Source of the DNA: an uncultured Actinomycetes bacterium
Lineage (GTDB): Bacteria; Actinomycetota; Thermoleophilia; RBG-16-64-13
Length of the DNA: 54,236 nucleotides
Reading direction: 5' to 3'
Assembly: GCA_903873715.1 (NCBI GenBank)
Contig: CAIQPS010000110.1
Coordinates: forward strand, 1 to 54,236
The notes beneath the pieces were generated by a model. It was not told the DNA's origin. It did not search any database and saw only the letters and a list, made by a program, of their open reading frames with translations. This document shows positions 1 through 54,236 of this stretch, in pieces (positions within the stretch are counted from its first letter, which is position 1; the number at the start of each line of letters is the position of its first letter). The position numbers and the translations under genes are program-made.

Positions 1-1934
1 AGCTGCGCATCCCCGCCGACGACGCTCACGCGGTCGCCACCGCCTACCGGGCCATCGCCGGCCGGGCCGGCGCCGCGCTGGAAGGCGTGCTGGTGGAGGA
101 GATGCTGGACGGCAACCGGGAACTCCTCGTGGGGCTCAAGCGGGACCCGGTCTTCGGCCCGGTCGTCGCCTTCGGCCTGGGCGGCATCATGACCGAGGTG
201 TTGGGCGATGTCGCGCTCGCTGTGGTCCCCCTCAGCGAGCGCGACATCGCCGAGCTCCCCGATATGGTGCGGGCCAAGAAGCTCCTCGGCCCCTTCCGGG
301 GCTCTCCGCCCGTGGACCGGACACTGCTCGCGGCTGCCATCGAGGCCATCGGGCGCATCGCCACCGACTTCCCCGAGGTGGCGGAGATCGACATCAACCC
401 GTTGATGGTCGCGGGCGACCGGCCGGTGGCCGCTGACGCCCTGGTGATCCTGGACGCGGCTGTGGCGGCCGGGTCCGCCAAGGCTGCCGCCCAGGCCGCA
501 CCCGACCTGAGGGCCGTCTTCGTGCCCGAGTCGGTCGCCATCATCGGTGCGGGCGACGACGTCCGGAAGTGGGGCGGTTCCGCTCTTCGCAACATCCTGG
601 ACGGGGGATACTCCGGCCGCATCTATCCGGTGAACCCGAAGGGCGGGGTGTTCTTTGGCATCCAAGCGTACTCGAGCCTGCTCGACCTTCCGGAAGCTCC
701 GGACCTCGTGCTGCTCGCCGTCGGCGGGGCGCAGGTCAAGGGCGTGCTGGAAGACGCCGCCACCCGTGGCGCCAAGGCCGCCGTCGTGCTGACTGCGGGC
801 TTCTCGGAGACGGGCTCGGAGGGCGCGGCGCAAGAGCGTGAGATCCTCCGGGTCGCCGCCGACGCGGGTATCACCCTCATCGGGCCGAACTGCATGGGCC
901 TGCTTTCCAACGAAGCCCGTCTGCACGGTACGGGGTTGGTCGCCCTGCATCCGCCGGTGGGCAAGCTCAGTTTCGTCTCCCAGTCGGGCAGTATGGGCCC
1001 GACGGTCATCAACATGTGCCAACGCCGGGACATCGGCCTGGACAAGTTCATCAGCGTGGGCAACGAGGCCATGGTCAGCGCTTTCGACGTCATGGACTAT
1101 CTGCGCGAAGACCCGCACACCGACTGCGTGATGCTCTATCTCGAGGGCATCGACGACGGCAGGCATTTCCTCGAGGCCGCGAAACGGACCACGGCCGTCA
1201 AGCCTGTGGTCGTCCTGCGGGGCGGTCTCACCGAGGCAGGCGGACAGGCGGCCGCGTCCCACACGGGCGCTCTCGCCGGCTCCGCCGCCGTGTACCGGGC
1301 CGCCGCCCGCCAGGCTGGGGTCGTGACCTGCGGAACCACTCAGGACCTCGTTGATGTGGGCGCCTGCTTGGCGCAACTGCCACTGCCCCGCGGACGCCGT
1401 GTGGCGGTCATCACCAACGGCGGGGGACCGGGAGTCCTCGGCGCCGACGAAGTGGCGCTCAACGGTCTGACCCTCGCGCCCCTGGACCCAGCGCTCATCG
1501 CCGCGCTGGACGAGGTGCTGCCCCCGTTCTGGAGCAAGCGCAACCCGCTGGACCTGGTGGCTGCCGGTTTCGGGGAGAACGGCTTCAAGGCGCTGGAGTT
1601 GGTCGTCCGGTCGGAGACGGTGGACGCCGTGATGTTCCTCAACTTCCTCGGCGTGCCCGCTGCCTCTGAGACCAGGCCGCGCTTCGCGAGCGGAGAGTTC
1701 GATGGCTTCTCGGCGATGGAACTCACCATGCTCCAGAAGACCGCCGAACTGATGGCCGAGACGGGTAAGCCCGTCATCCACGTGCCGGACACGCCGGTGC
1801 ACGGGGAGATCGCGCGGGCCGCGGCCTACACCCCGGTGGTGCTGGGCTCGCCGCGCGCGGCCGCGCAGGCACTCTCGCACATGGCTTGGTATGCGGAGTA
1901 CAGGCGTGCTCTCGCCCAGACGAAGGACCTTTGA
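1..1934 (+). CDS. ADP-forming acyl-CoA synthetase (acetate--CoA ligase family), 5' end outside window
   Basis: The reading frame is open from the first bases, so the gene begins upstream. About 643 residues are visible. The visible order is the end of an ATP-grasp (beta-type) domain, then a CoA-binding Rossmann domain (from about base 520), then a ligase domain with the active-site His motif SHTGALAG (bases about 1257-1280). It closely parallels the full-length paralogue at 11961-14111, which fixes the missing N-terminus as the start of the ATP-grasp domain. The family converts an acyl-CoA, ADP and phosphate into free acid, CoA and ATP in the cytoplasm. The beta-alpha domain order is the reverse of the usual alpha-beta single-chain enzymes. 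The substrate is unknown. The importer genes that follow suggest activation or release of an imported organic acid. Confidence 0.9.
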   Translation, partial: LRIPADDAHAVATAYRAIAGRAGAALEGVLVEEMLDGNRELLVGLKRDPVFGPVVAFGLGGIMTEVLGDVALAVVPLSERDIAELPDMVRAKKLLGPFRGSPPVDRTLLAAAIEAIGRIATDFPEVAEIDINPLMVAGDRPVAADALVILDAAVAAGSAKAAAQAAPDLRAVFVPESVAIIGAGDDVRKWGGSALRNILDGGYSGRIYPVNPKGGVFFGIQAYSSLLDLPEAPDLVLLAVGGAQVKGVLEDAATRGAKAAVVLTAGFSETGSEGAAQEREILRVAADAGITLIGPNCMGLLSNEARLHGTGLVALHPPVGKLSFVSQSGSMGPTVINMCQRRDIGLDKFISVGNEAMVSAFDVMDYLREDPHTDCVMLYLEGIDDGRHFLEAAKRTTAVKPVVVLRGGLTEAGGQAAASHTGALAGSAAVYRAAARQAGVVTCGTTQDLVDVGACLAQLPLPRGRRVAVITNGGGPGVLGADEVALNGLTLAPLDPALIAALDEVLPPFWSKRNPLDLVAAGFGENGFKALELVVRSETVDAVMFLNFLGVPAASETRPRFASGEFDGFSAMELTMLQKTAELMAETGKPVIHVPDTPVHGEIARAAAYTPVVLGSPRAAAQALSHMAWYAEYRRALAQTKDL

Positions 1935-2243
1935 TGAGCGGAGGACGCGAGAAGGCTGGTATGCTGGGCGGAAGGGCTGGTCTCTTCAGGGCCGAACTCC
2001 TTGACACCCATGGTTCAAAGGCATATTGTATTTTCCAATCTCAGTCTGTCCACAACCAGGACAGGTTTGACTCTACGCTCGCTAACGTAGAGAAGAGGTC
2101 CTATAGTGGGCCTCGGCGCGCACACGGTGCGCGGGCACAGGGATACGGGACGCAAAGGGGGCATTTCTTGAGCGACTGCGGTGTCGCCGTCAATTCGGCG
2201 CATGCAGCCCGGTATGGCCGGGCAGACGAGGGGGCGGTGAGCA
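1935..2243 (+). other. 309-bp intergenic leader of importer 1 with several hairpins
   Basis: I see no convincing gene here. It holds a promoter (2001-2029) followed by a run of inverted repeats: CTGTCC/GGACAG (2046-2051/2059-2064), CTCTACG/CGTAGAG (2071-2077/2086-2092), CGCGCA/TGCGCG (2117-2122/2128-2133) and GCCCGG/CCGGGC (2207-2212/2218-2223). Base composition around 2000-2110 is less GC-rich than the flanking genes. With a start near 2036 the livH mRNA would have a leader of about 200 nt, long enough for RNA-based control. I do not recognise a known riboswitch. Confidence 0.45.
2001..2029 (+). promoter_or_regulatory. Sigma70-type promoter for importer 1
   Basis: A perfect -35 hexamer TTGACA (2001-2006) and TATTGT (2024-2029) are separated by 17 bp. 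It lies in the gap upstream of livH and reads in its direction. The predicted start is near 2036. Confidence 0.6.
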
Positions 2244-3124
2244 ATGGATAAGTGGCTCCAGCTCCTCGTCACGGGCATCACGATGGGTTCTGTCTATGCG
2301 GTGATCGCCCTCGGTTTCGTGACCATCTACCGGTCGTCCCGCATCGTCAACATGGCGCAGGGTAGCTTCGTCATGTTCGGCGGGTTCTTCGCGTTCTCCA
2401 TGTTCTCGGAACTCGGGCTCCCGTACTGGCTGTCCGCGATCATCGGGGTGATCCTGGTGGTCGTCCTCGCAGTGCTCATGTGGCTCGTGGTCCTCAAGCC
2501 GGTGCTCAAGATCTCCTTGGCCCCGATGATCCTCCTGACCGTGGCCCTCAGCCTGCTTTTCGAAAACCTGTCCCTCGTCAAATACGGGGGCTACACCAAG
2601 ACTCTGCCTGCCTTCGGCGGCGACCATACCTTCCAGATCGGGGGCGTGTTCATCACCGCGCAGAGCCTGTACATCATCGGCATCGTCATCGTGATGCTGG
2701 TGGCTCTCTACTTCTTGAACAACCGGACCGTCGTCGGCAAGCGCATGACGGCCACCGCCACCAACCCCATGGCGGCCAGCCTCTCCGGCATCAACGTCAC
2801 GAAGATGATCAGCATCTCGTTCATCATCAGCGCGGCCATCGGTGCCATCGGTGGTGTAGCCATCTCCAGCTACGTGGGCGGCATCACCTACGCCTATGGT
2901 GGCATGTACGGGATGATGGGCTTCATCGCAGCCGTGCTCGGCGGCTGGGGCTCCAGCTCCGGCGCAGTCGTGGGCGGTCTCATCCTCGGCATCGCTCAGG
3001 CGCTCTCCACCGGCCTCGTGCCCGCAGGCTACAAGAACGTGGTCGCCTTCATCATCCTGCTGATCGTGGTCTACTTCAGGCCGCAGGGGCTGCTCGGCAA
3101 GAGCGTCCCGGAAGGTGAGGCCTG

Positions 3125-3125
<1 letters not shown>
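2244..3125 (+). CDS. livH: Branched-chain amino acid ABC importer permease LivH
   Basis: A 293-residue, very hydrophobic membrane protein with about eight helices. It has the LivH-type N-terminus (GSVYAVIALGFVTIYRSSRI...NMAQGSF) and the conserved cytoplasmic loop around residue 170 (GKRMTATATNP..A...GIN). It is one of the two permeases of a HAAT-family importer. The ATG follows a purine-rich GAGGGGG at 2228-2234. Its stop overlaps the next start (TGATG, 3123-3127), so it is translationally coupled to the LivM-LivG-LivF fusion. The receptor gene follows at 5902. Sequence similarity to importer 2 LivH (33387-34247) is low, so the two importers are not a recent duplication. Confidence 0.93.
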
Positions 3126-5830
<2,705 letters not shown>

Positions 5831-5901
5831 GGGCGCAGCGCGGTCGTTTTCGCATAAGGCAGCACAGGGGCAACAAGCAGTTTCACAAGGAGGAGGTTGT
5901 A

Positions 5902-7284
5902 ATGAAGAAAGGGTACTGGATGGCCTTGGCGCTCGTCCTGGTGCTCGCTCTCGGTGTGTTCGCCGCCGCTTGCGGTGGCAGCACTGAGACCACCACCACG
6001 GCGGCCACCACGGCGACCACCGCGGCTCCGGCCACGGATACCACCGCGGCTCCGGCCACGGATACCACCGCGGCTCCGGCTACGGACACCACCGCGGCCA
6101 ACACCACGCCGATCAAGATCGGTATCGCGATCTCTCTGACCGGCGACTCTGCCGCTCCGTGCGCGCAGATCAAGCAGGGCTTCGACACCGAAGCCAAATT
6201 CGTCAACGCCAATGGTGGCATCAACGGCCGCCAGGTAGAGCTCGTGTATGTTGACGACCAGTCCAAGATGGACACCGCGACCGCTGCCGTCCAGCAGCTC
6301 GTCGACCAGAAAGTGGACGTCGTGATCGGCCCGTTCCCGCAGTGGACCCAGGCCCCGACCCGCGACATCACCCAGAACGCCAAGATCCTGCACGTCGCCT
6401 TCGGTCCGCCGCTCCTCTCCGAGCTGAACACCGATCAGAGCGCGTGGCCGTATTACTTCATGCCGGCTACCGGCGCTGACGGCTGCGCCGACGCGTATGT
6501 CCGTGAGATGCAGGCCGACGGCAAGAAGAACGTGCTCGCCATCGGCGACCAGATGGTCATCAGCCAGGAAGAGCTGAAGATCACCGACGCCGTGCTCAAC
6601 CAGCTCGGCATCAAATGCACCCTGATGAGCGACTCCTGGGGCCTCGGCGAGACCGACGTCACCCCGATCGCCAACAAGATCGCCGCCAAGGCCAAAGAGA
6701 TCCAGCCGGACGCCATCCTCCTGGGGAGCAACCCGGTGCACGTCAACCAGATGACCAAGATCCTGCGTAGCCTGGGCATCACCGCCCCGATCTACAACCA
6801 GGGCTCTGGTTCCCATCCGCTGGTCATCTTCGCTCCGGCCGGCAACGATCCCAAGAACGTCGCGGGCGACTTCGCCTTCGGCCCGGCCATCGTCGACCCG
6901 ACCCAGGTTCCCGATACCTACAAGGCCAAAGCCGACCTCGTCGCGTTCGTCGAGCGTTGGAAAGCCGGCGACGGCGCCAAAGAGCCGTTCGCCAGCCTGT
7001 TCCTGGGCTTCGCGTACGACACCTTCCACCTTGCTGAAGCCGCCATCAAGACCGCTGCGGACCAGACCCCCGAGGGCTGGGCTGCCGCTATGACCAAGGT
7101 CGATTGGTGGGGCGCTCAGGGCCACTACGTCTTCTCGAACACCGACCACGTCGGTGGCCACGGTGGCTTCTTCCAGTGGCAGTACACCGCCGAGGGTGGC
7201 TTCAAGTTCGTTCGCGACCTGAACGCCATGACCGATCCGGTCAACCTCCCCGAAGTCACCGCTGCTGTGAAGGCTGCCAAATAA
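5902..7284 (+). CDS. Branched-chain amino acid-type ABC receptor lipoprotein
   Basis: A 460-residue solute-binding protein of the Peripla_BP_6 (LivJ/K) type. Lys-Lys then a hydrophobic signal ends in a lipobox with lipidated Cys at residue 24 (GVFAAAC). A Thr/Ala/Pro linker of about 45 residues with tandem repeats follows, then the binding domain starting KIGIAISLTGDSA. It would be lipid-anchored on the outer face of the membrane and feed ligand to LivH and the LivMGF fusion encoded just upstream. A strong ribosome site (AAGGAGGAGG, about 5887-5896) precedes the ATG. A strong terminator follows at 7333. The actual ligand may be an amino acid, an amide or an aromatic acid. Confidence 0.92.
   Translation: MKKGYWMALALVLVLALGVFAAACGGSTETTTTAATTATTAAPATDTTAAPATDTTAAPATDTTAANTTPIKIGIAISLTGDSAAPCAQIKQGFDTEAKFVNANGGINGRQVELVYVDDQSKMDTATAAVQQLVDQKVDVVIGPFPQWTQAPTRDITQNAKILHVAFGPPLLSELNTDQSAWPYYFMPATGADGCADAYVREMQADGKKNVLAIGDQMVISQEELKITDAVLNQLGIKCTLMSDSWGLGETDVTPIANKIAAKAKEIQPDAILLGSNPVHVNQMTKILRSLGITAPIYNQGSGSHPLVIFAPAGNDPKNVAGDFAFGPAIVDPTQVPDTYKAKADLVAFVERWKAGDGAKEPFASLFLGFAYDTFHLAEAAIKTAADQTPEGWAAAMTKVDWWGAQGHYVFSNTDHVGGHGGFFQWQYTAEGGFKFVRDLNAMTDPVNLPEVTAAVKAAK
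6022..6093 (+). repeat. Three 24-bp tandem repeats in the receptor linker
   Basis: Units at 6022-6045, 6046-6069 and 6070-6093. The first two are identical and the third differs at two bases. Each encodes AAPATDTT. The unit is a multiple of three, so copy-number change would alter linker length without breaking the frame. It forms part of a flexible tether between the lipid anchor and the binding domain. Confidence 0.85.
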
Positions 7285-7332
7285 GGTAGACCTCCAGCTG
7301 GGAGACCAGCGCAGCGACTCTCAGGTGAGTCC

Positions 7333-7370
7333 GGGGCGGCTCGCGGGAAACCGCGAGCCGCCCCTTTTTT
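7333..7370 (+). terminator. Rho-independent terminator of importer 1
   Basis: A perfect 14-bp GC-rich stem (7333-7346 with 7351-7364), GAAA tetraloop and six T (7365-7370), 48 bp after the receptor stop codon. Confidence 0.92.
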
Positions 7371-7423
7371 GTCCCGATCTGAGTGGCCGCGCGCAGCCAA
7401 CCCGGCCGCGCGCGGGTTCTCGG

Positions 7424-8815
7424 CTACGTCCGGATCCGCCTCCCCAGGAAGAACGACAACGGCAGAGACAGCAGGCAGATGATGGCCGCCACGATGAACG
7501 GCCAGCTGTAGCGTCCCACCGCTTGGAAGACGGCCAGTAGTACGGCGATGCCGAGGGAGTTCCCGAAAGCCCTCGCGGTGCTGTTCACGCCCGACCCGAC
7601 CCCCTTGGACGTCTCGGGCAGCGGGGTGAGGCCCGCCGCAGTCAGCGCGGGCATCGTGAAGCTCATCCCGAATCCCAGGATCGCCTCGCGCCAGGAGATG
7701 TCCCAGAGTGAAGAGCCCTCATCGAGCTGGGCGAGGAGTATGAAGGCCAGTGCGAAGAGGATCGCGCCGAGAGCGGCGAGTTGCCGCGGTCCGATGCGGT
7801 CCACCAGGCGGCCGCTGAACGGCGACAGCACCATGGCCACCGCCGCCATGGGGACGGTCCCGATAGCCGCCCACAGGGCCGAGTAGCCGAGCACGTTGAC
7901 CATGAAGAGGATCAGCAGCAGCATGCCTCCGCCGATCCCGATGCCGCCTATGATCATCATTGCGGTGGAAACCGAAAAAGGTGTGATGCGGAAGAGCCCC
8001 AGCGCCAGCATGGGGCGCGGCGCCCGGCGCTCCCACCAGAGGAACAGCCCGTTCAGCGCCACGGCAGCCACCAGGAGGCCTATCACGGACGCGGACCCCC
8101 ATCCCCAGGAGTCCCCCTGGATGATGGCCAGGATCAGGCACCCGATGGCGGCGCCGGAGAGGACGATCCCGGGAAGGTCGATACCCGCTCCTCCGGCGTC
8201 ACGACGGAACTCGGGCACCACGAAGACCGCGATCCCCACCGCGGCGATGCCTATCGGCACGTTCATGAAGAATATCCAGCGCCAGGACGCGTACTGGATG
8301 AGCACCCCGCCGATGGGCGGGCCGATGATCGCGGCCAACGTCCCCAGGGATCCCCAGAGGCCTGTGGCAAGGCCGTGCTCGCGGGGCGGGAAGGCGCTCA
8401 GCAGGATGATCAGCGATATCGGCACGATGCCCGCGGCGCCGACGGCCTGGCCGATGAGGAACACTATCAGCCACTCCACGTTCGGAGACAGCCCGCACGC
8501 GAGCGAGAACACTGTGAACACGATGAGGGAACCGATGAACACAACCCTCTGTCCGAAGCGCTCGGCGAGGCGGCCCAACGTCAGGAACAGGACGGCTTGG
8601 GCGACGTTGTAGGCGTTGAGCACCCACGAGATCTGGGCGACGGTGGCTGAGAGGCCGGTCATGAGCGTCGGGATGGCGATGTTCACCACCGAGGCGTCCA
8701 GGATGCCCAGGATGAGCCCCGTGGATACCGCTGTCAGCACCAGCCACTTGTGCGGATGGCCGGCGCCCGCCACCCCGGCGGGGGATAGTGCGGCTACTGT
8801 CTCATGAGCCGACAA
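7424..8815 (-). CDS. MFS drug/proton antiporter, DHA2 (EmrB/QacA) type
   Basis: A 463-residue integral membrane protein with alternating hydrophobic segments along its whole length, compatible with 12-14 helices. The MFS loop motif is visible (LNAYNVAQAVLFLTLGRLAERFGQR region, broken here only for description), as is the motif PIGIAAVG. The family exports drugs, antiseptics or metabolites against a proton gradient across the cytoplasmic membrane. The chosen start is a TTG at 8815 that lies inside the 3' end of the nitroreductase gene, so the two genes overlap and are probably cotranscribed. A downstream GTG (about residue 15) is an alternative start. The substrate cannot be inferred. Confidence 0.85.
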   Translation of the reverse strand: MSAHETVAALSPAGVAGAGHPHKWLVLTAVSTGLILGILDASVVNIAIPTLMTGLSATVAQISWVLNAYNVAQAVLFLTLGRLAERFGQRVVFIGSLIVFTVFSLACGLSPNVEWLIVFLIGQAVGAAGIVPISLIILLSAFPPREHGLATGLWGSLGTLAAIIGPPIGGVLIQYASWRWIFFMNVPIGIAAVGIAVFVVPEFRRDAGGAGIDLPGIVLSGAAIGCLILAIIQGDSWGWGSASVIGLLVAAVALNGLFLWWERRAPRPMLALGLFRITPFSVSTAMMIIGGIGIGGGMLLLILFMVNVLGYSALWAAIGTVPMAAVAMVLSPFSGRLVDRIGPRQLAALGAILFALAFILLAQLDEGSSLWDISWREAILGFGMSFTMPALTAAGLTPLPETSKGVGSGVNSTARAFGNSLGIAVLLAVFQAVGRYSWPFIVAAIICLLSLPLSFFLGRRIRT

Positions 8816-9494
8816 AGAAGGCGCGCTCGTCCACGGCGGCGCGCTGGCGAGGGAACTGGTTTATGGGGGCGTCGGGGTCGGGATACCCCAGCGCTATCGC
8901 AACCATGAACACGAGGTCCTCCGACTCGGGGATCAGGGCGCGGAGCAGGTCCGGATGCCGCACGGCGCCGGCCATGATGCAGGTGCCGAGCCCCCGGGCG
9001 TGGGCGGCAAGGGTCAGCGACTGCGCGAACGCGCCGGCGTCGAAGCAGGAGTACGGCACCGAGACACCCCTCGTGGTGCAGACCAGGAGCAGGTGGGGCG
9101 CCCCGAAAAGAGCCGCGCCGGCGAGCGGCCCGGGCACCGGTAGGTCCGCCGCCGTGATCCCGCGCTTCTTCTCCTCTGCCGCGACGTACGAACTGCGCGC
9201 CTGGGCGAGACCGCCCGCTCGGGACTTGTACGGTTCCGGCCAGGAGCCGGGCCCGGGCATCTCGATATCCGGACCGCCGGGCTCCTCGTTCTTGGCGCAC
9301 TCGAGCAGTCCGGCCTTGAGCCTCTCGAGGACGTCACCGGACAGGACGTACACCGAAGTGGATTGCGTGTTCCCCCACGATGGCGCCCACACCGCGTCGG
9401 CGATAGCCTCGCGGATCAGAGCTTCGGGAACGGGTCGAGCAAGATAGCGGCGGATACTCCGTCGCTCTCGGATAGCGGTGCTGAGATCTTCCAC
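8802..9494 (-). CDS. Nitroreductase family FMN-dependent oxidoreductase
   Basis: The N-terminus ERRSIRRYLARPVPEALIREAIADA and the following SWGNTQ segment are the FMN-binding hallmark of the nitroreductase fold. With the GTG start at 9494 the protein is 230 residues, normal for the family. The frame stays open further upstream, but that stretch overlaps the divergent SDR promoter region and has no family similarity, so I prefer 9494. The family reduces nitro groups, quinones or enones using NAD(P)H in the cytoplasm. It ends within the start region of the MFS gene (overlap about 14 bp), which suggests a detoxification pair. The electron acceptor is unknown. Confidence 0.83.
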   Translation of the reverse strand: MEDLSTAIRERRSIRRYLARPVPEALIREAIADAVWAPSWGNTQSTSVYVLSGDVLERLKAGLLECAKNEEPGGPDIEMPGPGSWPEPYKSRAGGLAQARSSYVAAEEKKRGITAADLPVPGPLAGAALFGAPHLLLVCTTRGVSVPYSCFDAGAFAQSLTLAAHARGLGTCIMAGAVRHPDLLRALIPESEDLVFMVAIALGYPDPDAPINQFPRQRAAVDERAFFVGS

Positions 9495-9609
9495 GTCGGC
9501 CCCCCCGGCTGGAGATTTCTGTTGCGTGCCTATAGTACCCGCTCCGGCCAGAATACCTGCTAGTATGGGCGTTGCACAATGGATAAACCACATAACCAAG
9601 GAGTCGGCG

Positions 9610-10377
9610 ATGGCCGGTAGGCTCAACGGTAAGGTAGCGGTCGTGACTGGTGCCGGCGGACTCGGCATCGGCCAGGGCTGCGCGCTCATGTTCGCCAGGG
9701 AAGGCGCCCACGTGGTCGGGTGCGACATCAACAAGGCCGCCGCGGACGAGACTCTCGCGATCGCCAAGGCGGAAGGTCTCTCCTATGAGAGCTACATCGC
9801 CGACCTTACCGATCCGGCCGCCAGTGACGCTCTCATGCAGTATGCCGTCGACACTTTCGGCGCTCTGCACATCCTCGTCACTGCCGCGGCGTTCGTGGAG
9901 TTCGCGCCCATCGAGGAGTTCGACTACGAGAAGCACTGGAAGCGCACGCTCCAGGGCGAGCTCGACCTCGTCTTCCTGCCCTGCAAGGCCGCCTGGAACC
10001 ACATGAAGGCCAGCGGCGGCGGTTCCATCATCAACTTCGCCTCGGCGAACGCCTACGTGTCGCTCCCGAGCGGCGCTCTGGCCCACTGCGCCACCAAGGG
10101 CGGCGTGCTCGCCATGACCCGGCAGCTGGCTTCCGAGGGCGCACCGCATCACATCCGCGCCAACACCATCTCGCCCGCCCTCATCGTGACCTCTCACACC
10201 AAGGAGCGCCTGGACCACGAGCCCGGCTTCAAAGAGATGGTCATGAAGTCCATCATGCTCGACCGGCTCGGCCAGCCCGAGGACATCGGCTACTGCGCCA
10301 CCTACCTCGCCTCGGACGAATCCAGCTGGGTCACCGGTGCGGACATCCGGGTGGACGGGGGCGCGACCGCTTTCTAA
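9610..10377 (+). CDS. SDR-family oxidoreductase with His in place of the catalytic Tyr
   Basis: A 255-residue short-chain dehydrogenase/reductase. It has a Rossmann dinucleotide motif (GAGGLGIGQG, residues 14-23), an acidic residue after beta-2 (CDIN, NAD preference likely), and a C-terminal RVDGGATAF typical of the classical group. Ser145 is present, and Lys163 is present, but the YxxxK Tyr is His159 (HCATK). The codon is CAC, so this is not an ambiguous read. The paralogue at 21609-22421 keeps Tyr in the same column. Such a change usually alters or abolishes ordinary dehydrogenase chemistry. A good ribosome site AAGGAG (9598-9603) precedes the ATG. The DUF3237 gene follows 89 bp downstream, probably in the same operon. 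Confidence 0.9.
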   Translation: MAGRLNGKVAVVTGAGGLGIGQGCALMFAREGAHVVGCDINKAAADETLAIAKAEGLSYESYIADLTDPAASDALMQYAVDTFGALHILVTAAAFVEFAPIEEFDYEKHWKRTLQGELDLVFLPCKAAWNHMKASGGGSIINFASANAYVSLPSGALAHCATKGGVLAMTRQLASEGAPHHIRANTISPALIVTSHTKERLDHEPGFKEMVMKSIMLDRLGQPEDIGYCATYLASDESSWVTGADIRVDGGATAF

Positions 10378-10419
10378 CCCCGGTGGTGTTCGGGGCGCAG
10401 GCGACTATTGGACGCAAGA

Positions 10420-10445
10420 GCGGCCGCTCCTTCGGGGGCGGCCGC
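10420..10445 (+). other. Intercistronic hairpin with UUCG tetraloop
   Basis: An 11-bp stem (10420-10430 with 10435-10445; one G-T pair) closed by C(TTCG)G, an exceptionally stable tetraloop. It sits between the SDR and DUF3237 genes, 21 bp before the latter's start. No T tract follows, so it is more likely an mRNA processing or stability element than a terminator. Confidence 0.55.
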
Positions 10446-10466
10446 CTGACTTCACAGGAGGTTACG

Positions 10467-10940
10467 ATGGACCTCGAGCGGATGCCGCTCAAGAGCGAGT
10501 TCCTGTACAGGGCTCATGTGGATGTCGAGGAGTTCTACGACGTCGGCGAGACCTTCAGGGGCCACAGGCAGATCGTCAAGGTCAAGGGCGGCTGGTTCGA
10601 AGGGCCCAGGGTCAAGGGTGACATCCTGCCGGGCACCGGAGACTGGTTCATCGTACGGCCGGGCGGGGTAGCCGAAGGTGACGTCCGCGATACATACCGC
10701 ACGCACGACGGTCATATCATCTACGTGAGCTACCGCGGGATCATCAATGCCTCTCAGACCGTCTGGGACCGTCTGGGCCGCGGCGAGGACGTTCCCTACA
10801 CCGACTACTATGCCCGCATGCAGCCGATGTACGAGACCGCGACCGGCAACCCATACGAATGGCTCAACAACGTGTTGGCGGTGAGCGTGGGTAAGCAGGA
10901 AGCGCTCGGCATCACCTACGACGTCTACCAGATCCTCTGA
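10467..10940 (+). CDS. DUF3237 domain protein
   Basis: A 157-residue soluble protein. Its pattern (GGWFEGPRVKGDILPGTGDWFIVRPGGV, then D.R.TYRTHDGHIIYVSYRG) matches the DUF3237 beta-barrel family, which occurs as a single-domain protein of about this size. No catalytic function is established. Members often sit in catabolic clusters for aromatic or cyclic compounds next to SDR enzymes, as here. A strong ribosome site (CAGGAGG, about 10455-10461) fixes the ATG at 10467. There is no signal peptide or membrane segment, so it is cytoplasmic. Confidence 0.83.
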   Translation: MDLERMPLKSEFLYRAHVDVEEFYDVGETFRGHRQIVKVKGGWFEGPRVKGDILPGTGDWFIVRPGGVAEGDVRDTYRTHDGHIIYVSYRGIINASQTVWDRLGRGEDVPYTDYYARMQPMYETATGNPYEWLNNVLAVSVGKQEALGITYDVYQIL

Positions 10941-10946
10941 GCCGGT

Positions 10947-10966
10947 GGGCGCCCGGTGTGGCGCCC
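10947..10966 (+). terminator. Weak hairpin between convergent genes
   Basis: GGGCGCC/GGCGCCC (10947-10953/10960-10966) with a 6-nt loop, six bases after the DUF3237 stop. It is followed by CTCTC rather than a T tract, so termination efficiency is doubtful. Confidence 0.35.
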
Positions 10967-11047
10967 CTCTCGGAACCTGCGGGGTGAGCGGCGCGGCCAA
11001 GGGCAGTGCCGCCGCCCGGCTGCAGGTCTAACAGGCCAGGCGCAGGC

Positions 11048-11785
11048 CTAGAGCGCCGGCCGTGCGATGCCGGCGGCCGCCAGTGCCTTGTCGACCAAGG
11101 ACTCGACCAAGCGGATGTGCCCGGTCATCGACTCGGAGGCCGCGCTCGAGTCCTTGCTCCGGATGGCCGCGATGATGGCCATGTGGGTCTCGTTGACCTG
11201 ATGCGGCCGGCTTTCGAGCCGGTCGAGGTGGATGGGCACGAAGAGGTCGCCGCGCGCGGTCATCATGGCGCGCTCGAGCCGGGGGCTGTGGGCCGCCCGG
11301 GCGATGGCCCGGTGGATGTCCACGTCTGTGCGGAAGAGGGAGGACCAGTCCTGCGGCTGGCGCTCTCCGGCGGCGGCGCGCTCCATGGCGTGGAGGTCTG
11401 CGTCTGTGCGGCGCTCCGCGGCCAGCGCCGCCAACCTGGTCTCGATCGTCACGCGGAACTCGAAGATGTCGCCGAGCTCACCCACATGCTCGTTCATCCA
11501 CTGGGTCCAGCACCGCGACAGGGAAGCGGCATCCGCGACCCTGGACCCGCCACGCGATCCCCGGGTGGTGACGATATAGCCGGTGCTTTCCAGAGCCTTG
11601 AGGGCAAGGCGGAGGGTCATGCGGGATATGCCCAGACGGGCACCCAGGTCACGCTCCGGCGGCAGCTTGTCGTCGGGTCCCAGTTCGCCCGAGAAGATGA
11701 GCGCGCGCAGGAAGCGCACGGCGCTGTCGCTGGCGGTCTCGGTCTCGAGAGCGATGTCAGGAGAAGTATCGAAATCGTCTTCCAC
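11048..11785 (-). CDS. GntR-family (FadR/FCD subgroup) transcription regulator
   Basis: About 245 residues. It has an N-terminal winged helix (LPPERDLGARLGISRMTLRLALKALE..GYIVTTRG) and an all-helical FCD ligand domain (EFRVTIETRLAALAAERRT, D.HRAIARAAHSPRL, THMAIIAAI). FCD domains usually bind carboxylates, often through a metal. The GTG at 11785 is preferred because the winged helix begins soon after. Longer versions of the frame run into the promoter region. It is divergent from the acyl-CoA synthetase-iorAB operon. Repeated TGGAC/GTCCA half-sites in the shared promoter region suggest control of that operon and autoregulation. The effector may be an aryl-acetate or 2-oxoacid (inference). Confidence 0.88.
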   Translation of the reverse strand: MEDDFDTSPDIALETETASDSAVRFLRALIFSGELGPDDKLPPERDLGARLGISRMTLRLALKALESTGYIVTTRGSRGGSRVADAASLSRCWTQWMNEHVGELGDIFEFRVTIETRLAALAAERRTDADLHAMERAAAGERQPQDWSSLFRTDVDIHRAIARAAHSPRLERAMMTARGDLFVPIHLDRLESRPHQVNETHMAIIAAIRSKDSSAASESMTGHIRLVESLVDKALAAAGIARPAL

Positions 11786-11813
11786 GGTGCCACCCCGTAT
11801 CCCCGCACCCCTT

Positions 11814-11886
11814 TGGACTATAGCTTGTCCACTATACCAAAGGCGCTGCTCTTGACAAGAAGGTCCAAACATCTAGTATATGGACC
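11814..11886. promoter_or_regulatory. Divergent promoters with GntR-type operator half-sites
   Basis: Plus promoter: TTGACA (11852-11857), 16 bp, TAGTAT (11874-11879), towards 11961. Minus promoter: TTGTCA (complement of 11853-11858), 16 bp, TATAGT (complement of 11831-11836), towards the GntR gene. The two -35 boxes overlap. Inverted repeats TGGAC-N8-GTCCA (11814-11831) and GGTCCA-N13-TGGACC (11862-11886) share one half-site sequence. One flanks each -10 region. This suits a regulator that controls both directions. Confidence 0.6.
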
Positions 11887-11960
11887 AAAACAGTGCCTTG
11901 CATTAAAAGGTATAAAAAGCTACCATTAGACATATTCATAGATCATATCGGGGGAACACC

Positions 11961-14111
11961 GTGGCCAAAGAACTGATAAGGGCCGCTCTTGCGGCCGGGA
12001 AGACCGCTCTGGACGAGTGGGAATCGAAGAGCCTGTTCGCCTCGTACGGCATCGCCGTGCCGAAAGGCGCGCTGGTCACCAGTGAGGCCGACGCTGTCGC
12101 CCAAGCCGCCGCCATCGGTGGCAAAGTGGTGATGAAGGGCGTGGCCGCGGATATCCATCACAAGACCGAAGCCGGTCTGGTGGTCCTGGGCATCGACGCT
12201 GCCGACGCGGGTGCCGTGGCCGCGACCTACCGCCTGCTGGACGAGCGGGCGAAGGGCGCTCTGGAAGCGGTTCTCATCGAGCAGATGATCAAGAGCAACC
12301 GCGAACTCATGGTCGGGATGAAGCGTGATGCCGCGTTCGGACCGGTGGTGGCCTTCGGTCTCGGCGGCGTGCTCACCGAGGCTCTGGGCGACGTGGCCCT
12401 GGGCGTAGCCCCCCTCGACGACCGCGAGGCGGCCGACCTCCCCGGCTTCATAAAGGCCAAACGGCTGCTCGGCTCGTTCCGCGGCTATCCGGCTGTGGAC
12501 CGTGCGGCTCTGGCCAAAGTCATCCAGGCAATCGGGCAGATGGCGCTGGACAACCCCGAGATCGCCGAGATAGACGTGAACCCGCTCATGGTGGAAGGCG
12601 ACCGGCCGATCGCGGCGGACGCTCTCATCATCCTGTCGGGTGCCACTAAGGGTGCGGCCGAAGCGCAGTCCTCTTTCAAGCCGGAACTCAAGTATCTGGT
12701 GGCTCCGCGGTCCATGGCCGTGGTCGGAGCTTCCGGTGACATCACCAAGTGGGGTGGGTCGGCTCTCAAATCCATCATCGACGGCGGCTACGAGGGCACC
12801 ATCTACCCGGTGAACCCCAAGGGTGGCGAGTTCTTCGGTATCCCCGCCTACACCAGCATCGACGAACTGCCCGAAGCGCCGGACCTTGCGCTGCTGGCCG
12901 TCGGCGGGCACCAGATCGCCCCGATGCTCGAGCAGTGCGGCAAGAAGGGCATCAAGGCGGCCATCGCCATCGCCGCCGGCTTCTCCGAGATGGGGGAGAG
13001 CGGCGCCGAGGCGGAGAAGGAGATCGCCCGCATCGCCACGGAGGGCGGGGTGACCCTGATGGGGCCGAACTGCATGGGCATGATCTCCAACGAGGTCTCG
13101 CTGCATGCCGTGGGCTTCGTGGTGCTCCATCCGGCGAAAGGGAGCCTGAGCTTCATCTCCCAGTCGGGCAACATCGGGGTCATGACCACCAACACCTGCC
13201 AGCGCCGAGGCATCGGCATCGACAAGTTCCTGAGCGTCGGCAACGAGGCCCAGATCGGCGTGGTCGAAGCCTTCGACTACCTCAAGGACGATCCCAACAC
13301 CACCAGCGTCATGGCCTACATGGAGGGCATCGACGACGGCCGGCGCTTCATGGAGGTGGCCAAGAACCTGACCGCCGTGAAGCCCTTGTCGGTGCTGCGC
13401 ACCGGCCTCACCGAGTTCGGCAGCCGCGCGGCGGCGTCGCACACCGGGGCCATGGCCGGCAACGCGGCCGTCTGGGAGGCAGCGGCCCGGCAGTGCGGCG
13501 TCATCACCTGCACGTCCACCCAGGAGGTCGTGGACATCGGTACCTGCCTGGCCTACAACCCGCCACCCAAGGGCCGGCGGGTGGGCATCATCACCAACGG
13601 CGGCGGCGCCGGGGTCATGTGTGCCGACGAAGTGGCCCGGGCCGGCCTGCAGTTGGCGGACTACCCGGGCGCGCTCTGGGCGCAGCTCGACCTGATCCTG
13701 CCCCCGTTCTACAGCCGGCACAACCCGCTCGACATGGTGGCGGCGGCCGGCGGCGACGTGGCCAAGACGGTGGTCAAAGCCATCGCGGAGAGCGACGACG
13801 TGGATGCCATCATCCTGCTCTCCTGCCTGGGCGTGCCCACGAGCGGTCTCGGCGAGGGCCGTATGGCCGCCGACGGCGAGTTCACCGCTCTCAGCCCGTG
13901 GGAGACCGAGCTCATGACCATCATCGCGGACCTTATGGAGCAGACCGGCAAGCCCATCATCAACGTGCCCGACAGCCCAATCCGCGGGTCGGTGTTCGAC
14001 TTCGGGCGTAAGTACAAACCCATCGTTCTGAGCACTCCTGAGGCGGCCGCCCGGGCGCTCGACCGCATGGAGTGGTATGGTTCCTACCGGCGGGCCATCG
14101 GCCTTGCCTGA
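11961..14111 (+). CDS. ADP-forming acyl-CoA synthetase, single chain with beta-alpha domain order
   Basis: A 716-residue cytoplasmic enzyme. The N-terminal ATP-grasp domain (about 1-230: VVMKGVAADIHHKTEAGLV, ...EIDVNPLMV) precedes a CoA-binding Rossmann domain (about 240-370: SMAVVGASGDITKWGG, LMGPNCMGM) and a ligase domain with the phospho-His motif SHTGAMAG (about 491-498). Usual single-chain enzymes have the CoA-binding part first. The reaction makes ATP from an acyl-CoA, ADP and phosphate. With iorAB 61 bp downstream, the likely substrate is an aryl-acyl-CoA such as phenylacetyl- or indoleacetyl-CoA, as known from Thermococcales fermentation. That part is inference. GTG start follows GGGGGAA. 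It is a paralogue of the partial gene at 1-1934. Confidence 0.92.
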   Translation: MAKELIRAALAAGKTALDEWESKSLFASYGIAVPKGALVTSEADAVAQAAAIGGKVVMKGVAADIHHKTEAGLVVLGIDAADAGAVAATYRLLDERAKGALEAVLIEQMIKSNRELMVGMKRDAAFGPVVAFGLGGVLTEALGDVALGVAPLDDREAADLPGFIKAKRLLGSFRGYPAVDRAALAKVIQAIGQMALDNPEIAEIDVNPLMVEGDRPIAADALIILSGATKGAAEAQSSFKPELKYLVAPRSMAVVGASGDITKWGGSALKSIIDGGYEGTIYPVNPKGGEFFGIPAYTSIDELPEAPDLALLAVGGHQIAPMLEQCGKKGIKAAIAIAAGFSEMGESGAEAEKEIARIATEGGVTLMGPNCMGMISNEVSLHAVGFVVLHPAKGSLSFISQSGNIGVMTTNTCQRRGIGIDKFLSVGNEAQIGVVEAFDYLKDDPNTTSVMAYMEGIDDGRRFMEVAKNLTAVKPLSVLRTGLTEFGSRAAASHTGAMAGNAAVWEAAARQCGVITCTSTQEVVDIGTCLAYNPPPKGRRVGIITNGGGAGVMCADEVARAGLQLADYPGALWAQLDLILPPFYSRHNPLDMVAAAGGDVAKTVVKAIAESDDVDAIILLSCLGVPTSGLGEGRMAADGEFTALSPWETELMTIIADLMEQTGKPIINVPDSPIRGSVFDFGRKYKPIVLSTPEAAARALDRMEWYGSYRRAIGLA

Positions 14112-14172
14112 TTCGACTGAATACCTGCATATGCAGCATTTGTAAGCGCGCACAACCCGGTGTGGAGGAGAT

Positions 14173-16026
14173 ATGGCGATCAACGTAGAGCAAGAGCACG
14201 TAGCAGAGATCATCTCAGGTAACGAGGCCATCGCCCGCGGTGCCTGGGAAGCCGGTGTCAAGTTGGCGTCCGCCTATCCGGGCACGCCCAGCACCGAGAT
14301 CCTCGAAGAGATGGCCCACTACACGGGGGTCTACTCCGAGTGGTCCCCGAACGAGAAAGTGGCCATGGAAGTCGCCATCGGCGCGTCTATGGCCGGCGGC
14401 CGCGCCCTGGTGTGCATGAAGCACGTCGGCCTCAACGTGGCGGCCGACCCGTTCTTCTCCGCCGCCTACATCGGCGTGAAGGGCGGCCTGGTGGTAGTCT
14501 CCGCCGACGACCCCGGCATGCACTCGTCGCAGGACGAGCAGGACAACCGCAACTTCGGCAAGTTCGCACGGGTCCCCGTGATCGAGCCGTCGGACAGCGG
14601 TGAAGCCAAGGACTACATGGTCATGTCGTACGATCTCTCCGAGAAGTTCGACACGCCGGTGCTGTTCCGCACCACCACCCGGACCTCGCACTCCAAGAGC
14701 ATCGTGACCTTCGGCGACCGCACCGAGACCGAACCGGTCACCAAGCTCGACCGCGACTGGAACAAGTACGTCATGATGCCCGGCAACGCCATCGCCCGGC
14801 ACGTCATCGTGGAGCAGCGGGTCAAGGCCCTCGAGGAATACGCCGATGATTGCCCGTTCAACCGCATCGAGATGGGTGATCCCAAGATCGGCATCATCTG
14901 CTCGGGTTCCGCCTACGGGTACACCCGGGAAGCCCTGCCCGACGCCAGCTACCTCAAGCTCGGCATGACCTATCCGCTGCCCAAGAAGATGATCGAGAAG
15001 TTCCGCTCGATGGTCGACAAGATGTATATCGTCGAGGAGCTCGACCCGTTCATCGAAGACGCCATCAAGCTGATGGGCATCAAGATCGATGGCGGCAAGG
15101 AACTGAACAGCCTCCTCGGCGAGATCAGCCCCCGTTCGGTCGCCCAGTCGCTCGACAAGGGCGGCGTCCCCGGGGTCAACGACTCCCTGCTGGTGGATCT
15201 CATGGCTCCCGTGGAAGGCCTACCGAACCGCCCGCCGACGCTGTGCCCCGGTTGCTCGCACCGCGGCGTCTTCGTCATCCTCAAGAAGCTGCGCGTGTTC
15301 GTGAGCGGCGACATCGGCTGCTACACCATGGGCGCGCTCGAGCCCTTCAGCGCCGTCCACGCCAGCACCTGCATGGGTGCCAGCATCAGCATGGCGCACG
15401 GCATAGCCAAGGTGCAGGAGGCGGAAGCTCCCAAGGCCGCCGGCGCCCGTCCTGACTACCGCAACAAGGTGGTCGGCATCATCGGCGACTCCACGTTCTA
15501 TCACTCGGGCGTGACGTCCCTCATGGACGTGGCCTACAACAAGGGCAACACGCTCACGATCATCGTGGACAACAACACGACGGCCATGACCGGCGGCCAG
15601 GACAACCCGGGCACCGGCAAGACCCTGCTGGGCCAGCCCTCCGAGTCCGTCGACCTGGTGGCTCTCGTCAAGGCCCTCGGCATCAAGCGCGTGCAGACCA
15701 TCACCGACCCGTTCGACCTCGAACTCGTCGAGAAGATCATCCGCGAAGAACTCGAAGCCGACGAGCCGTCGGTCGTCATCACCAAGTATCCCTGCGTGCT
15801 CGAGTTCAAGGTCAAGCGACCCATCTATCAGGTGGACCCGGAGCTGTGCATCGGCTGCAAGCACTGCCTGAAGGCCGGCTGCATGGCCCTCAACCTGACC
15901 ATCGACGCCAACGGCGATCGCAAGGTCGAGATCGACCCGGCGCAGTGCAACGGCTGTGGTATCTGCGCCCAGCTCTGCAAAGAAGACGCGATCAACCGGC
16001 CCGTGGCCGAAGGAGGGAACGCCTGA
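14173..16026 (+). CDS. iorA: Indolepyruvate:ferredoxin oxidoreductase, alpha subunit
   Basis: A 617-residue protein of full family length. It has a pyrimidine-binding domain (SAYPGTPSTEILEE; CMKHVGLNVAADP), then the TPP domain with CPGCSHRG, SGDIGCYTMG and GDSTFYHSGV..., VDNNTTAMTGGQ (Mg/TPP site). A C-terminal 2[4Fe-4S] ferredoxin domain carries CIGCKHC and CNGCGICAQLCK. It oxidises arylpyruvates (from Trp, Phe, Tyr transamination) to aryl-acetyl-CoA and CO2, reducing ferredoxin. The ribosome site GGAGGAG sits only a few bases before the ATG. Its stop overlaps the iorB start (TGATG, 16024-16028). The preceding ADP-forming synthetase completes the ATP-yielding route. Confidence 0.95.
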   Translation: MAINVEQEHVAEIISGNEAIARGAWEAGVKLASAYPGTPSTEILEEMAHYTGVYSEWSPNEKVAMEVAIGASMAGGRALVCMKHVGLNVAADPFFSAAYIGVKGGLVVVSADDPGMHSSQDEQDNRNFGKFARVPVIEPSDSGEAKDYMVMSYDLSEKFDTPVLFRTTTRTSHSKSIVTFGDRTETEPVTKLDRDWNKYVMMPGNAIARHVIVEQRVKALEEYADDCPFNRIEMGDPKIGIICSGSAYGYTREALPDASYLKLGMTYPLPKKMIEKFRSMVDKMYIVEELDPFIEDAIKLMGIKIDGGKELNSLLGEISPRSVAQSLDKGGVPGVNDSLLVDLMAPVEGLPNRPPTLCPGCSHRGVFVILKKLRVFVSGDIGCYTMGALEPFSAVHASTCMGASISMAHGIAKVQEAEAPKAAGARPDYRNKVVGIIGDSTFYHSGVTSLMDVAYNKGNTLTIIVDNNTTAMTGGQDNPGTGKTLLGQPSESVDLVALVKALGIKRVQTITDPFDLELVEKIIREELEADEPSVVITKYPCVLEFKVKRPIYQVDPELCIGCKHCLKAGCMALNLTIDANGDRKVEIDPAQCNGCGICAQLCKEDAINRPVAEGGNA

Positions 16027-16640
16027 TGTCCCGCCCCACCATCAACATGCTGCTCTCCGGCGTCGGCGGCCAGGGTGTCGTCCTTGCCAGCTTCGTGCTC
16101 AGCCACGTGGCCATGGCCGAAGGCTATGACGTCAAACAGAGCGAAGTGCACGGCATGAGCCAGCGCGGCGGCAGTGTGACCAGCCACTTCCGCTTCGGCG
16201 ATAAGGTCTGGGCCCCGCTGGTATCGCCCGGCGCAGCCGACATCCTCATGGCCTTCGAGTCTCTCGAAGCCCTGCGGTACATCAACTGGATCAAGAAGGG
16301 CGGCCTGCTCGTCTACAACGCCCAGAAGATCAACCCGAGCCCCGTGGCCGCCGGCCTCGCCACGTATCCCGAGGACATAGACGGCAAGATCGCCGCCGCG
16401 TGGCCGCGGGTGCAGTGCGTCAAGGCCAACGAACTGGCTGCCAAGGCCGGTACGGTCAAGTCGGCCAACGTGGTCATGCTCGGCGCCGTCTCCCCGGCCC
16501 TGCCGTTCGCGCAGGAGACCTGGGAAGCCGTCATCCGCAAGGCCGTCCCGCCGAAGAGCGTGGACGTGAACATGGAGGCCTTCCGCCTCGGCGTGGCCAC
16601 GGCCGCGCAGCCGGAGGCCACCTGCGCCACCGGCGCGTGA
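16026..16640 (+). CDS. iorB: Indolepyruvate:ferredoxin oxidoreductase, beta subunit
   Basis: A 204-residue gamma-type subunit of 2-oxoacid:ferredoxin oxidoreductases. It has the N-terminal GVGGQGVVLASFVLSHVAM motif and the KQSEVHGMSQRGGSVTSHFRFG segment that contacts the CoA site. It assembles with IorA in the cytoplasm. The start codon overlaps the iorA stop, so expression is coupled. Hairpin 16675-16702 follows 34 bp after the stop and probably closes the operon that starts at 11961. Confidence 0.94.
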   Translation: MSRPTINMLLSGVGGQGVVLASFVLSHVAMAEGYDVKQSEVHGMSQRGGSVTSHFRFGDKVWAPLVSPGAADILMAFESLEALRYINWIKKGGLLVYNAQKINPSPVAAGLATYPEDIDGKIAAAWPRVQCVKANELAAKAGTVKSANVVMLGAVSPALPFAQETWEAVIRKAVPPKSVDVNMEAFRLGVATAAQPEATCATGA

Positions 16641-16674
16641 CCGCTAGCGGCACAACGCAGGACGTAGGACGCTC

Positions 16675-16702
16675 GGGGGGCGCGGTGAGAGCCGCGCCCC
16701 CC
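16675..16702 (+). terminator. Probable terminator after iorAB
   Basis: An 11-bp perfect GC stem (16675-16685 with 16692-16702) and 6-nt loop, followed by GTCTTTG. The T tract is short, so this is a moderate-confidence terminator. Confidence 0.6.
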
Positions 16703-16793
16703 GTCTTTGTGCCCGCAAAGGCAGCCGCCGGGCCGCGCACCGCGGGGGTGCGCCCGTCACCAGCACCGGCACCGTCGCCCGAGGAGGCTTGAC

Positions 16794-17207
16794 ATGACCG
16801 ACCCGCTCGCCGGCCTGCGCCCCGACCACGCCGGCATCAGCGTGGGCGACCTGGAGCGGGCGATCGCCTGGTATGGCGAGATGCTGGGCTTCACCGTCGA
16901 CCGCATCGTCGACATCCCTGAGGACACCGGCAGGCTGGCGCTCATCCGCAAGGGCGACTTCCTGCTCGAACTGTTCTGCATCCAAGGGACCGCCCCGGTC
17001 CCCGAGGAGCGGAAGCATCCCACCACCGACCTGCGCACGCAGGGCATGAAGCATGTGGCCTACGCCGTGGACGACGTCCGCGCCCTCATGGCGGACCTCA
17101 AGCGCAAAGGCGTGGACGTCGTGTGGGACGTGGTGGAGCACGACGGCACCTGGTGTGCCTTCGTCCGGGACGACTCCGGCAACATAGTCGAGTTCGTGGA
17201 GCGCTAG
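16794..17207 (+). CDS. VOC superfamily (glyoxalase/bleomycin-resistance fold) protein
   Basis: A 137-residue single VOC module. The first half has DHAGISVGDLERAIAWYGEMLGF and LELFCIQG; the second has MKHVAYAVDDV.A....LK.KG and ends FVRDDSGNIVEFVER. Candidate metal ligands are the His of DHAGI, the Glu of LLELF, the His of KHVAY and the final Glu of IVEFVE, as in glyoxalase I, methylmalonyl-CoA epimerase and extradiol dioxygenases. The reaction cannot be chosen among these. ATG at 16794 follows GAGGAGG. It opens a run of closely spaced genes (VOC, GlcG-like, ferredoxin, flavoprotein, EthD-like) that look like one operon. Confidence 0.88.
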   Translation: MTDPLAGLRPDHAGISVGDLERAIAWYGEMLGFTVDRIVDIPEDTGRLALIRKGDFLLELFCIQGTAPVPEERKHPTTDLRTQGMKHVAYAVDDVRALMADLKRKGVDVVWDVVEHDGTWCAFVRDDSGNIVEFVER

Positions 17208-17257
17208 AAGACCGCTGTAGATCCCGTCCATCCGACCGCCGGCTGCGAGGAGACGTC

Positions 17258-17758
17258 ATGTACTACAAGGGCTCTGTGGGACTGGAAGAGGCGCAAGGAG
17301 CCATCGAGGCGATGCTCGCCGAAGTGCGCGCCCATCCCGATAGGTACTGGCAGCACGGCGGCTTCGCCGTCGTGGACGAGCGGGGCGAACTCGTGGCCTT
17401 CGCCAAGATGGACTCCGGACACGAGATCCCCGGGCAGGCCGCCATCCGCAAGGCCTGGACCGCAGCCAAGTGCGCCCAGAACAACGATTCCGCCCGGGCC
17501 ATGCTGGAGAAGGGCGGGGCGACCCTCGAGGAGTTCTGCCCCGGCGGGTGCTCCATCCCCGGCGGCATCGCCATCTTCGACCCTGCCGACGAGGACCGCA
17601 CGGCGCCGCCCGGTTCGGCGCAGCCGCCGTTCAAACCATCCTGCATCGGCGCGATAGGCGTGGGCGGGGTGGGCCTGCCCGCCGAGGACTTCGCGGTCGC
17701 CATGGTGGGCATCGAATACATCCGCCGGACGCTCTGGCCCGAAAGGAACGCACGATGA
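17258..17758 (+). CDS. GlcG/HbpS-like (DUF336) heme-binding family protein
   Basis: A 166-residue protein with the DUF336 pattern: long amphipathic first helix (LEEAQGAIEAMLAEVRAHP), GGFAVVDERGELVAFAKMDSG, then AIRKAWTAAKCA and the C-terminal GAIGVGGVGLPAEDFAVAMVGIEYI. The family includes GlcG of the glycolate cluster and HbpS, an extracellular heme sensor. No signal peptide is seen, so it is cytoplasmic here. The role is unknown. The Cys pair in FCPGGCSIPGG (about residue 88-96) is unusual and could bind metal. ATG preceded by GAGGAGA. The stop overlaps the ferredoxin start (ATGA at 17755). Confidence 0.8.
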   Translation: MYYKGSVGLEEAQGAIEAMLAEVRAHPDRYWQHGGFAVVDERGELVAFAKMDSGHEIPGQAAIRKAWTAAKCAQNNDSARAMLEKGGATLEEFCPGGCSIPGGIAIFDPADEDRTAPPGSAQPPFKPSCIGAIGVGGVGLPAEDFAVAMVGIEYIRRTLWPERNAR

Positions 17759-17976
17759 ACCGCATAGAACTGGACTTCGAGGCCTGCACCGGGTGCGGCG
17801 CCTGTTTCGACTCGTGCTTCGTGAACGTCTTCCGCTGGGACGACGGCGCCGGCAAGCCCGTGATCGCCTACGTGGAGGACTGTGTGGAGTGCAACAAGTG
17901 CGAGCTCGCCTGCCCGGTGGAAGCCATCCGGGTGATCCCCGATTACGCAGGCGTCTACTGGCCCCCGGTCATCTGA
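17755..17976 (+). CDS. Small 2[4Fe-4S] ferredoxin
   Basis: A 73-residue protein with two Cys motifs: CTGCGACFDSC (with Cys 11, 14, 17 and 21) and CVECNKCELACP. This is the pattern of a dicluster ferredoxin. It overlaps the GlcG-like gene by four bases and is followed 31 bp later by the flavoprotein. The ferredoxin-flavoprotein order recalls aprB-aprA of adenylylsulfate reductase, though this protein is much shorter than AprB. It is likely the dedicated electron carrier of the flavoprotein at 18008. Confidence 0.9.
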   Translation: MNRIELDFEACTGCGACFDSCFVNVFRWDDGAGKPVIAYVEDCVECNKCELACPVEAIRVIPDYAGVYWPPVI

Positions 17977-18007
17977 GCGGCGAGCGCGGGAAGGAGTGAC
18001 GATCTAC

Positions 18008-19714
18008 ATGGATGCGCGCAACACGCAGGACCTGATCCTCGCCGCCGACGTGCTCGTGGTGGGAGGGGGCATCGCCGGACTGACGGCAGCCATCAGCGCC
18101 AAGGAAGCCGATCCGGCCGTCTCCGTGCTCGTGGTCGACAAGGCCACCTGCGGGTTCGGTGGCAAAGCCAACAAGGGCGGCGGTAACCTGGCCTTCCTCG
18201 AGCCGGACGACGACCTCGACGAGATGCTCCGGTTCCGGGTGGAGAAGGTGGGCTCCTATCTCGAGGACCAGGAACTGCTCCGCGATTTCCTCTCCGGGAC
18301 CTACGGGGTGCTCAAGCGCATCGAGACGTGGGGTTGCACCGTGTTCCACGACCCGGACGGCGCCTACGTGTACGTGCGGTACTGGGAGGGGCATCCCTGG
18401 CGGATGGCGCTGTGCGAGCAGGACATCACCGAGAGCATGCTTCGGCAGGCCAAGAAGCTGGGCGTGAAGTTCGTGGACCACGTGTCCGTCGTCGACATCC
18501 TCAAGGACGGGGACCGGGCCGCCGGAGCGGTCGGTTTCAGCATCATCGACGGGCGCTTCTACACCTTCAAGACCAAGGCCGTCATCCTCGCCAACGGCTG
18601 CCAGAACTACAAGCTCATGCGCCGCTGGGCCAGCGGCCGGGGCGACGGCATCGCCGCGGCCTACCGGGCCGGCGCCGAGATGCGCAACGCCGAGTTCGGG
18701 AGCTTCATCAACTGGGTGTTCGCCGACACCAAAGAGGTCTGCCAGGGCGCCGAGAACGTGCTCTACAACGCCAAGGGCGAGAACATCTCCAAGGCCGTGA
18801 GGCCGAAGATCGAGGCCGACCTCGACTCCAAAGAGGTCGTCGCCTGGTACAAGGCCATGCTCGCCGGCGACGGCCCGGTCTACGCGAACATGCCCGAGAA
18901 CGAGATCGCGGCCTTCAGCCAGAAGGCCTTCCACAGCGACGGGGTGGCCGTCCGGCCGATCACCACCGCCTTCTGGACCCGGACCATCGGCAAGGCCATG
19001 GCTGCGTCGACCAAGCCGGGGCCCATGCAGGAGGTCTTCCCGGGATTCATCGGGGAGCAGTCCCCGGTGCGGGTGGATCATCAGATGGCCACCACGGTGC
19101 CGGGGCTCTACGCGGTGGGCGACATCGCTGCCGCGGGTTCGGCGTGGGCCGGCGCGGTGCCGGCGCCCCCCGGCCGCATGCGCGGCGGGGGCATGATGGG
19201 CGCGATGTGGATGGCCATGCGCGGCGGACCGGCTGCGGCCGGATACGCGGCGACGGCGGGCGAGCCGGCCGTGGACGCCGCCCAGGTGGAGGCGCTCAAG
19301 GCGCGGATGTTCGCCCCGCTCGGCCGCCAGGGGGGCATCGAGCCCCAGGAGATGGTCCGCGCCGTCCAGGATGTGCTGTCGCCGGTCGGCAACACCATCT
19401 ACAAGAGCGACGCGCGCCTGCGGGATTCCTTGGAGCGCATCCTGGCGATCAAAGGGCAACTCGCTCTGCTCACCGCCGACGACCCGCACCACCTGGCCGC
19501 CTGCAACGAGGTCGTCTCCATGGTCAACAGCGCGGAGATGTTCTTCGTGGCCTCGCTCGAACGCAAGGAATCCCGGGGATGGCAGATCCGGGAAGACTAT
19601 CCCGAGCGCGACGACGCGGAGTGGCTCAAGTGGGTGGTCCTGAAGGATGATGGGGGAGAGATGAAGGTCTGGACGGAGGATGTCCCCATAGACCGGTACC
19701 CGCTCAAGCCGTGA
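18008..19714 (+). CDS. FAD flavoprotein of the fumarate reductase / adenylylsulfate reductase alpha type
   Basis: About 568 residues. The N-terminal FAD site is VLVVGGGIAGLTAAISAKEA. A ...GFGGKANKGGGNL segment follows, and the C-terminal FAD contact is GLYAVGDIAAAGSAWAGAV. A helical C-terminal region (about 440-568) follows, as in SdhA, FrdA and AprA. I chose ATG 18008 because the ribosome site AAGGAG (17991-17996) overlaps the alternative GTG at 17996. It probably forms a cytoplasmic complex with the ferredoxin encoded just upstream and performs a two-electron reduction or oxidation. I could not identify the fumarate-reductase His/Arg set or an AMP-sulfate site, so the substrate is open. The neighbours suggest a catabolic intermediate. 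Confidence 0.85.
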   Translation: MDARNTQDLILAADVLVVGGGIAGLTAAISAKEADPAVSVLVVDKATCGFGGKANKGGGNLAFLEPDDDLDEMLRFRVEKVGSYLEDQELLRDFLSGTYGVLKRIETWGCTVFHDPDGAYVYVRYWEGHPWRMALCEQDITESMLRQAKKLGVKFVDHVSVVDILKDGDRAAGAVGFSIIDGRFYTFKTKAVILANGCQNYKLMRRWASGRGDGIAAAYRAGAEMRNAEFGSFINWVFADTKEVCQGAENVLYNAKGENISKAVRPKIEADLDSKEVVAWYKAMLAGDGPVYANMPENEIAAFSQKAFHSDGVAVRPITTAFWTRTIGKAMAASTKPGPMQEVFPGFIGEQSPVRVDHQMATTVPGLYAVGDIAAAGSAWAGAVPAPPGRMRGGGMMGAMWMAMRGGPAAAGYAATAGEPAVDAAQVEALKARMFAPLGRQGGIEPQEMVRAVQDVLSPVGNTIYKSDARLRDSLERILAIKGQLALLTADDPHHLAACNEVVSMVNSAEMFFVASLERKESRGWQIREDYPERDDAEWLKWVVLKDDGGEMKVWTEDVPIDRYPLKP

Positions 19715-19759
19715 CCGTGGCCCCTGTCCGCCGCACCGCCTCCCGAGGAAGGTGATCCC

Positions 19760-20518
19760 ATGCTGCGCAGTTTCGCCCTCCACGACGTAGCCCTGAACCA
19801 CATCGCGGCACTGGAGCGCTGGTACTACCGGGACCACGCGCCCGAGATCGTGCGGCGCTACGGGCCCTGGATGACCCGGTTCGAGTGCTATCTGCCGGTC
19901 CCGGTGCCGGAGGAGGCCCAGGTGTACGGCTTCCACAACTGGAGGATGACCGAGGGCTGGTGGCGCCACCTGCCCGAGACGGGCACGCAAGACGATCTCT
20001 GCTTCACCCCGCCGCCGGTGTGGGCTCGGGTGGCGCCGGTGTTCGTGCCGCCGCAGCCGACGGAGCACTTCCTCGCATGCGACTGGCTGCCCCTGGAGAA
20101 GTCCTGCATCCGCTGGCTGATGCTGCTGCGCTACCCCGGTTGGGTGCCCGCGGACGTGGGCGACGAGTGGTTCTTGCGCGTGCACGCGCCCGAAGTGGCG
20201 GCACTGCCGGGCCTCGTCCGGTTCCTGAGCTGGAAGGCGCTGGCAGATGTGGGCCATGTTCCGGGCCGTTGGCGGCCGGACACCGCGCCTCCGGCGGGCA
20301 ACGTGCAGCCGCACTGGCATCGGGTCGCGGAACTGTGGTTCGAGACCCTCGACGATTGGCGTGAGTTCGTGGAGGCCGCTGCTTCCTGCAGCCGGCCGAA
20401 GTGGGCCACGGCGCCGTCGTACCCCTTTCTGCGGCCCTACGAAGGACTGGCGAGCACCTTTCTGCTCGAACGCCCCAACGACGATTTTCTGCGCGATCTC
20501 CGCGGCTACGTGCCCTGA
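19760..20518 (+). CDS. EthD-like dimeric alpha-beta barrel protein
   Basis: A 252-residue soluble protein with two related halves. Each has the EthD-type pattern of an early hydrophobic strand and a helix with HxPE-like spacing: WYYRDHAPEIVRRYGPWMTRFECY in the first half and VHAPEVAALPGLVRFLSW in the second. Both are followed by an aromatic-rich strand (ELWFETLDDWREF). Proteins of this fold bind or transform aromatic or polyketide-like compounds, and some are degradation accessory proteins. ATG at 19760 is preceded by GAGGAAGG and lies 45 bp after the flavoprotein stop, so it is probably the last gene of that operon. The His residues of the two HAPE motifs are candidate functional residues. 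Confidence 0.7.
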   Translation: MLRSFALHDVALNHIAALERWYYRDHAPEIVRRYGPWMTRFECYLPVPVPEEAQVYGFHNWRMTEGWWRHLPETGTQDDLCFTPPPVWARVAPVFVPPQPTEHFLACDWLPLEKSCIRWLMLLRYPGWVPADVGDEWFLRVHAPEVAALPGLVRFLSWKALADVGHVPGRWRPDTAPPAGNVQPHWHRVAELWFETLDDWREFVEAAASCSRPKWATAPSYPFLRPYEGLASTFLLERPNDDFLRDLRGYVP

Positions 20519-20577
20519 TAGCGGCGCTTTTCCGGGCCGCGCCGGCGCCTGACGAGCCACAGCGCGCGCGTCGCATG

Positions 20578-20595
20578 CTGGTATACTCATACCAG
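20578..20595 (+). promoter_or_regulatory. Extended -10 promoter overlapped by a palindromic operator
   Basis: TG-G-TATACT (20579-20587) is an extended -10 element with no matching -35. The perfect palindrome CTGGTAT-ACTC-ATACCAG (20578-20595) covers it completely, so a bound regulator would block initiation. It serves the dehydrogenase-SDR pair starting at 20642. Confidence 0.6.
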
Positions 20596-20641
20596 TTTTG
20601 TGGGGCGCGTGCCCTGCCGTCGTCAATCCTCTCGGAGTCAC

Positions 20642-21592
20642 GTGGACCTAGGGAAAGTCGCTATATTCGGGGCGGGCACGATGGGGCCGGGCCTGGCTCA
20701 GGTGTTCGCCACCGCCGGGTTCGATGTGGCCCTCTGGTCGCGGACGGATGCCACGCTCGAGAAAGCCGCCTCCGTCATCGCCGCGAACCTCGCCACCTTC
20801 TCGGAGCGGGGGATCATCGAGCCTTCCGACATCCCGGTCATCGCGGGGCGTATCGCCCCCACGCAGTCGTTGGAGGAGGCAGGCACCGGAGCAGGCCTGG
20901 TGGTGGAGAACATCATCGAGGACCGGGCGGCCAAGACCGTCCTGTTCGAGCAACTCGACCGCATCTGCCCCGACGGCGCCATCTTCGCCAGCGACACGTC
21001 GTATCTCAACATCTTCGAGATGGTGCCCGCAAGGCGCCTTCCCGAGACCGTCATCGCCCACTGGTTCGCGCCGCCGCACATCATCCCCCTCGTGGAGGTG
21101 GTGCGGGGTCCCGAGACCCTGGACGAGACGGTCGATACCGTCGTGGAACTGATCAAACGGGTGGGCCACGTTCCCACCGTCATGGAGAAGTTCGTCTCCG
21201 GGTTCTGCGTCAACCGGCTCTTGCGGGGCATCGGCCGGGAGGTGCTGTACCTGCTCGACAACGGCTACATGACACCCGAGCAACTCGACATCGCGGTGAA
21301 GGCGAGCATCATCCCCCGCGCGATGGTGCTGGGCTTCGTGCAGCGATACGACTTCACCGGGCTGGACCTCGCCTACAACAACCTGCACAACAAGTGCTTC
21401 GTCGACGCTCCGGTGGAGAGCGAACCGCGCAGCCTTCAGGAGAGGGTGGAGCGGGGAGATCTCGGGGCCAAGACCGGCAAAGGGTTCTTCGATTACGAGG
21501 GCAGACCGCTGGAGGAGATCCTCCGCGAACGCGACGCGGCGATGCTCGACGTTTTCAACGATATGAAAGACCGTATCTACAAGCGGATATAG
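20642..21592 (+). CDS. 3-hydroxyacyl-CoA dehydrogenase family protein
   Basis: A 316-residue enzyme. Its N-terminal NAD Rossmann motif is KVAIFGAGTMGPGLAQVFATAGFDVALW. The catalytic region is FASDTSYLNIFEM, then AHWFAPPHIIPLVEVVRG with the family His and Glu. Next comes GFCVNRLLRGIGREVLYLLDNGYMTPEQLDIAVK, and it ends GAKTGKGFFDY. Length is usual for the single-function form. It oxidises a 3-hydroxyacyl-CoA or a related hydroxy acid. The HWFAPP variant of the common HFFNP suggests a non-standard substrate. GTG start at 20642, after GGAG. It is 16 bp upstream of an SDR gene, and they likely form a two-gene operon. Confidence 0.9.
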   Translation: MDLGKVAIFGAGTMGPGLAQVFATAGFDVALWSRTDATLEKAASVIAANLATFSERGIIEPSDIPVIAGRIAPTQSLEEAGTGAGLVVENIIEDRAAKTVLFEQLDRICPDGAIFASDTSYLNIFEMVPARRLPETVIAHWFAPPHIIPLVEVVRGPETLDETVDTVVELIKRVGHVPTVMEKFVSGFCVNRLLRGIGREVLYLLDNGYMTPEQLDIAVKASIIPRAMVLGFVQRYDFTGLDLAYNNLHNKCFVDAPVESEPRSLQERVERGDLGAKTGKGFFDYEGRPLEEILRERDAAMLDVFNDMKDRIYKRI

Positions 21593-21608
21593 ACCTGGGA
21601 GGACATGT

Positions 21609-22421
21609 ATGGACACGTCGGCGCGAAAACCCAAACCTGCTGATCTCGAGGGCCTGTTCTCCCTCGCCGGCAAGAACGTCGTGGTCGTCGGTGGCGCCGG
21701 TGGTATCGGCCGGGGGCTCGCCTCGGGCATGCTGGCCTACGGCGCGAAGGTCGCCATCGCCGACGTCAACCTCAGCGCTCTCGAGACTGCGGTGGAGGAA
21801 CTCAAGGAGTTCGGCGACGGGAGCGTCCTGAGCTATCGCCTCGACACCAACGAGGAAGCCAACATCGAGGAGTTCGCGGCCAAGGTCATCGCCGACATGG
21901 GCGGCCGGGTACACATCCTCATCAACGCCCAGGGCTTCAACACCAAGGCGCCGGCCACCGAGTTCCCCGCGGCCGACTGGGACAAGCTTTTCATGGTGAA
22001 CGTCCGCGGCGTCATGCTGTGCTGCAAGCACTTCGCCAAGCATTTCGTGGAGCAGGGCGGCGGCAAGATCATCAACCTGTCCTCCATCCGCGGGGCCCGC
22101 GCGGCCCTCGGTGGCAACCTGGCCTATTGCTCCAGCAAGGGCGCCATCGACATGATGACCAAACAGCTGGCCGTCGAGCTCGCGTCGAAACACGTGAACG
22201 TCAACGCCATCGCGCCGGTCATCACCATCACCCCGATGACCGAAGAGCGCGTCAAGCGTGAGGCCGACCGCTACGAGAAGATGCTGGTGAACATCCCCAT
22301 GGGCCGGATGGGCCAGGTGTTCGACCTCATCGGACCGGCGGTCTTCCTCGCCTCCCCGGCGTCCGACTTCGTCACCGGCAGCATCATCTACCCCGACGGC
22401 GGGACCATGGCGTTCGTCTAG
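21609..22421 (+). CDS. SDR-family NAD(P)-dependent oxidoreductase
   Basis: A 270-residue classical SDR. Cofactor motif GGAGGIGRG (residues 28-36), INAQG (NAG-like motif), Ser159, Tyr173 and Lys177 (YCSSK) form an intact catalytic set. The C-terminus FVTGSIIYPDGGTMAFV is typical. Asp in IADVN favours NAD. It follows the hydroxyacyl-CoA dehydrogenase by 16 bp with GGGAGGA before the ATG. It is related to the SDR at 9610-10377, which has His in place of Tyr173. The substrate is unknown; a ring ketone or beta-oxo compound would fit the context. Confidence 0.92.
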   Translation: MDTSARKPKPADLEGLFSLAGKNVVVVGGAGGIGRGLASGMLAYGAKVAIADVNLSALETAVEELKEFGDGSVLSYRLDTNEEANIEEFAAKVIADMGGRVHILINAQGFNTKAPATEFPAADWDKLFMVNVRGVMLCCKHFAKHFVEQGGGKIINLSSIRGARAALGGNLAYCSSKGAIDMMTKQLAVELASKHVNVNAIAPVITITPMTEERVKREADRYEKMLVNIPMGRMGQVFDLIGPAVFLASPASDFVTGSIIYPDGGTMAFV

Positions 22422-22477
22422 CACCAGACCGTCTCGAGAAGCGGCGCCGCTCCGGCGCCGTGGCAGAGTCACACCGG

Positions 22478-22505
22478 ACCGCGGGCCCCAGGGCCCGCGG
22501 TCTTA
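22478..22505 (+). terminator. Terminator between convergent genes
   Basis: Inverted repeat 22478-22488 / 22491-22501 (about 9-10 usable GC pairs) followed by CTTATTCT on the plus strand. A second GGCGCC-rich repeat lies just upstream (22442-22460). It separates the SDR from the MerR-TetR regulator. Confidence 0.5.
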
Positions 22506-23483
22506 TTCTAGGGCTGGTCCGCCCGCCGCCGGCGCGGGGGGCGGGACCGGGGCAGCCGCCGCGGCGGGGACCGCCGGCGCGGGCTCCGCGGCCAACCGGG
22601 AGAGCAGTCCGTCGTACGCCGCGACCCGGGCGTCGATGTCCACTTCTCCGTTCCGGGCGGCCTGCGCCGCCAGGAACAGCCAGAGCCTGGCTTCCAGGAC
22701 CTCCCGGCGGCTGTACTCACGGCCGAGCGGGGGCAGCGAAAGAGGCTGATAGCTGGCGAACAGATTGAGGGCGAGCAGGTCGGCCGGGATGCGCGAAGGG
22801 CGGGCGCCGCCGGGCCCGGCGGGATCGAGGGCGCGGGTGATGCGGTCGACCTCGGTGGCCAGGGCCTCGTGCATGAGGCCCTGGAGGCCGTCTTCGTCGT
22901 CCGCTCCCTCCACCCGCATCACCGCCAGCGCCGACGAAGCCAGGGCGAACGATTCGGTGTGGCCGTGCAGGTCCCACAGCAGGCGTTCGGCAGGGTCGGC
23001 GGCCTGCGCCTCCTTCTCGTCTGCGTATGCGGTGCTCCAAGCGATGGATGCCGCCACGCACTCCGCCAGGAGACGGCGCTTGCTCGGGAAGTGGCTGTAG
23101 AAGAGGGTGGCGGTGATGCCCAGGCGGCGCATGATGGCCGTCACGTGGGTGTTCTTGTAGCCGTTGGCTATGAACTCTCGCGTGGCTTCCTCGACGATGC
23201 GGTCGTGCACGGCGAGCCGCTCCTGGGCGGCAAGGTCCACGGTGCTCTCGTTCGCCTCGTCCAGCCGGGCCTGCAGACGCTCCTCGATCTCCGCGAGAGT
23301 GCGGCCTTGCTCCTTGAGTTCCGCGATCGCCAGGAGAATGGCCACGTGCTCGTCCGTGTAGAGCGAGCGGCTGGCCGCGGTCTTCTGGGCCCGGGGCAGC
23401 AGGCCCTGGCGCAGGTAGAAGTGGATGGTCGTCCGGGGGAGCCCGGTGGTCTGCTGCAGGTCGCGGATGGTGTAGGCACGCAT
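22503..23483 (-). CDS. MerR-TetR fusion transcription regulator
   Basis: A 326-residue protein with two DNA-binding parts. Residues 1 to about 75 are a MerR winged helix (YTIRDLQQTTGLPRTTIHFYLRQGLLP, SLYTDEHVAILLAIAELKEQG). A charged, probably coiled linker (about 75-105) follows. Then comes a TetR helix-turn-helix (RIVEEATREFIANGYKNTHVTAIMRRLGITATLFYSHFPSKRRLLAECV, shown in part) and a helical ligand domain. The last 30 residues are Ala/Pro-rich and probably disordered. It lies convergent to the dehydrogenase-SDR pair. GGTAT/ATACC palindromes occur at that pair's promoter and at its own, so both are candidate targets. The promoter fits a leaderless mRNA. Confidence 0.88.
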   Translation of the reverse strand: MRAYTIRDLQQTTGLPRTTIHFYLRQGLLPRAQKTAASRSLYTDEHVAILLAIAELKEQGRTLAEIEERLQARLDEANESTVDLAAQERLAVHDRIVEEATREFIANGYKNTHVTAIMRRLGITATLFYSHFPSKRRLLAECVAASIAWSTAYADEKEAQAADPAERLLWDLHGHTESFALASSALAVMRVEGADDEDGLQGLMHEALATEVDRITRALDPAGPGGARPSRIPADLLALNLFASYQPLSLPPLGREYSRREVLEARLWLFLAAQAARNGEVDIDARVAAYDGLLSRLAAEPAPAVPAAAAAPVPPPAPAAGGPALE

Positions 23484-23489
23484 ACCTGC

Positions 23490-23529
23490 ACACTACCACC
23501 GTAGAGAATCGGGTATCAAGTCGCATACC
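23490..23529 (-). promoter_or_regulatory. Leaderless promoter and operator of the MerR-TetR gene
   Basis: On the minus strand, TTGATA (complement of 23514-23519), 18 bp, then TAGTGT (complement of 23490-23495). Six bases separate the -10 box from the ATG, so transcription would start at or next to the start codon. The palindrome GGTAT-N8-ATACC (23512-23529) overlaps the -35 box. Confidence 0.5.
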
Positions 23530-23536
23530 GAAGGGG

Positions 23537-23580
23537 AAAAAGAAACGGCCCCTGGAAGGGGGGCTTCCAGAGACCGTTTC
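23537..23580 (-). terminator. Terminator of the molybdoenzyme operon
   Basis: A long two-part stem: GAAACGG/CCGTTTC (23542-23548/23574-23580) outside and CTGGAAG/CTTCCAG (23552-23558/23564-23570) inside. On the minus strand it is followed by five T (complement of 23537-23541). It lies about 220 bp after the catalytic subunit stop, so the mRNA has a long 3' region. Confidence 0.8.
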
Positions 23581-23626
23581 AAGCCTAAGCCTCCGTCCCG
23601 TCGCCGGGCGAGGACTGAGGTTACTA

Positions 23627-23776
23627 TTATCGGCCGGTCGGCAAATGAACCTCGGCCACCGGATCGCGCTGGGCGGCGCCATGCGTCGTCCTGAGTCGCG
23701 CCCGTAGCGCTGCTACGAACGCTCCCTGCGTCCTTGCCTTGCGCGTACCCATCGCAATCCTGTGGCGAGGCATCAT
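23627..23776 (-). CDS. Possible small Arg-rich protein, unrecognised
   Basis: A 49-codon frame beginning ATG-ATG, 22 bp after the stop of the molybdoenzyme catalytic subunit and before the operon terminator. The peptide begins MMPRHRIAMGTRKARTQ and has about nine Arg. A purine-rich GGAAG lies shortly before the start. In GC-rich DNA such frames arise by chance. The stretch also contains a short hairpin CGTAGC/GCTACG (23703-23708/23712-23717), so it could equally be a noncoding structured 3' region or an interspersed repeat. Nothing else is seen between 23581 and 23798. Confidence 0.25.
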   Translation of the reverse strand: MMPRHRIAMGTRKARTQGAFVAALRARLRTTHGAAQRDPVAEVHLPTGR

Positions 23777-23798
23777 TTATCTTCCGGCCTTCGGGTGC

Positions 23799-26021
23799 CT
23801 AAACGTCTTGCATCCCCGAGGACGGGACGAAGCCGTACTCTTCGGTGTGGAACACGCTCTCGGTAAGCTCCTCGTCCTTCGCCTTGTACACCTTGCAGAG
23901 CAGGCAGGTGAGGTCGGGGGAGCCGTACATCGGGTCGAGATGGTTGTTGCTGGTGAGCACGTTCGGGTTCGAGATGAACACGCCGTGGTAGCCCTTCGCC
24001 GGCTCTTCCGGGTAGAAGCAGTTGGCGGTGGCCATCAGGACGCCCTTCTTGATGCCCGGGAAGGTGCGCAGCTTCTGGCGGATCCGGCCGCGCGGCGACT
24101 CGATCCAGACGATGTCGCCGTCCTCGACGTCGTAGAGCTTGGCCGTCTCGGGGTGCAGCTGGCAGGTGGGGAACTCCATGAAGCTGCGGAGCCACGGGAT
24201 GTTCCGGTACTGGCCCAGGAAGTAGAAGGGCTGGCGGTAACCGGAGCTCATGACGATCGGGTATTCCTTGTAGAGGTCCGGCGTGCTCACGGGGCTCTCA
24301 CCGGGTTCCGCGAACTGCGGCAGGCCGGGGTAGCCCAGCGATTCCAGGTGCTGCGACTTGAACTCGAACTGCCCCGACGGGGTCGGGAAGCCGCCGCCTT
24401 CTTTCCAGAAGTCGGTCTTGTACTTGTAGTACACCTGGTCGGGGCCGTAGCAGCCGCTGATGAGCTTCTCGCTGAAGTCCTTCCAGGTGAGCGCCGATTC
24501 GCCGTCTTTGCCCTTGCCGCGGCGCAGCTGGTAGTCGAGCATCTCGTAGTCGTCGTTCCACCACTTGTCGGGGACGACGCGCTTGCCGACCTCGTTGAAG
24601 ATCCATGCGTCCGACCGGGCTTCTCCCGGCGGGTCCACGACCTTGTTGTGCGCTTCGATGAAGAAGCGCGGATGCATGTCGTAGACGTCGTCGAGTTCGA
24701 GCCAGTGGGCCGCCGGCAGGACGATGTCCGCCGCTTCGGCCATGGGACCCATGAACAGGTCGGTGTGGCTCATGAAGTCGACCATCTCGATGGCCTTGAC
24801 CACTTCCTTGGTGTTGGCCATGTGAACGATCTGCTGCCCACCCACGGAGAACCAGACCTTGATGGGGGATTTCCCCTCGAGGATCCGCTTGACCATGGCG
24901 TCGGGGTTGCAGGTCCGCGTAGCGCCCATCTTGAAGCGGTCCCCGCCGATGATGTTCTTCTTCATCTCGTCGGTGATGGGGAGTTCGAGGTTGAAGTCCT
25001 CGATGAGGCCGGTGTCCGGGAGGACCCAGCTGATCATGCTGCCCGGCGCCTCGATGTTGCCGGCGAGGCCCATGAGGCAGGTGATGGCGCGGAGCGTGTG
25101 GCCGCAGTTGGCCTGGCGCTCGAGCGAGCTACCCACCTGGATGGTCCCCGGGGTGTCGATGGCCCACATGCGGGCGGCCGTGATGACGTCTTCCTTGGGG
25201 ATCCAGCAGGTGTTGGAGACCTTCTCGGGCGTCCATTCCTTGACGTGCTCGCGCAGTTCCTCGAACCCGTACGTCCAATTCTCGACGAAGTCCTTGTCCC
25301 ACAGTTCCTCTTCCATGATGACGTTCATCATGCCGAGGGCGAGGGCGGAGTCCGTGCCGGGACGCGGCTGGATCCAGAGGTTGGCGCGGGACGCGTACGC
25401 GCTGGCCCGCGGATCGATGATGATGAGGTTCTTGACGTAGTCGAGAGAGTTCATGAACCAGTAGCACATCTCGGAGTCGGCGCTGCTGATCTCGAGCTGC
25501 TTGGCCCACATGATCTGGGTCTTCGGGAAGACCCCGCCCCAACCGTGGTAGTCGCAGTAGAGGCGGCCGTAGCCGGTGACCAGGGCGTAGAGGCCCAGGC
25601 GCGGGCTGTGGCAGACGTAACCCGGGGTGATGGCGTTACCGGTGCCCAGGGAGCGCGCCATCCGCATGGTGTACCGGTTGTAGCCGCGGCCGGTACCCTG
25701 GGAGATGGCGATGCTCTGCGGCCCCGGATCGGCGATGGCGGCCTTCATCTTGGCGGCGACGGTGTCCAGGGCTTCGTCCCAGGAGATCCGCTTCCACTTG
25801 CCCTCGCCCTTTTTCCCCACCTGCTTCATGGGGTACTTGATGCGGTAAGGGTTGTCGATGTGCTGGATGCTCGAGAGGCCCTTGGCGCACATGGTGCCGC
25901 CGGTGAGGGACTTGTCGTTGCCCTCGATCTTGACGATTACGCCGTCCTCTTTGGTGACCTTGACCCCGCAGCCGCCGTGGCAGCTCTTGCAGGTGGTATA
26001 GACAACTTCTCTGTTAGCCAT
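23799..26021 (-). CDS. Molybdopterin (bis-MGD) oxidoreductase catalytic subunit of a three-subunit complex
   Basis: A 740-residue member of the DMSO reductase superfamily. An N-terminal [4Fe-4S] motif has Cys 11, 14, 18 and 45. The likely Mo ligand is Cys137 in TPGYVCHSP. Later segments typical of the family are WAKQLEISSADSE, IIDPRASAYASRANLWIQPRPGTD and SSGYRQPFYFLGQYRNIPW. There is no twin-arginine signal, so the active site should face the cytoplasm, unlike PsrA/PhsA/TtrA enzymes. It is encoded after an FeS subunit and an NrfD-type anchor, in one operon. Electrons would pass between quinone and a cytoplasmic substrate. The substrate is unknown; catechol-type dehydroxylases of gut actinobacteria are one comparison. 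A GAGGAGA ribosome site supports the ATG. Confidence 0.9.
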   Translation of the reverse strand: MANREVVYTTCKSCHGGCGVKVTKEDGVIVKIEGNDKSLTGGTMCAKGLSSIQHIDNPYRIKYPMKQVGKKGEGKWKRISWDEALDTVAAKMKAAIADPGPQSIAISQGTGRGYNRYTMRMARSLGTGNAITPGYVCHSPRLGLYALVTGYGRLYCDYHGWGGVFPKTQIMWAKQLEISSADSEMCYWFMNSLDYVKNLIIIDPRASAYASRANLWIQPRPGTDSALALGMMNVIMEEELWDKDFVENWTYGFEELREHVKEWTPEKVSNTCWIPKEDVITAARMWAIDTPGTIQVGSSLERQANCGHTLRAITCLMGLAGNIEAPGSMISWVLPDTGLIEDFNLELPITDEMKKNIIGGDRFKMGATRTCNPDAMVKRILEGKSPIKVWFSVGGQQIVHMANTKEVVKAIEMVDFMSHTDLFMGPMAEAADIVLPAAHWLELDDVYDMHPRFFIEAHNKVVDPPGEARSDAWIFNEVGKRVVPDKWWNDDYEMLDYQLRRGKGKDGESALTWKDFSEKLISGCYGPDQVYYKYKTDFWKEGGGFPTPSGQFEFKSQHLESLGYPGLPQFAEPGESPVSTPDLYKEYPIVMSSGYRQPFYFLGQYRNIPWLRSFMEFPTCQLHPETAKLYDVEDGDIVWIESPRGRIRQKLRTFPGIKKGVLMATANCFYPEEPAKGYHGVFISNPNVLTSNNHLDPMYGSPDLTCLLCKVYKAKDEELTESVFHTEEYGFVPSSGMQDV

Positions 26022-26049
26022 AGTGTCTCCTCAACACACTGCCGTGCGT

Positions 26050-27021
26050 CTAGTACGCGTGGGCTTTGGGGAGCAGGGGCCGGTAGATGCCAACCTTGAG
26101 GACGCCGTACTTGAGCGAGAACGCCCCGATGGTGTGGCAACAGATCGCGAAGACCAGCAGTCCGAGCGAAGACGGGCCGGAGAAGTAGCTGGTCACCGAG
26201 ATGATGAACGGGACCAGGATCCCGAGGATCACGATGCCGAGCCAGAAGACCCAGGCGACGTGACCGCGGACCAGTTCCTTGACCGACAACTCAGCCGTCT
26301 CCGACTGGTAGTTGGCGTTGACCAGATACGCGACGATGAGCAGCGAGTTGAGGATCAGCATGATCCTTGTGGCCTGCTCTGCGATCTCAGTGACTTCCTG
26401 TCCGGCCACCAGGCCGGTGGCCATGGCCAGCGCCAGCCCGTCGGCCACGCCCATGAAGAGGAACACGATGGGCAGGAGGCCCGTGTTCCAGAAGGGCACG
26501 CTCTTGCAGTAGCTCATGGCGAAGCCGCAATAGACGGCGGTCATCACACAGAAGACACCGGCCAAGACCATGAAGACGTAGTTCGCGTCCATGGCGCCGG
26601 AGGCGAAGGCCACCACTTTGTAGCCGATGAGGCCCTGCAGGACCAACTGTATGGCGCCGAACGCCAAGAAGATCATGGTGAACACGATCCCCCGCGCGAA
26701 CCAGGAGGTGCGCCACGCCTTGCTGAACGGCGGGAACGCCCGCCAGAAGCGGTACCACTTCCCGAGGTAGAAAGCGTGGAGGGGCAGTTTGAAGATGGCG
26801 ATGCCCACCCAACCGAGGAGACCCGCCCAGAAGGCTGTCAGGGCGAATTCCTCCTTGAGGCCCAAGAAGAGGGCGACCAGGTAGAGACCGGTGCCCAGGG
26901 CCGAGAAGACCTCGGCCAGCCACACCATGAGGCCCTTGCCCTCGATCCATTCGGTCTGGGCCATGGGCTTGACCATCCACTCGTGGGTGACCATCCACTG
27001 ACGAGCTGTCCTAGCATTCAT
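26050..27021 (-). CDS. NrfD/PsrC-family membrane subunit
   Basis: A 323-residue polytopic protein with about eight or nine hydrophobic segments (for example WLAEVFSALGTGLYLVALFLG near residue 34 and AWVFWLGIVILGILVPFII near 257). The N-terminal region WMVKPMAQTEWIEGKG and overall pattern fit NrfD/PsrC quinone-interacting anchors, which carry no heme. It would pass electrons between the quinone pool and the FeS subunit. It lies 17 bp after the FeS subunit gene and 28 bp before the catalytic gene, in the order FeS-anchor-catalytic. Confidence 0.88.
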   Translation of the reverse strand: MNARTARQWMVTHEWMVKPMAQTEWIEGKGLMVWLAEVFSALGTGLYLVALFLGLKEEFALTAFWAGLLGWVGIAIFKLPLHAFYLGKWYRFWRAFPPFSKAWRTSWFARGIVFTMIFLAFGAIQLVLQGLIGYKVVAFASGAMDANYVFMVLAGVFCVMTAVYCGFAMSYCKSVPFWNTGLLPIVFLFMGVADGLALAMATGLVAGQEVTEIAEQATRIMLILNSLLIVAYLVNANYQSETAELSVKELVRGHVAWVFWLGIVILGILVPFIISVTSYFSGPSSLGLLVFAICCHTIGAFSLKYGVLKVGIYRPLLPKAHAY

Positions 27022-27038
27022 GTGTCAGTCCCCCCGGC

Positions 27039-27842
27039 CTACTCGCAGTTGTCTTTGACGGCCTTTTTGCCCCGCTCATGCTTCACAGCGAGCTTGGCCT
27101 TGCTCGGCTCGTACACCGTGCTGAGATGCTGGACGACGTACCCGGTCTGCGATTCGCGCGGGGCCGTGTTGTCGTTGCCGCCCAACTTGTAGTCGATGTA
27201 GTAGACGGAGGGGTCGGTGCCGTACTCGGGATGGAGCACGAAGCCGCTCTTCTCACGCAGGAGCCTGGAGACGTTGCTGTTGGGATCGTCGAGATCGCCG
27301 AAGGTGAGCGCCTTGGCCTGGCAGGTGTTCACGCAGGCCGGCGTGGCGTCCCGGTCGATGCCCGGTTTGAGGCCCTTGGGCAGGCCCTCGTCGATCCGCT
27401 CCATGCAGAAGTTGCACTTCTCGGTGGTGCCCCGCTGGTGCGGATAGAGCTTCTCGCCCTTCTTCTCGATGGAAGTCTTCGGATGGCCGGGGAACCAACC
27501 CGGGTCCCTCTTGCGGGACAGGTAGGTGCGGTTCTGATACGGACACGCGATGATGCAGTACCGGCAGCCGAAGCACTTGTCGTGGTCGATGGCGACGATG
27601 CCGTCTTCACGCTTGTACGAGGCCTCGGTCGGGCACGCGTCCACGCAAGGCGCATCCTTGCATTGGTTGCAGCGCACCGGATAGGTGGAAACATCGACCT
27701 TGTATCCCTCGTCCACCTCGAGAGCGATCAGCCTTGGCCACGTCACCCTCAATGGCAGAAAGTGCTCGATGCGGCACGCAGCTACGCAAGCATGGCATCG
27801 GGTGCACTTTGCGAGGTTGATGACCATCCCCCATCTCGCCAT
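27039..27842 (-). CDS. Four-cluster [4Fe-4S] electron-transfer subunit
   Basis: A 267-residue ferredoxin-like subunit with all four Cys motifs: CTRCHACVAAC (from Cys13), CNQCKDAPCVDACP, CFGCRYCIIACP and CNFC...CVNTC. This is the DmsB/PsrB type. No Tat signal is present, so it is cytoplasmic like its catalytic partner. The ATG at 27842 is chosen because GGGGAGG precedes it. An upstream in-frame ATG would add 19 unrelated residues. The C-terminal tail after about residue 225 is Lys-rich and unlike standard PsrB. It is the first gene of the operon. Confidence 0.92.
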   Translation of the reverse strand: MARWGMVINLAKCTRCHACVAACRIEHFLPLRVTWPRLIALEVDEGYKVDVSTYPVRCNQCKDAPCVDACPTEASYKREDGIVAIDHDKCFGCRYCIIACPYQNRTYLSRKRDPGWFPGHPKTSIEKKGEKLYPHQRGTTEKCNFCMERIDEGLPKGLKPGIDRDATPACVNTCQAKALTFGDLDDPNSNVSRLLREKSGFVLHPEYGTDPSVYYIDYKLGGNDNTAPRESQTGYVVQHLSTVYEPSKAKLAVKHERGKKAVKDNCE

Positions 27843-27892
27843 GGGCACCTCCCCTTTTAACCCGTCACGAATAAACCCGGACTCATAGCACG

Positions 27893-28005
27893 ATAGCACA
27901 AAACATATCAGGTGATATCAAGATAACGAGGAATGGAATACTAAGGGGACTTCATTCTGAGTCCGCATGGCTCTTAGGCCCGAAATCCGGTATACCGATA
28001 TCACC
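27893..28005. promoter_or_regulatory. Molybdoenzyme operon promoter and GATATC operators
   Basis: On the minus strand, TTGATA (complement of 27916-27921), 17 bp, then TGCTAT (complement of 27893-27898). The -35 box lies within palindrome ATATCA-GG-TGATAT (27905-27918) and GGTGATATC (27911-27919). An inverted copy GATATCACC lies at 27997-28005, upstream of the divergent IclR gene. These are good candidate IclR sites. A further CGGTATACCG palindrome lies at 27988-27997. Confidence 0.5.
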
Positions 28006-28069
28006 TTCATGCTACCATCGTGTGAAGCCGACCGCCTGGCGTCGAGTGGCTTTTTTGGGGGTTCAGCAC

Positions 28070-28891
28070 ATGGCACGACCGCGAACGAGAGAAGAACAAG
28101 GGGAGGGTCTTGGCGGATCCGCCGAGAGCGCCTTTCTCGTTCGCGCGCTCTCCAAAGGTCTCACCGTGCTGGGTCTTTTCGACGCCGAGAACCGCGAGTG
28201 GACCCTTGACGAGATAGCCGAGCACGCGGGTCTCCCGCGGATGACCGCCTATCGGATGATCCGCACCATGGAGTCGTCGCGGTATCTCGTCCGCGATCCG
28301 ATCACCAACCGCTACCATCTCGGGCCGGCGCTCCTGGCCGCCACGTACCTCTCCGAGGGCTATGCGGAACTCGTGGACATCGCCAAGCCCTATCTGCGCG
28401 AACTGGTGGAGAAGACCGGTGAGTCGGCCACTCTGGCCGTCGAGGTGGACGGCGTGGCCGTCAGTGTCGATTTGGTCGACACCCCGCGCCCCTTCCGCCG
28501 CGAGGTGGCCGTGGGGCGCATCATCGGCGACACCGCCAACGCCAACGGCAAGGTCTTCGCCGCCTTCAAGACGGGGGCCGAGAAGGCCGCCCTGCTGGCT
28601 CAGCCGCATCCCCAGATCACGCCGAACACCATCACGGACCAGCAGCAGCTGGCCCAGGAGCTCGAGGCCGTGGTCCGCGAAGGCGTCGCGTTCGACATGG
28701 AGGAACGGAACGTCGGTACCTGTGCCGTGGCCGCTCCGGTGCGCGACCAGTTGGGCAAGGTCATCGCGGCGCTCTCTATAGTGGTGCCCACCGGAAGGTT
28801 CGGTGTGGGCGAACGGCCGCGCTACGCCGAGGCGGTCAAAGCCGCCGCGGATTCTCTCTCAGCCTTCCTGGGCTACTCCCGGCGCGACTGA
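28070..28891 (+). CDS. IclR-family transcription regulator (1)
   Basis: A 273-residue protein. The N-terminal winged helix is SKGLTVLGLFDAENREWTLDEIAEHAGLPRMTAYRMIRTME. The effector domain has LRELVEKTGESATLAVEVDGVAV, then GTCAVAAPVRDQLGKVIAALSIVVP. ATG 28070 follows a G-run (28057-28061). An upstream in-frame GTG at 28022 lacks a ribosome site. It is divergent from the FeS-NrfD-molybdoenzyme operon and probably controls it through the GATATC palindromes between them. It is a clear paralogue of the regulator at 43322-44134, which sits beside the transhydroxylase-like genes. The effector is therefore likely a related aromatic compound (inference). Confidence 0.9.
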   Translation: MARPRTREEQGEGLGGSAESAFLVRALSKGLTVLGLFDAENREWTLDEIAEHAGLPRMTAYRMIRTMESSRYLVRDPITNRYHLGPALLAATYLSEGYAELVDIAKPYLRELVEKTGESATLAVEVDGVAVSVDLVDTPRPFRREVAVGRIIGDTANANGKVFAAFKTGAEKAALLAQPHPQITPNTITDQQQLAQELEAVVREGVAFDMEERNVGTCAVAAPVRDQLGKVIAALSIVVPTGRFGVGERPRYAEAVKAAADSLSAFLGYSRRD

Positions 28892-28920
28892 GTCCGGGGG
28901 CGAGGCGCCGGCCCCGCGGG

Positions 28921-29589
28921 TCAGGCGGAGGGTTCGAGCGAGGCGAGCACCGATTCTATGAGTCCCCGCATCAGGTCCATAGTCCCGCGCACGTCCACGC
29001 AGCCGGGCTCGGCGAGCGTCTGGACCGAGAGGCCGTCGGGTAGCGCGACCAGCATGGCGGCCAGGTCGTGCACGATCTGGGGCGGTTCTCCGGGCCGGTC
29101 GCCCCACAGCGCCCGCACGTTGACCTCGCGATAGGTCCTGTAGAGCTCCGCGAGTTGCCGGGTCATGCTGGGGTTCTCCAGAAGCCTCGGCAAGAGGTCG
29201 AACAGCAGACGGTAGGACGGGGCGTCCGCCGCGATGGACTCCATGGTATCCGCCAGCACGCTCGCCCGGTCGTGGGCGCCGGAGAGCCCGGAAAGCCTCT
29301 GCCTGGCCCCACTCAGGGTCTGGGAGATGAGCGCGTCGGTCAGGGCCACGAGGAGCCCGTTCTTGGAGCCGAAGTAGTAGCGGATGAGGGCCTTGTTCTC
29401 TCCGGCCTCCTGGCCGATGGCCTCCACGGAAAGGGAGTTGTAGCCCGAGCGGACGAGCAGCCTGTGGGCCGCGTCCAACAGCCGCTGGGCTGTGGGAGGC
29501 CAACCGGGCTGCGCCCCGGGCAGGAGCGCGTCGCTGCGGCCGGCGCTCTCGCGCGGCTTCCGGCTCGTCTTCCTGCTGTTCGTCGGCAT
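28921..29589 (-). CDS. TetR-family transcription regulator
   Basis: A 222-residue protein. The helix-turn-helix is at about 33-78 (AAHRLLVRSGYNSLSVEAIGQEAGENKALIRYYFGSKNGLLVALTD, quoted in part). A helical ligand domain follows. The first 30 residues are basic. ATG is preceded by GGGAAGGGAG. It is divergent from alanine dehydrogenase across a 256-bp gap, so regulation of the ald-aminotransferase genes is possible. It ends 29 bp from the convergent IclR gene. Confidence 0.88.
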   Translation of the reverse strand: MPTNSRKTSRKPRESAGRSDALLPGAQPGWPPTAQRLLDAAHRLLVRSGYNSLSVEAIGQEAGENKALIRYYFGSKNGLLVALTDALISQTLSGARQRLSGLSGAHDRASVLADTMESIAADAPSYRLLFDLLPRLLENPSMTRQLAELYRTYREVNVRALWGDRPGEPPQIVHDLAAMLVALPDGLSVQTLAEPGCVDVRGTMDLMRGLIESVLASLEPSA

Positions 29590-29646
29590 CGGGTTCTCCC
29601 TTCCCCTGGGTCGCCCGGCTCGTCACCCGCCCATCCGAGTTCAAGC

Positions 29647-29674
29647 ATAGTACCATTGCACCATTCTTGTACAA
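29647..29674 (-). promoter_or_regulatory. Promoter of the TetR gene
   Basis: Minus strand TTGTAC (complement of 29669-29674), 16 bp, TACTAT (complement of 29647-29652). The -35 region contains the palindrome TTGTACAA (29667-29674), which could be an autoregulatory site. Confidence 0.45.
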
Positions 29675-29754
29675 ACGGGTAAACCCTCGCGTCCCTCCGG
29701 ACGGCAGCCGCCTAGTGTGCAGGAACAAACTTATCTGGCATGGGGTCCGGTGTC

Positions 29755-29784
29755 TTGACTGGCTGCCCCGCGTGCGGTTACATA
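29755..29784 (+). promoter_or_regulatory. Promoter of alanine dehydrogenase
   Basis: TTGACT (29755-29760), 18 bp, TACATA (29779-29784), giving a leader of about 55 nt before the ald start. Confidence 0.45.
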
Positions 29785-29845
29785 GCAAGAGTTAATCAAA
29801 CGTGTAAACAATATCGTCTGAGAGACGCGTCGCGGGGGGCGAGCC

Positions 29846-30952
29846 ATGATCATCGGCGTTCCGAAGGAAGTCAAGAATCACGAGTACCGGGTCGCGATGG
29901 TGCCTGCCGGGGTCAAGGCTCTCACCAGCGATGGGCACACCGTACTCGTCCAGTCATCCGCCGGCGTGGGGTCGGGCATCTCCGACGCCGAATACGTCGC
30001 CGCGGGAGCTCAGATCCGCCCGACGGCCGAGGCCGTCTTCGCCGAGTCCGAGATGATCGTCAAGGTCAAGGAACCGCTCCCGCAGGAGTACCCGCTCCTG
30101 CGCAAGGACCAGGTCCTGTTCACCTACCTGCACCTCGCTCCGGCCCCGGAGCTCACCAAGGCCCTTCTCGACTGCGGGGTCACGGGCATCGCCTACGAGA
30201 CCTGCCAGCTCGCCAACGGCTCGCTGCCCCTCCTGACCCCGATGAGCGAGGTGGCCGGACGGTTGTCCGTCCAGGTGGGGGCCTATTGGCTGCAGAAGGA
30301 GAACGGCGGGAGCGGCGTGCTCCTCGGCGGCGTACCCGGCACCCCGCCGGCCAACGTCACCATCGTCGGCGGTGGCACCGTGGGCATCAATGCGGCCAAG
30401 ATGGCGCTGGGCATGGGCGCCCACGTCACCATCCTGGACCTGAGCCTCGACCGGCTGCGCTACCTGGACGACGTCCTCGGCGGCCGGATCACGGTCCTCG
30501 CCTCCAACGAATACAACGTCGAGAAGGCCGTGGTCGATTCCGACCTGGTCGTCGGTGCCCTGCTCATCCCTGGGGCGAAGGCCAAGAAGGTGGTCACCAA
30601 GGAGCACATCGCCAAGATGCGCAAAGGCTCGGTCATCGTCGACGTGGCCATCGACCAGGGCGGCTGCGTGGAGGGCGCCCGGGCCACCAGCCACGCGGAC
30701 CCGGTCATCGACATGGACGGCGTGATCCTCTACTGCGTGGCCAACATGCCCGGCTGCGTGGCCCGGACGTCCACGTTCGCTCTCACCAACGCGACCTTGC
30801 CGTATGCGCTGAAACTGGCGAACATGGGCTGGAAAGCCGCCCTCAAGAGCGATCCGGCCCTGGCGAAGGCTCTCAACGTGGTCGACGGGAAGCTCGTGTC
30901 CAAAGCCGTGGCTGACGGCACGGGCATGGACTATACGGCCTACGAAATCTAA
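29846..30952 (+). CDS. ald: Alanine dehydrogenase
   Basis: A 368-residue enzyme of full length, MIIGVPKEVKNHEYRVAMVP at the start. Residues that match the known catalytic set are Lys75 (VKVKEP), His96 (LHLAPAPEL) and Asp270 (IDQGG). The NAD motif is VGGGTVGINAAKMALGMGAHVTILD. It interconverts L-alanine and pyruvate plus ammonia with NAD in the cytoplasm. With the downstream aminotransferase it can act as an ammonia-releasing cycle in amino-acid fermentation. The ATG is preceded by GGGGGGCGAG. Confidence 0.95.
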   Translation: MIIGVPKEVKNHEYRVAMVPAGVKALTSDGHTVLVQSSAGVGSGISDAEYVAAGAQIRPTAEAVFAESEMIVKVKEPLPQEYPLLRKDQVLFTYLHLAPAPELTKALLDCGVTGIAYETCQLANGSLPLLTPMSEVAGRLSVQVGAYWLQKENGGSGVLLGGVPGTPPANVTIVGGGTVGINAAKMALGMGAHVTILDLSLDRLRYLDDVLGGRITVLASNEYNVEKAVVDSDLVVGALLIPGAKAKKVVTKEHIAKMRKGSVIVDVAIDQGGCVEGARATSHADPVIDMDGVILYCVANMPGCVARTSTFALTNATLPYALKLANMGWKAALKSDPALAKALNVVDGKLVSKAVADGTGMDYTAYEI

Positions 30953-31023
30953 AATCACAGGACTTCGCCGACGCAGCAGCTAGCTCGCACGTCGCGGTCT
31001 CAAGGAGAAAGGATGGGGGGCAG

Positions 31024-32400
31024 ATGATCTCCGAAGCCGAACTGATGGCATTGTCGTTTCCGGACGCACCCAAGATGGCCACGTCAGTGCCGGGGCCGAG
31101 AGTGTCCGCGCTCATGGAGGAGTCGGCCAAATACGAGGCGTTCACCCGCGGGGGTGGCAGCTTCCCGGTGATCCTCTCCGAGGGCAAGGGCTCCACGGCC
31201 AAAGACCCCGACGGCAACCTCTATATAGATATGGCCGCCGGCGTGGCCGTCAACGCGGTGGGCCGCGGGCATCCCAAGGTGCTCGAGGCCATCCAGCGCC
31301 AGTGCAGCCAGATCATGCACACCACCGACATCACCAACCCCAGGCGCATCGCGCTTGCCAAGAGGGTGTCGGAGGTCATGCCGGAGGGGCTGCGCGGCGA
31401 TTGCCACACCTCGTTCTTCCAGGCGGGCTCCGACGCTGTCGAGACCGCCATCAAGTTCTCGCGCAAGATCACGGGGCGCACTCAGATATACGCCTTCCAG
31501 GGCGCCTACCACGGGGTGTGGTGCGGCACCACCGCTCTCACCACCGGGTATAACTACCGGCACGGCTGGGGCCCGCTGATCGCAGGGGTCCAGCATCTGC
31601 CCTACGCGTACTGCTACCGCTGCCCGTTCAACATGACCTATCCCAACTGCGACGTGCAGTGCGGCAAGTACGTGGACTACGTCCTCAACACCCCGTACAC
31701 GGCCGCCGACGACGTCGCCGCGGTCATCATCGAGTCGCAGCAGGGTGAGGGCGGGTACGTATCGCCGCCGCCGGAGTTCTTCCAGATGGTCAAGGCCGCC
31801 TGCGAGAAGAACGGCGCTCTGTACGTCGCCGACGAGGTACAGTGCGGCGCCGGGCGCACCGGCAAGATGTGGTGCATCGAGCACTACGGCGTGAAGCCCG
31901 ACCTGCTCACCTGGGGCAAGGGCATGGGCGGCGACGTGGCCATGGCCGGCATCAGCTACCGGGCCGAGTTCGAAGCCAAACTGCCCGAGGGCTCCCAACC
32001 GAGCACCTTCGCCGGCAACGCGCTGTCGAGCGAGGTCTGCATGACCAACATCGACCTCATCACGGATCCGGAGATGGATCTGCTCGGCCGCTGCACGAAG
32101 CTGGGCGAAGAAGTCAGGGGCAGGTTCACCGACGCCATGAGCACGGTCAAGTGCATCGGCGACGTGCGCGGCCGCGGCCTCATGGTCGGGGTCGAAGTGG
32201 TCGCAGACCGCAAGACCAAAGAGCCTCTCGCCGGCGAGAAGTGCGGCGAGATAGCCTTCAAGCTGCTGCAGAAGGGCGTCCTCATGACGCCGTGCGGCCG
32301 CTACGGCAACGTCTTCCGTTTCATGCCGCCGCTCACGGTGCCGCACGAGTATGCGATGAAGGCCATCGACATCACGCTGGACATCCTCAAGGACTACTGA
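31024..32400 (+). CDS. Class III PLP aminotransferase
   Basis: A 458-residue aminotransferase. PLP-binding Lys299 lies in LLTWGKGMGGD. Other class III features are GSDAVETAIKFSRKITGR, FQGAYHGVWCGT, ADEVQCGAGRTGK and FAGNALSS. A Cys-rich insert YCYRCPFNMTYPNCDVQCGKY (in part; about 197-218) is shared with archaeal GABA/broad-specificity aminotransferases and amino-acid racemases, so racemase activity is an alternative. It lies 71 bp after ald, and the two probably cycle amino groups. Start ATG lies shortly after a GGATGGGGGG run. Confidence 0.92.
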   Translation: MISEAELMALSFPDAPKMATSVPGPRVSALMEESAKYEAFTRGGGSFPVILSEGKGSTAKDPDGNLYIDMAAGVAVNAVGRGHPKVLEAIQRQCSQIMHTTDITNPRRIALAKRVSEVMPEGLRGDCHTSFFQAGSDAVETAIKFSRKITGRTQIYAFQGAYHGVWCGTTALTTGYNYRHGWGPLIAGVQHLPYAYCYRCPFNMTYPNCDVQCGKYVDYVLNTPYTAADDVAAVIIESQQGEGGYVSPPPEFFQMVKAACEKNGALYVADEVQCGAGRTGKMWCIEHYGVKPDLLTWGKGMGGDVAMAGISYRAEFEAKLPEGSQPSTFAGNALSSEVCMTNIDLITDPEMDLLGRCTKLGEEVRGRFTDAMSTVKCIGDVRGRGLMVGVEVVADRKTKEPLAGEKCGEIAFKLLQKGVLMTPCGRYGNVFRFMPPLTVPHEYAMKAIDITLDILKDY

Positions 32401-32455
32401 GCCGGACGCGCCTGACCGAGAGGACCGAGGAGAGATACTACCGCTGGGGGGGCGG

Positions 32456-33289
32456 ATGTCTGATCCTACTCGATGGATATCTGTGGGCGAACTCGCCGAG
32501 GCTTTCAGCCCCGACAGTAACGTGCCGCCGTTGACGGGGGACCTTGCCGGCACGGTGCTCGTGCTCCACTACCAGGATGGCGCCGCGACCGAGTATCGGT
32601 TCCTGTCGGCTTCCCGGGTGGCTTTCACATCTTCCGGACCGGTGGCCGCCGCCGTGCCGGAGGGCGAGTGCGGCTACTTCGCCGTCTCGCCGCGCCCGGG
32701 CATCTACCTGGTGGACATGGTCACGTCCGGGGCCCCGCCCACGGCGGTCAGCCTGGTGCTCGACCGGGATCGGGGGATCGCCACGCGTCTGACGGCCGTG
32801 TTGCCCCAGTCCCCGGATTGCGGCGAGTCACCGGCCGCGCGGGCCGCCCGCGGCGACGAGTTGACCTCGGTGTCGGCGGAGTTCGCCTCCGCGGCGATCG
32901 GCGCGCCGTTCACCGCGGCCACCCCGCGGCACGAGACGACCTCGGAGTTGGTGGGGCGCAGGGTCGAATACACCTACAGTCCCACGGAGCGGTACGAGCA
33001 CATCTACCTGAACGATCGTTTCTACACGTGGCACTGCCTGTCCGGCTCCGAGAAGGGCCTTGCCGACACCGACCGCTGCCACTACCTGAAGCTCGACGAC
33101 GAGCTCTATCTGTTCGTGTGGCGGGAGAAGATCATCCCCACGCTGGGTCTGGTGATAGCCGATTTCAAGGCTATGCGCACCATGGGCAAGATCTTCGGCC
33201 ACGGCTCCGCCGGGCCGGCCGACTTCCTCGTGGGGGCTCGTGCCCGCCTGGAGAACGTGACCATCCACGGTGAGGCCGTGGGGCCATGA
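32456..33289 (+). CDS. MoaF-like protein
   Basis: A 277-residue protein with two related lipocalin-like halves. The C-terminal half has YEHIYLNDRFYTWHCLSGSEKG, then KLDDELYLFVWREKIIPTLGLVI, typical of the MoaF domain family. MoaF was named from the monoamine regulon of Klebsiella. Its exact biochemistry is unsettled. Here it follows a class III aminotransferase by 55 bp and precedes importer 2. A role in amine or amino-acid catabolism would fit. No signal peptide was seen. A link to molybdenum cofactor synthesis should not be assumed from the name. Confidence 0.78.
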   Translation: MSDPTRWISVGELAEAFSPDSNVPPLTGDLAGTVLVLHYQDGAATEYRFLSASRVAFTSSGPVAAAVPEGECGYFAVSPRPGIYLVDMVTSGAPPTAVSLVLDRDRGIATRLTAVLPQSPDCGESPAARAARGDELTSVSAEFASAAIGAPFTAATPRHETTSELVGRRVEYTYSPTERYEHIYLNDRFYTWHCLSGSEKGLADTDRCHYLKLDDELYLFVWREKIIPTLGLVIADFKAMRTMGKIFGHGSAGPADFLVGARARLENVTIHGEAVGP

Positions 33290-33386
33290 TTATCGGTTTT
33301 TCCTGCGTGGTACTCTTTTGCACGGCGTTCTTCCCTGGGGTGGGGGGGCGATCGAGGGAACATCTACCTACAGTCTTGGGGGGAGA

Positions 33387-34247
33387 ATGAGCCAAGCAGT
33401 AGTAACCGGGCTCAACGGCCTGTCGTACGCGTTCATCCTGTTCCTGCTTGCCGCCGGCTTCTCACTGACGTTCGGCGTCATGGGCGTCCTCAACCTGGCC
33501 CACGGGGCCCTGTACATGCTCGGCGCCTACATCGGCATGCAGGTCATCGCCTCGGTGCATCAGTTCTGGCTGGCCGTCGTCGTAGCGGCCATCGCGCTGG
33601 CCATCATCGGCTATGCGCTCTACTGGTTCTTCCTCAAGAAGCTCTACAACAGGGTGCCGGAGCAAGGGGTGCTCACCATCGGGTTGGCGTTGATAATCGC
33701 AAACGTGGTGATGTGGATCTGGGGGCCGCGAGCCCACAGCATGATGAGCCCTCACGGCCTCACCGGAGTAGTGCACATCGGCAGCCTGGGCTTCCCCGTC
33801 TATAGACTGTTCGTCGTGGGCATCGGCGTCCTGGTGCTGGCGCTGCTCTGGTACATGCAGGACCGCACTCGGGTGGGTGCCATCATCCGGGCCGGCATGG
33901 ACAACAAGGACATGACGGTGAGCCTGGGTATCAACTATGGGCTGGTGAGCACCTTCGTCTTCCTCCTCGGGATGGCTCTCGCGGGGGTCGCCGGCGTCAT
34001 CGGGGCGCCCATCACCGGGGCGTACCCGTCGATGGGTGACAACCTCCTCCTGCTCACCCTCATCGTGGTGGTGGTCGGCGGTACCGGATACATCCAGGGG
34101 ACCATGCTCGGGGCACTGGTCATCGGCCTGCTCGACACGTTCGGCAAGGCCTACATCCCCAGGGTCGCTCTCTTCTTCGCCTGGGTCGTCTTCCTCGCCA
34201 TCCTGCTGCTGCGGCCGAGCGGCCTCATCGGAAGGAAGGTGTTCTGA
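33387..34247 (+). CDS. livH: Branched-chain amino acid ABC importer permease LivH (importer 2)
   Basis: A 286-residue hydrophobic permease with the LivH N-terminus (GLSYAFILFLLAAGFSLTFGVMGVLNLAHGALYMLGAYIG, in part). The ATG at 33387 follows GGGGGGAG (33378-33385). The frame stays open further upstream but that stretch is hydrophilic and not permease-like. The stop overlaps livM (TGATG, 34245-34249). It belongs to the five-gene importer 2. Confidence 0.93.
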   Translation: MSQAVVTGLNGLSYAFILFLLAAGFSLTFGVMGVLNLAHGALYMLGAYIGMQVIASVHQFWLAVVVAAIALAIIGYALYWFFLKKLYNRVPEQGVLTIGLALIIANVVMWIWGPRAHSMMSPHGLTGVVHIGSLGFPVYRLFVVGIGVLVLALLWYMQDRTRVGAIIRAGMDNKDMTVSLGINYGLVSTFVFLLGMALAGVAGVIGAPITGAYPSMGDNLLLLTLIVVVVGGTGYIQGTMLGALVIGLLDTFGKAYIPRVALFFAWVVFLAILLLRPSGLIGRKVF

Positions 34248-35311
34248 TGTCCCGCAGATTCCCAGCGGCGAACATGCAGAACGCCGCGGCCGTGTTCGTC
34301 ATCGCGGTAATCGTGCTGCTGCTCCCCTTGTTCCTGCCTACGCATTGGTCCAGTCTTGTCGCGAAGATGATGATCTACGGGCTCTTCGCCACCAGCCTCA
34401 ACATCATCTGGGGATACGCCAACATCCCCAGCTTCGGTCATGCCGCGTTCTTCGGCGCCGGCGCGTATTCCGCCGCCATCCTGGTGCTCAAGCTGGGGAT
34501 CACCAGTTTCTGGCTGGGACTGCTCTTCGCGATCGTGGTCAGCGCTGCCATCGCGGCTATTCTGGGTATCCCGGCGTTCCGCGTCTTCGGAGTGGGGGCC
34601 GGTGCCGTCAACCCCATCTACTTCCTGCTGGCCACCATCGCCTTCGGGGAGTTGCTCTCGAAGCTGGCCATCACCATCCGGCCGGTCACCGGCGGCAGCA
34701 CCGGCATGTCCGGGGTGCCCAGAGCGCATCTCGGGTTCGGCTCGGCCATCAACGAGGAGCAGTTCTACTACCTGGTCTTCGGTATCGGGATCGTCTGCCT
34801 CTTCCTGATGTACCGGATCCTCCACTCGCACTACGGGTATGCGTTGCGCGGTATCCACGACAACGAGAAGCGCATGCAGGCCCTCGGCTACAACACCTGG
34901 CTCTACAAGTACACCTCGTGGATCGTCGCAGGGGTCTTCGGCGGCATCGCCGGTGTGCTCTTCTGCTACTTCGGCTCCACCGTGATGCCCAACAACTTCG
35001 CCATGGCCACCAGCGACATCTCCTTCCTGTTGGTGATCCTCGGCGGCACCACGGTGTTCTTCGGGCCGCTGGTGGGTAGCATCTTCTACGTGGGCATCGA
35101 GTACGTCGCGAGCATCTACCTCCAGGAACGCTGGCCGCTCATCTTCGGCGCCATCATCGTGATCGCCATCATGGCGACGCCCTGGAGCAAGGACCGCTAC
35201 AAGGGGCTGGGGCCGGGCGTGCTGCTTCTGTGGCAGTGGCTCTGCAGGGTGGTCCCGCGGCTGTGGGGCCGCAAGCCCGCCCAGTCCGTCCCGACCGGGA
35301 AGGGGGTGTGA
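34247..35311 (+). CDS. livM: Branched-chain amino acid ABC importer permease LivM (importer 2)
   Basis: A 354-residue permease with the LivM pattern (LFATSLNIIWGYANIPSFGHAAFFGAGAYSAA, in part) and the conserved loop ALRGIHDNEKRMQALGYNTWLYKY. Unlike importer 1, it is a stand-alone protein. The stop overlaps the livG start region. Its C-terminus is basic. Confidence 0.93.
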   Translation: MSRRFPAANMQNAAAVFVIAVIVLLLPLFLPTHWSSLVAKMMIYGLFATSLNIIWGYANIPSFGHAAFFGAGAYSAAILVLKLGITSFWLGLLFAIVVSAAIAAILGIPAFRVFGVGAGAVNPIYFLLATIAFGELLSKLAITIRPVTGGSTGMSGVPRAHLGFGSAINEEQFYYLVFGIGIVCLFLMYRILHSHYGYALRGIHDNEKRMQALGYNTWLYKYTSWIVAGVFGGIAGVLFCYFGSTVMPNNFAMATSDISFLLVILGGTTVFFGPLVGSIFYVGIEYVASIYLQERWPLIFGAIIVIAIMATPWSKDRYKGLGPGVLLLWQWLCRVVPRLWGRKPAQSVPTGKGV

Positions 35312-35313
35312 CC

Positions 35314-36075
35314 GTGGCCCCGCTTCTCGAGACCAACGGCCTCTCGGTGCACTTCGGCGGCTTGGCTGCCGTGCGCAGCGTCAACCTGGCCATCGAGCCG
35401 GGCGAACGGCTGGCGCTCATCGGGCCGAACGGCGCCGGCAAGACCACCTTCTTCAACCTGCTCACCGGCCAGCTCAAGCCTTCGAGCGGCAAGGTGTTCT
35501 TCAAGGGCCAGGACATCACCCACGCCAGCGTGTTCTCGCGGACTCACATGGGGATGTCCCGCTCCTTCCAGATCACCAGCCTCTTCCCGCTGCAGAGCGT
35601 CATGGTCAACGCCATGATCGGGCTGCAGGGGGTGGAAAAGAGCCGTTACGGCTTCTACCGGCCCATGTTCAAAGACAAGGACCTCGTCAAAGCGGCCCAG
35701 GAGCTGCTCGAGTCGCAAGAGCTATGGGATCTCCGGGACGAGATCGTGGGCTCGCTGGCCTACGGTCAGCAGCGCAAGCTGGAGATAGGCCTGAGTCTCG
35801 CCAGCCAGCCGGAGCTGCTGCTGCTGGACGAACCGAGCTGCGGCCTGACCATGGTGGAGAGCGCGGACATCACCAAGCGGATCAAAGCTCTGGGCTCCAA
35901 GATCACGGTGCTCATGATCGCGCACGACATGGACCTGGTGTTCGGTGTGGCCGACCGGGTGGTCCTGCTCCACTACGGCGAGATCGCCTGCGAGGGCACC
36001 TGCGAGGAGATCAGGCAGAACGCCATGGTGAGGGAGATCTACATGGGCAGCCGCAAGCAGTTGGGCGGTAAATGA
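35314..36075 (+). CDS. livG: ABC importer ATPase LivG (importer 2)
   Basis: A 253-residue ATPase. Walker A is GPNGAGKTTFFN. The signature is AYGQQRKLEIGLSLA and Walker B LLLLDEPSCGLT. The switch His is in MIAHDMDLV. GTG 35314 is chosen because it lies seven bases after AGGGGG (35301-35306). GTG 35308, which overlaps the livM stop, is an alternative two codons earlier. It couples ATP hydrolysis to transport with LivF. Confidence 0.92.
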   Translation: MAPLLETNGLSVHFGGLAAVRSVNLAIEPGERLALIGPNGAGKTTFFNLLTGQLKPSSGKVFFKGQDITHASVFSRTHMGMSRSFQITSLFPLQSVMVNAMIGLQGVEKSRYGFYRPMFKDKDLVKAAQELLESQELWDLRDEIVGSLAYGQQRKLEIGLSLASQPELLLLDEPSCGLTMVESADITKRIKALGSKITVLMIAHDMDLVFGVADRVVLLHYGEIACEGTCEEIRQNAMVREIYMGSRKQLGGK

Positions 36076-36076
36076 C

Positions 36077-36781
36077 ATGCTGCAGGTTACCGACATCCAC
36101 ACCTGGTACGGCGACAGCTACATCCTGCAGGGAGTCTCCCTGGAGGTGAAGGACGGCACTTGCGTGGTCCTGCTCGGCCGCAACGGCATGGGCAAGACCA
36201 CCACCATCCGCTCCATCATGGGGTTGGCGCCGCCTCGGCAGGGCAGCATCGTGTTCAACGGCAACGAGCTCGTCGGCATGCCGACCCACAAGATCGCCCG
36301 GCTCGGCATCGGGCTCATCCCGCAGGGGCGGTTGATCTTCCAGTCGCTTTCCGTGGTCGAGAACCTGAAGATGGCCGCCCGGCCGGCGGGCAAGAAGGAT
36401 CCATGGACCCTGGACAAGGTGTTCACGGTGTTCCCGAAGCTGGCCGAACGCCGCAAGAACAAAGGGAACCTGCTGAGCGGGGGCGAGCAGCAGATGCTGA
36501 CCATCGCCCGGGCGCTCATGACCAACCCGGACCTGCTGCTGTTCGACGAGCCGTCGGAAGGTCTCGCGCCGGTCGTGGTGGACGAGGTCTTCAGGGTCAT
36601 CGGGGAGCTCAAGAAGGCGGGCGAGTCCATCCTCCTGGTGGAGCAGGACTTCGGTATGGCCATGAGTGTCGCCGACTACGCCTACATCATGAGCCGGGGC
36701 GCCGTAGTGTACGAGTCGGCCCCCGAGCAACTCATAAACGACGAGCACGCCAAAGCCACGCATCTTGGCGTGGGTGAGTGA
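36077..36781 (+). CDS. livF: ABC importer ATPase LivF (importer 2)
   Basis: A 234-residue ATPase, standard LivF length. Walker A is GRNGMGKTT. The signature is LLSGGEQQMLTIARALM and Walker B LLLFDEPSEGLAP. The switch region is LVEQDFGMAM. It starts one base after the livG stop. The receptor gene follows 94 bp later. Confidence 0.93.
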   Translation: MLQVTDIHTWYGDSYILQGVSLEVKDGTCVVLLGRNGMGKTTTIRSIMGLAPPRQGSIVFNGNELVGMPTHKIARLGIGLIPQGRLIFQSLSVVENLKMAARPAGKKDPWTLDKVFTVFPKLAERRKNKGNLLSGGEQQMLTIARALMTNPDLLLFDEPSEGLAPVVVDEVFRVIGELKKAGESILLVEQDFGMAMSVADYAYIMSRGAVVYESAPEQLINDEHAKATHLGVGE

Positions 36782-36875
36782 TACATAAAGAGGTTCGAGA
36801 TCCGAGGGGGAAGGAGGGCCACTTCTCGAGCGGGATGATCGAAGCGATGTGGACAAACTTGTTAGGGGGGTTCGA

Positions 36876-38141
36876 ATGAACAAGAGACTTCTTCTGATCC
36901 TGATGGTCCTGGTGCTCGGCCTCGCTGTGTTCGCCGCAGCCTGCGGTTCGAGTACGACGACCACGACGGCGGCCGGTACCGCCACCACGGCGGCTCCCGG
37001 CAGCACCGATACCACGGCCGGCGCCGCGACCGGCGAGCCCATCAAGCTCGGCTACGACGAGGGGTTCACCAACTTCATGTCCTACGACACCCTGCAGGGT
37101 GAGATGGGCATCAAGACGGCCCTCGCCATGCTCAACAACCAGTGGATGGGCCGTCCGCTGCAGTATTTCCCGGAAGACAGCACCTCCGACCCGGTCGTCG
37201 CGGTGGACAAGGCCCGCAAACTCGTGGAGAGCGACAAGATCAACGCCATGATCGGCCCGATCTTCTCCCCGGCGGCCAAATCCGTCACCGACTACCTGGG
37301 CAAATCCTCCGGCATCCCGATGATCTCCATCAACGGGCAGCCGACCGACAACCTGGCGACGGCGAGCGGGCTGGCCTTCCTCCAGATGGGCCTCTTCGAC
37401 TCCCAGGGCTACTACTTCGGTAAGTACCTGGCTGAGAAGGGCTACAAGACCGCCAACCTCATCAACTACGACGACACTCCGGCGCACGCCCTCATGGCGG
37501 GCTTCAAGAAAGCCTTCGTCGATGAAGCCGGCGGCAAGGTCATCAGCGAGAACTACATCGACATCACCACCGTGGACTTCAGCTCCTACCTGTCGGCGAT
37601 GAAACCGGCCGATGTGACCGTGGACTGGATCTTCGGTAACGGCGCGGTGCCGTTCGTGAAGCAGTACAAGGACTATGGCCTCACCGCCCCGCTCGCGGTG
37701 CCGATGTCCAACAACTACACCGACCCGCAGCTTGCCGAACTCGGCGACATCGCCCTCGGCATGATCGCCTGCGACTTCTACGCGTACACCCTCACCAACC
37801 CGGGCAACGCTGAGTTCGTCGCGGCGTTCGAGAAGCTGTTCCCCGACCAGGGCGGACCGAACTCCGAGGTCTACGGCGCCTACCAGGCCGTCATGGTCTA
37901 CCTCGAGGGCCTCAAAGCCGCCGGTGGCGACACCACCCCGGCCAAGGTCATCCCCGCGATCGCCGGTCTGAAACTCGACACCCCGGCCGGTCACGTGGAG
38001 TTCCAGAAGTTCCAGAACGCCTACATCCCGAAGCGCGACTGGTTCATGCTGGAAGCCCAGAAGGTCGGCGACGTCATCACCTGGGTGCCGGTGAAGACCT
38101 TCAGCCAAGTGGTGCTCGGGGACCTTACGACCGTCCCGTGA
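36876..38141 (+). CDS. ABC receptor lipoprotein (importer 2)
   Basis: A 421-residue Peripla_BP_6 type receptor. The signal MNKRLLLILMVLVLGLAVF ends in a lipobox with Cys23 (FAAAC). A Thr/Ala/Gly linker of about 30 residues follows, then the binding domain (PIKLGYDEGFTNFMSYDT). ATG 36876 follows AGGGGGG (36864-36870). It has the same layout as the importer 1 receptor but a shorter linker without the 24-bp repeats. The binding domains differ enough to suggest different ligands. Terminator 38175 follows. Confidence 0.92.
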   Translation: MNKRLLLILMVLVLGLAVFAAACGSSTTTTTAAGTATTAAPGSTDTTAGAATGEPIKLGYDEGFTNFMSYDTLQGEMGIKTALAMLNNQWMGRPLQYFPEDSTSDPVVAVDKARKLVESDKINAMIGPIFSPAAKSVTDYLGKSSGIPMISINGQPTDNLATASGLAFLQMGLFDSQGYYFGKYLAEKGYKTANLINYDDTPAHALMAGFKKAFVDEAGGKVISENYIDITTVDFSSYLSAMKPADVTVDWIFGNGAVPFVKQYKDYGLTAPLAVPMSNNYTDPQLAELGDIALGMIACDFYAYTLTNPGNAEFVAAFEKLFPDQGGPNSEVYGAYQAVMVYLEGLKAAGGDTTPAKVIPAIAGLKLDTPAGHVEFQKFQNAYIPKRDWFMLEAQKVGDVITWVPVKTFSQVVLGDLTTVP

Positions 38142-38174
38142 GCCAAGCCTTAGAATCGCGACATTGATCGCGCC

Positions 38175-38214
38175 GGCGCCGCGCCGCCCTTCGGGGCGAC
38201 GCGGCGCCGCTCTT
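38175..38214 (+). terminator. Terminator of importer 2
   Basis: A 15-bp GC stem with one mismatch (38175-38189 with 38194-38208), TTCG loop, followed by GCTCTTTT, 33 bp after the receptor stop. Confidence 0.8.
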
Positions 38215-38243
38215 TTCCGCCGACGTTCGAAGGAGGCACGCAC

Positions 38244-39662
38244 ATGAGCCAAGGGCCGGAGCCGCTGGCGCAGCCCGGGGGAGCGCAGCCCGGCGACCCG
38301 GGCGGCGTGGACATGCGGACGGTCGCGGACCTTATGCGCGAGGAGGAGCGGGCGTTCGAGGCGGCGCACCCGCTCTCGAAGCAGTCGTACGAGCGCGGCC
38401 TCGGGTGCTTCCTGTACGGGGCGCCGATGCACTGGATGCAGCAGTGGCCGGGCCCGTACCCCATCACTGTGGCGGACGCCCATGGCGCCCGCCTCACCGA
38501 CGTGGACGGCAATGAATATGTCGACTTCGCCCTGGGAGACACGGCGGCCATGTTCGGGCACGCCAACCCGGTGGTGGCCGAGGCCGTCTGCACGCAGATC
38601 GGGCGCGGCTCGACCATGATGCTGCCCACCGAGGACGCCGCTTGGGTGGGGGAGGAGTTGGCCCGGCGCTTCGGACTGCCCTACTGGCAGGTGACCACCT
38701 CGGCCACCGACGCAAACCGGTTCGTCATCCGGTTGTGCCGCATGTTCACCGGGCGGGACAAGATCGTCACCTTCAACTGGAACTATCACGGGAGTGTGGA
38801 CGAGACGCAGGTGGAGTTCGACGAGACGGGCGCGATGGTGCCGCGCACGGGCGTGCATCCGAACGCCGTGCACCACGAGTCGACCACCCGCCTGGTGGAG
38901 TTCAACGACGTGGCGGGGTTGGAGGAGGCGCTCGCGCACGGAGACGTCGCATGCGTGCTCACCGAACCGCTCCTCACGAACATCGGGATGGTGCCGGCCC
39001 TGCCCGGCTTCCACGATGCGCTTCGGCGGCTCACCCGCGAACACGGCGTCCCGCTGGTCATCGACGAGACCCACACCATCTCCACCGGCCCGGGCGGCTA
39101 CACGCGGGCGCATGGCCTGGAGCCCGACTTCCTGGTCGTCGGCAAGAGCCTGGCCGGGGGGATCCCCGTGGCGGTCTGGGGGGCGTCGCAGGACATGGCC
39201 GAGCGCATCTGGCGCGTGTTGCCGCACTTCCGGACCGGCGAGGCGATCAACCACTTCGGTTTCGGCGGCACCCTTGCCGGCAGCGCGCTGCAGATGGCCG
39301 CCATCCGGGCGACCCTGGAGCGAGTGATGACCGACGAGACCTTCGCCCGCATGGCCGGCCGAGCCGAGCGGTTCGAGCAGGGGGTGCTGGGCGTGTTCGC
39401 TCGCCGGAGACTGCCGTGGCACGTGACCCGCATCGGCGCCCGGGTGGAGTACCTGTTCAGGCCGGACCCGCCACGGAACGGCGGGGAGGCCCATCACGCG
39501 AGGCACCCGGTCCTGGAGGCGTGCATCCATCTCTACCTGCTGAACCGGGGAGTCCTTCTGACCCCGTTCCACAATATGGCGCTCATGTGCCCGTTCACCA
39601 CGGACGAGGACGTGGATCTGCACACCCGGCTGCTCGACGGATGCCTGGCTGAGATCGTCTAG
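38244..39662 (+). CDS. Class III PLP aminotransferase, glutamate-1-semialdehyde aminomutase-like
   Basis: A 472-residue PLP enzyme. PLP Lys301 lies in FLVVGKSLAGG. Other features are DVDGNEYVDFALGDTAAMFGHANP, FNWNYHGSVDET, VIDETHTISTGPGG and NHFGFGGTLAGS. The N-terminal 25 residues are Gly/Pro-rich. The HTISTGPGG and GHANP features resemble glutamate-1-semialdehyde aminomutase-like and beta-amino-acid aminotransferases more than GABA aminotransferase. No other tetrapyrrole gene is nearby, so a catabolic role is more likely. The start is supported by GAAGGAGG. It may be cotranscribed with importer 2 at low level through the terminator. Confidence 0.88.
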   Translation: MSQGPEPLAQPGGAQPGDPGGVDMRTVADLMREEERAFEAAHPLSKQSYERGLGCFLYGAPMHWMQQWPGPYPITVADAHGARLTDVDGNEYVDFALGDTAAMFGHANPVVAEAVCTQIGRGSTMMLPTEDAAWVGEELARRFGLPYWQVTTSATDANRFVIRLCRMFTGRDKIVTFNWNYHGSVDETQVEFDETGAMVPRTGVHPNAVHHESTTRLVEFNDVAGLEEALAHGDVACVLTEPLLTNIGMVPALPGFHDALRRLTREHGVPLVIDETHTISTGPGGYTRAHGLEPDFLVVGKSLAGGIPVAVWGASQDMAERIWRVLPHFRTGEAINHFGFGGTLAGSALQMAAIRATLERVMTDETFARMAGRAERFEQGVLGVFARRRLPWHVTRIGARVEYLFRPDPPRNGGEAHHARHPVLEACIHLYLLNRGVLLTPFHNMALMCPFTTDEDVDLHTRLLDGCLAEIV

Positions 39663-39706
39663 CCCCGGCACCCTCGCGGCGAGGCGCAGCCGTAGCCTGG
39701 CAATGA

Positions 39707-39743
39707 AGAAGGCCCCCCGGCGCTGAGCGCCGGGGGGCCTTCT
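39707..39743. terminator. Bidirectional terminator between convergent operons
   Basis: A 17-bp perfect inverted repeat (39707-39723 with 39727-39743) with loop TGA. The GGCCCCCCGG core is flanked by AGAA on the left and TTCT on the right. It separates the aminotransferase from the small subunit gene on the opposite strand. Confidence 0.8.
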
Positions 39744-39768
39744 CGTCAGGCCTGACGATGTCCGAGGA

Positions 39769-40587
39769 CTACTTGGCGAGAGCGATGTCTCCCAGGTTGA
39801 CGTCCTTGGCGGTCACGATCCCGTCGATGGTCTTGGTGGCGAAGCCGGGGGCGGCGATCGTCAGCGTGAAGCTGGCGTCGTCGGCCAGGCCGCGGAACCA
39901 GAAGTCGCCGAAGCCGTCGGTGGTGGCGGTGCAGGTCGCGCCGTCGGCGCCTTTGAGCGTCAGGGTCGCGCCCTCGACGATCTCTTTGGCAGCCGGGTCG
40001 TAGATCGTGCCGGCCACGAACTTCTTCGGGATGTTGAGGTAGTACACCCGGGGCTTGCATCCCTCTTCAGGCATGAGGATCTCAGCCTTGGCGATGAGGT
40101 CCGCGAAGTCCTCTTCCTCACCGAACATGATGGCTTCGGTGTGGCAGGCGTCCGCGCAGCGCGGGACCTTCCACTCGCCGCCGTCGAGCAGGTGGGCGCA
40201 CCCGGTGCACTTCTGCGCCAGGTTCAGGTCGTCGTTGAAGTAGATGGCGTCGTACGGGCAGGCGTCCACACACATGCGGCAGCCGATGCACTTGTCGGCG
40301 TCGATCTCCACGAGACCGTCTTCGCGTTTGTACATGACACCCTCGACGTCGCACGCCTTGATGCAGGGCGCGTCGTCGCAATGCTGGCAGAGCAGCGGGA
40401 TGTAGTGCATCTCGACCTTGGGCACCGTGCCGCGGATGTACTCCTTGAGGTGCATCCAGAACTGCCCGGTGTCGGGCTGCGGCTTGGCGATCGGCGACCA
40501 GTCATTGCCGACGTGCTCGTCCTTGCAGACGAACTGGCAGGCGTAGCAGCCGGTGCACTTATCGACATCGATAACGAATACCTTCAT
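39769..40587 (-). CDS. Transhydroxylase-like small subunit 1: four [4Fe-4S] motifs plus C-terminal Cna-B-like domain
   Basis: A 272-residue protein. All four ferredoxin motifs are complete: Cys11/14/17/21 (CTGCYACQFVC), CQHCDDAPCIKAC, CIGCRMCVDACP and CTGC...CADAC. Residues about 195-272 form a beta-rich carboxypeptidase-regulatory/Cna-B-like domain (VAGTIYDPAAKEIVEGATLTLKG...). That layout matches the small subunit (AthS, about 274 residues) of Pelobacter pyrogallol:phloroglucinol transhydroxylase. The Pelobacter protein binds only three clusters. Four intact motifs suggest real electron transfer, so a reductase is also possible. It follows the large subunit by seven bases with AAAGGTAAGG before the ATG. 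It is cytoplasmic with no signal. Confidence 0.88.
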   Translation of the reverse strand: MKVFVIDVDKCTGCYACQFVCKDEHVGNDWSPIAKPQPDTGQFWMHLKEYIRGTVPKVEMHYIPLLCQHCDDAPCIKACDVEGVMYKREDGLVEIDADKCIGCRMCVDACPYDAIYFNDDLNLAQKCTGCAHLLDGGEWKVPRCADACHTEAIMFGEEEDFADLIAKAEILMPEEGCKPRVYYLNIPKKFVAGTIYDPAAKEIVEGATLTLKGADGATCTATTDGFGDFWFRGLADDASFTLTIAAPGFATKTIDGIVTAKDVNLGDIALAK

Positions 40588-40594
40588 CTATGCC

Positions 40595-43216
40595 TTACCT
40601 TTCCACGACCCACGCGTCGAAGCGTAGGCCTGCGCCGGGATCGTACTTACGGGCGAAAGCATCCGGGTAATCCCTGCGCCACGCCTCCCACTCTTCATTC
40701 TTGACCTTCTGGACGTCCACGATGTAGCCACTGGTGGCCTGGCCGCAGCAGTTCTTGGAGGTCAGTCCGTTCGGAGCGATGGTGTTGATGGCGCCGCCGC
40801 GGTCGACCTTGCCGGGGATCAGCGGGTCGTGCCGGGCGCCGTGGTCCACGTAGACCACGCCGGGCATGATGCGTTCCCAGACACGGGCGCCGACGAGGAC
40901 GATACCGCGCTCGTTGAACACCTTGACGACGTCGCCGTCTTTGATGCCGCGGGCTTCGGCGTCCCCAGGGTTGATCCAGATCGGCTCGTAGTTGTAGCCG
41001 TCGAAGCCGAGGACCTTGCCGGTCGGGGTCTCGCGGGCCCACACGATGTCGTCACCCTGGGCGTGAGTACGCCAGCGCGGGTGGTTGGACATGAGGAGGA
41101 GCGGGAACATCCCGGCGCGCTCGCTGGCGAGGGATTCGTCGTGCGTGATACCGCGTTCGACCCACTGCGGGAAGGGCGGGCGTTCTTTGTCGTCCGGGAA
41201 GTGGTCCGCGAGCCGCTGCGAGTAGAACTCGAGCAGGCCGCTCGGGGTCAGGAGCGGGTTGCTCTTGGGATCCTCGTAGAACTTGCGGAATCCCGGAGGA
41301 TCCTGCTCCCAGTCGGTCGCAGTCTTGTACACGTAGGTCTTCTTCTCGTAGAAGTCTTCCCACGTGGTCAGCTTGTCCATCTTCATGGCGTCGAAGACGA
41401 TCTTCTGCAGGTCCATGGTGGACAGGCCGCCGGTGAACTCGTCACCGTAGCCGAGTTTGTCGGCGATGGCGGCCACGATCTCGTAGTCGCTCTTGGATTC
41501 GCCGACCGGGCGGACCGACTGTTCCTGGATGGACACGCTCGCGAAGTGCGGGCCCTGCCGCACGGTGGTCACGATGTCCTCGACCTCGAGAGTGGTGTTG
41601 GCCGGCAGGATGATGTCGGCGTACAGGCACTCGTTCTCGAGCCAGGGATGCTGGGCCACGATGGTCTCGATGCTGTCGTGCTTCATGGCATCGATGGTCC
41701 AGTTGCCGTGGTTCCAGCAGGTGATGCGGCACGGGGTGTCGGTCCAGATCATGTGGATCGGGACGCCGCCCTTTTCCTTCTCGATCGGGTAGGTGTACTT
41801 GGTGAACTGCTCTTCCGTCTGGCACTCCTGGCCGCCGCTACCGTGGAAGACCAGCGGGGCCTTCATGATGGCGTCCTGGATGAGGGTCTTCGGGATGAGC
41901 TGCGGGCCCCAGGCGTGGACGGTGGTCCAGCAGGGTTTGGTGAGGCGCTCGGGGAGGTCCGGGTTGAAGAAACGGACGCTGCCCAGGCCCTCGGCGCGTG
42001 GCATACCGAAGTAGGTCATCTGCGCCTGGTGCACGCCGGGGCCGCCGAGGCCCTGCATGCCCAGCATGACGCACTCGAGACGGCCGGGCTCGTGAGAGTA
42101 CGGGCCGCGGAAGGCCGAGCCGCCGAAGTAGTGGATGATGGAGGTGGTGTTCTTGGCGAACTGGCGGGCGAGGGCCTTGATGGTCCACTCGGGCACGCCG
42201 CACTTCTTGGAGGCCCATTCGGGGGTCTTCGGGAAGCCGTCTTCATCGGTCCCGAGGACGTAGGCCTCGATCTTGTCCATGCCGACCGCGTGGGTCTTGA
42301 CGTATTCCTTGTCCCAGGTGCCCTCGGTGAGCCACACGTAGATGACGGCCAACTGGAGAGCGGCGTCCGTGTTCGGCAGCACCGGGATCCACTTGTCACC
42401 ATGGACGGCGTTGGCATAGTTCAGGTCCGGGCAGATGTAGACCTGTTTGATGCCGGCGCGAGTCCAGAACTGGGAGATGCGGCTGGCGTACTGGCCGGTG
42501 AAACCCCAGGGGGTGGTCTCTTCGTCGCAGCCCCACTTCAGCACCATGTCGCAGTTCTCGGAGATGTCTTTGATGAGGTTGGCCGCCGGGGACATCATGC
42601 CCTGGAAGCCCTGGCCCCACACGTGCTTGGCGCCCCAGTACCAGCCCTCCCAGGAGTCCGGGTTACGGACCTGCTGGGTGAAGCCGCCCATCATGTCGAG
42701 CAGGCGGGCCTGATGGCCGTGCGGGGTATGGATGGTCTTGTTCTCGCCGTGGCCGTCACCCTGGGCGAGGATGGCGAGCGGGCCGTATTCCTTATGGATC
42801 CTAGTGACTTCGGAAGCCACGAGGTCGATGGCCTCTTCCCAGGAGATGCGCACATACTTGCTCTTGCCACGGTTCTGGGGGTTGCGTTCCCCGTTCGGGT
42901 CCCAGTCCACGCGCTTGAGCGGGAACTTGATCCGGTTCGGGGAGAAGGTGCGCTTCTTGTAAGCCAGGGAGAACGGCGCCGGCAGGGCCTTGGACAGCGG
43001 GCTCAGGCTCTCGCCGTTGCGCGTGATGGTCCACGGGCGCAGTGATTCGAAGTCGGTCTTCCAGTCGTATTTGTAGGGCCGGATACGGATGGCCTTGCCG
43101 TCCTTGACGTCGACGAAGCACTCGCCGCCGCCGCCGAGGAGGCCACCCATGGCCAGGTTCTTGATGGTGACCTTGTCGACGCTTACGTCGACCTTTTTAC
43201 GGTCCTTATCCCCCAT
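40595..43216 (-). CDS. Transhydroxylase-like molybdoenzyme large subunit 1
   Basis: An 873-residue bis-MGD enzyme, about the size of Pelobacter AthL (about 875). It lacks the N-terminal four-Cys [4Fe-4S] motif seen in most of the superfamily; only one Cys (33) occurs early. The Asp187-Ser188 of NPDSWEGW sits where AthL has Asp174 and Mo-ligand Ser175 (numbers from memory), and His156 (GDGHGE) corresponds to His144. AthL transfers a hydroxyl between phenols, turning pyrogallol into phloroglucinol without net redox change. No Tat signal, so it is cytoplasmic. GAAAGGAAG precedes the ATG. It may be cotranscribed with the IclR gene 105 bp upstream. The exact substrate is unknown; related catechol dehydroxylases are the alternative. 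Confidence 0.88.
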   Translation of the reverse strand: MGDKDRKKVDVSVDKVTIKNLAMGGLLGGGGECFVDVKDGKAIRIRPYKYDWKTDFESLRPWTITRNGESLSPLSKALPAPFSLAYKKRTFSPNRIKFPLKRVDWDPNGERNPQNRGKSKYVRISWEEAIDLVASEVTRIHKEYGPLAILAQGDGHGENKTIHTPHGHQARLLDMMGGFTQQVRNPDSWEGWYWGAKHVWGQGFQGMMSPAANLIKDISENCDMVLKWGCDEETTPWGFTGQYASRISQFWTRAGIKQVYICPDLNYANAVHGDKWIPVLPNTDAALQLAVIYVWLTEGTWDKEYVKTHAVGMDKIEAYVLGTDEDGFPKTPEWASKKCGVPEWTIKALARQFAKNTTSIIHYFGGSAFRGPYSHEPGRLECVMLGMQGLGGPGVHQAQMTYFGMPRAEGLGSVRFFNPDLPERLTKPCWTTVHAWGPQLIPKTLIQDAIMKAPLVFHGSGGQECQTEEQFTKYTYPIEKEKGGVPIHMIWTDTPCRITCWNHGNWTIDAMKHDSIETIVAQHPWLENECLYADIILPANTTLEVEDIVTTVRQGPHFASVSIQEQSVRPVGESKSDYEIVAAIADKLGYGDEFTGGLSTMDLQKIVFDAMKMDKLTTWEDFYEKKTYVYKTATDWEQDPPGFRKFYEDPKSNPLLTPSGLLEFYSQRLADHFPDDKERPPFPQWVERGITHDESLASERAGMFPLLLMSNHPRWRTHAQGDDIVWARETPTGKVLGFDGYNYEPIWINPGDAEARGIKDGDVVKVFNERGIVLVGARVWERIMPGVVYVDHGARHDPLIPGKVDRGGAINTIAPNGLTSKNCCGQATSGYIVDVQKVKNEEWEAWRRDYPDAFARKYDPGAGLRFDAWVVER

Positions 43217-43321
43217 ATCAATCGTCTTCCTTTCTTGTTGATCTGCCCGGCGTGTCGTTGTTGGTTGGTGAACTGACCTCCCCCAGTAAGGTCGCTCTAC
43301 GGTCTTGCTGCATTGGAACCG

Positions 43322-44134
43322 CTAGGAAGCGGCTGCCAGCGTCGGATTGGGGTTCCACCCCAGGTAGGCAGAGAACGCGGCGCACGCGGATTTCACCGCC
43401 TGCGTGCAGAGCTCGCGCTCGGTGGGGCCGAAGCGGCCGGTCGGGACGACCACCGACACGGTGGCCGCGATGTTCCCCACCTGGTCACGCACCGGCGCAC
43501 CCACGGCGCAGGTGCCGATGTAGATGCCCTCGAGGTCGTACGCCACGCCTTCGTTGGCCACCCTGTCCAACTCGGCCCGGATCTCGTCCGGGTCGGTGAC
43601 CGAGTAGGGGGTGTGCTGCGGGTGCGGCTGGGCGAGGAGGGACTCGCGCTCCTCGGGTGACTTGAACGCGGCGTAGAGCTTGCCGTGGACCGAAACGAGG
43701 TCCCCGAGGATGCGCCCTGGCGCCGTGCGGCGCTTGAACGGGCGGTTGGTGTCGATGATGTCCACGCAGACAGGGAAACCGTCGATGTCGACGGCCAGGG
43801 TGACCGACTCCCCGGTCTCCTTGGTGAGTCTTTCGAGGAACGGCCGGGCGGCCTGCACGAGCGAGGAATTGTCCTCTGCTATATATGTGAGGGCCAGAGC
43901 GGCGGGGCCCAGGCGGTATCGGTTGGCGCTCGAATCGCGCACGAGGAAGGCCATGGATTCCAGGGTGCGGACCATCCGGTACGCGGTCATGCGGAGCAGA
44001 CCGGTCTGTTCGGCCATCTCGTCGATGGTCCATTCCCGGTGGTCGACGTCAAAAAGGCCGAGGATGGAGAGCCCGCGGACCAGCGCCCTCACAGAAAAGG
44101 GGTCGGTTTCCCGGGATTCTTTACTCGTCGCCAT
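43322..44134 (-). CDS. IclR-family transcription regulator (2)
   Basis: A 270-residue regulator. The winged helix is VRGLSILGLFDVDHREWTIDEMAEQTGLLRMTAYRMVRTLE (in part). The effector domain has LERLTKETGESVTLAVDIDGFPV, then GTCAVGAPVRDQVGNIAATVSVVVPTGRFG. ATG 44134 follows GGGGGGCTG. The frame stays open far upstream but that stretch is not IclR-like. It lies between the two transhydroxylase-like pairs and probably regulates both. It is a close paralogue of regulator 1 (28070-28891): the motif NRYxLGPA, the segment LLAQPHPQ and the end VVPTGRFG are shared. Confidence 0.91.
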   Translation of the reverse strand: MATSKESRETDPFSVRALVRGLSILGLFDVDHREWTIDEMAEQTGLLRMTAYRMVRTLESMAFLVRDSSANRYRLGPAALALTYIAEDNSSLVQAARPFLERLTKETGESVTLAVDIDGFPVCVDIIDTNRPFKRRTAPGRILGDLVSVHGKLYAAFKSPEERESLLAQPHPQHTPYSVTDPDEIRAELDRVANEGVAYDLEGIYIGTCAVGAPVRDQVGNIAATVSVVVPTGRFGPTERELCTQAVKSACAAFSAYLGWNPNPTLAAAS

Positions 44135-44176
44135 CAGCCCCCCAACGACTGCTGCTATCTCCGTGGCCCCTACTCC

Positions 44177-44250
44177 TTGCATTGGAGCCCAACGCTCCGC
44201 TACGATAGCCACGATACTATCAATATTATTCAACAATATCGAGATATCAA
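44177..44250. promoter_or_regulatory. Divergent promoters and palindromes between IclR 2 and large subunit 2
   Basis: Minus promoter: TTGATA (complement of 44245-44250), 16 bp, TAATAT (complement of 44223-44228), towards IclR 2. Plus candidate: TTGCAT (44177-44182), 18 bp, TACGAT (44201-44206), towards 44300. Inverted repeats GATAG/CTATC (44204-44208/44217-44221) and ATATT/AATAT (44223-44227/44235-44239) overlap them. GATATC (44243-44248) coincides with the minus -35 box, exactly as in the promoter beside IclR 1. Confidence 0.5.
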
Positions 44251-44299
44251 TTTGCGCTAGGTCGGTGCTCAATCCTCGATAGCTTGGGGGCGAAGTGTA

Positions 44300-46822
44300 A
44301 TGGCTGAAAAAGTGTTCGCGAACCTCACCAACAGTGGGCCGGTCTCGGTCTACGTGAAGGACGGCAAGATCGTCCGGGTGCGGCCGCTCGTGGTCGAGCC
44401 TGACGACTACAAGCCGTGGGTCATCGAAGCCGGCGGCAAGAAGTACTCGCCGCCGAAGAAACCCACCCTCTCCCCGTACATCCACGCCGAACGCCGCCGC
44501 ATCTACTCCGACGAGCGCATCAAGTACCCGATGAAGCGCGTCGACTTCGACCCGGACGGCGAGCGCAACCCGCAGAACCGCGGCAAATCCCGCTACGAGC
44601 GCATCTCCTGGGACGAGGCCGCCAGCATCGTCGCCAAGGAGATCAAGCGGGTGCGCGAGACCTACGGTGGCTCCGCCATCTCCGGCATCACGTCGTCCCA
44701 CCACAACTGGGGCATCGTGGGCTACAAGATGGGCCCGTTCCTCCGCTTCATGAACATGCTCGAATACACCCCGGTGCTCGACAACCCCGACAGCTGGGAA
44801 GGCTGGCACTGGGGCGCTTCGCACACCTACGGCTTCTTCTGGCGCCTGGGTATGCCGGAGCCCTACGATTGCCTCGGCGACGCCCTGCAGAACGCCGAGC
44901 AGATCGTCTACTGGTCAAACGACCCGGACTCGACGCGCGGCACCTACTCCGGCCAGGAGTCGTCCCTGTGGCGGCAGTGGCTCAAGGAGAAGGGCGTCAA
45001 GATGGTCTTCATCGACCCCTTCCACAACTACACGAACGCTGTGATGGGCGGCAAGTGGATCGCCCCGCGGCTCGGCACGGACACGGCCATCGCCATGGCC
45101 ATCGCCTACGTGTGGATCGAAGAAGACACCTATAACAAGGAATACGTCGCCAACCGCACCATCGGCTTCGACAAGTTCAAGCCGTACGTGATGGGCGAGA
45201 CCGACGGCGTGCCGAAGACCCCTGAGTGGGCGGAAGAGGAATCGGGCGTGAGCGCCCGCACCATCCGCACTCTGGCCCGCGAGTGGGCAGCCAAGCGGAC
45301 CATCCTGTCCGGCGGCTCCCGCGGCGGCGAGGGCGGCGCCTGCCGTACGGCGTACGGCACCGAATGGGCCCGCATGATGGTGCTGCTCCAGGCCATGCAG
45401 GGCCTGGGCGGTCCGGGCCGCAGCATCTGGGGCACCACGATGGGCGCCCCCAACGACACCTCCACCTGGTTCCCGGGCTACGGCGAGCCGGACGGCCGCA
45501 TGTCCATGTCCAAGGCCGCCAACTGGCTCCCGCAGAACCCCACCAAGCAGCGCCTCTGGCGTCTGACGGTGCCCGAGTCCATTCTCGACGGCCACACCGA
45601 GTGGTACGGCGAGGGCTTCTGCGGCAAGTCGCTCGAGCAGCAGTTCACCCACTTCGAGTACCCGATGGAAGGCCACTCCGAGATCAAGATGTGGTACCGC
45701 TACGGCGGCTCCTTCATCGGCACCATGAGCGACACCAACAACTGGGTGCGCATGTACCAGAGCCCGAAGTTGGAGTTCGTGGTCAACCAGGACATCTGGT
45801 GGCAGAGCGAGACCCGCTTCGCCGACATCATCCTGCCGGCGTGCACCAACTTCGAGCGCGACGACATCGGTGAATGGGCGGCCATCGGCGGCTACACCGT
45901 GCACGCGTCGAGCGGCTGCAACTACCGCTACATCGTCCGCGAGCAGAAGTGCATCGAGCCCCTCTGGGAGTCCAAGTCGGACTACGAGATCTTCGCCCTC
46001 GTCGCCGAGAAGATGGGCCGCCGCGACGAGTTCACCGACGGTGGCAAGACCGAGCTCGACTGGGCCAAGGCCTTCTTCGACATCTCCGACCTGCCCAAGT
46101 ACATCAGCTGGGAAGAGCTCAACGAGAAGGGCTACCACATCGTCAACATCCGCGACGACTACAAGCCCACCCCGTCCATGCGCTGGTTCTACGAGAGCCG
46201 CGACTGCGACACGCCCGACACCGGCAACCCGAAGCGCCTCACCGAGAAGAAGGCCGAGCTTGGCACCTTCTCCGGCCTCATCGAGTTCGAGTCGGTGAGC
46301 CTCAAGCAGTACTTCCCCGATGACGACGAGCGCCCGGTGGTGCCGCGCTACATCCCCAGCTGGGAGGGCCACCACACCACCGAGCTCTTCGAGAAGTACC
46401 CGCTGGCCCTGATGTCGCCGCACCCTCGCATGTCGTTCCACTGCCACTACGACAAGCACACCGACTGGCTCAACGACATCCCGGTGCACCGCATCAAGAA
46501 GGATGGCTTCGCCTGGTGGCCGGCCCGCATCAACCCGGTGGACGCCTGCGTGCGGGGCATCAACAACAACGACATCGTCCGCCTGTACAACGACCGCGGC
46601 TCCGTGCTCTGCATCGCGGTGGTCACCGACCGGGTGCGCCCCGGCGTCATCCACAGCTACGCGTCCGCGGCCCATTACGATCCGCTGCAACCGGGCGACC
46701 CCACCTCGATAGACCGGGGCGGCTGCGTGAGCATCCTGACCCCCGCCCGCATGATGTCCAAGAACGTCCCGGGCATGACTCCGAACTCTTGTTTGATCGA
46801 GATCGAGAAGTGGGAGGCCTGA
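44300..46822 (+). CDS. Transhydroxylase-like molybdoenzyme large subunit 2
   Basis: An 840-residue bis-MGD enzyme and paralogue of the 40595-43216 product. No Cys motif is present at the N-terminus, so it has no [4Fe-4S] cluster of its own. Asp164-Ser165 (NPDSWEGW) and His134 (SSHHNWG) reproduce the His/Asp/Ser spacing expected from Pelobacter transhydroxylase: His to Asp is 30 residues in both, by my recollection of that enzyme. Shared segments with subunit 1 include FDPDGERNPQNRGKSRYERISWDEA (in part). No Tat signal. The small subunit follows one base after the stop. It is divergent from IclR 2. Transfer of hydroxyl groups between polyphenols in the cytoplasm is the best family-based guess. 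Confidence 0.88.
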   Translation: MAEKVFANLTNSGPVSVYVKDGKIVRVRPLVVEPDDYKPWVIEAGGKKYSPPKKPTLSPYIHAERRRIYSDERIKYPMKRVDFDPDGERNPQNRGKSRYERISWDEAASIVAKEIKRVRETYGGSAISGITSSHHNWGIVGYKMGPFLRFMNMLEYTPVLDNPDSWEGWHWGASHTYGFFWRLGMPEPYDCLGDALQNAEQIVYWSNDPDSTRGTYSGQESSLWRQWLKEKGVKMVFIDPFHNYTNAVMGGKWIAPRLGTDTAIAMAIAYVWIEEDTYNKEYVANRTIGFDKFKPYVMGETDGVPKTPEWAEEESGVSARTIRTLAREWAAKRTILSGGSRGGEGGACRTAYGTEWARMMVLLQAMQGLGGPGRSIWGTTMGAPNDTSTWFPGYGEPDGRMSMSKAANWLPQNPTKQRLWRLTVPESILDGHTEWYGEGFCGKSLEQQFTHFEYPMEGHSEIKMWYRYGGSFIGTMSDTNNWVRMYQSPKLEFVVNQDIWWQSETRFADIILPACTNFERDDIGEWAAIGGYTVHASSGCNYRYIVREQKCIEPLWESKSDYEIFALVAEKMGRRDEFTDGGKTELDWAKAFFDISDLPKYISWEELNEKGYHIVNIRDDYKPTPSMRWFYESRDCDTPDTGNPKRLTEKKAELGTFSGLIEFESVSLKQYFPDDDERPVVPRYIPSWEGHHTTELFEKYPLALMSPHPRMSFHCHYDKHTDWLNDIPVHRIKKDGFAWWPARINPVDACVRGINNNDIVRLYNDRGSVLCIAVVTDRVRPGVIHSYASAAHYDPLQPGDPTSIDRGGCVSILTPARMMSKNVPGMTPNSCLIEIEKWEA

Positions 46823-46823
46823 G

Positions 46824-47660
46824 ATGACGCGCCTTGGTCTGCTCATCGACGTCACCAAGTGCAGCGGTTGCCACAACTGCTTCCTCGCCTGCCGTGACGA
46901 GTACTACGACAACGACTACTCGCCGTACTCGGCCCCGCAGCCGCTGGACGGCCAGTTCTGGATGCAGGTGAAGGAGGTCGAGCGCGGGAGCTATCCCAAG
47001 GTCAAGCTCGACTACATCCCGACCCCGTGCGTCCACTGCGACGACGCTCCGTGCATCGCCATCGCGGCCGACAACGCCGTCTACAAGCGCGAGGACGGGT
47101 TCGTCATCATCGACCCGGTCAAAGCCAAGGGCCAGAAGGACATCGTCAACTCCTGCCCGTACCGGGTGATCTTCTGGAACAAGGAGCTCGATATCCCGCA
47201 GAAGTGCACCATGTGCGCCCACCGGCTGGACCAGGGCGACAGGGAGCCCCGTTGCGTGGAGGCCTGCCCCACCGGCGCCCTCACCTTCGGCGATCTCGAC
47301 GACCCGAACAGCACCATCTCCCAGTACATGGCCGAGAAGAAGATCGAGGACTTCCACCCGGAGTTCGGCACCAAGCCCACCGTCAAGTACGTGGGCGTTC
47401 CCAAGCGCCTCGTGGCCGGTGAAGTGGTGCGCGCGGACAAAAGGGGCGAATGCGCCGAGGGCGCGAAGATCACCCTGGAGGGCGACGGCGTCAAGCTGGA
47501 GACCGCGTCCGACAGCTACGGCGACTTCGAGTTCGAAGGCGTGGACAAGAACAAGACCTACAAGCTGACCGTCTCGCTGGCCGGCTACGCCACCCTGAGC
47601 TGCGACATCAGCACCCATACCGACGTCAACCTCGGGGAGATCGTCCTCGAGCGCGCGTAG
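46824..47660 (+). CDS. Transhydroxylase-like small subunit 2: three [4Fe-4S] clusters plus Cna-B-like domain
   Basis: A 278-residue protein. Motif I (CSGCHNCFLAC) and motif IV (CTMC...CVEAC) are complete. Motif II reads CVHCDDAPC and then Ala instead of the fourth Cys. In motif III three Cys are replaced (AKGQKDI) and only the last (NSCP) remains. In the pseudo-symmetric ferredoxin fold one cluster uses three Cys of one motif and the last Cys of its partner. The four lost residues are therefore exactly one cluster. Three clusters is the number in Pelobacter transhydroxylase. Residues about 198-278 are a Cna-B-like domain (LVAGEVVRADKRGECAEGAK...). GGGAGG precedes the ATG. Confidence 0.9.
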   Translation: MTRLGLLIDVTKCSGCHNCFLACRDEYYDNDYSPYSAPQPLDGQFWMQVKEVERGSYPKVKLDYIPTPCVHCDDAPCIAIAADNAVYKREDGFVIIDPVKAKGQKDIVNSCPYRVIFWNKELDIPQKCTMCAHRLDQGDREPRCVEACPTGALTFGDLDDPNSTISQYMAEKKIEDFHPEFGTKPTVKYVGVPKRLVAGEVVRADKRGECAEGAKITLEGDGVKLETASDSYGDFEFEGVDKNKTYKLTVSLAGYATLSCDISTHTDVNLGEIVLERA

Positions 47661-47686
47661 GCCACCCTTTCCCAAGTAGCACCCAG

Positions 47687-47717
47687 CCGCCGCCCGGCCC
47701 TCTCGGCCGGGCGGCGG
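47687..47717 (+). terminator. Probable terminator after small subunit 2
   Basis: A 13-bp perfect GC stem (47687-47699 with 47705-47717), 5-nt loop, followed by TATGATTTCT. The tail is only moderately T-rich. Confidence 0.6.
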
Positions 47718-47813
47718 TATGATTTCTGGAAGTGAGCGAGTCCGAGAGTAGGACCCTGGAAGCAGGACCCTGAGCAAACGGCGCGGCAGCGCGGGATCCC
47801 AGCAGGAGCTGAG

Positions 47814-49009
<1,196 letters not shown>

Positions 49010-49013
<4 letters not shown>

Positions 49014-50194
49014 AGACCTACGAGTACCAGGCCAGGGAGATTCTCAAGGGCTATGGCATCCCGTTCCCCGAGGCTCAGGTCGCCTCCAGCCCGGAGGAGG
49101 CCGAGTCGATCGCCCGTGGATCGGGCGGCAGCGTCGTGGTGAAAGCCCAGGCTCTCGTCGGCGGCCGGGGCAAGGCCGGTGGGGTCAAGAAGGCCGCCGA
49201 CCCGGCCGCCGCTCGGGAGGCCGCGGCGGGCATCCTGGGGATGACGCTCAAGGGCAGGGCGGTGCGCCGCGTGCTCGTGGCTCAGACGGTGCCCGTGGTC
49301 CGGGAGTACTACGTCGGGGCGGTGCTCGACCGCTCCGCCAAGGCCGTCACCCTCATGGCCAGCGCGGTGGGGGGGATGGATATCGAGGAGGTCGCGCGCA
49401 CATCCCCGGAGGCCATCGTCAGGGTCTCCGCCGATCCTCTGTTGGGACTCAGCGACTACCAGACGCGGGACCTGGCTCGCGGGGTGGGCCTGTCGGGGAC
49501 GCAGGCACGGGCCTTCCGGGCGATCGTGGCCGCTCTCTTCAAGGTCTTCGTGGAGAAGGACTGCACGCTCCTCGAGGTGAACCCCTTGGCCCTCACGGAG
49601 TCCGGCGGGTTCATGGCCCTCGACTCGAAACTGGTGGTCGACGACAACGCGCTGTTCCGGCAGCCGGTCTTGGCGGCGGTGGAAGACTCCGAGTCCGAAG
49701 AGGAACCGGAGGAGATCGAGGCGCGCAAGGTCGGGGCCAGCTACATCGCGCTGGAGGGGAACGTCGGCTGCCTCGTCAACGGGGCCGGCCTCGCCATGGC
49801 CACGATGGACGTGATCAAGCTGTTCGGGGGAGAACCGGCGAACTTCCTGGACATCGGCGGCGGGGCGCATGTCGACCAGGTGCGGGCAGCGCTGCGCATA
49901 CTGCTGCACGATCCGCTCGTGCGGGCCGTGCTCGTCAACATCTTCGGGGGCATCACGCGCTGCGACGTCGTGGCCCAAGCGGTCGTGGACGCGATCGCAG
50001 CCGGAGAGGTCACCGTGCCGGTGGTCGCCCGTCTGGTGGGGACCAACGCCGCCGAAGGCAGGGCGATCATCGAGAAAGCGGATGTCTATCTGGCCGCGAC
50101 GATGACGGAGGCTGCCGTGAAGGTCGTCGAACTCGCGGACCTCCGAAGCGCGGGGCCGGACGGCACAGCTTCGACGGGAGAGGGCAGGCCATGA
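49010..50194 (+). CDS. sucC: Succinyl-CoA synthetase-like beta subunit (ADP-forming acyl-CoA ligase)
   Basis: A 394-residue ATP-grasp protein. It starts [20 protein letters not shown] and contains [50 protein letters not shown] and [13 protein letters not shown], all SucC-like. It couples a CoA ester to ATP synthesis with the SucD-like partner. The GTG start overlaps the thiolase stop and the stop overlaps the next start (ATGA). The acidic stretch [10 protein letters not shown] (about 226-235) is an unusual insertion. Since it sits with a thiolase rather than TCA genes, the substrate may be another acid. Confidence 0.88.
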
Positions 50195-51078
50195 GCATCC
50201 TGGTCACCGGTGAGACCCGGGTCCTCGTGCAGAACATCACGGGGGATGAGGGCCGCTTCCATACCAAGCAGATGCTGCTGTACGGCACGAAAGTGGTGGC
50301 AGGCACGGCCCCAGGGCATGGCGGCGAAGATGTCGAGGGCGTGCCGGTGTTCGAGTCGGTCGCGGAGGCGGTGTCGGCCACCGGCGCGGATGCGGCTCTG
50401 AGTTTCGTCCCTGCGCGTTTCTCGGCCGACGCCATCGTGGAAGCGGCCGACAACCTGATCCCTCTCATAGTCTGTCTCAGCGAAGGGATACCGGCTCTGG
50501 ACATGGTCAAGGTCTGCGCCCACGTGAAGGCCAAGGGGTGCAGGCTGATCGGGCCCAACTGCCCCGGGTTGATGGTGCCCGGCGAGTGCAAGATCGGGAT
50601 CCTTCCCGGCAACATCTTCATGCCCGGACCCGTGGGGATCGTCTCCCGGAGCGGCACTCTCACCTACGAGATCGCCGCGGCTCTCACCAAGCTGGGAGTG
50701 GGCCAGTCGGCGTGCGTGGGCATCGGCGGCGATCCGATCATCGGCACCACCTTCATCGATATCCTCGCCATGCTCCAGGCGGACCCACAGACCGAGGCGA
50801 TCGCTCTCATCGGAGAGATCGGTGGGTCCGACGAGGAAGAGGCGGCGGTGTTCATCGCCGAGAACGTCACCAAGCCCGTTGCGGCCTTCGTCGCCGGCCG
50901 GACGGCTCCTCCCGATAGGCGCATGGGGCATGCGGGAGCCATCGTCACCGGTGGCAGGGGCACGGCCGCGGACAAGATGGCCGCCTTCGAGAGTGCCGGC
51001 GTGACGGTGTGCGAGACCACCGACGAGACTGCGGCGATGATCGCCGACATGCTCCGCCGGAAGGCCGCTGCCCGCTGA
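50191..51078 (+). CDS. sucD: Succinyl-CoA synthetase-like alpha subunit
   Basis: A 295-residue protein. It starts [28 protein letters not shown] (in part), the CoA-binding Rossmann fold. The [10 protein letters not shown] and [10 protein letters not shown] motifs are present. The phosphorylated active-site His is in [11 protein letters not shown]. It carries the phosphohistidine intermediate between CoA-ester cleavage and ADP phosphorylation. It overlaps sucC by four bases. Confidence 0.9.
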
Positions 51079-51099
51079 CCTCCGCGCTGAGGTCCCTGG

Positions 51100-51819
51100 C
51101 TAGGGCTCCAGGGTGACGGTGGGCGTCTCGGCCGTGAGGTAGTCGATCCGGCTCGTCCCGCCGCACCAGCAGGTCACCAGGTCGGCCACTTCCTTGCAGG
51201 CCGCCTCGACCTCTTCCCTGGTCACCGGCGGCAGGCCGTCCACGTTGAACTCCACAGCGCGGGTCTCCGGCAGGGTGAGGGTGTGGTTGCCCTGGCGCCA
51301 GGTCCAGCGGCGGGTGAGCACCTGCTTGCCCTCCACGAAGACCACCTCGCCCGGCAGGGGATGCTCGAGTTCGTTGGTCCCGAAGGGGATGAAGTCCTCG
51401 TCACCGTCCGCGAACTTGAGTTCGATGTCGCCCTTGAGCACGTCGATGGCGTGGCTGCCGGCGGGCAACAGATGGCGCAGCGACACGATGTTGCCGATGT
51501 CCACCAGACGGGTGATGGCCGGCAGTTCGTCACCGCGGAGGGCGCGGCGGGCCATGGCTTCGATGGAGGAGCGGAATTCGGCCGGTTTGGCGCCGAAGGC
51601 CCGGTAGGCGTCGCGCCAGGCCTTGATGTGCGGTTCCTCGGCGATCTGTTCGATGGCGATCCCACGGGCGCGCAGCGACGCCTCGGCGTCACGCAGCATC
51701 TGCACGAGCTCGTCCGGGGAGGCGCCGTTGTCCAGGTCGTAGCAGACCACGACGCCGCGGACGTAACCGGGGAAGCGTTCGAACACTTCCGGGGCGATGT
51801 GGTAGCTGTGGTATTCCAT
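51100..51819 (-). CDS. B3/B4 tRNA-binding domain protein
   Basis: A 239-residue protein of the stand-alone B3/B4 family, the editing-like domain of phenylalanyl-tRNA synthetase beta. Diagnostic stretches are HIKAWRDAYRAFGAKPAEFRSSIEAMARR, LPAITRLVDIGNIVSLRHLLPAGSHAID and LTRRWTWRQGNHTLTLPETRAVEFN (each in part). The family may hydrolyse mis-acylated tRNA or metabolise amino-acid adducts, but its role is not settled. ATG 51819 follows GGGAG; longer frame versions lack support. It is convergent with sucD and single-gene. Confidence 0.85.
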   Translation of the reverse strand: MEYHSYHIAPEVFERFPGYVRGVVVCYDLDNGASPDELVQMLRDAEASLRARGIAIEQIAEEPHIKAWRDAYRAFGAKPAEFRSSIEAMARRALRGDELPAITRLVDIGNIVSLRHLLPAGSHAIDVLKGDIELKFADGDEDFIPFGTNELEHPLPGEVVFVEGKQVLTRRWTWRQGNHTLTLPETRAVEFNVDGLPPVTREEVEAACKEVADLVTCWCGGTSRIDYLTAETPTVTLEP

Positions 51820-51996
51820 GGCTGACTCCCAGTCCTTCGATCGTGATCCACCGCGCACGCGGTCCTTTCCCCGATTCTACCCGAAACGACCCCTGCTCCC
51901 CCCAACGGGGGCCGCCGGCTGGGGTATCCTCAGGCCGCACGCCGCGATGTCTGCGGCGGGGCGTGGGTGACACCGACGAGACCGACGGAGCCGAAG

Positions 51997-53271
51997 ATGC
52001 AGGTGCACGTGCCGTGGAGTGCCGGGACAGTCCCGGTGGAGATCGACGAGGCCAGGGTGGCCGGGGTGCTGGGCGCCAGCGTCGGACGGGCCGCCGATCC
52101 CGAGGGCGTGCTGCGCCAGGCCCTTCAGGCTCCGGGCGCCGGTTGGCAGGCGTTCCTCGCCGAGGCCGCATCGCCGCTACTCGTGGTCGTCAACGATGCC
52201 ACCCGTCCCACACCGTCCGCCGAGGTGCTGCGGGTCATCCGCGCCGATCTCGAGGCCTGGCTCGCCTTGGGGGACCGGGAGATGTCGCTGGTGGTGGCCA
52301 CGGGCACCCACCGGGTGGCGCTGCCGCAGGAACTGGATCACATCTTCGGCACGGAGTTCCTTGCCGCCCACGCGCACCGCATCTCCTCGCACGACTCCAA
52401 GGACAAGGCCCAGCTCTTCCACCAGGGCACCACGTCCCGGGGGGTCGACGTCTGGGTCAATCGTCTCCTGAGCGACGCCAAGAGCGTCCTGGTCGTCAAC
52501 TCGGTGGAGCCCCATTACTTCGCCGGGTACACCGGCGGCCGCAAGTCGCTCTTCCCCGGCTTGGCCGGCTATCACACCGTGTGGGCCAACCACGCCCTCT
52601 CCATGAAGCCCGGCTCCGAGAGCCTGGTGCTGGAGGGCAACCCGGTCCACGAGGACATCATGGAGATGCTGGAGGTCGGCGTCGCCGGGAAGCTCGTCTA
52701 TTCGATCCAGCTGGTGCTGGACGAGGACCACCGGGTCGGCTTCGCCGCCGCCGGTGAGCTGGAGGACAGCTGGCGCAGCGCAGTCGCCGTGGCCGACAAG
52801 CAGTTCGTGCTCGACATCGAGCGGCGCTACGAGGTGGTCGTGGCCGCGGCGCCGCACCCCATGGACTGCAACTTCTATCAGACCAACAAGGCCGTCCAGG
52901 GCGGGGCCGCCGCGGTCAAGGACGGGGGCGTCCTCATCGTGGTGTCGGAGTGCCCCTTCGGCCTCGGCGAGAACCAGACCCTCTACGACATGCTGGCCGC
53001 CGCCGAATCACCGGCCGCAGCCCTCGAGCGCGCCGATCAGGAGGAGTACGTGCTGGGCGTGCAGCAGGCCACCCGGGTGGCGTCGGTCATCCAGCGCGCC
53101 GATATCTACGCGGTCACCTCGCTCCCCGAGGAGCAGGTGCGCGACATGTTCATGACCCCGTTCGCGACCGTGCAGGAAGCGCTCGACGCTGCTCTCGCCG
53201 CCCAGGGCCCGGATGCGCAGGTGCTCTTCCTCACTGAAGCGAGCATCACGGTGCCGCGGCCCCGCGCCTAG
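51997..53271 (+). CDS. LarA-like nickel-pincer-family racemase/epimerase
   Basis: A 424-residue member of the lactate racemase LarA family. His105 (TGTHR), His173 (PHYFAGYTGG), Lys183 (GGRKSLFPG) and His199 (WANHA) occupy the positions of His108, His174, Lys184 and His200 of the Lactobacillus enzyme (numbers from memory). The Lys carries the Ni pincer nucleotide and the two His act as acid/base, so the active site looks complete. DATRPTPS binds the cofactor. No larB, larC or larE is in the window, so the cofactor would be made elsewhere. The substrate may be a 2-hydroxyacid other than lactate. ATG 51997 follows ACGGAG. Confidence 0.85.
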   Translation: MQVHVPWSAGTVPVEIDEARVAGVLGASVGRAADPEGVLRQALQAPGAGWQAFLAEAASPLLVVVNDATRPTPSAEVLRVIRADLEAWLALGDREMSLVVATGTHRVALPQELDHIFGTEFLAAHAHRISSHDSKDKAQLFHQGTTSRGVDVWVNRLLSDAKSVLVVNSVEPHYFAGYTGGRKSLFPGLAGYHTVWANHALSMKPGSESLVLEGNPVHEDIMEMLEVGVAGKLVYSIQLVLDEDHRVGFAAAGELEDSWRSAVAVADKQFVLDIERRYEVVVAAAPHPMDCNFYQTNKAVQGGAAAVKDGGVLIVVSECPFGLGENQTLYDMLAAAESPAAALERADQEEYVLGVQQATRVASVIQRADIYAVTSLPEEQVRDMFMTPFATVQEALDAALAAQGPDAQVLFLTEASITVPRPRA

Positions 53272-53337
53272 GCGGCTGGGTCTGACAGACCTCGCGCAGG
53301 CGCGCCGCGCCGGTGGAGGGCGCTGCCCCGCCGGGGC

Positions 53338-53757
53338 TCAGCCTTCGATGCGCACGCTGGTGCTGATCGCAGTCCCGTCCTTGAGCATCGCCCACACCGG
53401 GCAGAGCTGGTCCTCGGCCATCTTCAGCGCCTGGGCCACCTTGTCGGCGGCGACGCCCGCGCCTGTGACCGTGAACTCCAGCGAGATATCCGTGATGACG
53501 GTCGGATGTTCGTCGCGCCGCTTGCCGCGGGCATCGACGGCCAGCCCGGCGACCGGCTGCTTCATCCGGTCGAGCAGCAGTCCCAGCGTGCTGCCGGCGC
53601 ATACGGCCAGGCTGGTAAGGAGCATCTCCAGGGGAGTGGGACCGGCGGTGGCTCCCGGCCCCAGGGGGTAATCGAGGCAGACGCTGTGCTCTCCGGTGCT
53701 GGCGGTGAAGCACATCTGGTCTTGGCGGACGGCGTGGACGGACAGTTCCTGGGGCAT
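53338..53757 (-). CDS. OsmC family protein
   Basis: A 139-residue protein with the OsmC/Ohr fold. GATAGPTPLEMLLTSLAVCAGSTLGLLLDR carries the first redox Cys, and AEDQLCPVWAML carries the second. The pair is the usual peroxidatic/resolving set against organic hydroperoxides. ATG 53757 follows AGGAG; an upstream ATG in frame is less supported. The protein is convergent with the LarA-like gene. Confidence 0.88.
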   Translation of the reverse strand: MPQELSVHAVRQDQMCFTASTGEHSVCLDYPLGPGATAGPTPLEMLLTSLAVCAGSTLGLLLDRMKQPVAGLAVDARGKRRDEHPTVITDISLEFTVTGAGVAADKVAQALKMAEDQLCPVWAMLKDGTAISTSVRIEG

Positions 53758-53846
53758 GGCGGGACTCCTATCGGGCGATGCGGACGGGTCCATGATAGGC
53801 GCGGCCGCGGCCGGTTGGAAGGTGCCAAAAGAGCCGCCGTGTCTCC

Positions 53847-53875
53847 TTGAAATGGCAAGGGCCTTTGAGTATCAT
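53847..53875 (+). promoter_or_regulatory. Promoter of the tRNA cluster
   Basis: TTGAAA (53847-53852), exactly 17 bp, TATCAT (53870-53875), with the predicted start about 25 nt before tRNA-Tyr. It is one of the best consensus matches in the window. Confidence 0.7.
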
Positions 53876-53906
53876 GCGAGTTCGCCTCCGCGTGGGACGT
53901 GCGCGT

Positions 53907-53988
<82 letters not shown>

Positions 53989-54045
53989 CCTTCACGGACA
54001 GGTGGAGGCAAAGCCGGAAGCGCCCTCCAGGCCGCCCGGCAAAGG

Positions 54046-54121
54046 GCCTCCATAGCTCAGTTGGCAGAGCACTTCCATGGTAAGGAAGGGGTCTTCGGTT
54101 CAAATCCGAATGGGGGCTCCA
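54046..54121 (+). tRNA. tRNA-Thr (GGT)
   Basis: Acceptor stem 54046-54052 with 54111-54117. Anticodon stem CTTCC/GGAAG (54072-54076/54084-54088) encloses ATGGTAA, anticodon GGT at 54079-54081. The terminal CCA (54119-54121) is encoded. Confidence 0.95.
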
Positions 54122-54168
54122 TAGGACCCGTTTCGAACCTCGGTTCGGGGCGGGTCGCTAATCAAGGC

Positions 54169-54236
54169 GGCGGCGTAGCTCAGTCGGTCAGAGCAGCGGA
54201 ATCATAATCCGCGTGTCAGAGGTTCGAGTCCTCTCG
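54169..54236 (+). tRNA. tRNA-Met (CAT), 3' end outside window
   Basis: The acceptor 5' strand is 54169-54175. Anticodon stem GCGGA/TCCGC (54196-54200/54208-54212) encloses ATCATAA with CAT at 54203-54205. The window ends inside the T arm. An Ile tRNA with modified CAT is possible but less likely by context. Confidence 0.9.

Follow-up and report, generated by a model that had tools for sequence, protein, structure and literature searches.

A MerR–TetR two-headed regulator conserved in uncultured Actinomycetota

P0001 is a 326-residue protein that joins a MerR winged helix and a TetR helix-turn-helix (HTH), both intact, in one chain, an architecture that is conserved and co-inherited across its family. 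Its gene lies on the minus strand at 22503–23483 of the window, meaning the whole stretch of 54,236 nucleotides analysed here, and was defined by its open reading frame (ORF), Pfam domains and homologues. With a probability of roughly 0.45, P0001 is read as a ligand-released, autoregulated repressor of aromatic or polyphenol catabolism, whose dimer would use four heads to grip an extended operator. The MerR and TetR families both rank among the commonest bacterial regulators and differ in their DNA-binding logic, and a conserved fusion means that both are workable in one chain. Such a protein would offer a ready-made composite-operator switch for design, as well as a handle on the control of polyphenol breakdown in uncultured Actinomycetota.

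Two conserved heads in one polypeptide

The reading frame is uninterrupted, running on the minus strand from an ATG at 23483 to a stop that ends at 22503, and all of the following segments lie on that strand. The MerR winged-helix head (residues 4–72; 23268–23474) is identified by Pfam, by matches to solved MerR proteins and by conservation. The Pfam model MerR_1 covers these residues at 58.7 bits against a cut-off of 21.6 (E 6e-16); the older MerR model, PF00376, scores 25.9, narrowly below its cut-off of 28.2. On their own, residues 1–96 match MerR chains of known structure, among them 4ua1 (E 9.6e-6) and CadR. A short linker (residues 73–95; 23199–23267), delimited by conservation and the structure model, leads to the TetR HTH head (residues 96–142; 23058–23198), which is supported by conservation and by a Pfam match to the whole TetR_N profile, positions 1–47, at 44.8 bits (cut-off 24; E 1.1e-11). 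The usual TetR layout, with the HTH near the N-terminus, is not found, as the HTH starts at residue 96 behind the MerR head. The chain continues with a TetR-type C-terminal domain (residues 143–300; 22584–23057), assigned from the model and fold matches and presumed to serve dimerisation and ligand binding, and closes with a low-confidence Ala/Pro-rich tail (residues 301–326; 22506–22583), recognised from sequence and model. NCBIfam returned below-cut-off matches only, to MerR-type metal regulators in the first half and to TetR-type regulators in the second. P0001 contains a single cysteine, which argues against thiol–metal sensing of the MerR/CueR kind.

The original prediction, that a MerR head and a TetR head share a single polypeptide, is thus borne out, with both MerR_1 and TetR_N passing their Pfam cut-offs and equal constraint on the two heads. 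The first 75 residues, when tested against MerR profiles, match MerR_1, and the domain search and structure prediction proposed at that stage agree, Pfam giving both heads and the model giving MerR helices followed by a TetR fold.

The AlphaFold2 model, computed for the monomer from an 11-sequence alignment, has a mean pLDDT of 81.3 and a pTM of 0.71, with values below 50 in the final 18 residues. The MerR head comprises helices at residues 6–13, 17–25, 44–58 and 63–79, with residues 40–42 as the wing strand. A break follows at residues 80–83, the only part of the linker modelled outside helices; next comes a 28-residue helix, 84–111, which runs into the TetR HTH (114–121 and 125–131) and then into the helical C-terminal domain. 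In Foldseek and VIA-align searches, TetR-family chains, KstR, EthR2 and FadR among them, align over residues 85–280 of the model, and the top VIA-align match is 2nx4_C (Z 14.8, rmsd 2.8, 172 residues aligned). MerR chains are absent from the 50 VIA matches listed, but the TetR domain fills that list, which is therefore uninformative on the MerR head.

Classical MerR proteins carry, after the head, an antiparallel coiled-coil helix that forms the dimer. The P0001 monomer model contains no separate helix of this kind, and the extended first TetR helix fills that stretch, so that P0001 would be expected to dimerise through its TetR-type C-terminal domain. The earlier suggestion that the MerR part serves DNA distortion finds no support here, since the segment corresponding to the dimer helix is, in the model, the long helix 84–111 entering the TetR domain.

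The host genome (3.33 Mb in 169 contigs) holds three full-length copies, the window gene and two others at 36% and 35% identity. A family profile of 311 positions was built from the 27-member alignment A1, from which two partial sequences (L021 and L022) and one with its MerR head out of frame (L014) were excluded. On the host genome this profile gives three matches of 374–447 bits, each extending from profile position 2 to at least position 308. Full or near-full copies at E ≤ 1e-10 were found in 10 of 61 genomes, all of them within the window's family (10 of 18), and in none of the 43 genomes from other families of the class. Across 299 genomes of the class, full-length profile matches (about 300–457 bits) are confined to the window's family, and the best match listed outside it, at 76 bits, covers the TetR part alone. 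At the level of the phylum, both HTHs are matched at E ≤ 1e-22 in 32 of 396 genomes, the window's own included, extending to eight further families; the order of one of these has members with both heads in 10 of 13 genomes. The named records carrying close copies are uncultured Actinomycetota, RBG_16_64_13 included, and among plasmid records 33 have a match, none covering 80% of the query.

Both heads are held under similar constraint. In the 27 aligned sequences, G14, R17, Y23, L29 and P30 are invariant in the MerR head and A100, G108, F132 and K135 in the TetR head, and no invariant column occurs in the C-terminal domain. The mean share of the majority residue is 0.646 in the MerR head and 0.635 in TetR_N, compared with 0.475 in the linker and 0.471 in residues 143–300. 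In a wider set of 58 members (28 from the window's family and 30 from one other order), every sequence retains G108 and K135, and G14 and Y23 are found in 57. Pairwise identities of the N-terminal and C-terminal halves correlate (r 0.79 over 1653 pairs of the 58 members; 0.64 within the window's family), a pattern that joint inheritance of the halves would produce.

Misassembly or chance fusion was considered and ruled out, because the same order and similar spacing recur full-length in the host and in many genomes. A vestigial MerR or TetR head is not favoured either, given the invariant residues in both and their equal constraint. Separately, the member L014 (contig C1 of genome G005, at about 3,558,200) has its MerR head split over two frames, with tblastn pieces at 1430–1516 and 1504–2361, reflecting either a broken head or an assembly error at that place.

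Catabolic neighbourhoods and candidate operators

Within the window, a plus-strand run of genes converges on the regulator. This run opens with a fumarate-reductase-like flavoprotein (17996–19714), followed by a Chalcone_N (PF18232) protein (19760–20518) with no other Pfam domain, a 3-hydroxyacyl-CoA dehydrogenase (20600–21592) and a short-chain dehydrogenase (SDR; 21609–22421). The last two are presumed targets within the same operon, and the start of the 3-hydroxyacyl-CoA dehydrogenase is probably 20642, as residue 19 of the listed ORF is where its domain starts. Relatives of the Chalcone_N protein (44% identity) on two contigs of other genomes (G001:C9 and G004:C132) are flanked on each side by a PhlG-type hydrolase gene, with other fusions nearby, and the window protein may act on flavonoids or phloroglucinol products. 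Upstream of the regulator, on the same strand, an operon encodes molybdopterin oxidoreductase, NrfD and ferredoxin-like proteins. A terminator-like hairpin of 17 pairs followed by a T-run (23542–23580, minus strand) separates the regulator from this Mo-enzyme operon, which makes it probable that the regulator has its own promoter downstream of the hairpin. Near the same operon, a stand-alone TetR gene with TetR_C_6/TetR_C_31 C-terminal domains is found at 28921–29589. When the synteny of the window was compared with that of the nearest relatives, L076 and L077, the regulator alone was matched.

Genes beside other members of the family encode hydrolases of the DAPG/phloretin-hydrolase type (PF18089, PhlG), EthD, Chalcone_N, old-yellow-enzyme-type, flavoprotein and URO-D proteins, and some members adjoin branched-chain-type ABC importers. 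PF18089 is present in 11 of the 41 genomes searched, all of the window's family. Among the fusion-bearing genomes of that family, all 10 carry PhlG, as against 1 of 8 without a fusion (P 2.5e-4), although the genomes in these counts are related (4 of the 10 share one genus) and their contigs short. PhlG-type genes lie within 5 kb of a fusion in 11 of 21 cases, where uniform placement would give 0.29; the 21 derive from 22 PF18089 matches by merging two pieces at G015:C33. Seen from the fusions, 8 of 33 have a PhlG-type gene within 5 kb, the window's own not being among them; for these co-localisation counts, G006:C245, which retains the TetR part only, was dropped from 34 places, G006:C42 was entered at its position in the profile search of the class, and G015:C33 was taken as one joined place. 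The window's own contig has no PF18089 match. These numbers show association rather than exclusivity, and the fusions often sit in polyphenol or aromatic catabolic neighbourhoods. According to PMC12203004, the genus RBG-16-64-13 is one of nine that expressed FCR, PHY and/or CHI, of flavonoid degradation, in catechin-amended peat.

In one clade (L080, L082, L084 and L085), a conserved operon for a branched-chain-type ABC importer comes after the fusion, with proteins of 292 and about 910 residues, and the proteins of this operon are 72–92% identical across loci. The transporter is possibly an aromatic-acid importer under control of the fusion.

The two sites named in the original prediction, at 20578 and 23512, both exist. 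The first is a perfect inverted repeat, CTGGTAT-N4-ATACCAG (20578–20595), before the 3-hydroxyacyl-CoA dehydrogenase gene, with the core GGTAT-N4-ATACC at 20580–20593. The second, GGTAT-N8-ATACC (23512–23529), is a candidate autoregulatory operator that lies 28 bp before the regulator's ATG, with the terminator-like hairpin on its other side. It had been proposed that P0001 could bind two operator types; the common half-site GGTAT/ATACC instead favours one type, though the spacers differ (4 versus 8), which is unusual for one dimer.

The pattern GGTAT-N(0–14)-ATACC has two matches in 54 kb, and shuffled sequences average 0.09, with 0 of 100 reaching two, a comparison to be read with the motif having been picked after it was noticed. 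A test that admitted every 5-mer inverted half-site common to the two intergenic regions gave one in 411 of 5000 shuffles; confined to the 120 bp next to the regulator, it gave one in 17 of 5000. Genome-wide, the GGTAT pattern has 11 sites, compared with 4 for a reversed control. The strictest of the shuffle tests is only suggestive, and the GGTAT repeat is accordingly treated as a good candidate for the operator in the window and no more.

Additionally, other members were searched for repeats of their own. In a clade adjoining ABC importers, AGTC-N3-GACT precedes the regulator in 3 of 5 members (0 of 300 shuffles) and is absent upstream in the other 2; across 20 neighbourhood loci (315,818 bases) it has four sites, of which three are the ones at these regulators. 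No inverted repeat was shared above chance in a second clade (159 of 300 shuffles reached its maximum) or with all members pooled (48 of 60 shuffles), and palindromes upstream of 29 family members, compared by eye, had no repeat in common. In general, it is plausible that these regulators have an inverted-repeat operator at their own promoters.

Proposed mechanism and alternative readings

We infer a double grip, an operator, a ligand and a mode of regulation that would fit together as follows. The pair of TetR HTHs would sit on the central inverted repeat, the dimer being held by the TetR-type C-terminal domain, and the MerR heads, fused almost directly to TetR helix 1, would hold the DNA on either side; the result would be a four-head clamp on a composite operator, with tighter repression. 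In the absence of ligand, P0001 would repress itself through 23512–23529 and the 3-hydroxyacyl-CoA dehydrogenase and SDR genes through 20578–20595, targets suggested by the positions of the candidate sites. An aromatic or polyphenol-derived metabolite, possibly a CoA thioester, would bind the C-terminal domain and cause release. Ligand-controlled repression by the TetR part, which the original prediction had put forward, is plausible in this respect, the C-terminal part having a TetR fold. A broader claim, that these proteins form a distinct, widely conserved actinobacterial class in which the four heads of a dimer, of two unrelated kinds, act on one composite operator, and that in this lineage they provide local control of anaerobic flavonoid and polyphenol breakdown, is doubtful.

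The most serious competitor to the four-head clamp is that the TetR HTH alone reads the operator, leaving the MerR head free for another role, for instance binding to a second dimer, a partner protein or RNA polymerase. It is common for TetR-type repressors to act on their own, candidate repeats as compact as the two found here (14–18 bp) would suffice for one TetR dimer, and the usual MerR dimer helix is not a separate element in the model. Against this, the MerR head is as constrained as the TetR head and has invariant residues, which suggests DNA contact, and the division of labour is considered somewhat unlikely.

It is also conceivable, with lower probability, that the GGTAT repeats arose by chance or serve a different regulator, for instance the stand-alone TetR protein encoded 5.4 kb away, and that P0001 acts elsewhere. 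The spacer mismatch between the repeats and the outcome of the widest shuffle test point in this direction, but the sites lie at P0001's own promoter region and at the adjacent operon, as is usual for a local autoregulator.

An unlikely third possibility makes the MerR head a promoter-specific reader, able to activate, with the TetR part mainly providing dimerisation and ligand sensing. The repeat at 20578 overlaps a TATACT that has no good -35 partner, as at activator-dependent promoters, and a close MerR head is joined to another C-terminal part in some Chloroflexota proteins, indicating that the head can work without TetR. MerR-type operators occupy the 19–20 bp that separate the -35 and -10 elements. 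A scan for sigma-70-type promoters, limited to the usual spacers of 16–18 nt and thus blind to a MerR-type spacer of 19–20 nt, found none at either site, and this weighs against both activation and the DNA distortion mentioned above; the TetR HTH, moreover, is fully conserved (G108 and K135 as above). Still less likely is binding of the heads to separate places, with the protein bridging or looping DNA, for example from 20580 to 23512. The two candidate sites lie about 2.9 kb apart, one on each side of the regulated genes, and the presumed dimer would have four heads, which would allow it; the half-site, however, is identical at both, so that a plain two-site repressor explains them, and the model separates the heads by few residues.

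Relation to known regulators

Domain databases list rare mixed HTH architectures. No description of a MerR–TetR protein was found in the literature searched, which includes few subscription journals, and the available portions of PMC9304148, PMC7017128, PMC12238238 and PMC10805028 contain no such protein. Within that literature, a conserved MerR–TetR family of uncultured Actinomycetota is apparently undescribed, although its parts are of known kinds.

Among the best 60 of 159 PDB matches listed for the family profile, no chain is matched across both heads. PDB 4ich was considered as a solved MerR–TetR protein and rejected, its N-terminal part being unmatched by either the family profile or a MerR-head-only profile (E up to 10); a related fusion protein aligns with 4ich from chain position 113 onward only. 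In 4ich, 4nel, 4jnn and 4kwa, all from Saccharomonospora viridis, the TetR domains are numbered from about 93, leaving roughly 90 residues that precede them, and the parent protein is perhaps yet another fused TetR.

With the TetR-family catabolic repressors FadR, FasR, KstR/KstR2 and EthR2, its neighbours in structure, P0001 shares the TetR HTH and the all-helical C-terminal domain, and several repressors of this type bind acyl-CoA or hydrophobic ligands. PhlF and PhlH, located beside phlG in Pseudomonas, act on the same hydrolase family as the PhlG-type neighbours described here. P0001 differs from the catabolic repressors by the MerR head placed directly before TetR helix 1, and to our knowledge none of FadR, FasR, KstR/KstR2, EthR2 and PhlF/PhlH has an N-terminal MerR head.

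The winged-helix head of P0001 matches the profiles of the MerR family, represented by 4ua1, CadR, CueR, Mta, BmrR and CarH. Unlike those regulators, P0001 has one cysteine only and, in the model, lacks both a separate coiled-coil helix and a MerR-type effector domain, its C-terminal part being a whole TetR protein. The Chloroflexota proteins L044 and L045 also carry a MerR head that the family profile recognises at 66.9 and 72.0 bits, but the profile finds no TetR part in them, in contrast to P0001. These proteins (L044:6001-6762 and L045:5992-6741) have about 250 residues, and by eye a second MerR-like head replaces TetR, so that they are perhaps another two-headed kind.

The closest solved counterpart of the family profile as a whole is Mce3R (9b7y), the best PDB match (E 3.5e-21) among the same best 60 of 159. 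Mce3R contains two TetR modules in one chain and thus, like P0001, carries two DNA-reading modules per polypeptide; both of its modules are TetR, whereas P0001 combines one MerR module with a TetR module and has a single ligand domain.

Follow-up and report, generated by a model that had tools for sequence, protein, structure and literature searches.

The window, a 54,236-nucleotide stretch of DNA analysed as a whole, carries two divergent pairs of molybdoenzyme genes, each with one large and one small iron-sulfur subunit, and the two small subunits differ by the cysteines of a single [4Fe-4S] cluster. The question that this locus raises is whether that difference separates a non-redox hydroxyl-transfer enzyme (pair 2) from a redox enzyme (pair 1).

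Small subunit 2 lacks the ligands of one cluster

46824..47660, plus strand: small subunit 2, AthS-type, 278 aa; cluster Cys reduced to 12, which leaves FS1-FS3; CarboxypepD_reg-like beta domain at the C-terminus
47052..47066, plus strand: end of motif II in small subunit 2; C77 retained, A81 at the place of the fourth Cys (an FS4 ligand)
47124..47156, plus strand: motif III of small subunit 2, A101-x2-Q104-x2-I107-x3-C111; three FS4 Cys substituted, FS3 ligand C111 retained

Small subunit 2 is an intact open reading frame whose start lies 1 nt past the stop of large subunit 2 (44300-46822), and of the 16 Cys that a four-cluster paired-ferredoxin subunit carries it retains 12. Motif I (C13/C16/C19/C23) and motif IV are complete, whereas motif II runs C69/C72/C77 and then A81 (PCIAIA), and motif III reads AKGQKDIVNSC. 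The residues that are gone are therefore II4 (A81) and III1-3 (A101, Q104 and I107), which the first-pass annotation had already taken for the four Cys of exactly one cluster. The ligands in NarH bear this out: FS4 is held there by C196, C217 and C223 and FS3 by C184, C187, C192 and C227 (PMC5338063), and on this assignment II4 and III1-3 belong to a single cluster, FS4. In EbDH the FS0-FS4 chain carries electrons to an exit heme (PMC8840923), and since that wire ends at the heme, the cluster missing from small subunit 2 is the outermost one, a place that FS4 also has in NarH. Four random losses among 16 Cys would fall on one ligand set with a probability of 4/1820 (0.0022). Orthologues in other actinobacterial assemblies (L041, L042 and L045; 72-73% identity) lack the same four Cys, so the loss is not a sequencing error, and the remaining 12 are invariant across the actinobacterial orthologues.

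Pair 2 resembles the Pelobacter transhydroxylase

44300..46822, plus strand: large subunit 2, AthL-type Mo-bisMGD subunit of the T clade (see below), 840 aa; equivalents of H144, D174, S175, W176 and Y404 retained; no N-terminal FS0 motif

AthLS (PgtLS) of Pelobacter acidigallici is a pyrogallol-phloroglucinol transhydroxylase of known structure (PDB 4v4c), and its chemistry is hydroxyl transfer (PMC10420851). Large subunit 2 is about 50% identical to AthL, with full-length homology at 905 bits and an AhtL-like domain 1 (PF21423), while small subunit 2 is about 37% identical to AthS and has both the FS4 loss and the C-terminal beta domain in common with it. AthS (PDB 4v4c_B) lacks the same four Cys (PCVAK-GNG, KAKGKKELLDTC); the alignment that the first-pass annotation had set as a check thus shows that AthS does not retain the Cys lost here, and the whole-cluster deletion is indeed of the kind seen in the Pelobacter enzyme. 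AthS is the top PDB match of both small subunits in the window (E 8e-62 for subunit 2, 4e-51 for subunit 1), AlphaFold models (pLDDT 94-95) compared with 4v4c_B give TM values of 0.86 for small subunit 2 and 0.90 for small subunit 1, and the AthS-type carboxypeptidase-regulatory-like domain is present at the C-terminus of both.

In large-subunit trees (97 rows in IQ-TREE quick; 144 rows in FastTree; DMSO/TMAO reductase as outgroup), two deep sister clades are separated with a support of 99-100. We call them T, in which large subunit 2 groups with AthL, and R, which holds large subunit 1. Like AthL, large subunit 2 retains the catalytic and Mo-ligand residues H144, D174, S175 and Y404, whose roles we take to be those given in the 2004 structure study of AthL, retains W176 and has no FS0. 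With the three-cluster small subunit, the missing FS4 ligands and the C-terminal beta domain, pair 2 is, as judged from sequence, a new member of the AthLS class by every family mark examined. Large subunit 2 and AthL belong to different T subclades and are unlike in the pocket residues W354 and R153 of AthL, which are Glu and Lys in large subunit 2 and vary within T. These differences bear on specificity, not on chemistry; in view of them, pyrogallol is probably not the substrate, and a strict specificity for it is unlikely.

FS4 and Tyr404 across the two clades

39769..40587, minus strand: small subunit 1, 272 aa; full set of 16 Cys for four clusters; C-terminal domain as in small subunit 2
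40595..43216, minus strand: large subunit 1, R clade, 873 aa; H144, D174, S175 and W176 retained; Tyr404 and Tyr560 loops missing; no FS0 motif

Relatives numbered at least 585 in a scan of reference genomes, from which the best 80 loci were taken, and the small-subunit alignment has 176 rows (172 distinct retrieved and four reference rows). Many of the sampled loci are from metagenome-assembled genomes. As sampling was seeded from the best matches to large subunit 2, and R pairs come mostly from genomes that also have T, the counts given here and below are not population frequencies: the number of FS4 Cys is four in 50 small subunits, three in 19, one in four and zero in 103, and never two. 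Wide searches for R in the organism's own phylum and in one Firmicutes class yielded almost nothing new. The ligands of FS1 and FS3 are complete in 173 of the 176.

Every T-clade row has lost FS4 (77/77), whereas 58 of 64 R rows have it, 40 with four Cys and 18 with three. The six R rows without FS4 come from three lineages (L248; L072/L082; L098/L100/L261), none with Tyr404, and presence and absence of FS4 require four changes on the tree. Tyr404 (AthL numbering) is found in 75 of 77 T and in 0 of 64 R rows, and Tyr560 in 71 of 77 T and 0 of 64 R rows, the loop being shorter in R; H144, D174, S175 and W176 are conserved in T and R alike. A simple rule that equates FS4 loss with the T clade was considered and dropped, as three R lineages lack FS4 too. 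In these lineages FS4 is gone although Tyr404 is absent too, so the chemistry is not defined by the number of Cys alone: on these alignments, FS4 loss is not a safe marker of a transhydroxylase, nor are 16 Cys a safe marker of a redox enzyme. In one of these R-type small subunits (L072:3161-4003) the motif II-III segment is 75-76% identical to T-type sequences as compared with 49-61% to its R sisters, with R-like flanks, which would fit gene conversion or convergence; averaged over all FS4-less R cases, the segment is intermediate between T and R, as would fit conversion and parallel loss alike.

All 19 three-Cys small subunits miss the same residue, motif-III Cys2, and have N, H, Q or A instead. 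We take this to be the position of Trp220 in NarH, for which reason a [3Fe-4S] FS4 is expected in these cases. R-type small subunits lacking only this Cys are found at L012, L013 and L017 and at 16 other loci, and probably carry a [3Fe-4S] FS4. The four-cluster subunits NarH and EbdB, with a [3Fe-4S] FS4, have the paired-ferredoxin fold in common with the subunits studied here, and the likeness to NarH extends to three R-type copies in the organism's own genome that miss motif-III Cys2. In contrast to the NarH and EbdB systems, the pairs here have no heme subunit, the large subunit has no FS0, and Ser rather than Asp is expected as the Mo ligand.

The organism's own genome (3.3 Mb, 97% complete) holds approximately 17 AthL-type large and 13 small subunits, the latter comprising eight without FS4, two with 16 Cys and three that miss motif-III Cys2 only. 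Roughly 11 of the large subunits are T-type and six R-type, which for phenol-hydroxyl molybdoenzymes is an unusually large number. The loci (L001-L018) lie on contigs C110, C79, C130, C168, C29, C84, C6, C43, C75, C20, C53 and C69; L009 and L011 are large subunits without an adjoining small subunit, and C130 has two tandem large subunits and one small.

Gene neighbourhood

43322..44134, minus strand: gene for an IclR-type regulator, in the gap that separates the two divergent pairs, with an approximate start; related by homology to the IclR at 28022-28891, and in other genomes its homologues stand between R/T pairs or close to them
47814..49013, plus strand: thiolase gene, downstream of pair 2; at 12 loci, the window counted, a thiolase adjoins a pair-2 relative
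23799..27899, minus strand: FeS - NrfD - PhsA-like molybdoenzyme module, putatively quinone-linked; at other loci its orthologues stand right beside R-type pairs

The divergent cassette of an R and a T pair is seen again in Actinobacteria (L041-L043), and in other bacteria (L050/L164, L072, L098, L100, L101, L104) the two kinds of pair also stand together, in various arrangements. Genes that follow pair-2 relatives code for an SDR, a cupin, a PF04199 cyclase, a thiolase, an ATP-grasp CoA ligase or an enoyl-CoA hydratase-like protein; at C69 and C84 of the organism's own genome, T pairs have cyclase genes as neighbours. An SDR (PGR) and a cyclase-family ring hydrolase (DPGCH) take part in the degradation of phloroglucinol (PMC10470551), and as SDR and cyclase neighbours are found here too, a ring-reduction and ring-opening route likely follows pair 2. 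The Clostridium scatologenes phloroglucinol cluster (PGR, DPGCH, HOHDH, TAL) and the surroundings of pair-2 orthologues are alike, at the level of families, in their SDR and cyclase-family genes (PMC10470551), but the former has TAL, whereas the window pair is adjoined by a thiolase and CoA ligases instead.

In L164, L219 and L229 a gene orthologous to that of the PhsA-like protein directly precedes an R pair, in the same orientation and 56-167 nt away; in L217 the two are convergent. Among large subunits with at least 1.5 kb of upstream sequence (45 R and 68 T), such adjacency was seen for four R loci and for no T locus. In the window the NrfD/PhsA module stands about 12 kb away from pair 1. 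We take these few loci as a lead, and as that only, that R enzymes may be tied to quinone-type electron transfer. The module looks cytoplasmic and comes with its own divergent IclR gene (together 23799-28891), homologous to the IclR at 43322-44134. The window also has two ABC transporter sets of the branched-chain-amino-acid type with substrate-binding proteins (2244-7284 and 34247-38141), possibly for aromatics.

Pair 1 as the probable redox sister

All sixteen Cys that had been noted in small subunit 1 were found in its motifs (16/16), and the Tyr404 loop is missing from large subunit 1. Neither AthLS mark is therefore present in pair 1, which by FS4 and Tyr404 is classed as a sister-clade enzyme and not as a transhydroxylase. 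It is probably a redox enzyme: it would add or remove a hydroxyl in a two-electron reaction, with an external carrier, perhaps the quinone pool, as its electron partner. The earlier proposal that pair 1 is redox stands in part, as the wire is intact, the Tyr404 loop is missing and some relatives are co-directional with an NrfD/PhsA module; 16 Cys by themselves are no safe sign of it.

The further suggestion of a reductive dehydroxylase fared less well. An intact wire would fit such two-electron chemistry, as would a presumably anaerobic setting. The gut catechol dehydroxylases Dadh, Cadh and Hcdh are also bis-MGD enzymes acting on aromatic hydroxyls, but they form an acetylene-hydratase-related clade away from Pht/AthL (PMC7028382), whereas the match of large subunit 1 reaches 403 bits with AthL and 47 with acetylene hydratase; on these scores and the published clade statement, pair 1 falls outside the Cdh clade. 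In addition, the named redox member of the family works in the oxidative direction (PMC10100899), and we consider a reductive dehydroxylase possible but doubtful.

That named member is RhLS, the resorcinol hydroxylase of Azoarcus anaerobius, usually grouped with AthL; in the MopB superfamily it is placed with PgtL as a cytoplasmic enzyme with a Ser Mo ligand that performs redox hydroxylation of a phenol (PMC10100899). RhLS was sought in plasmids and in 399 genomes from one betaproteobacterial order, which gave only unnamed or functionally unannotated relatives, and the neighbourhood of a deep betaproteobacterial R branch has no recognisable resorcinol pathway. Were RhLS to fall within the T clade, the non-redox reading of that clade would weaken.

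It could also be that pair 1 is not redox at all, its 16 Cys being merely ancestral (DmsB-like) and both pairs being hydroxyl-transfer or hydration enzymes with different substrates. The DmsB-type outgroup with 16 Cys marks that number as the ancestral state, R lineages of gut Firmicutes have lost FS4, and no electron partner adjoins pair 1 in the window. Pointing the other way, FS4 is retained in 58 of 64 R rows, 18 of them with the NarH-like three-Cys form, which suggests a tuned and selected redox use, and in three genomes a PhsA/NrfD-type module runs in the same direction as an R pair. We regard a non-redox pair 1 as unlikely, and retain the redox reading.

Decay of the wire and the reading of pair 2

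One mainly proteobacterial T clade lacks FS2 as well as FS4, with CTMCAH changed to WxFDAH and drift of IV3 and I4. Read across these sequences, the wire decays from four clusters to three and then to two. Small subunits also without FS2 are found at L061, L118, L121-L123, L143, L145, L148, L149 and L151-L155. Plasmids of Ensifer, Burkholderia and Salipiger carry some of these FS2-less AthS-type genes, which have VOC and fumarylacetoacetate hydrolase genes as neighbours and, in two of these cases, acyl-CoA synthetase genes as well. In three T small subunits of the organism's own genome (L007:4086-4985, L008:638-2017 and L018:883-1791), motif I Cys4 is replaced by Asp, possibly an FS2 with an Asp ligand or else the first step of FS2 decay.

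That pair 2 is still redox, with electrons leaving via FS3 to a soluble partner and FS4 lost along with a membrane or heme partner, would suit the FS1-FS3 Cys, invariant in orthologues beyond what a purely structural role might require, and the R-type enzymes of the window, likewise without an adjoining anchor gene, but it is quite improbable given that the FS2-less proteobacterial group has FS1-to-FS3 transfer broken while retaining the H/D/Y active site, and that AthS, with the same Cys pattern, is part of a known hydroxyl-transfer enzyme.

For pair 2 the best reading is a non-redox hydroxyl-transfer enzyme of the AthLS type, with the lack of net redox inferred from these comparisons. The first-pass annotation had predicted it to be a non-redox transhydroxylase, and the match of 905 bits, the residues H144, D174, S175 and Y404, the loss of FS4 throughout its clade and the neighbours of ring-reduction and ring-opening type all favour this. 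Pair 2 would move, or add and remove, a hydroxyl on a polyphenol-like ring without net electron exchange, so that FS4, the outermost relay for electron entry or exit in related enzymes, would be dispensable. The loss of FS4 would be ancestral to the entire T clade, in which the clusters that are left probably have a structural role or are vestigial. To the joint reading, in which pair 2 performs non-redox T-type hydroxyl transfer and pair 1 is a redox R-type enzyme, we assign a probability of roughly 0.72 on the strength of the sequence comparisons.

Implications

AthLS needs catalytic 1,2,3,5-tetrahydroxybenzene. The divergent R and T cassette might accordingly be a functional couple, the R pair making an extra-hydroxylated primer that the T pair uses as hydroxyl donor, which would be why one pair held on to its wire and its sister took it apart one cluster at a time, with two left in Proteobacteria; we offer this as a long shot.

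The three-cluster small subunit was known from one crystal structure, and is here the rule in a large, widespread clade whose sister mostly has four clusters. Two sequence marks, the FS4 ligands and Tyr404, would sort hundreds of pyrogallol hydroxytransferase relatives into likely non-redox and likely redox enzymes. The family may thus offer a natural experiment in which a redox enzyme sheds its wire stepwise, from four clusters to three to two, and yet retains its active site.
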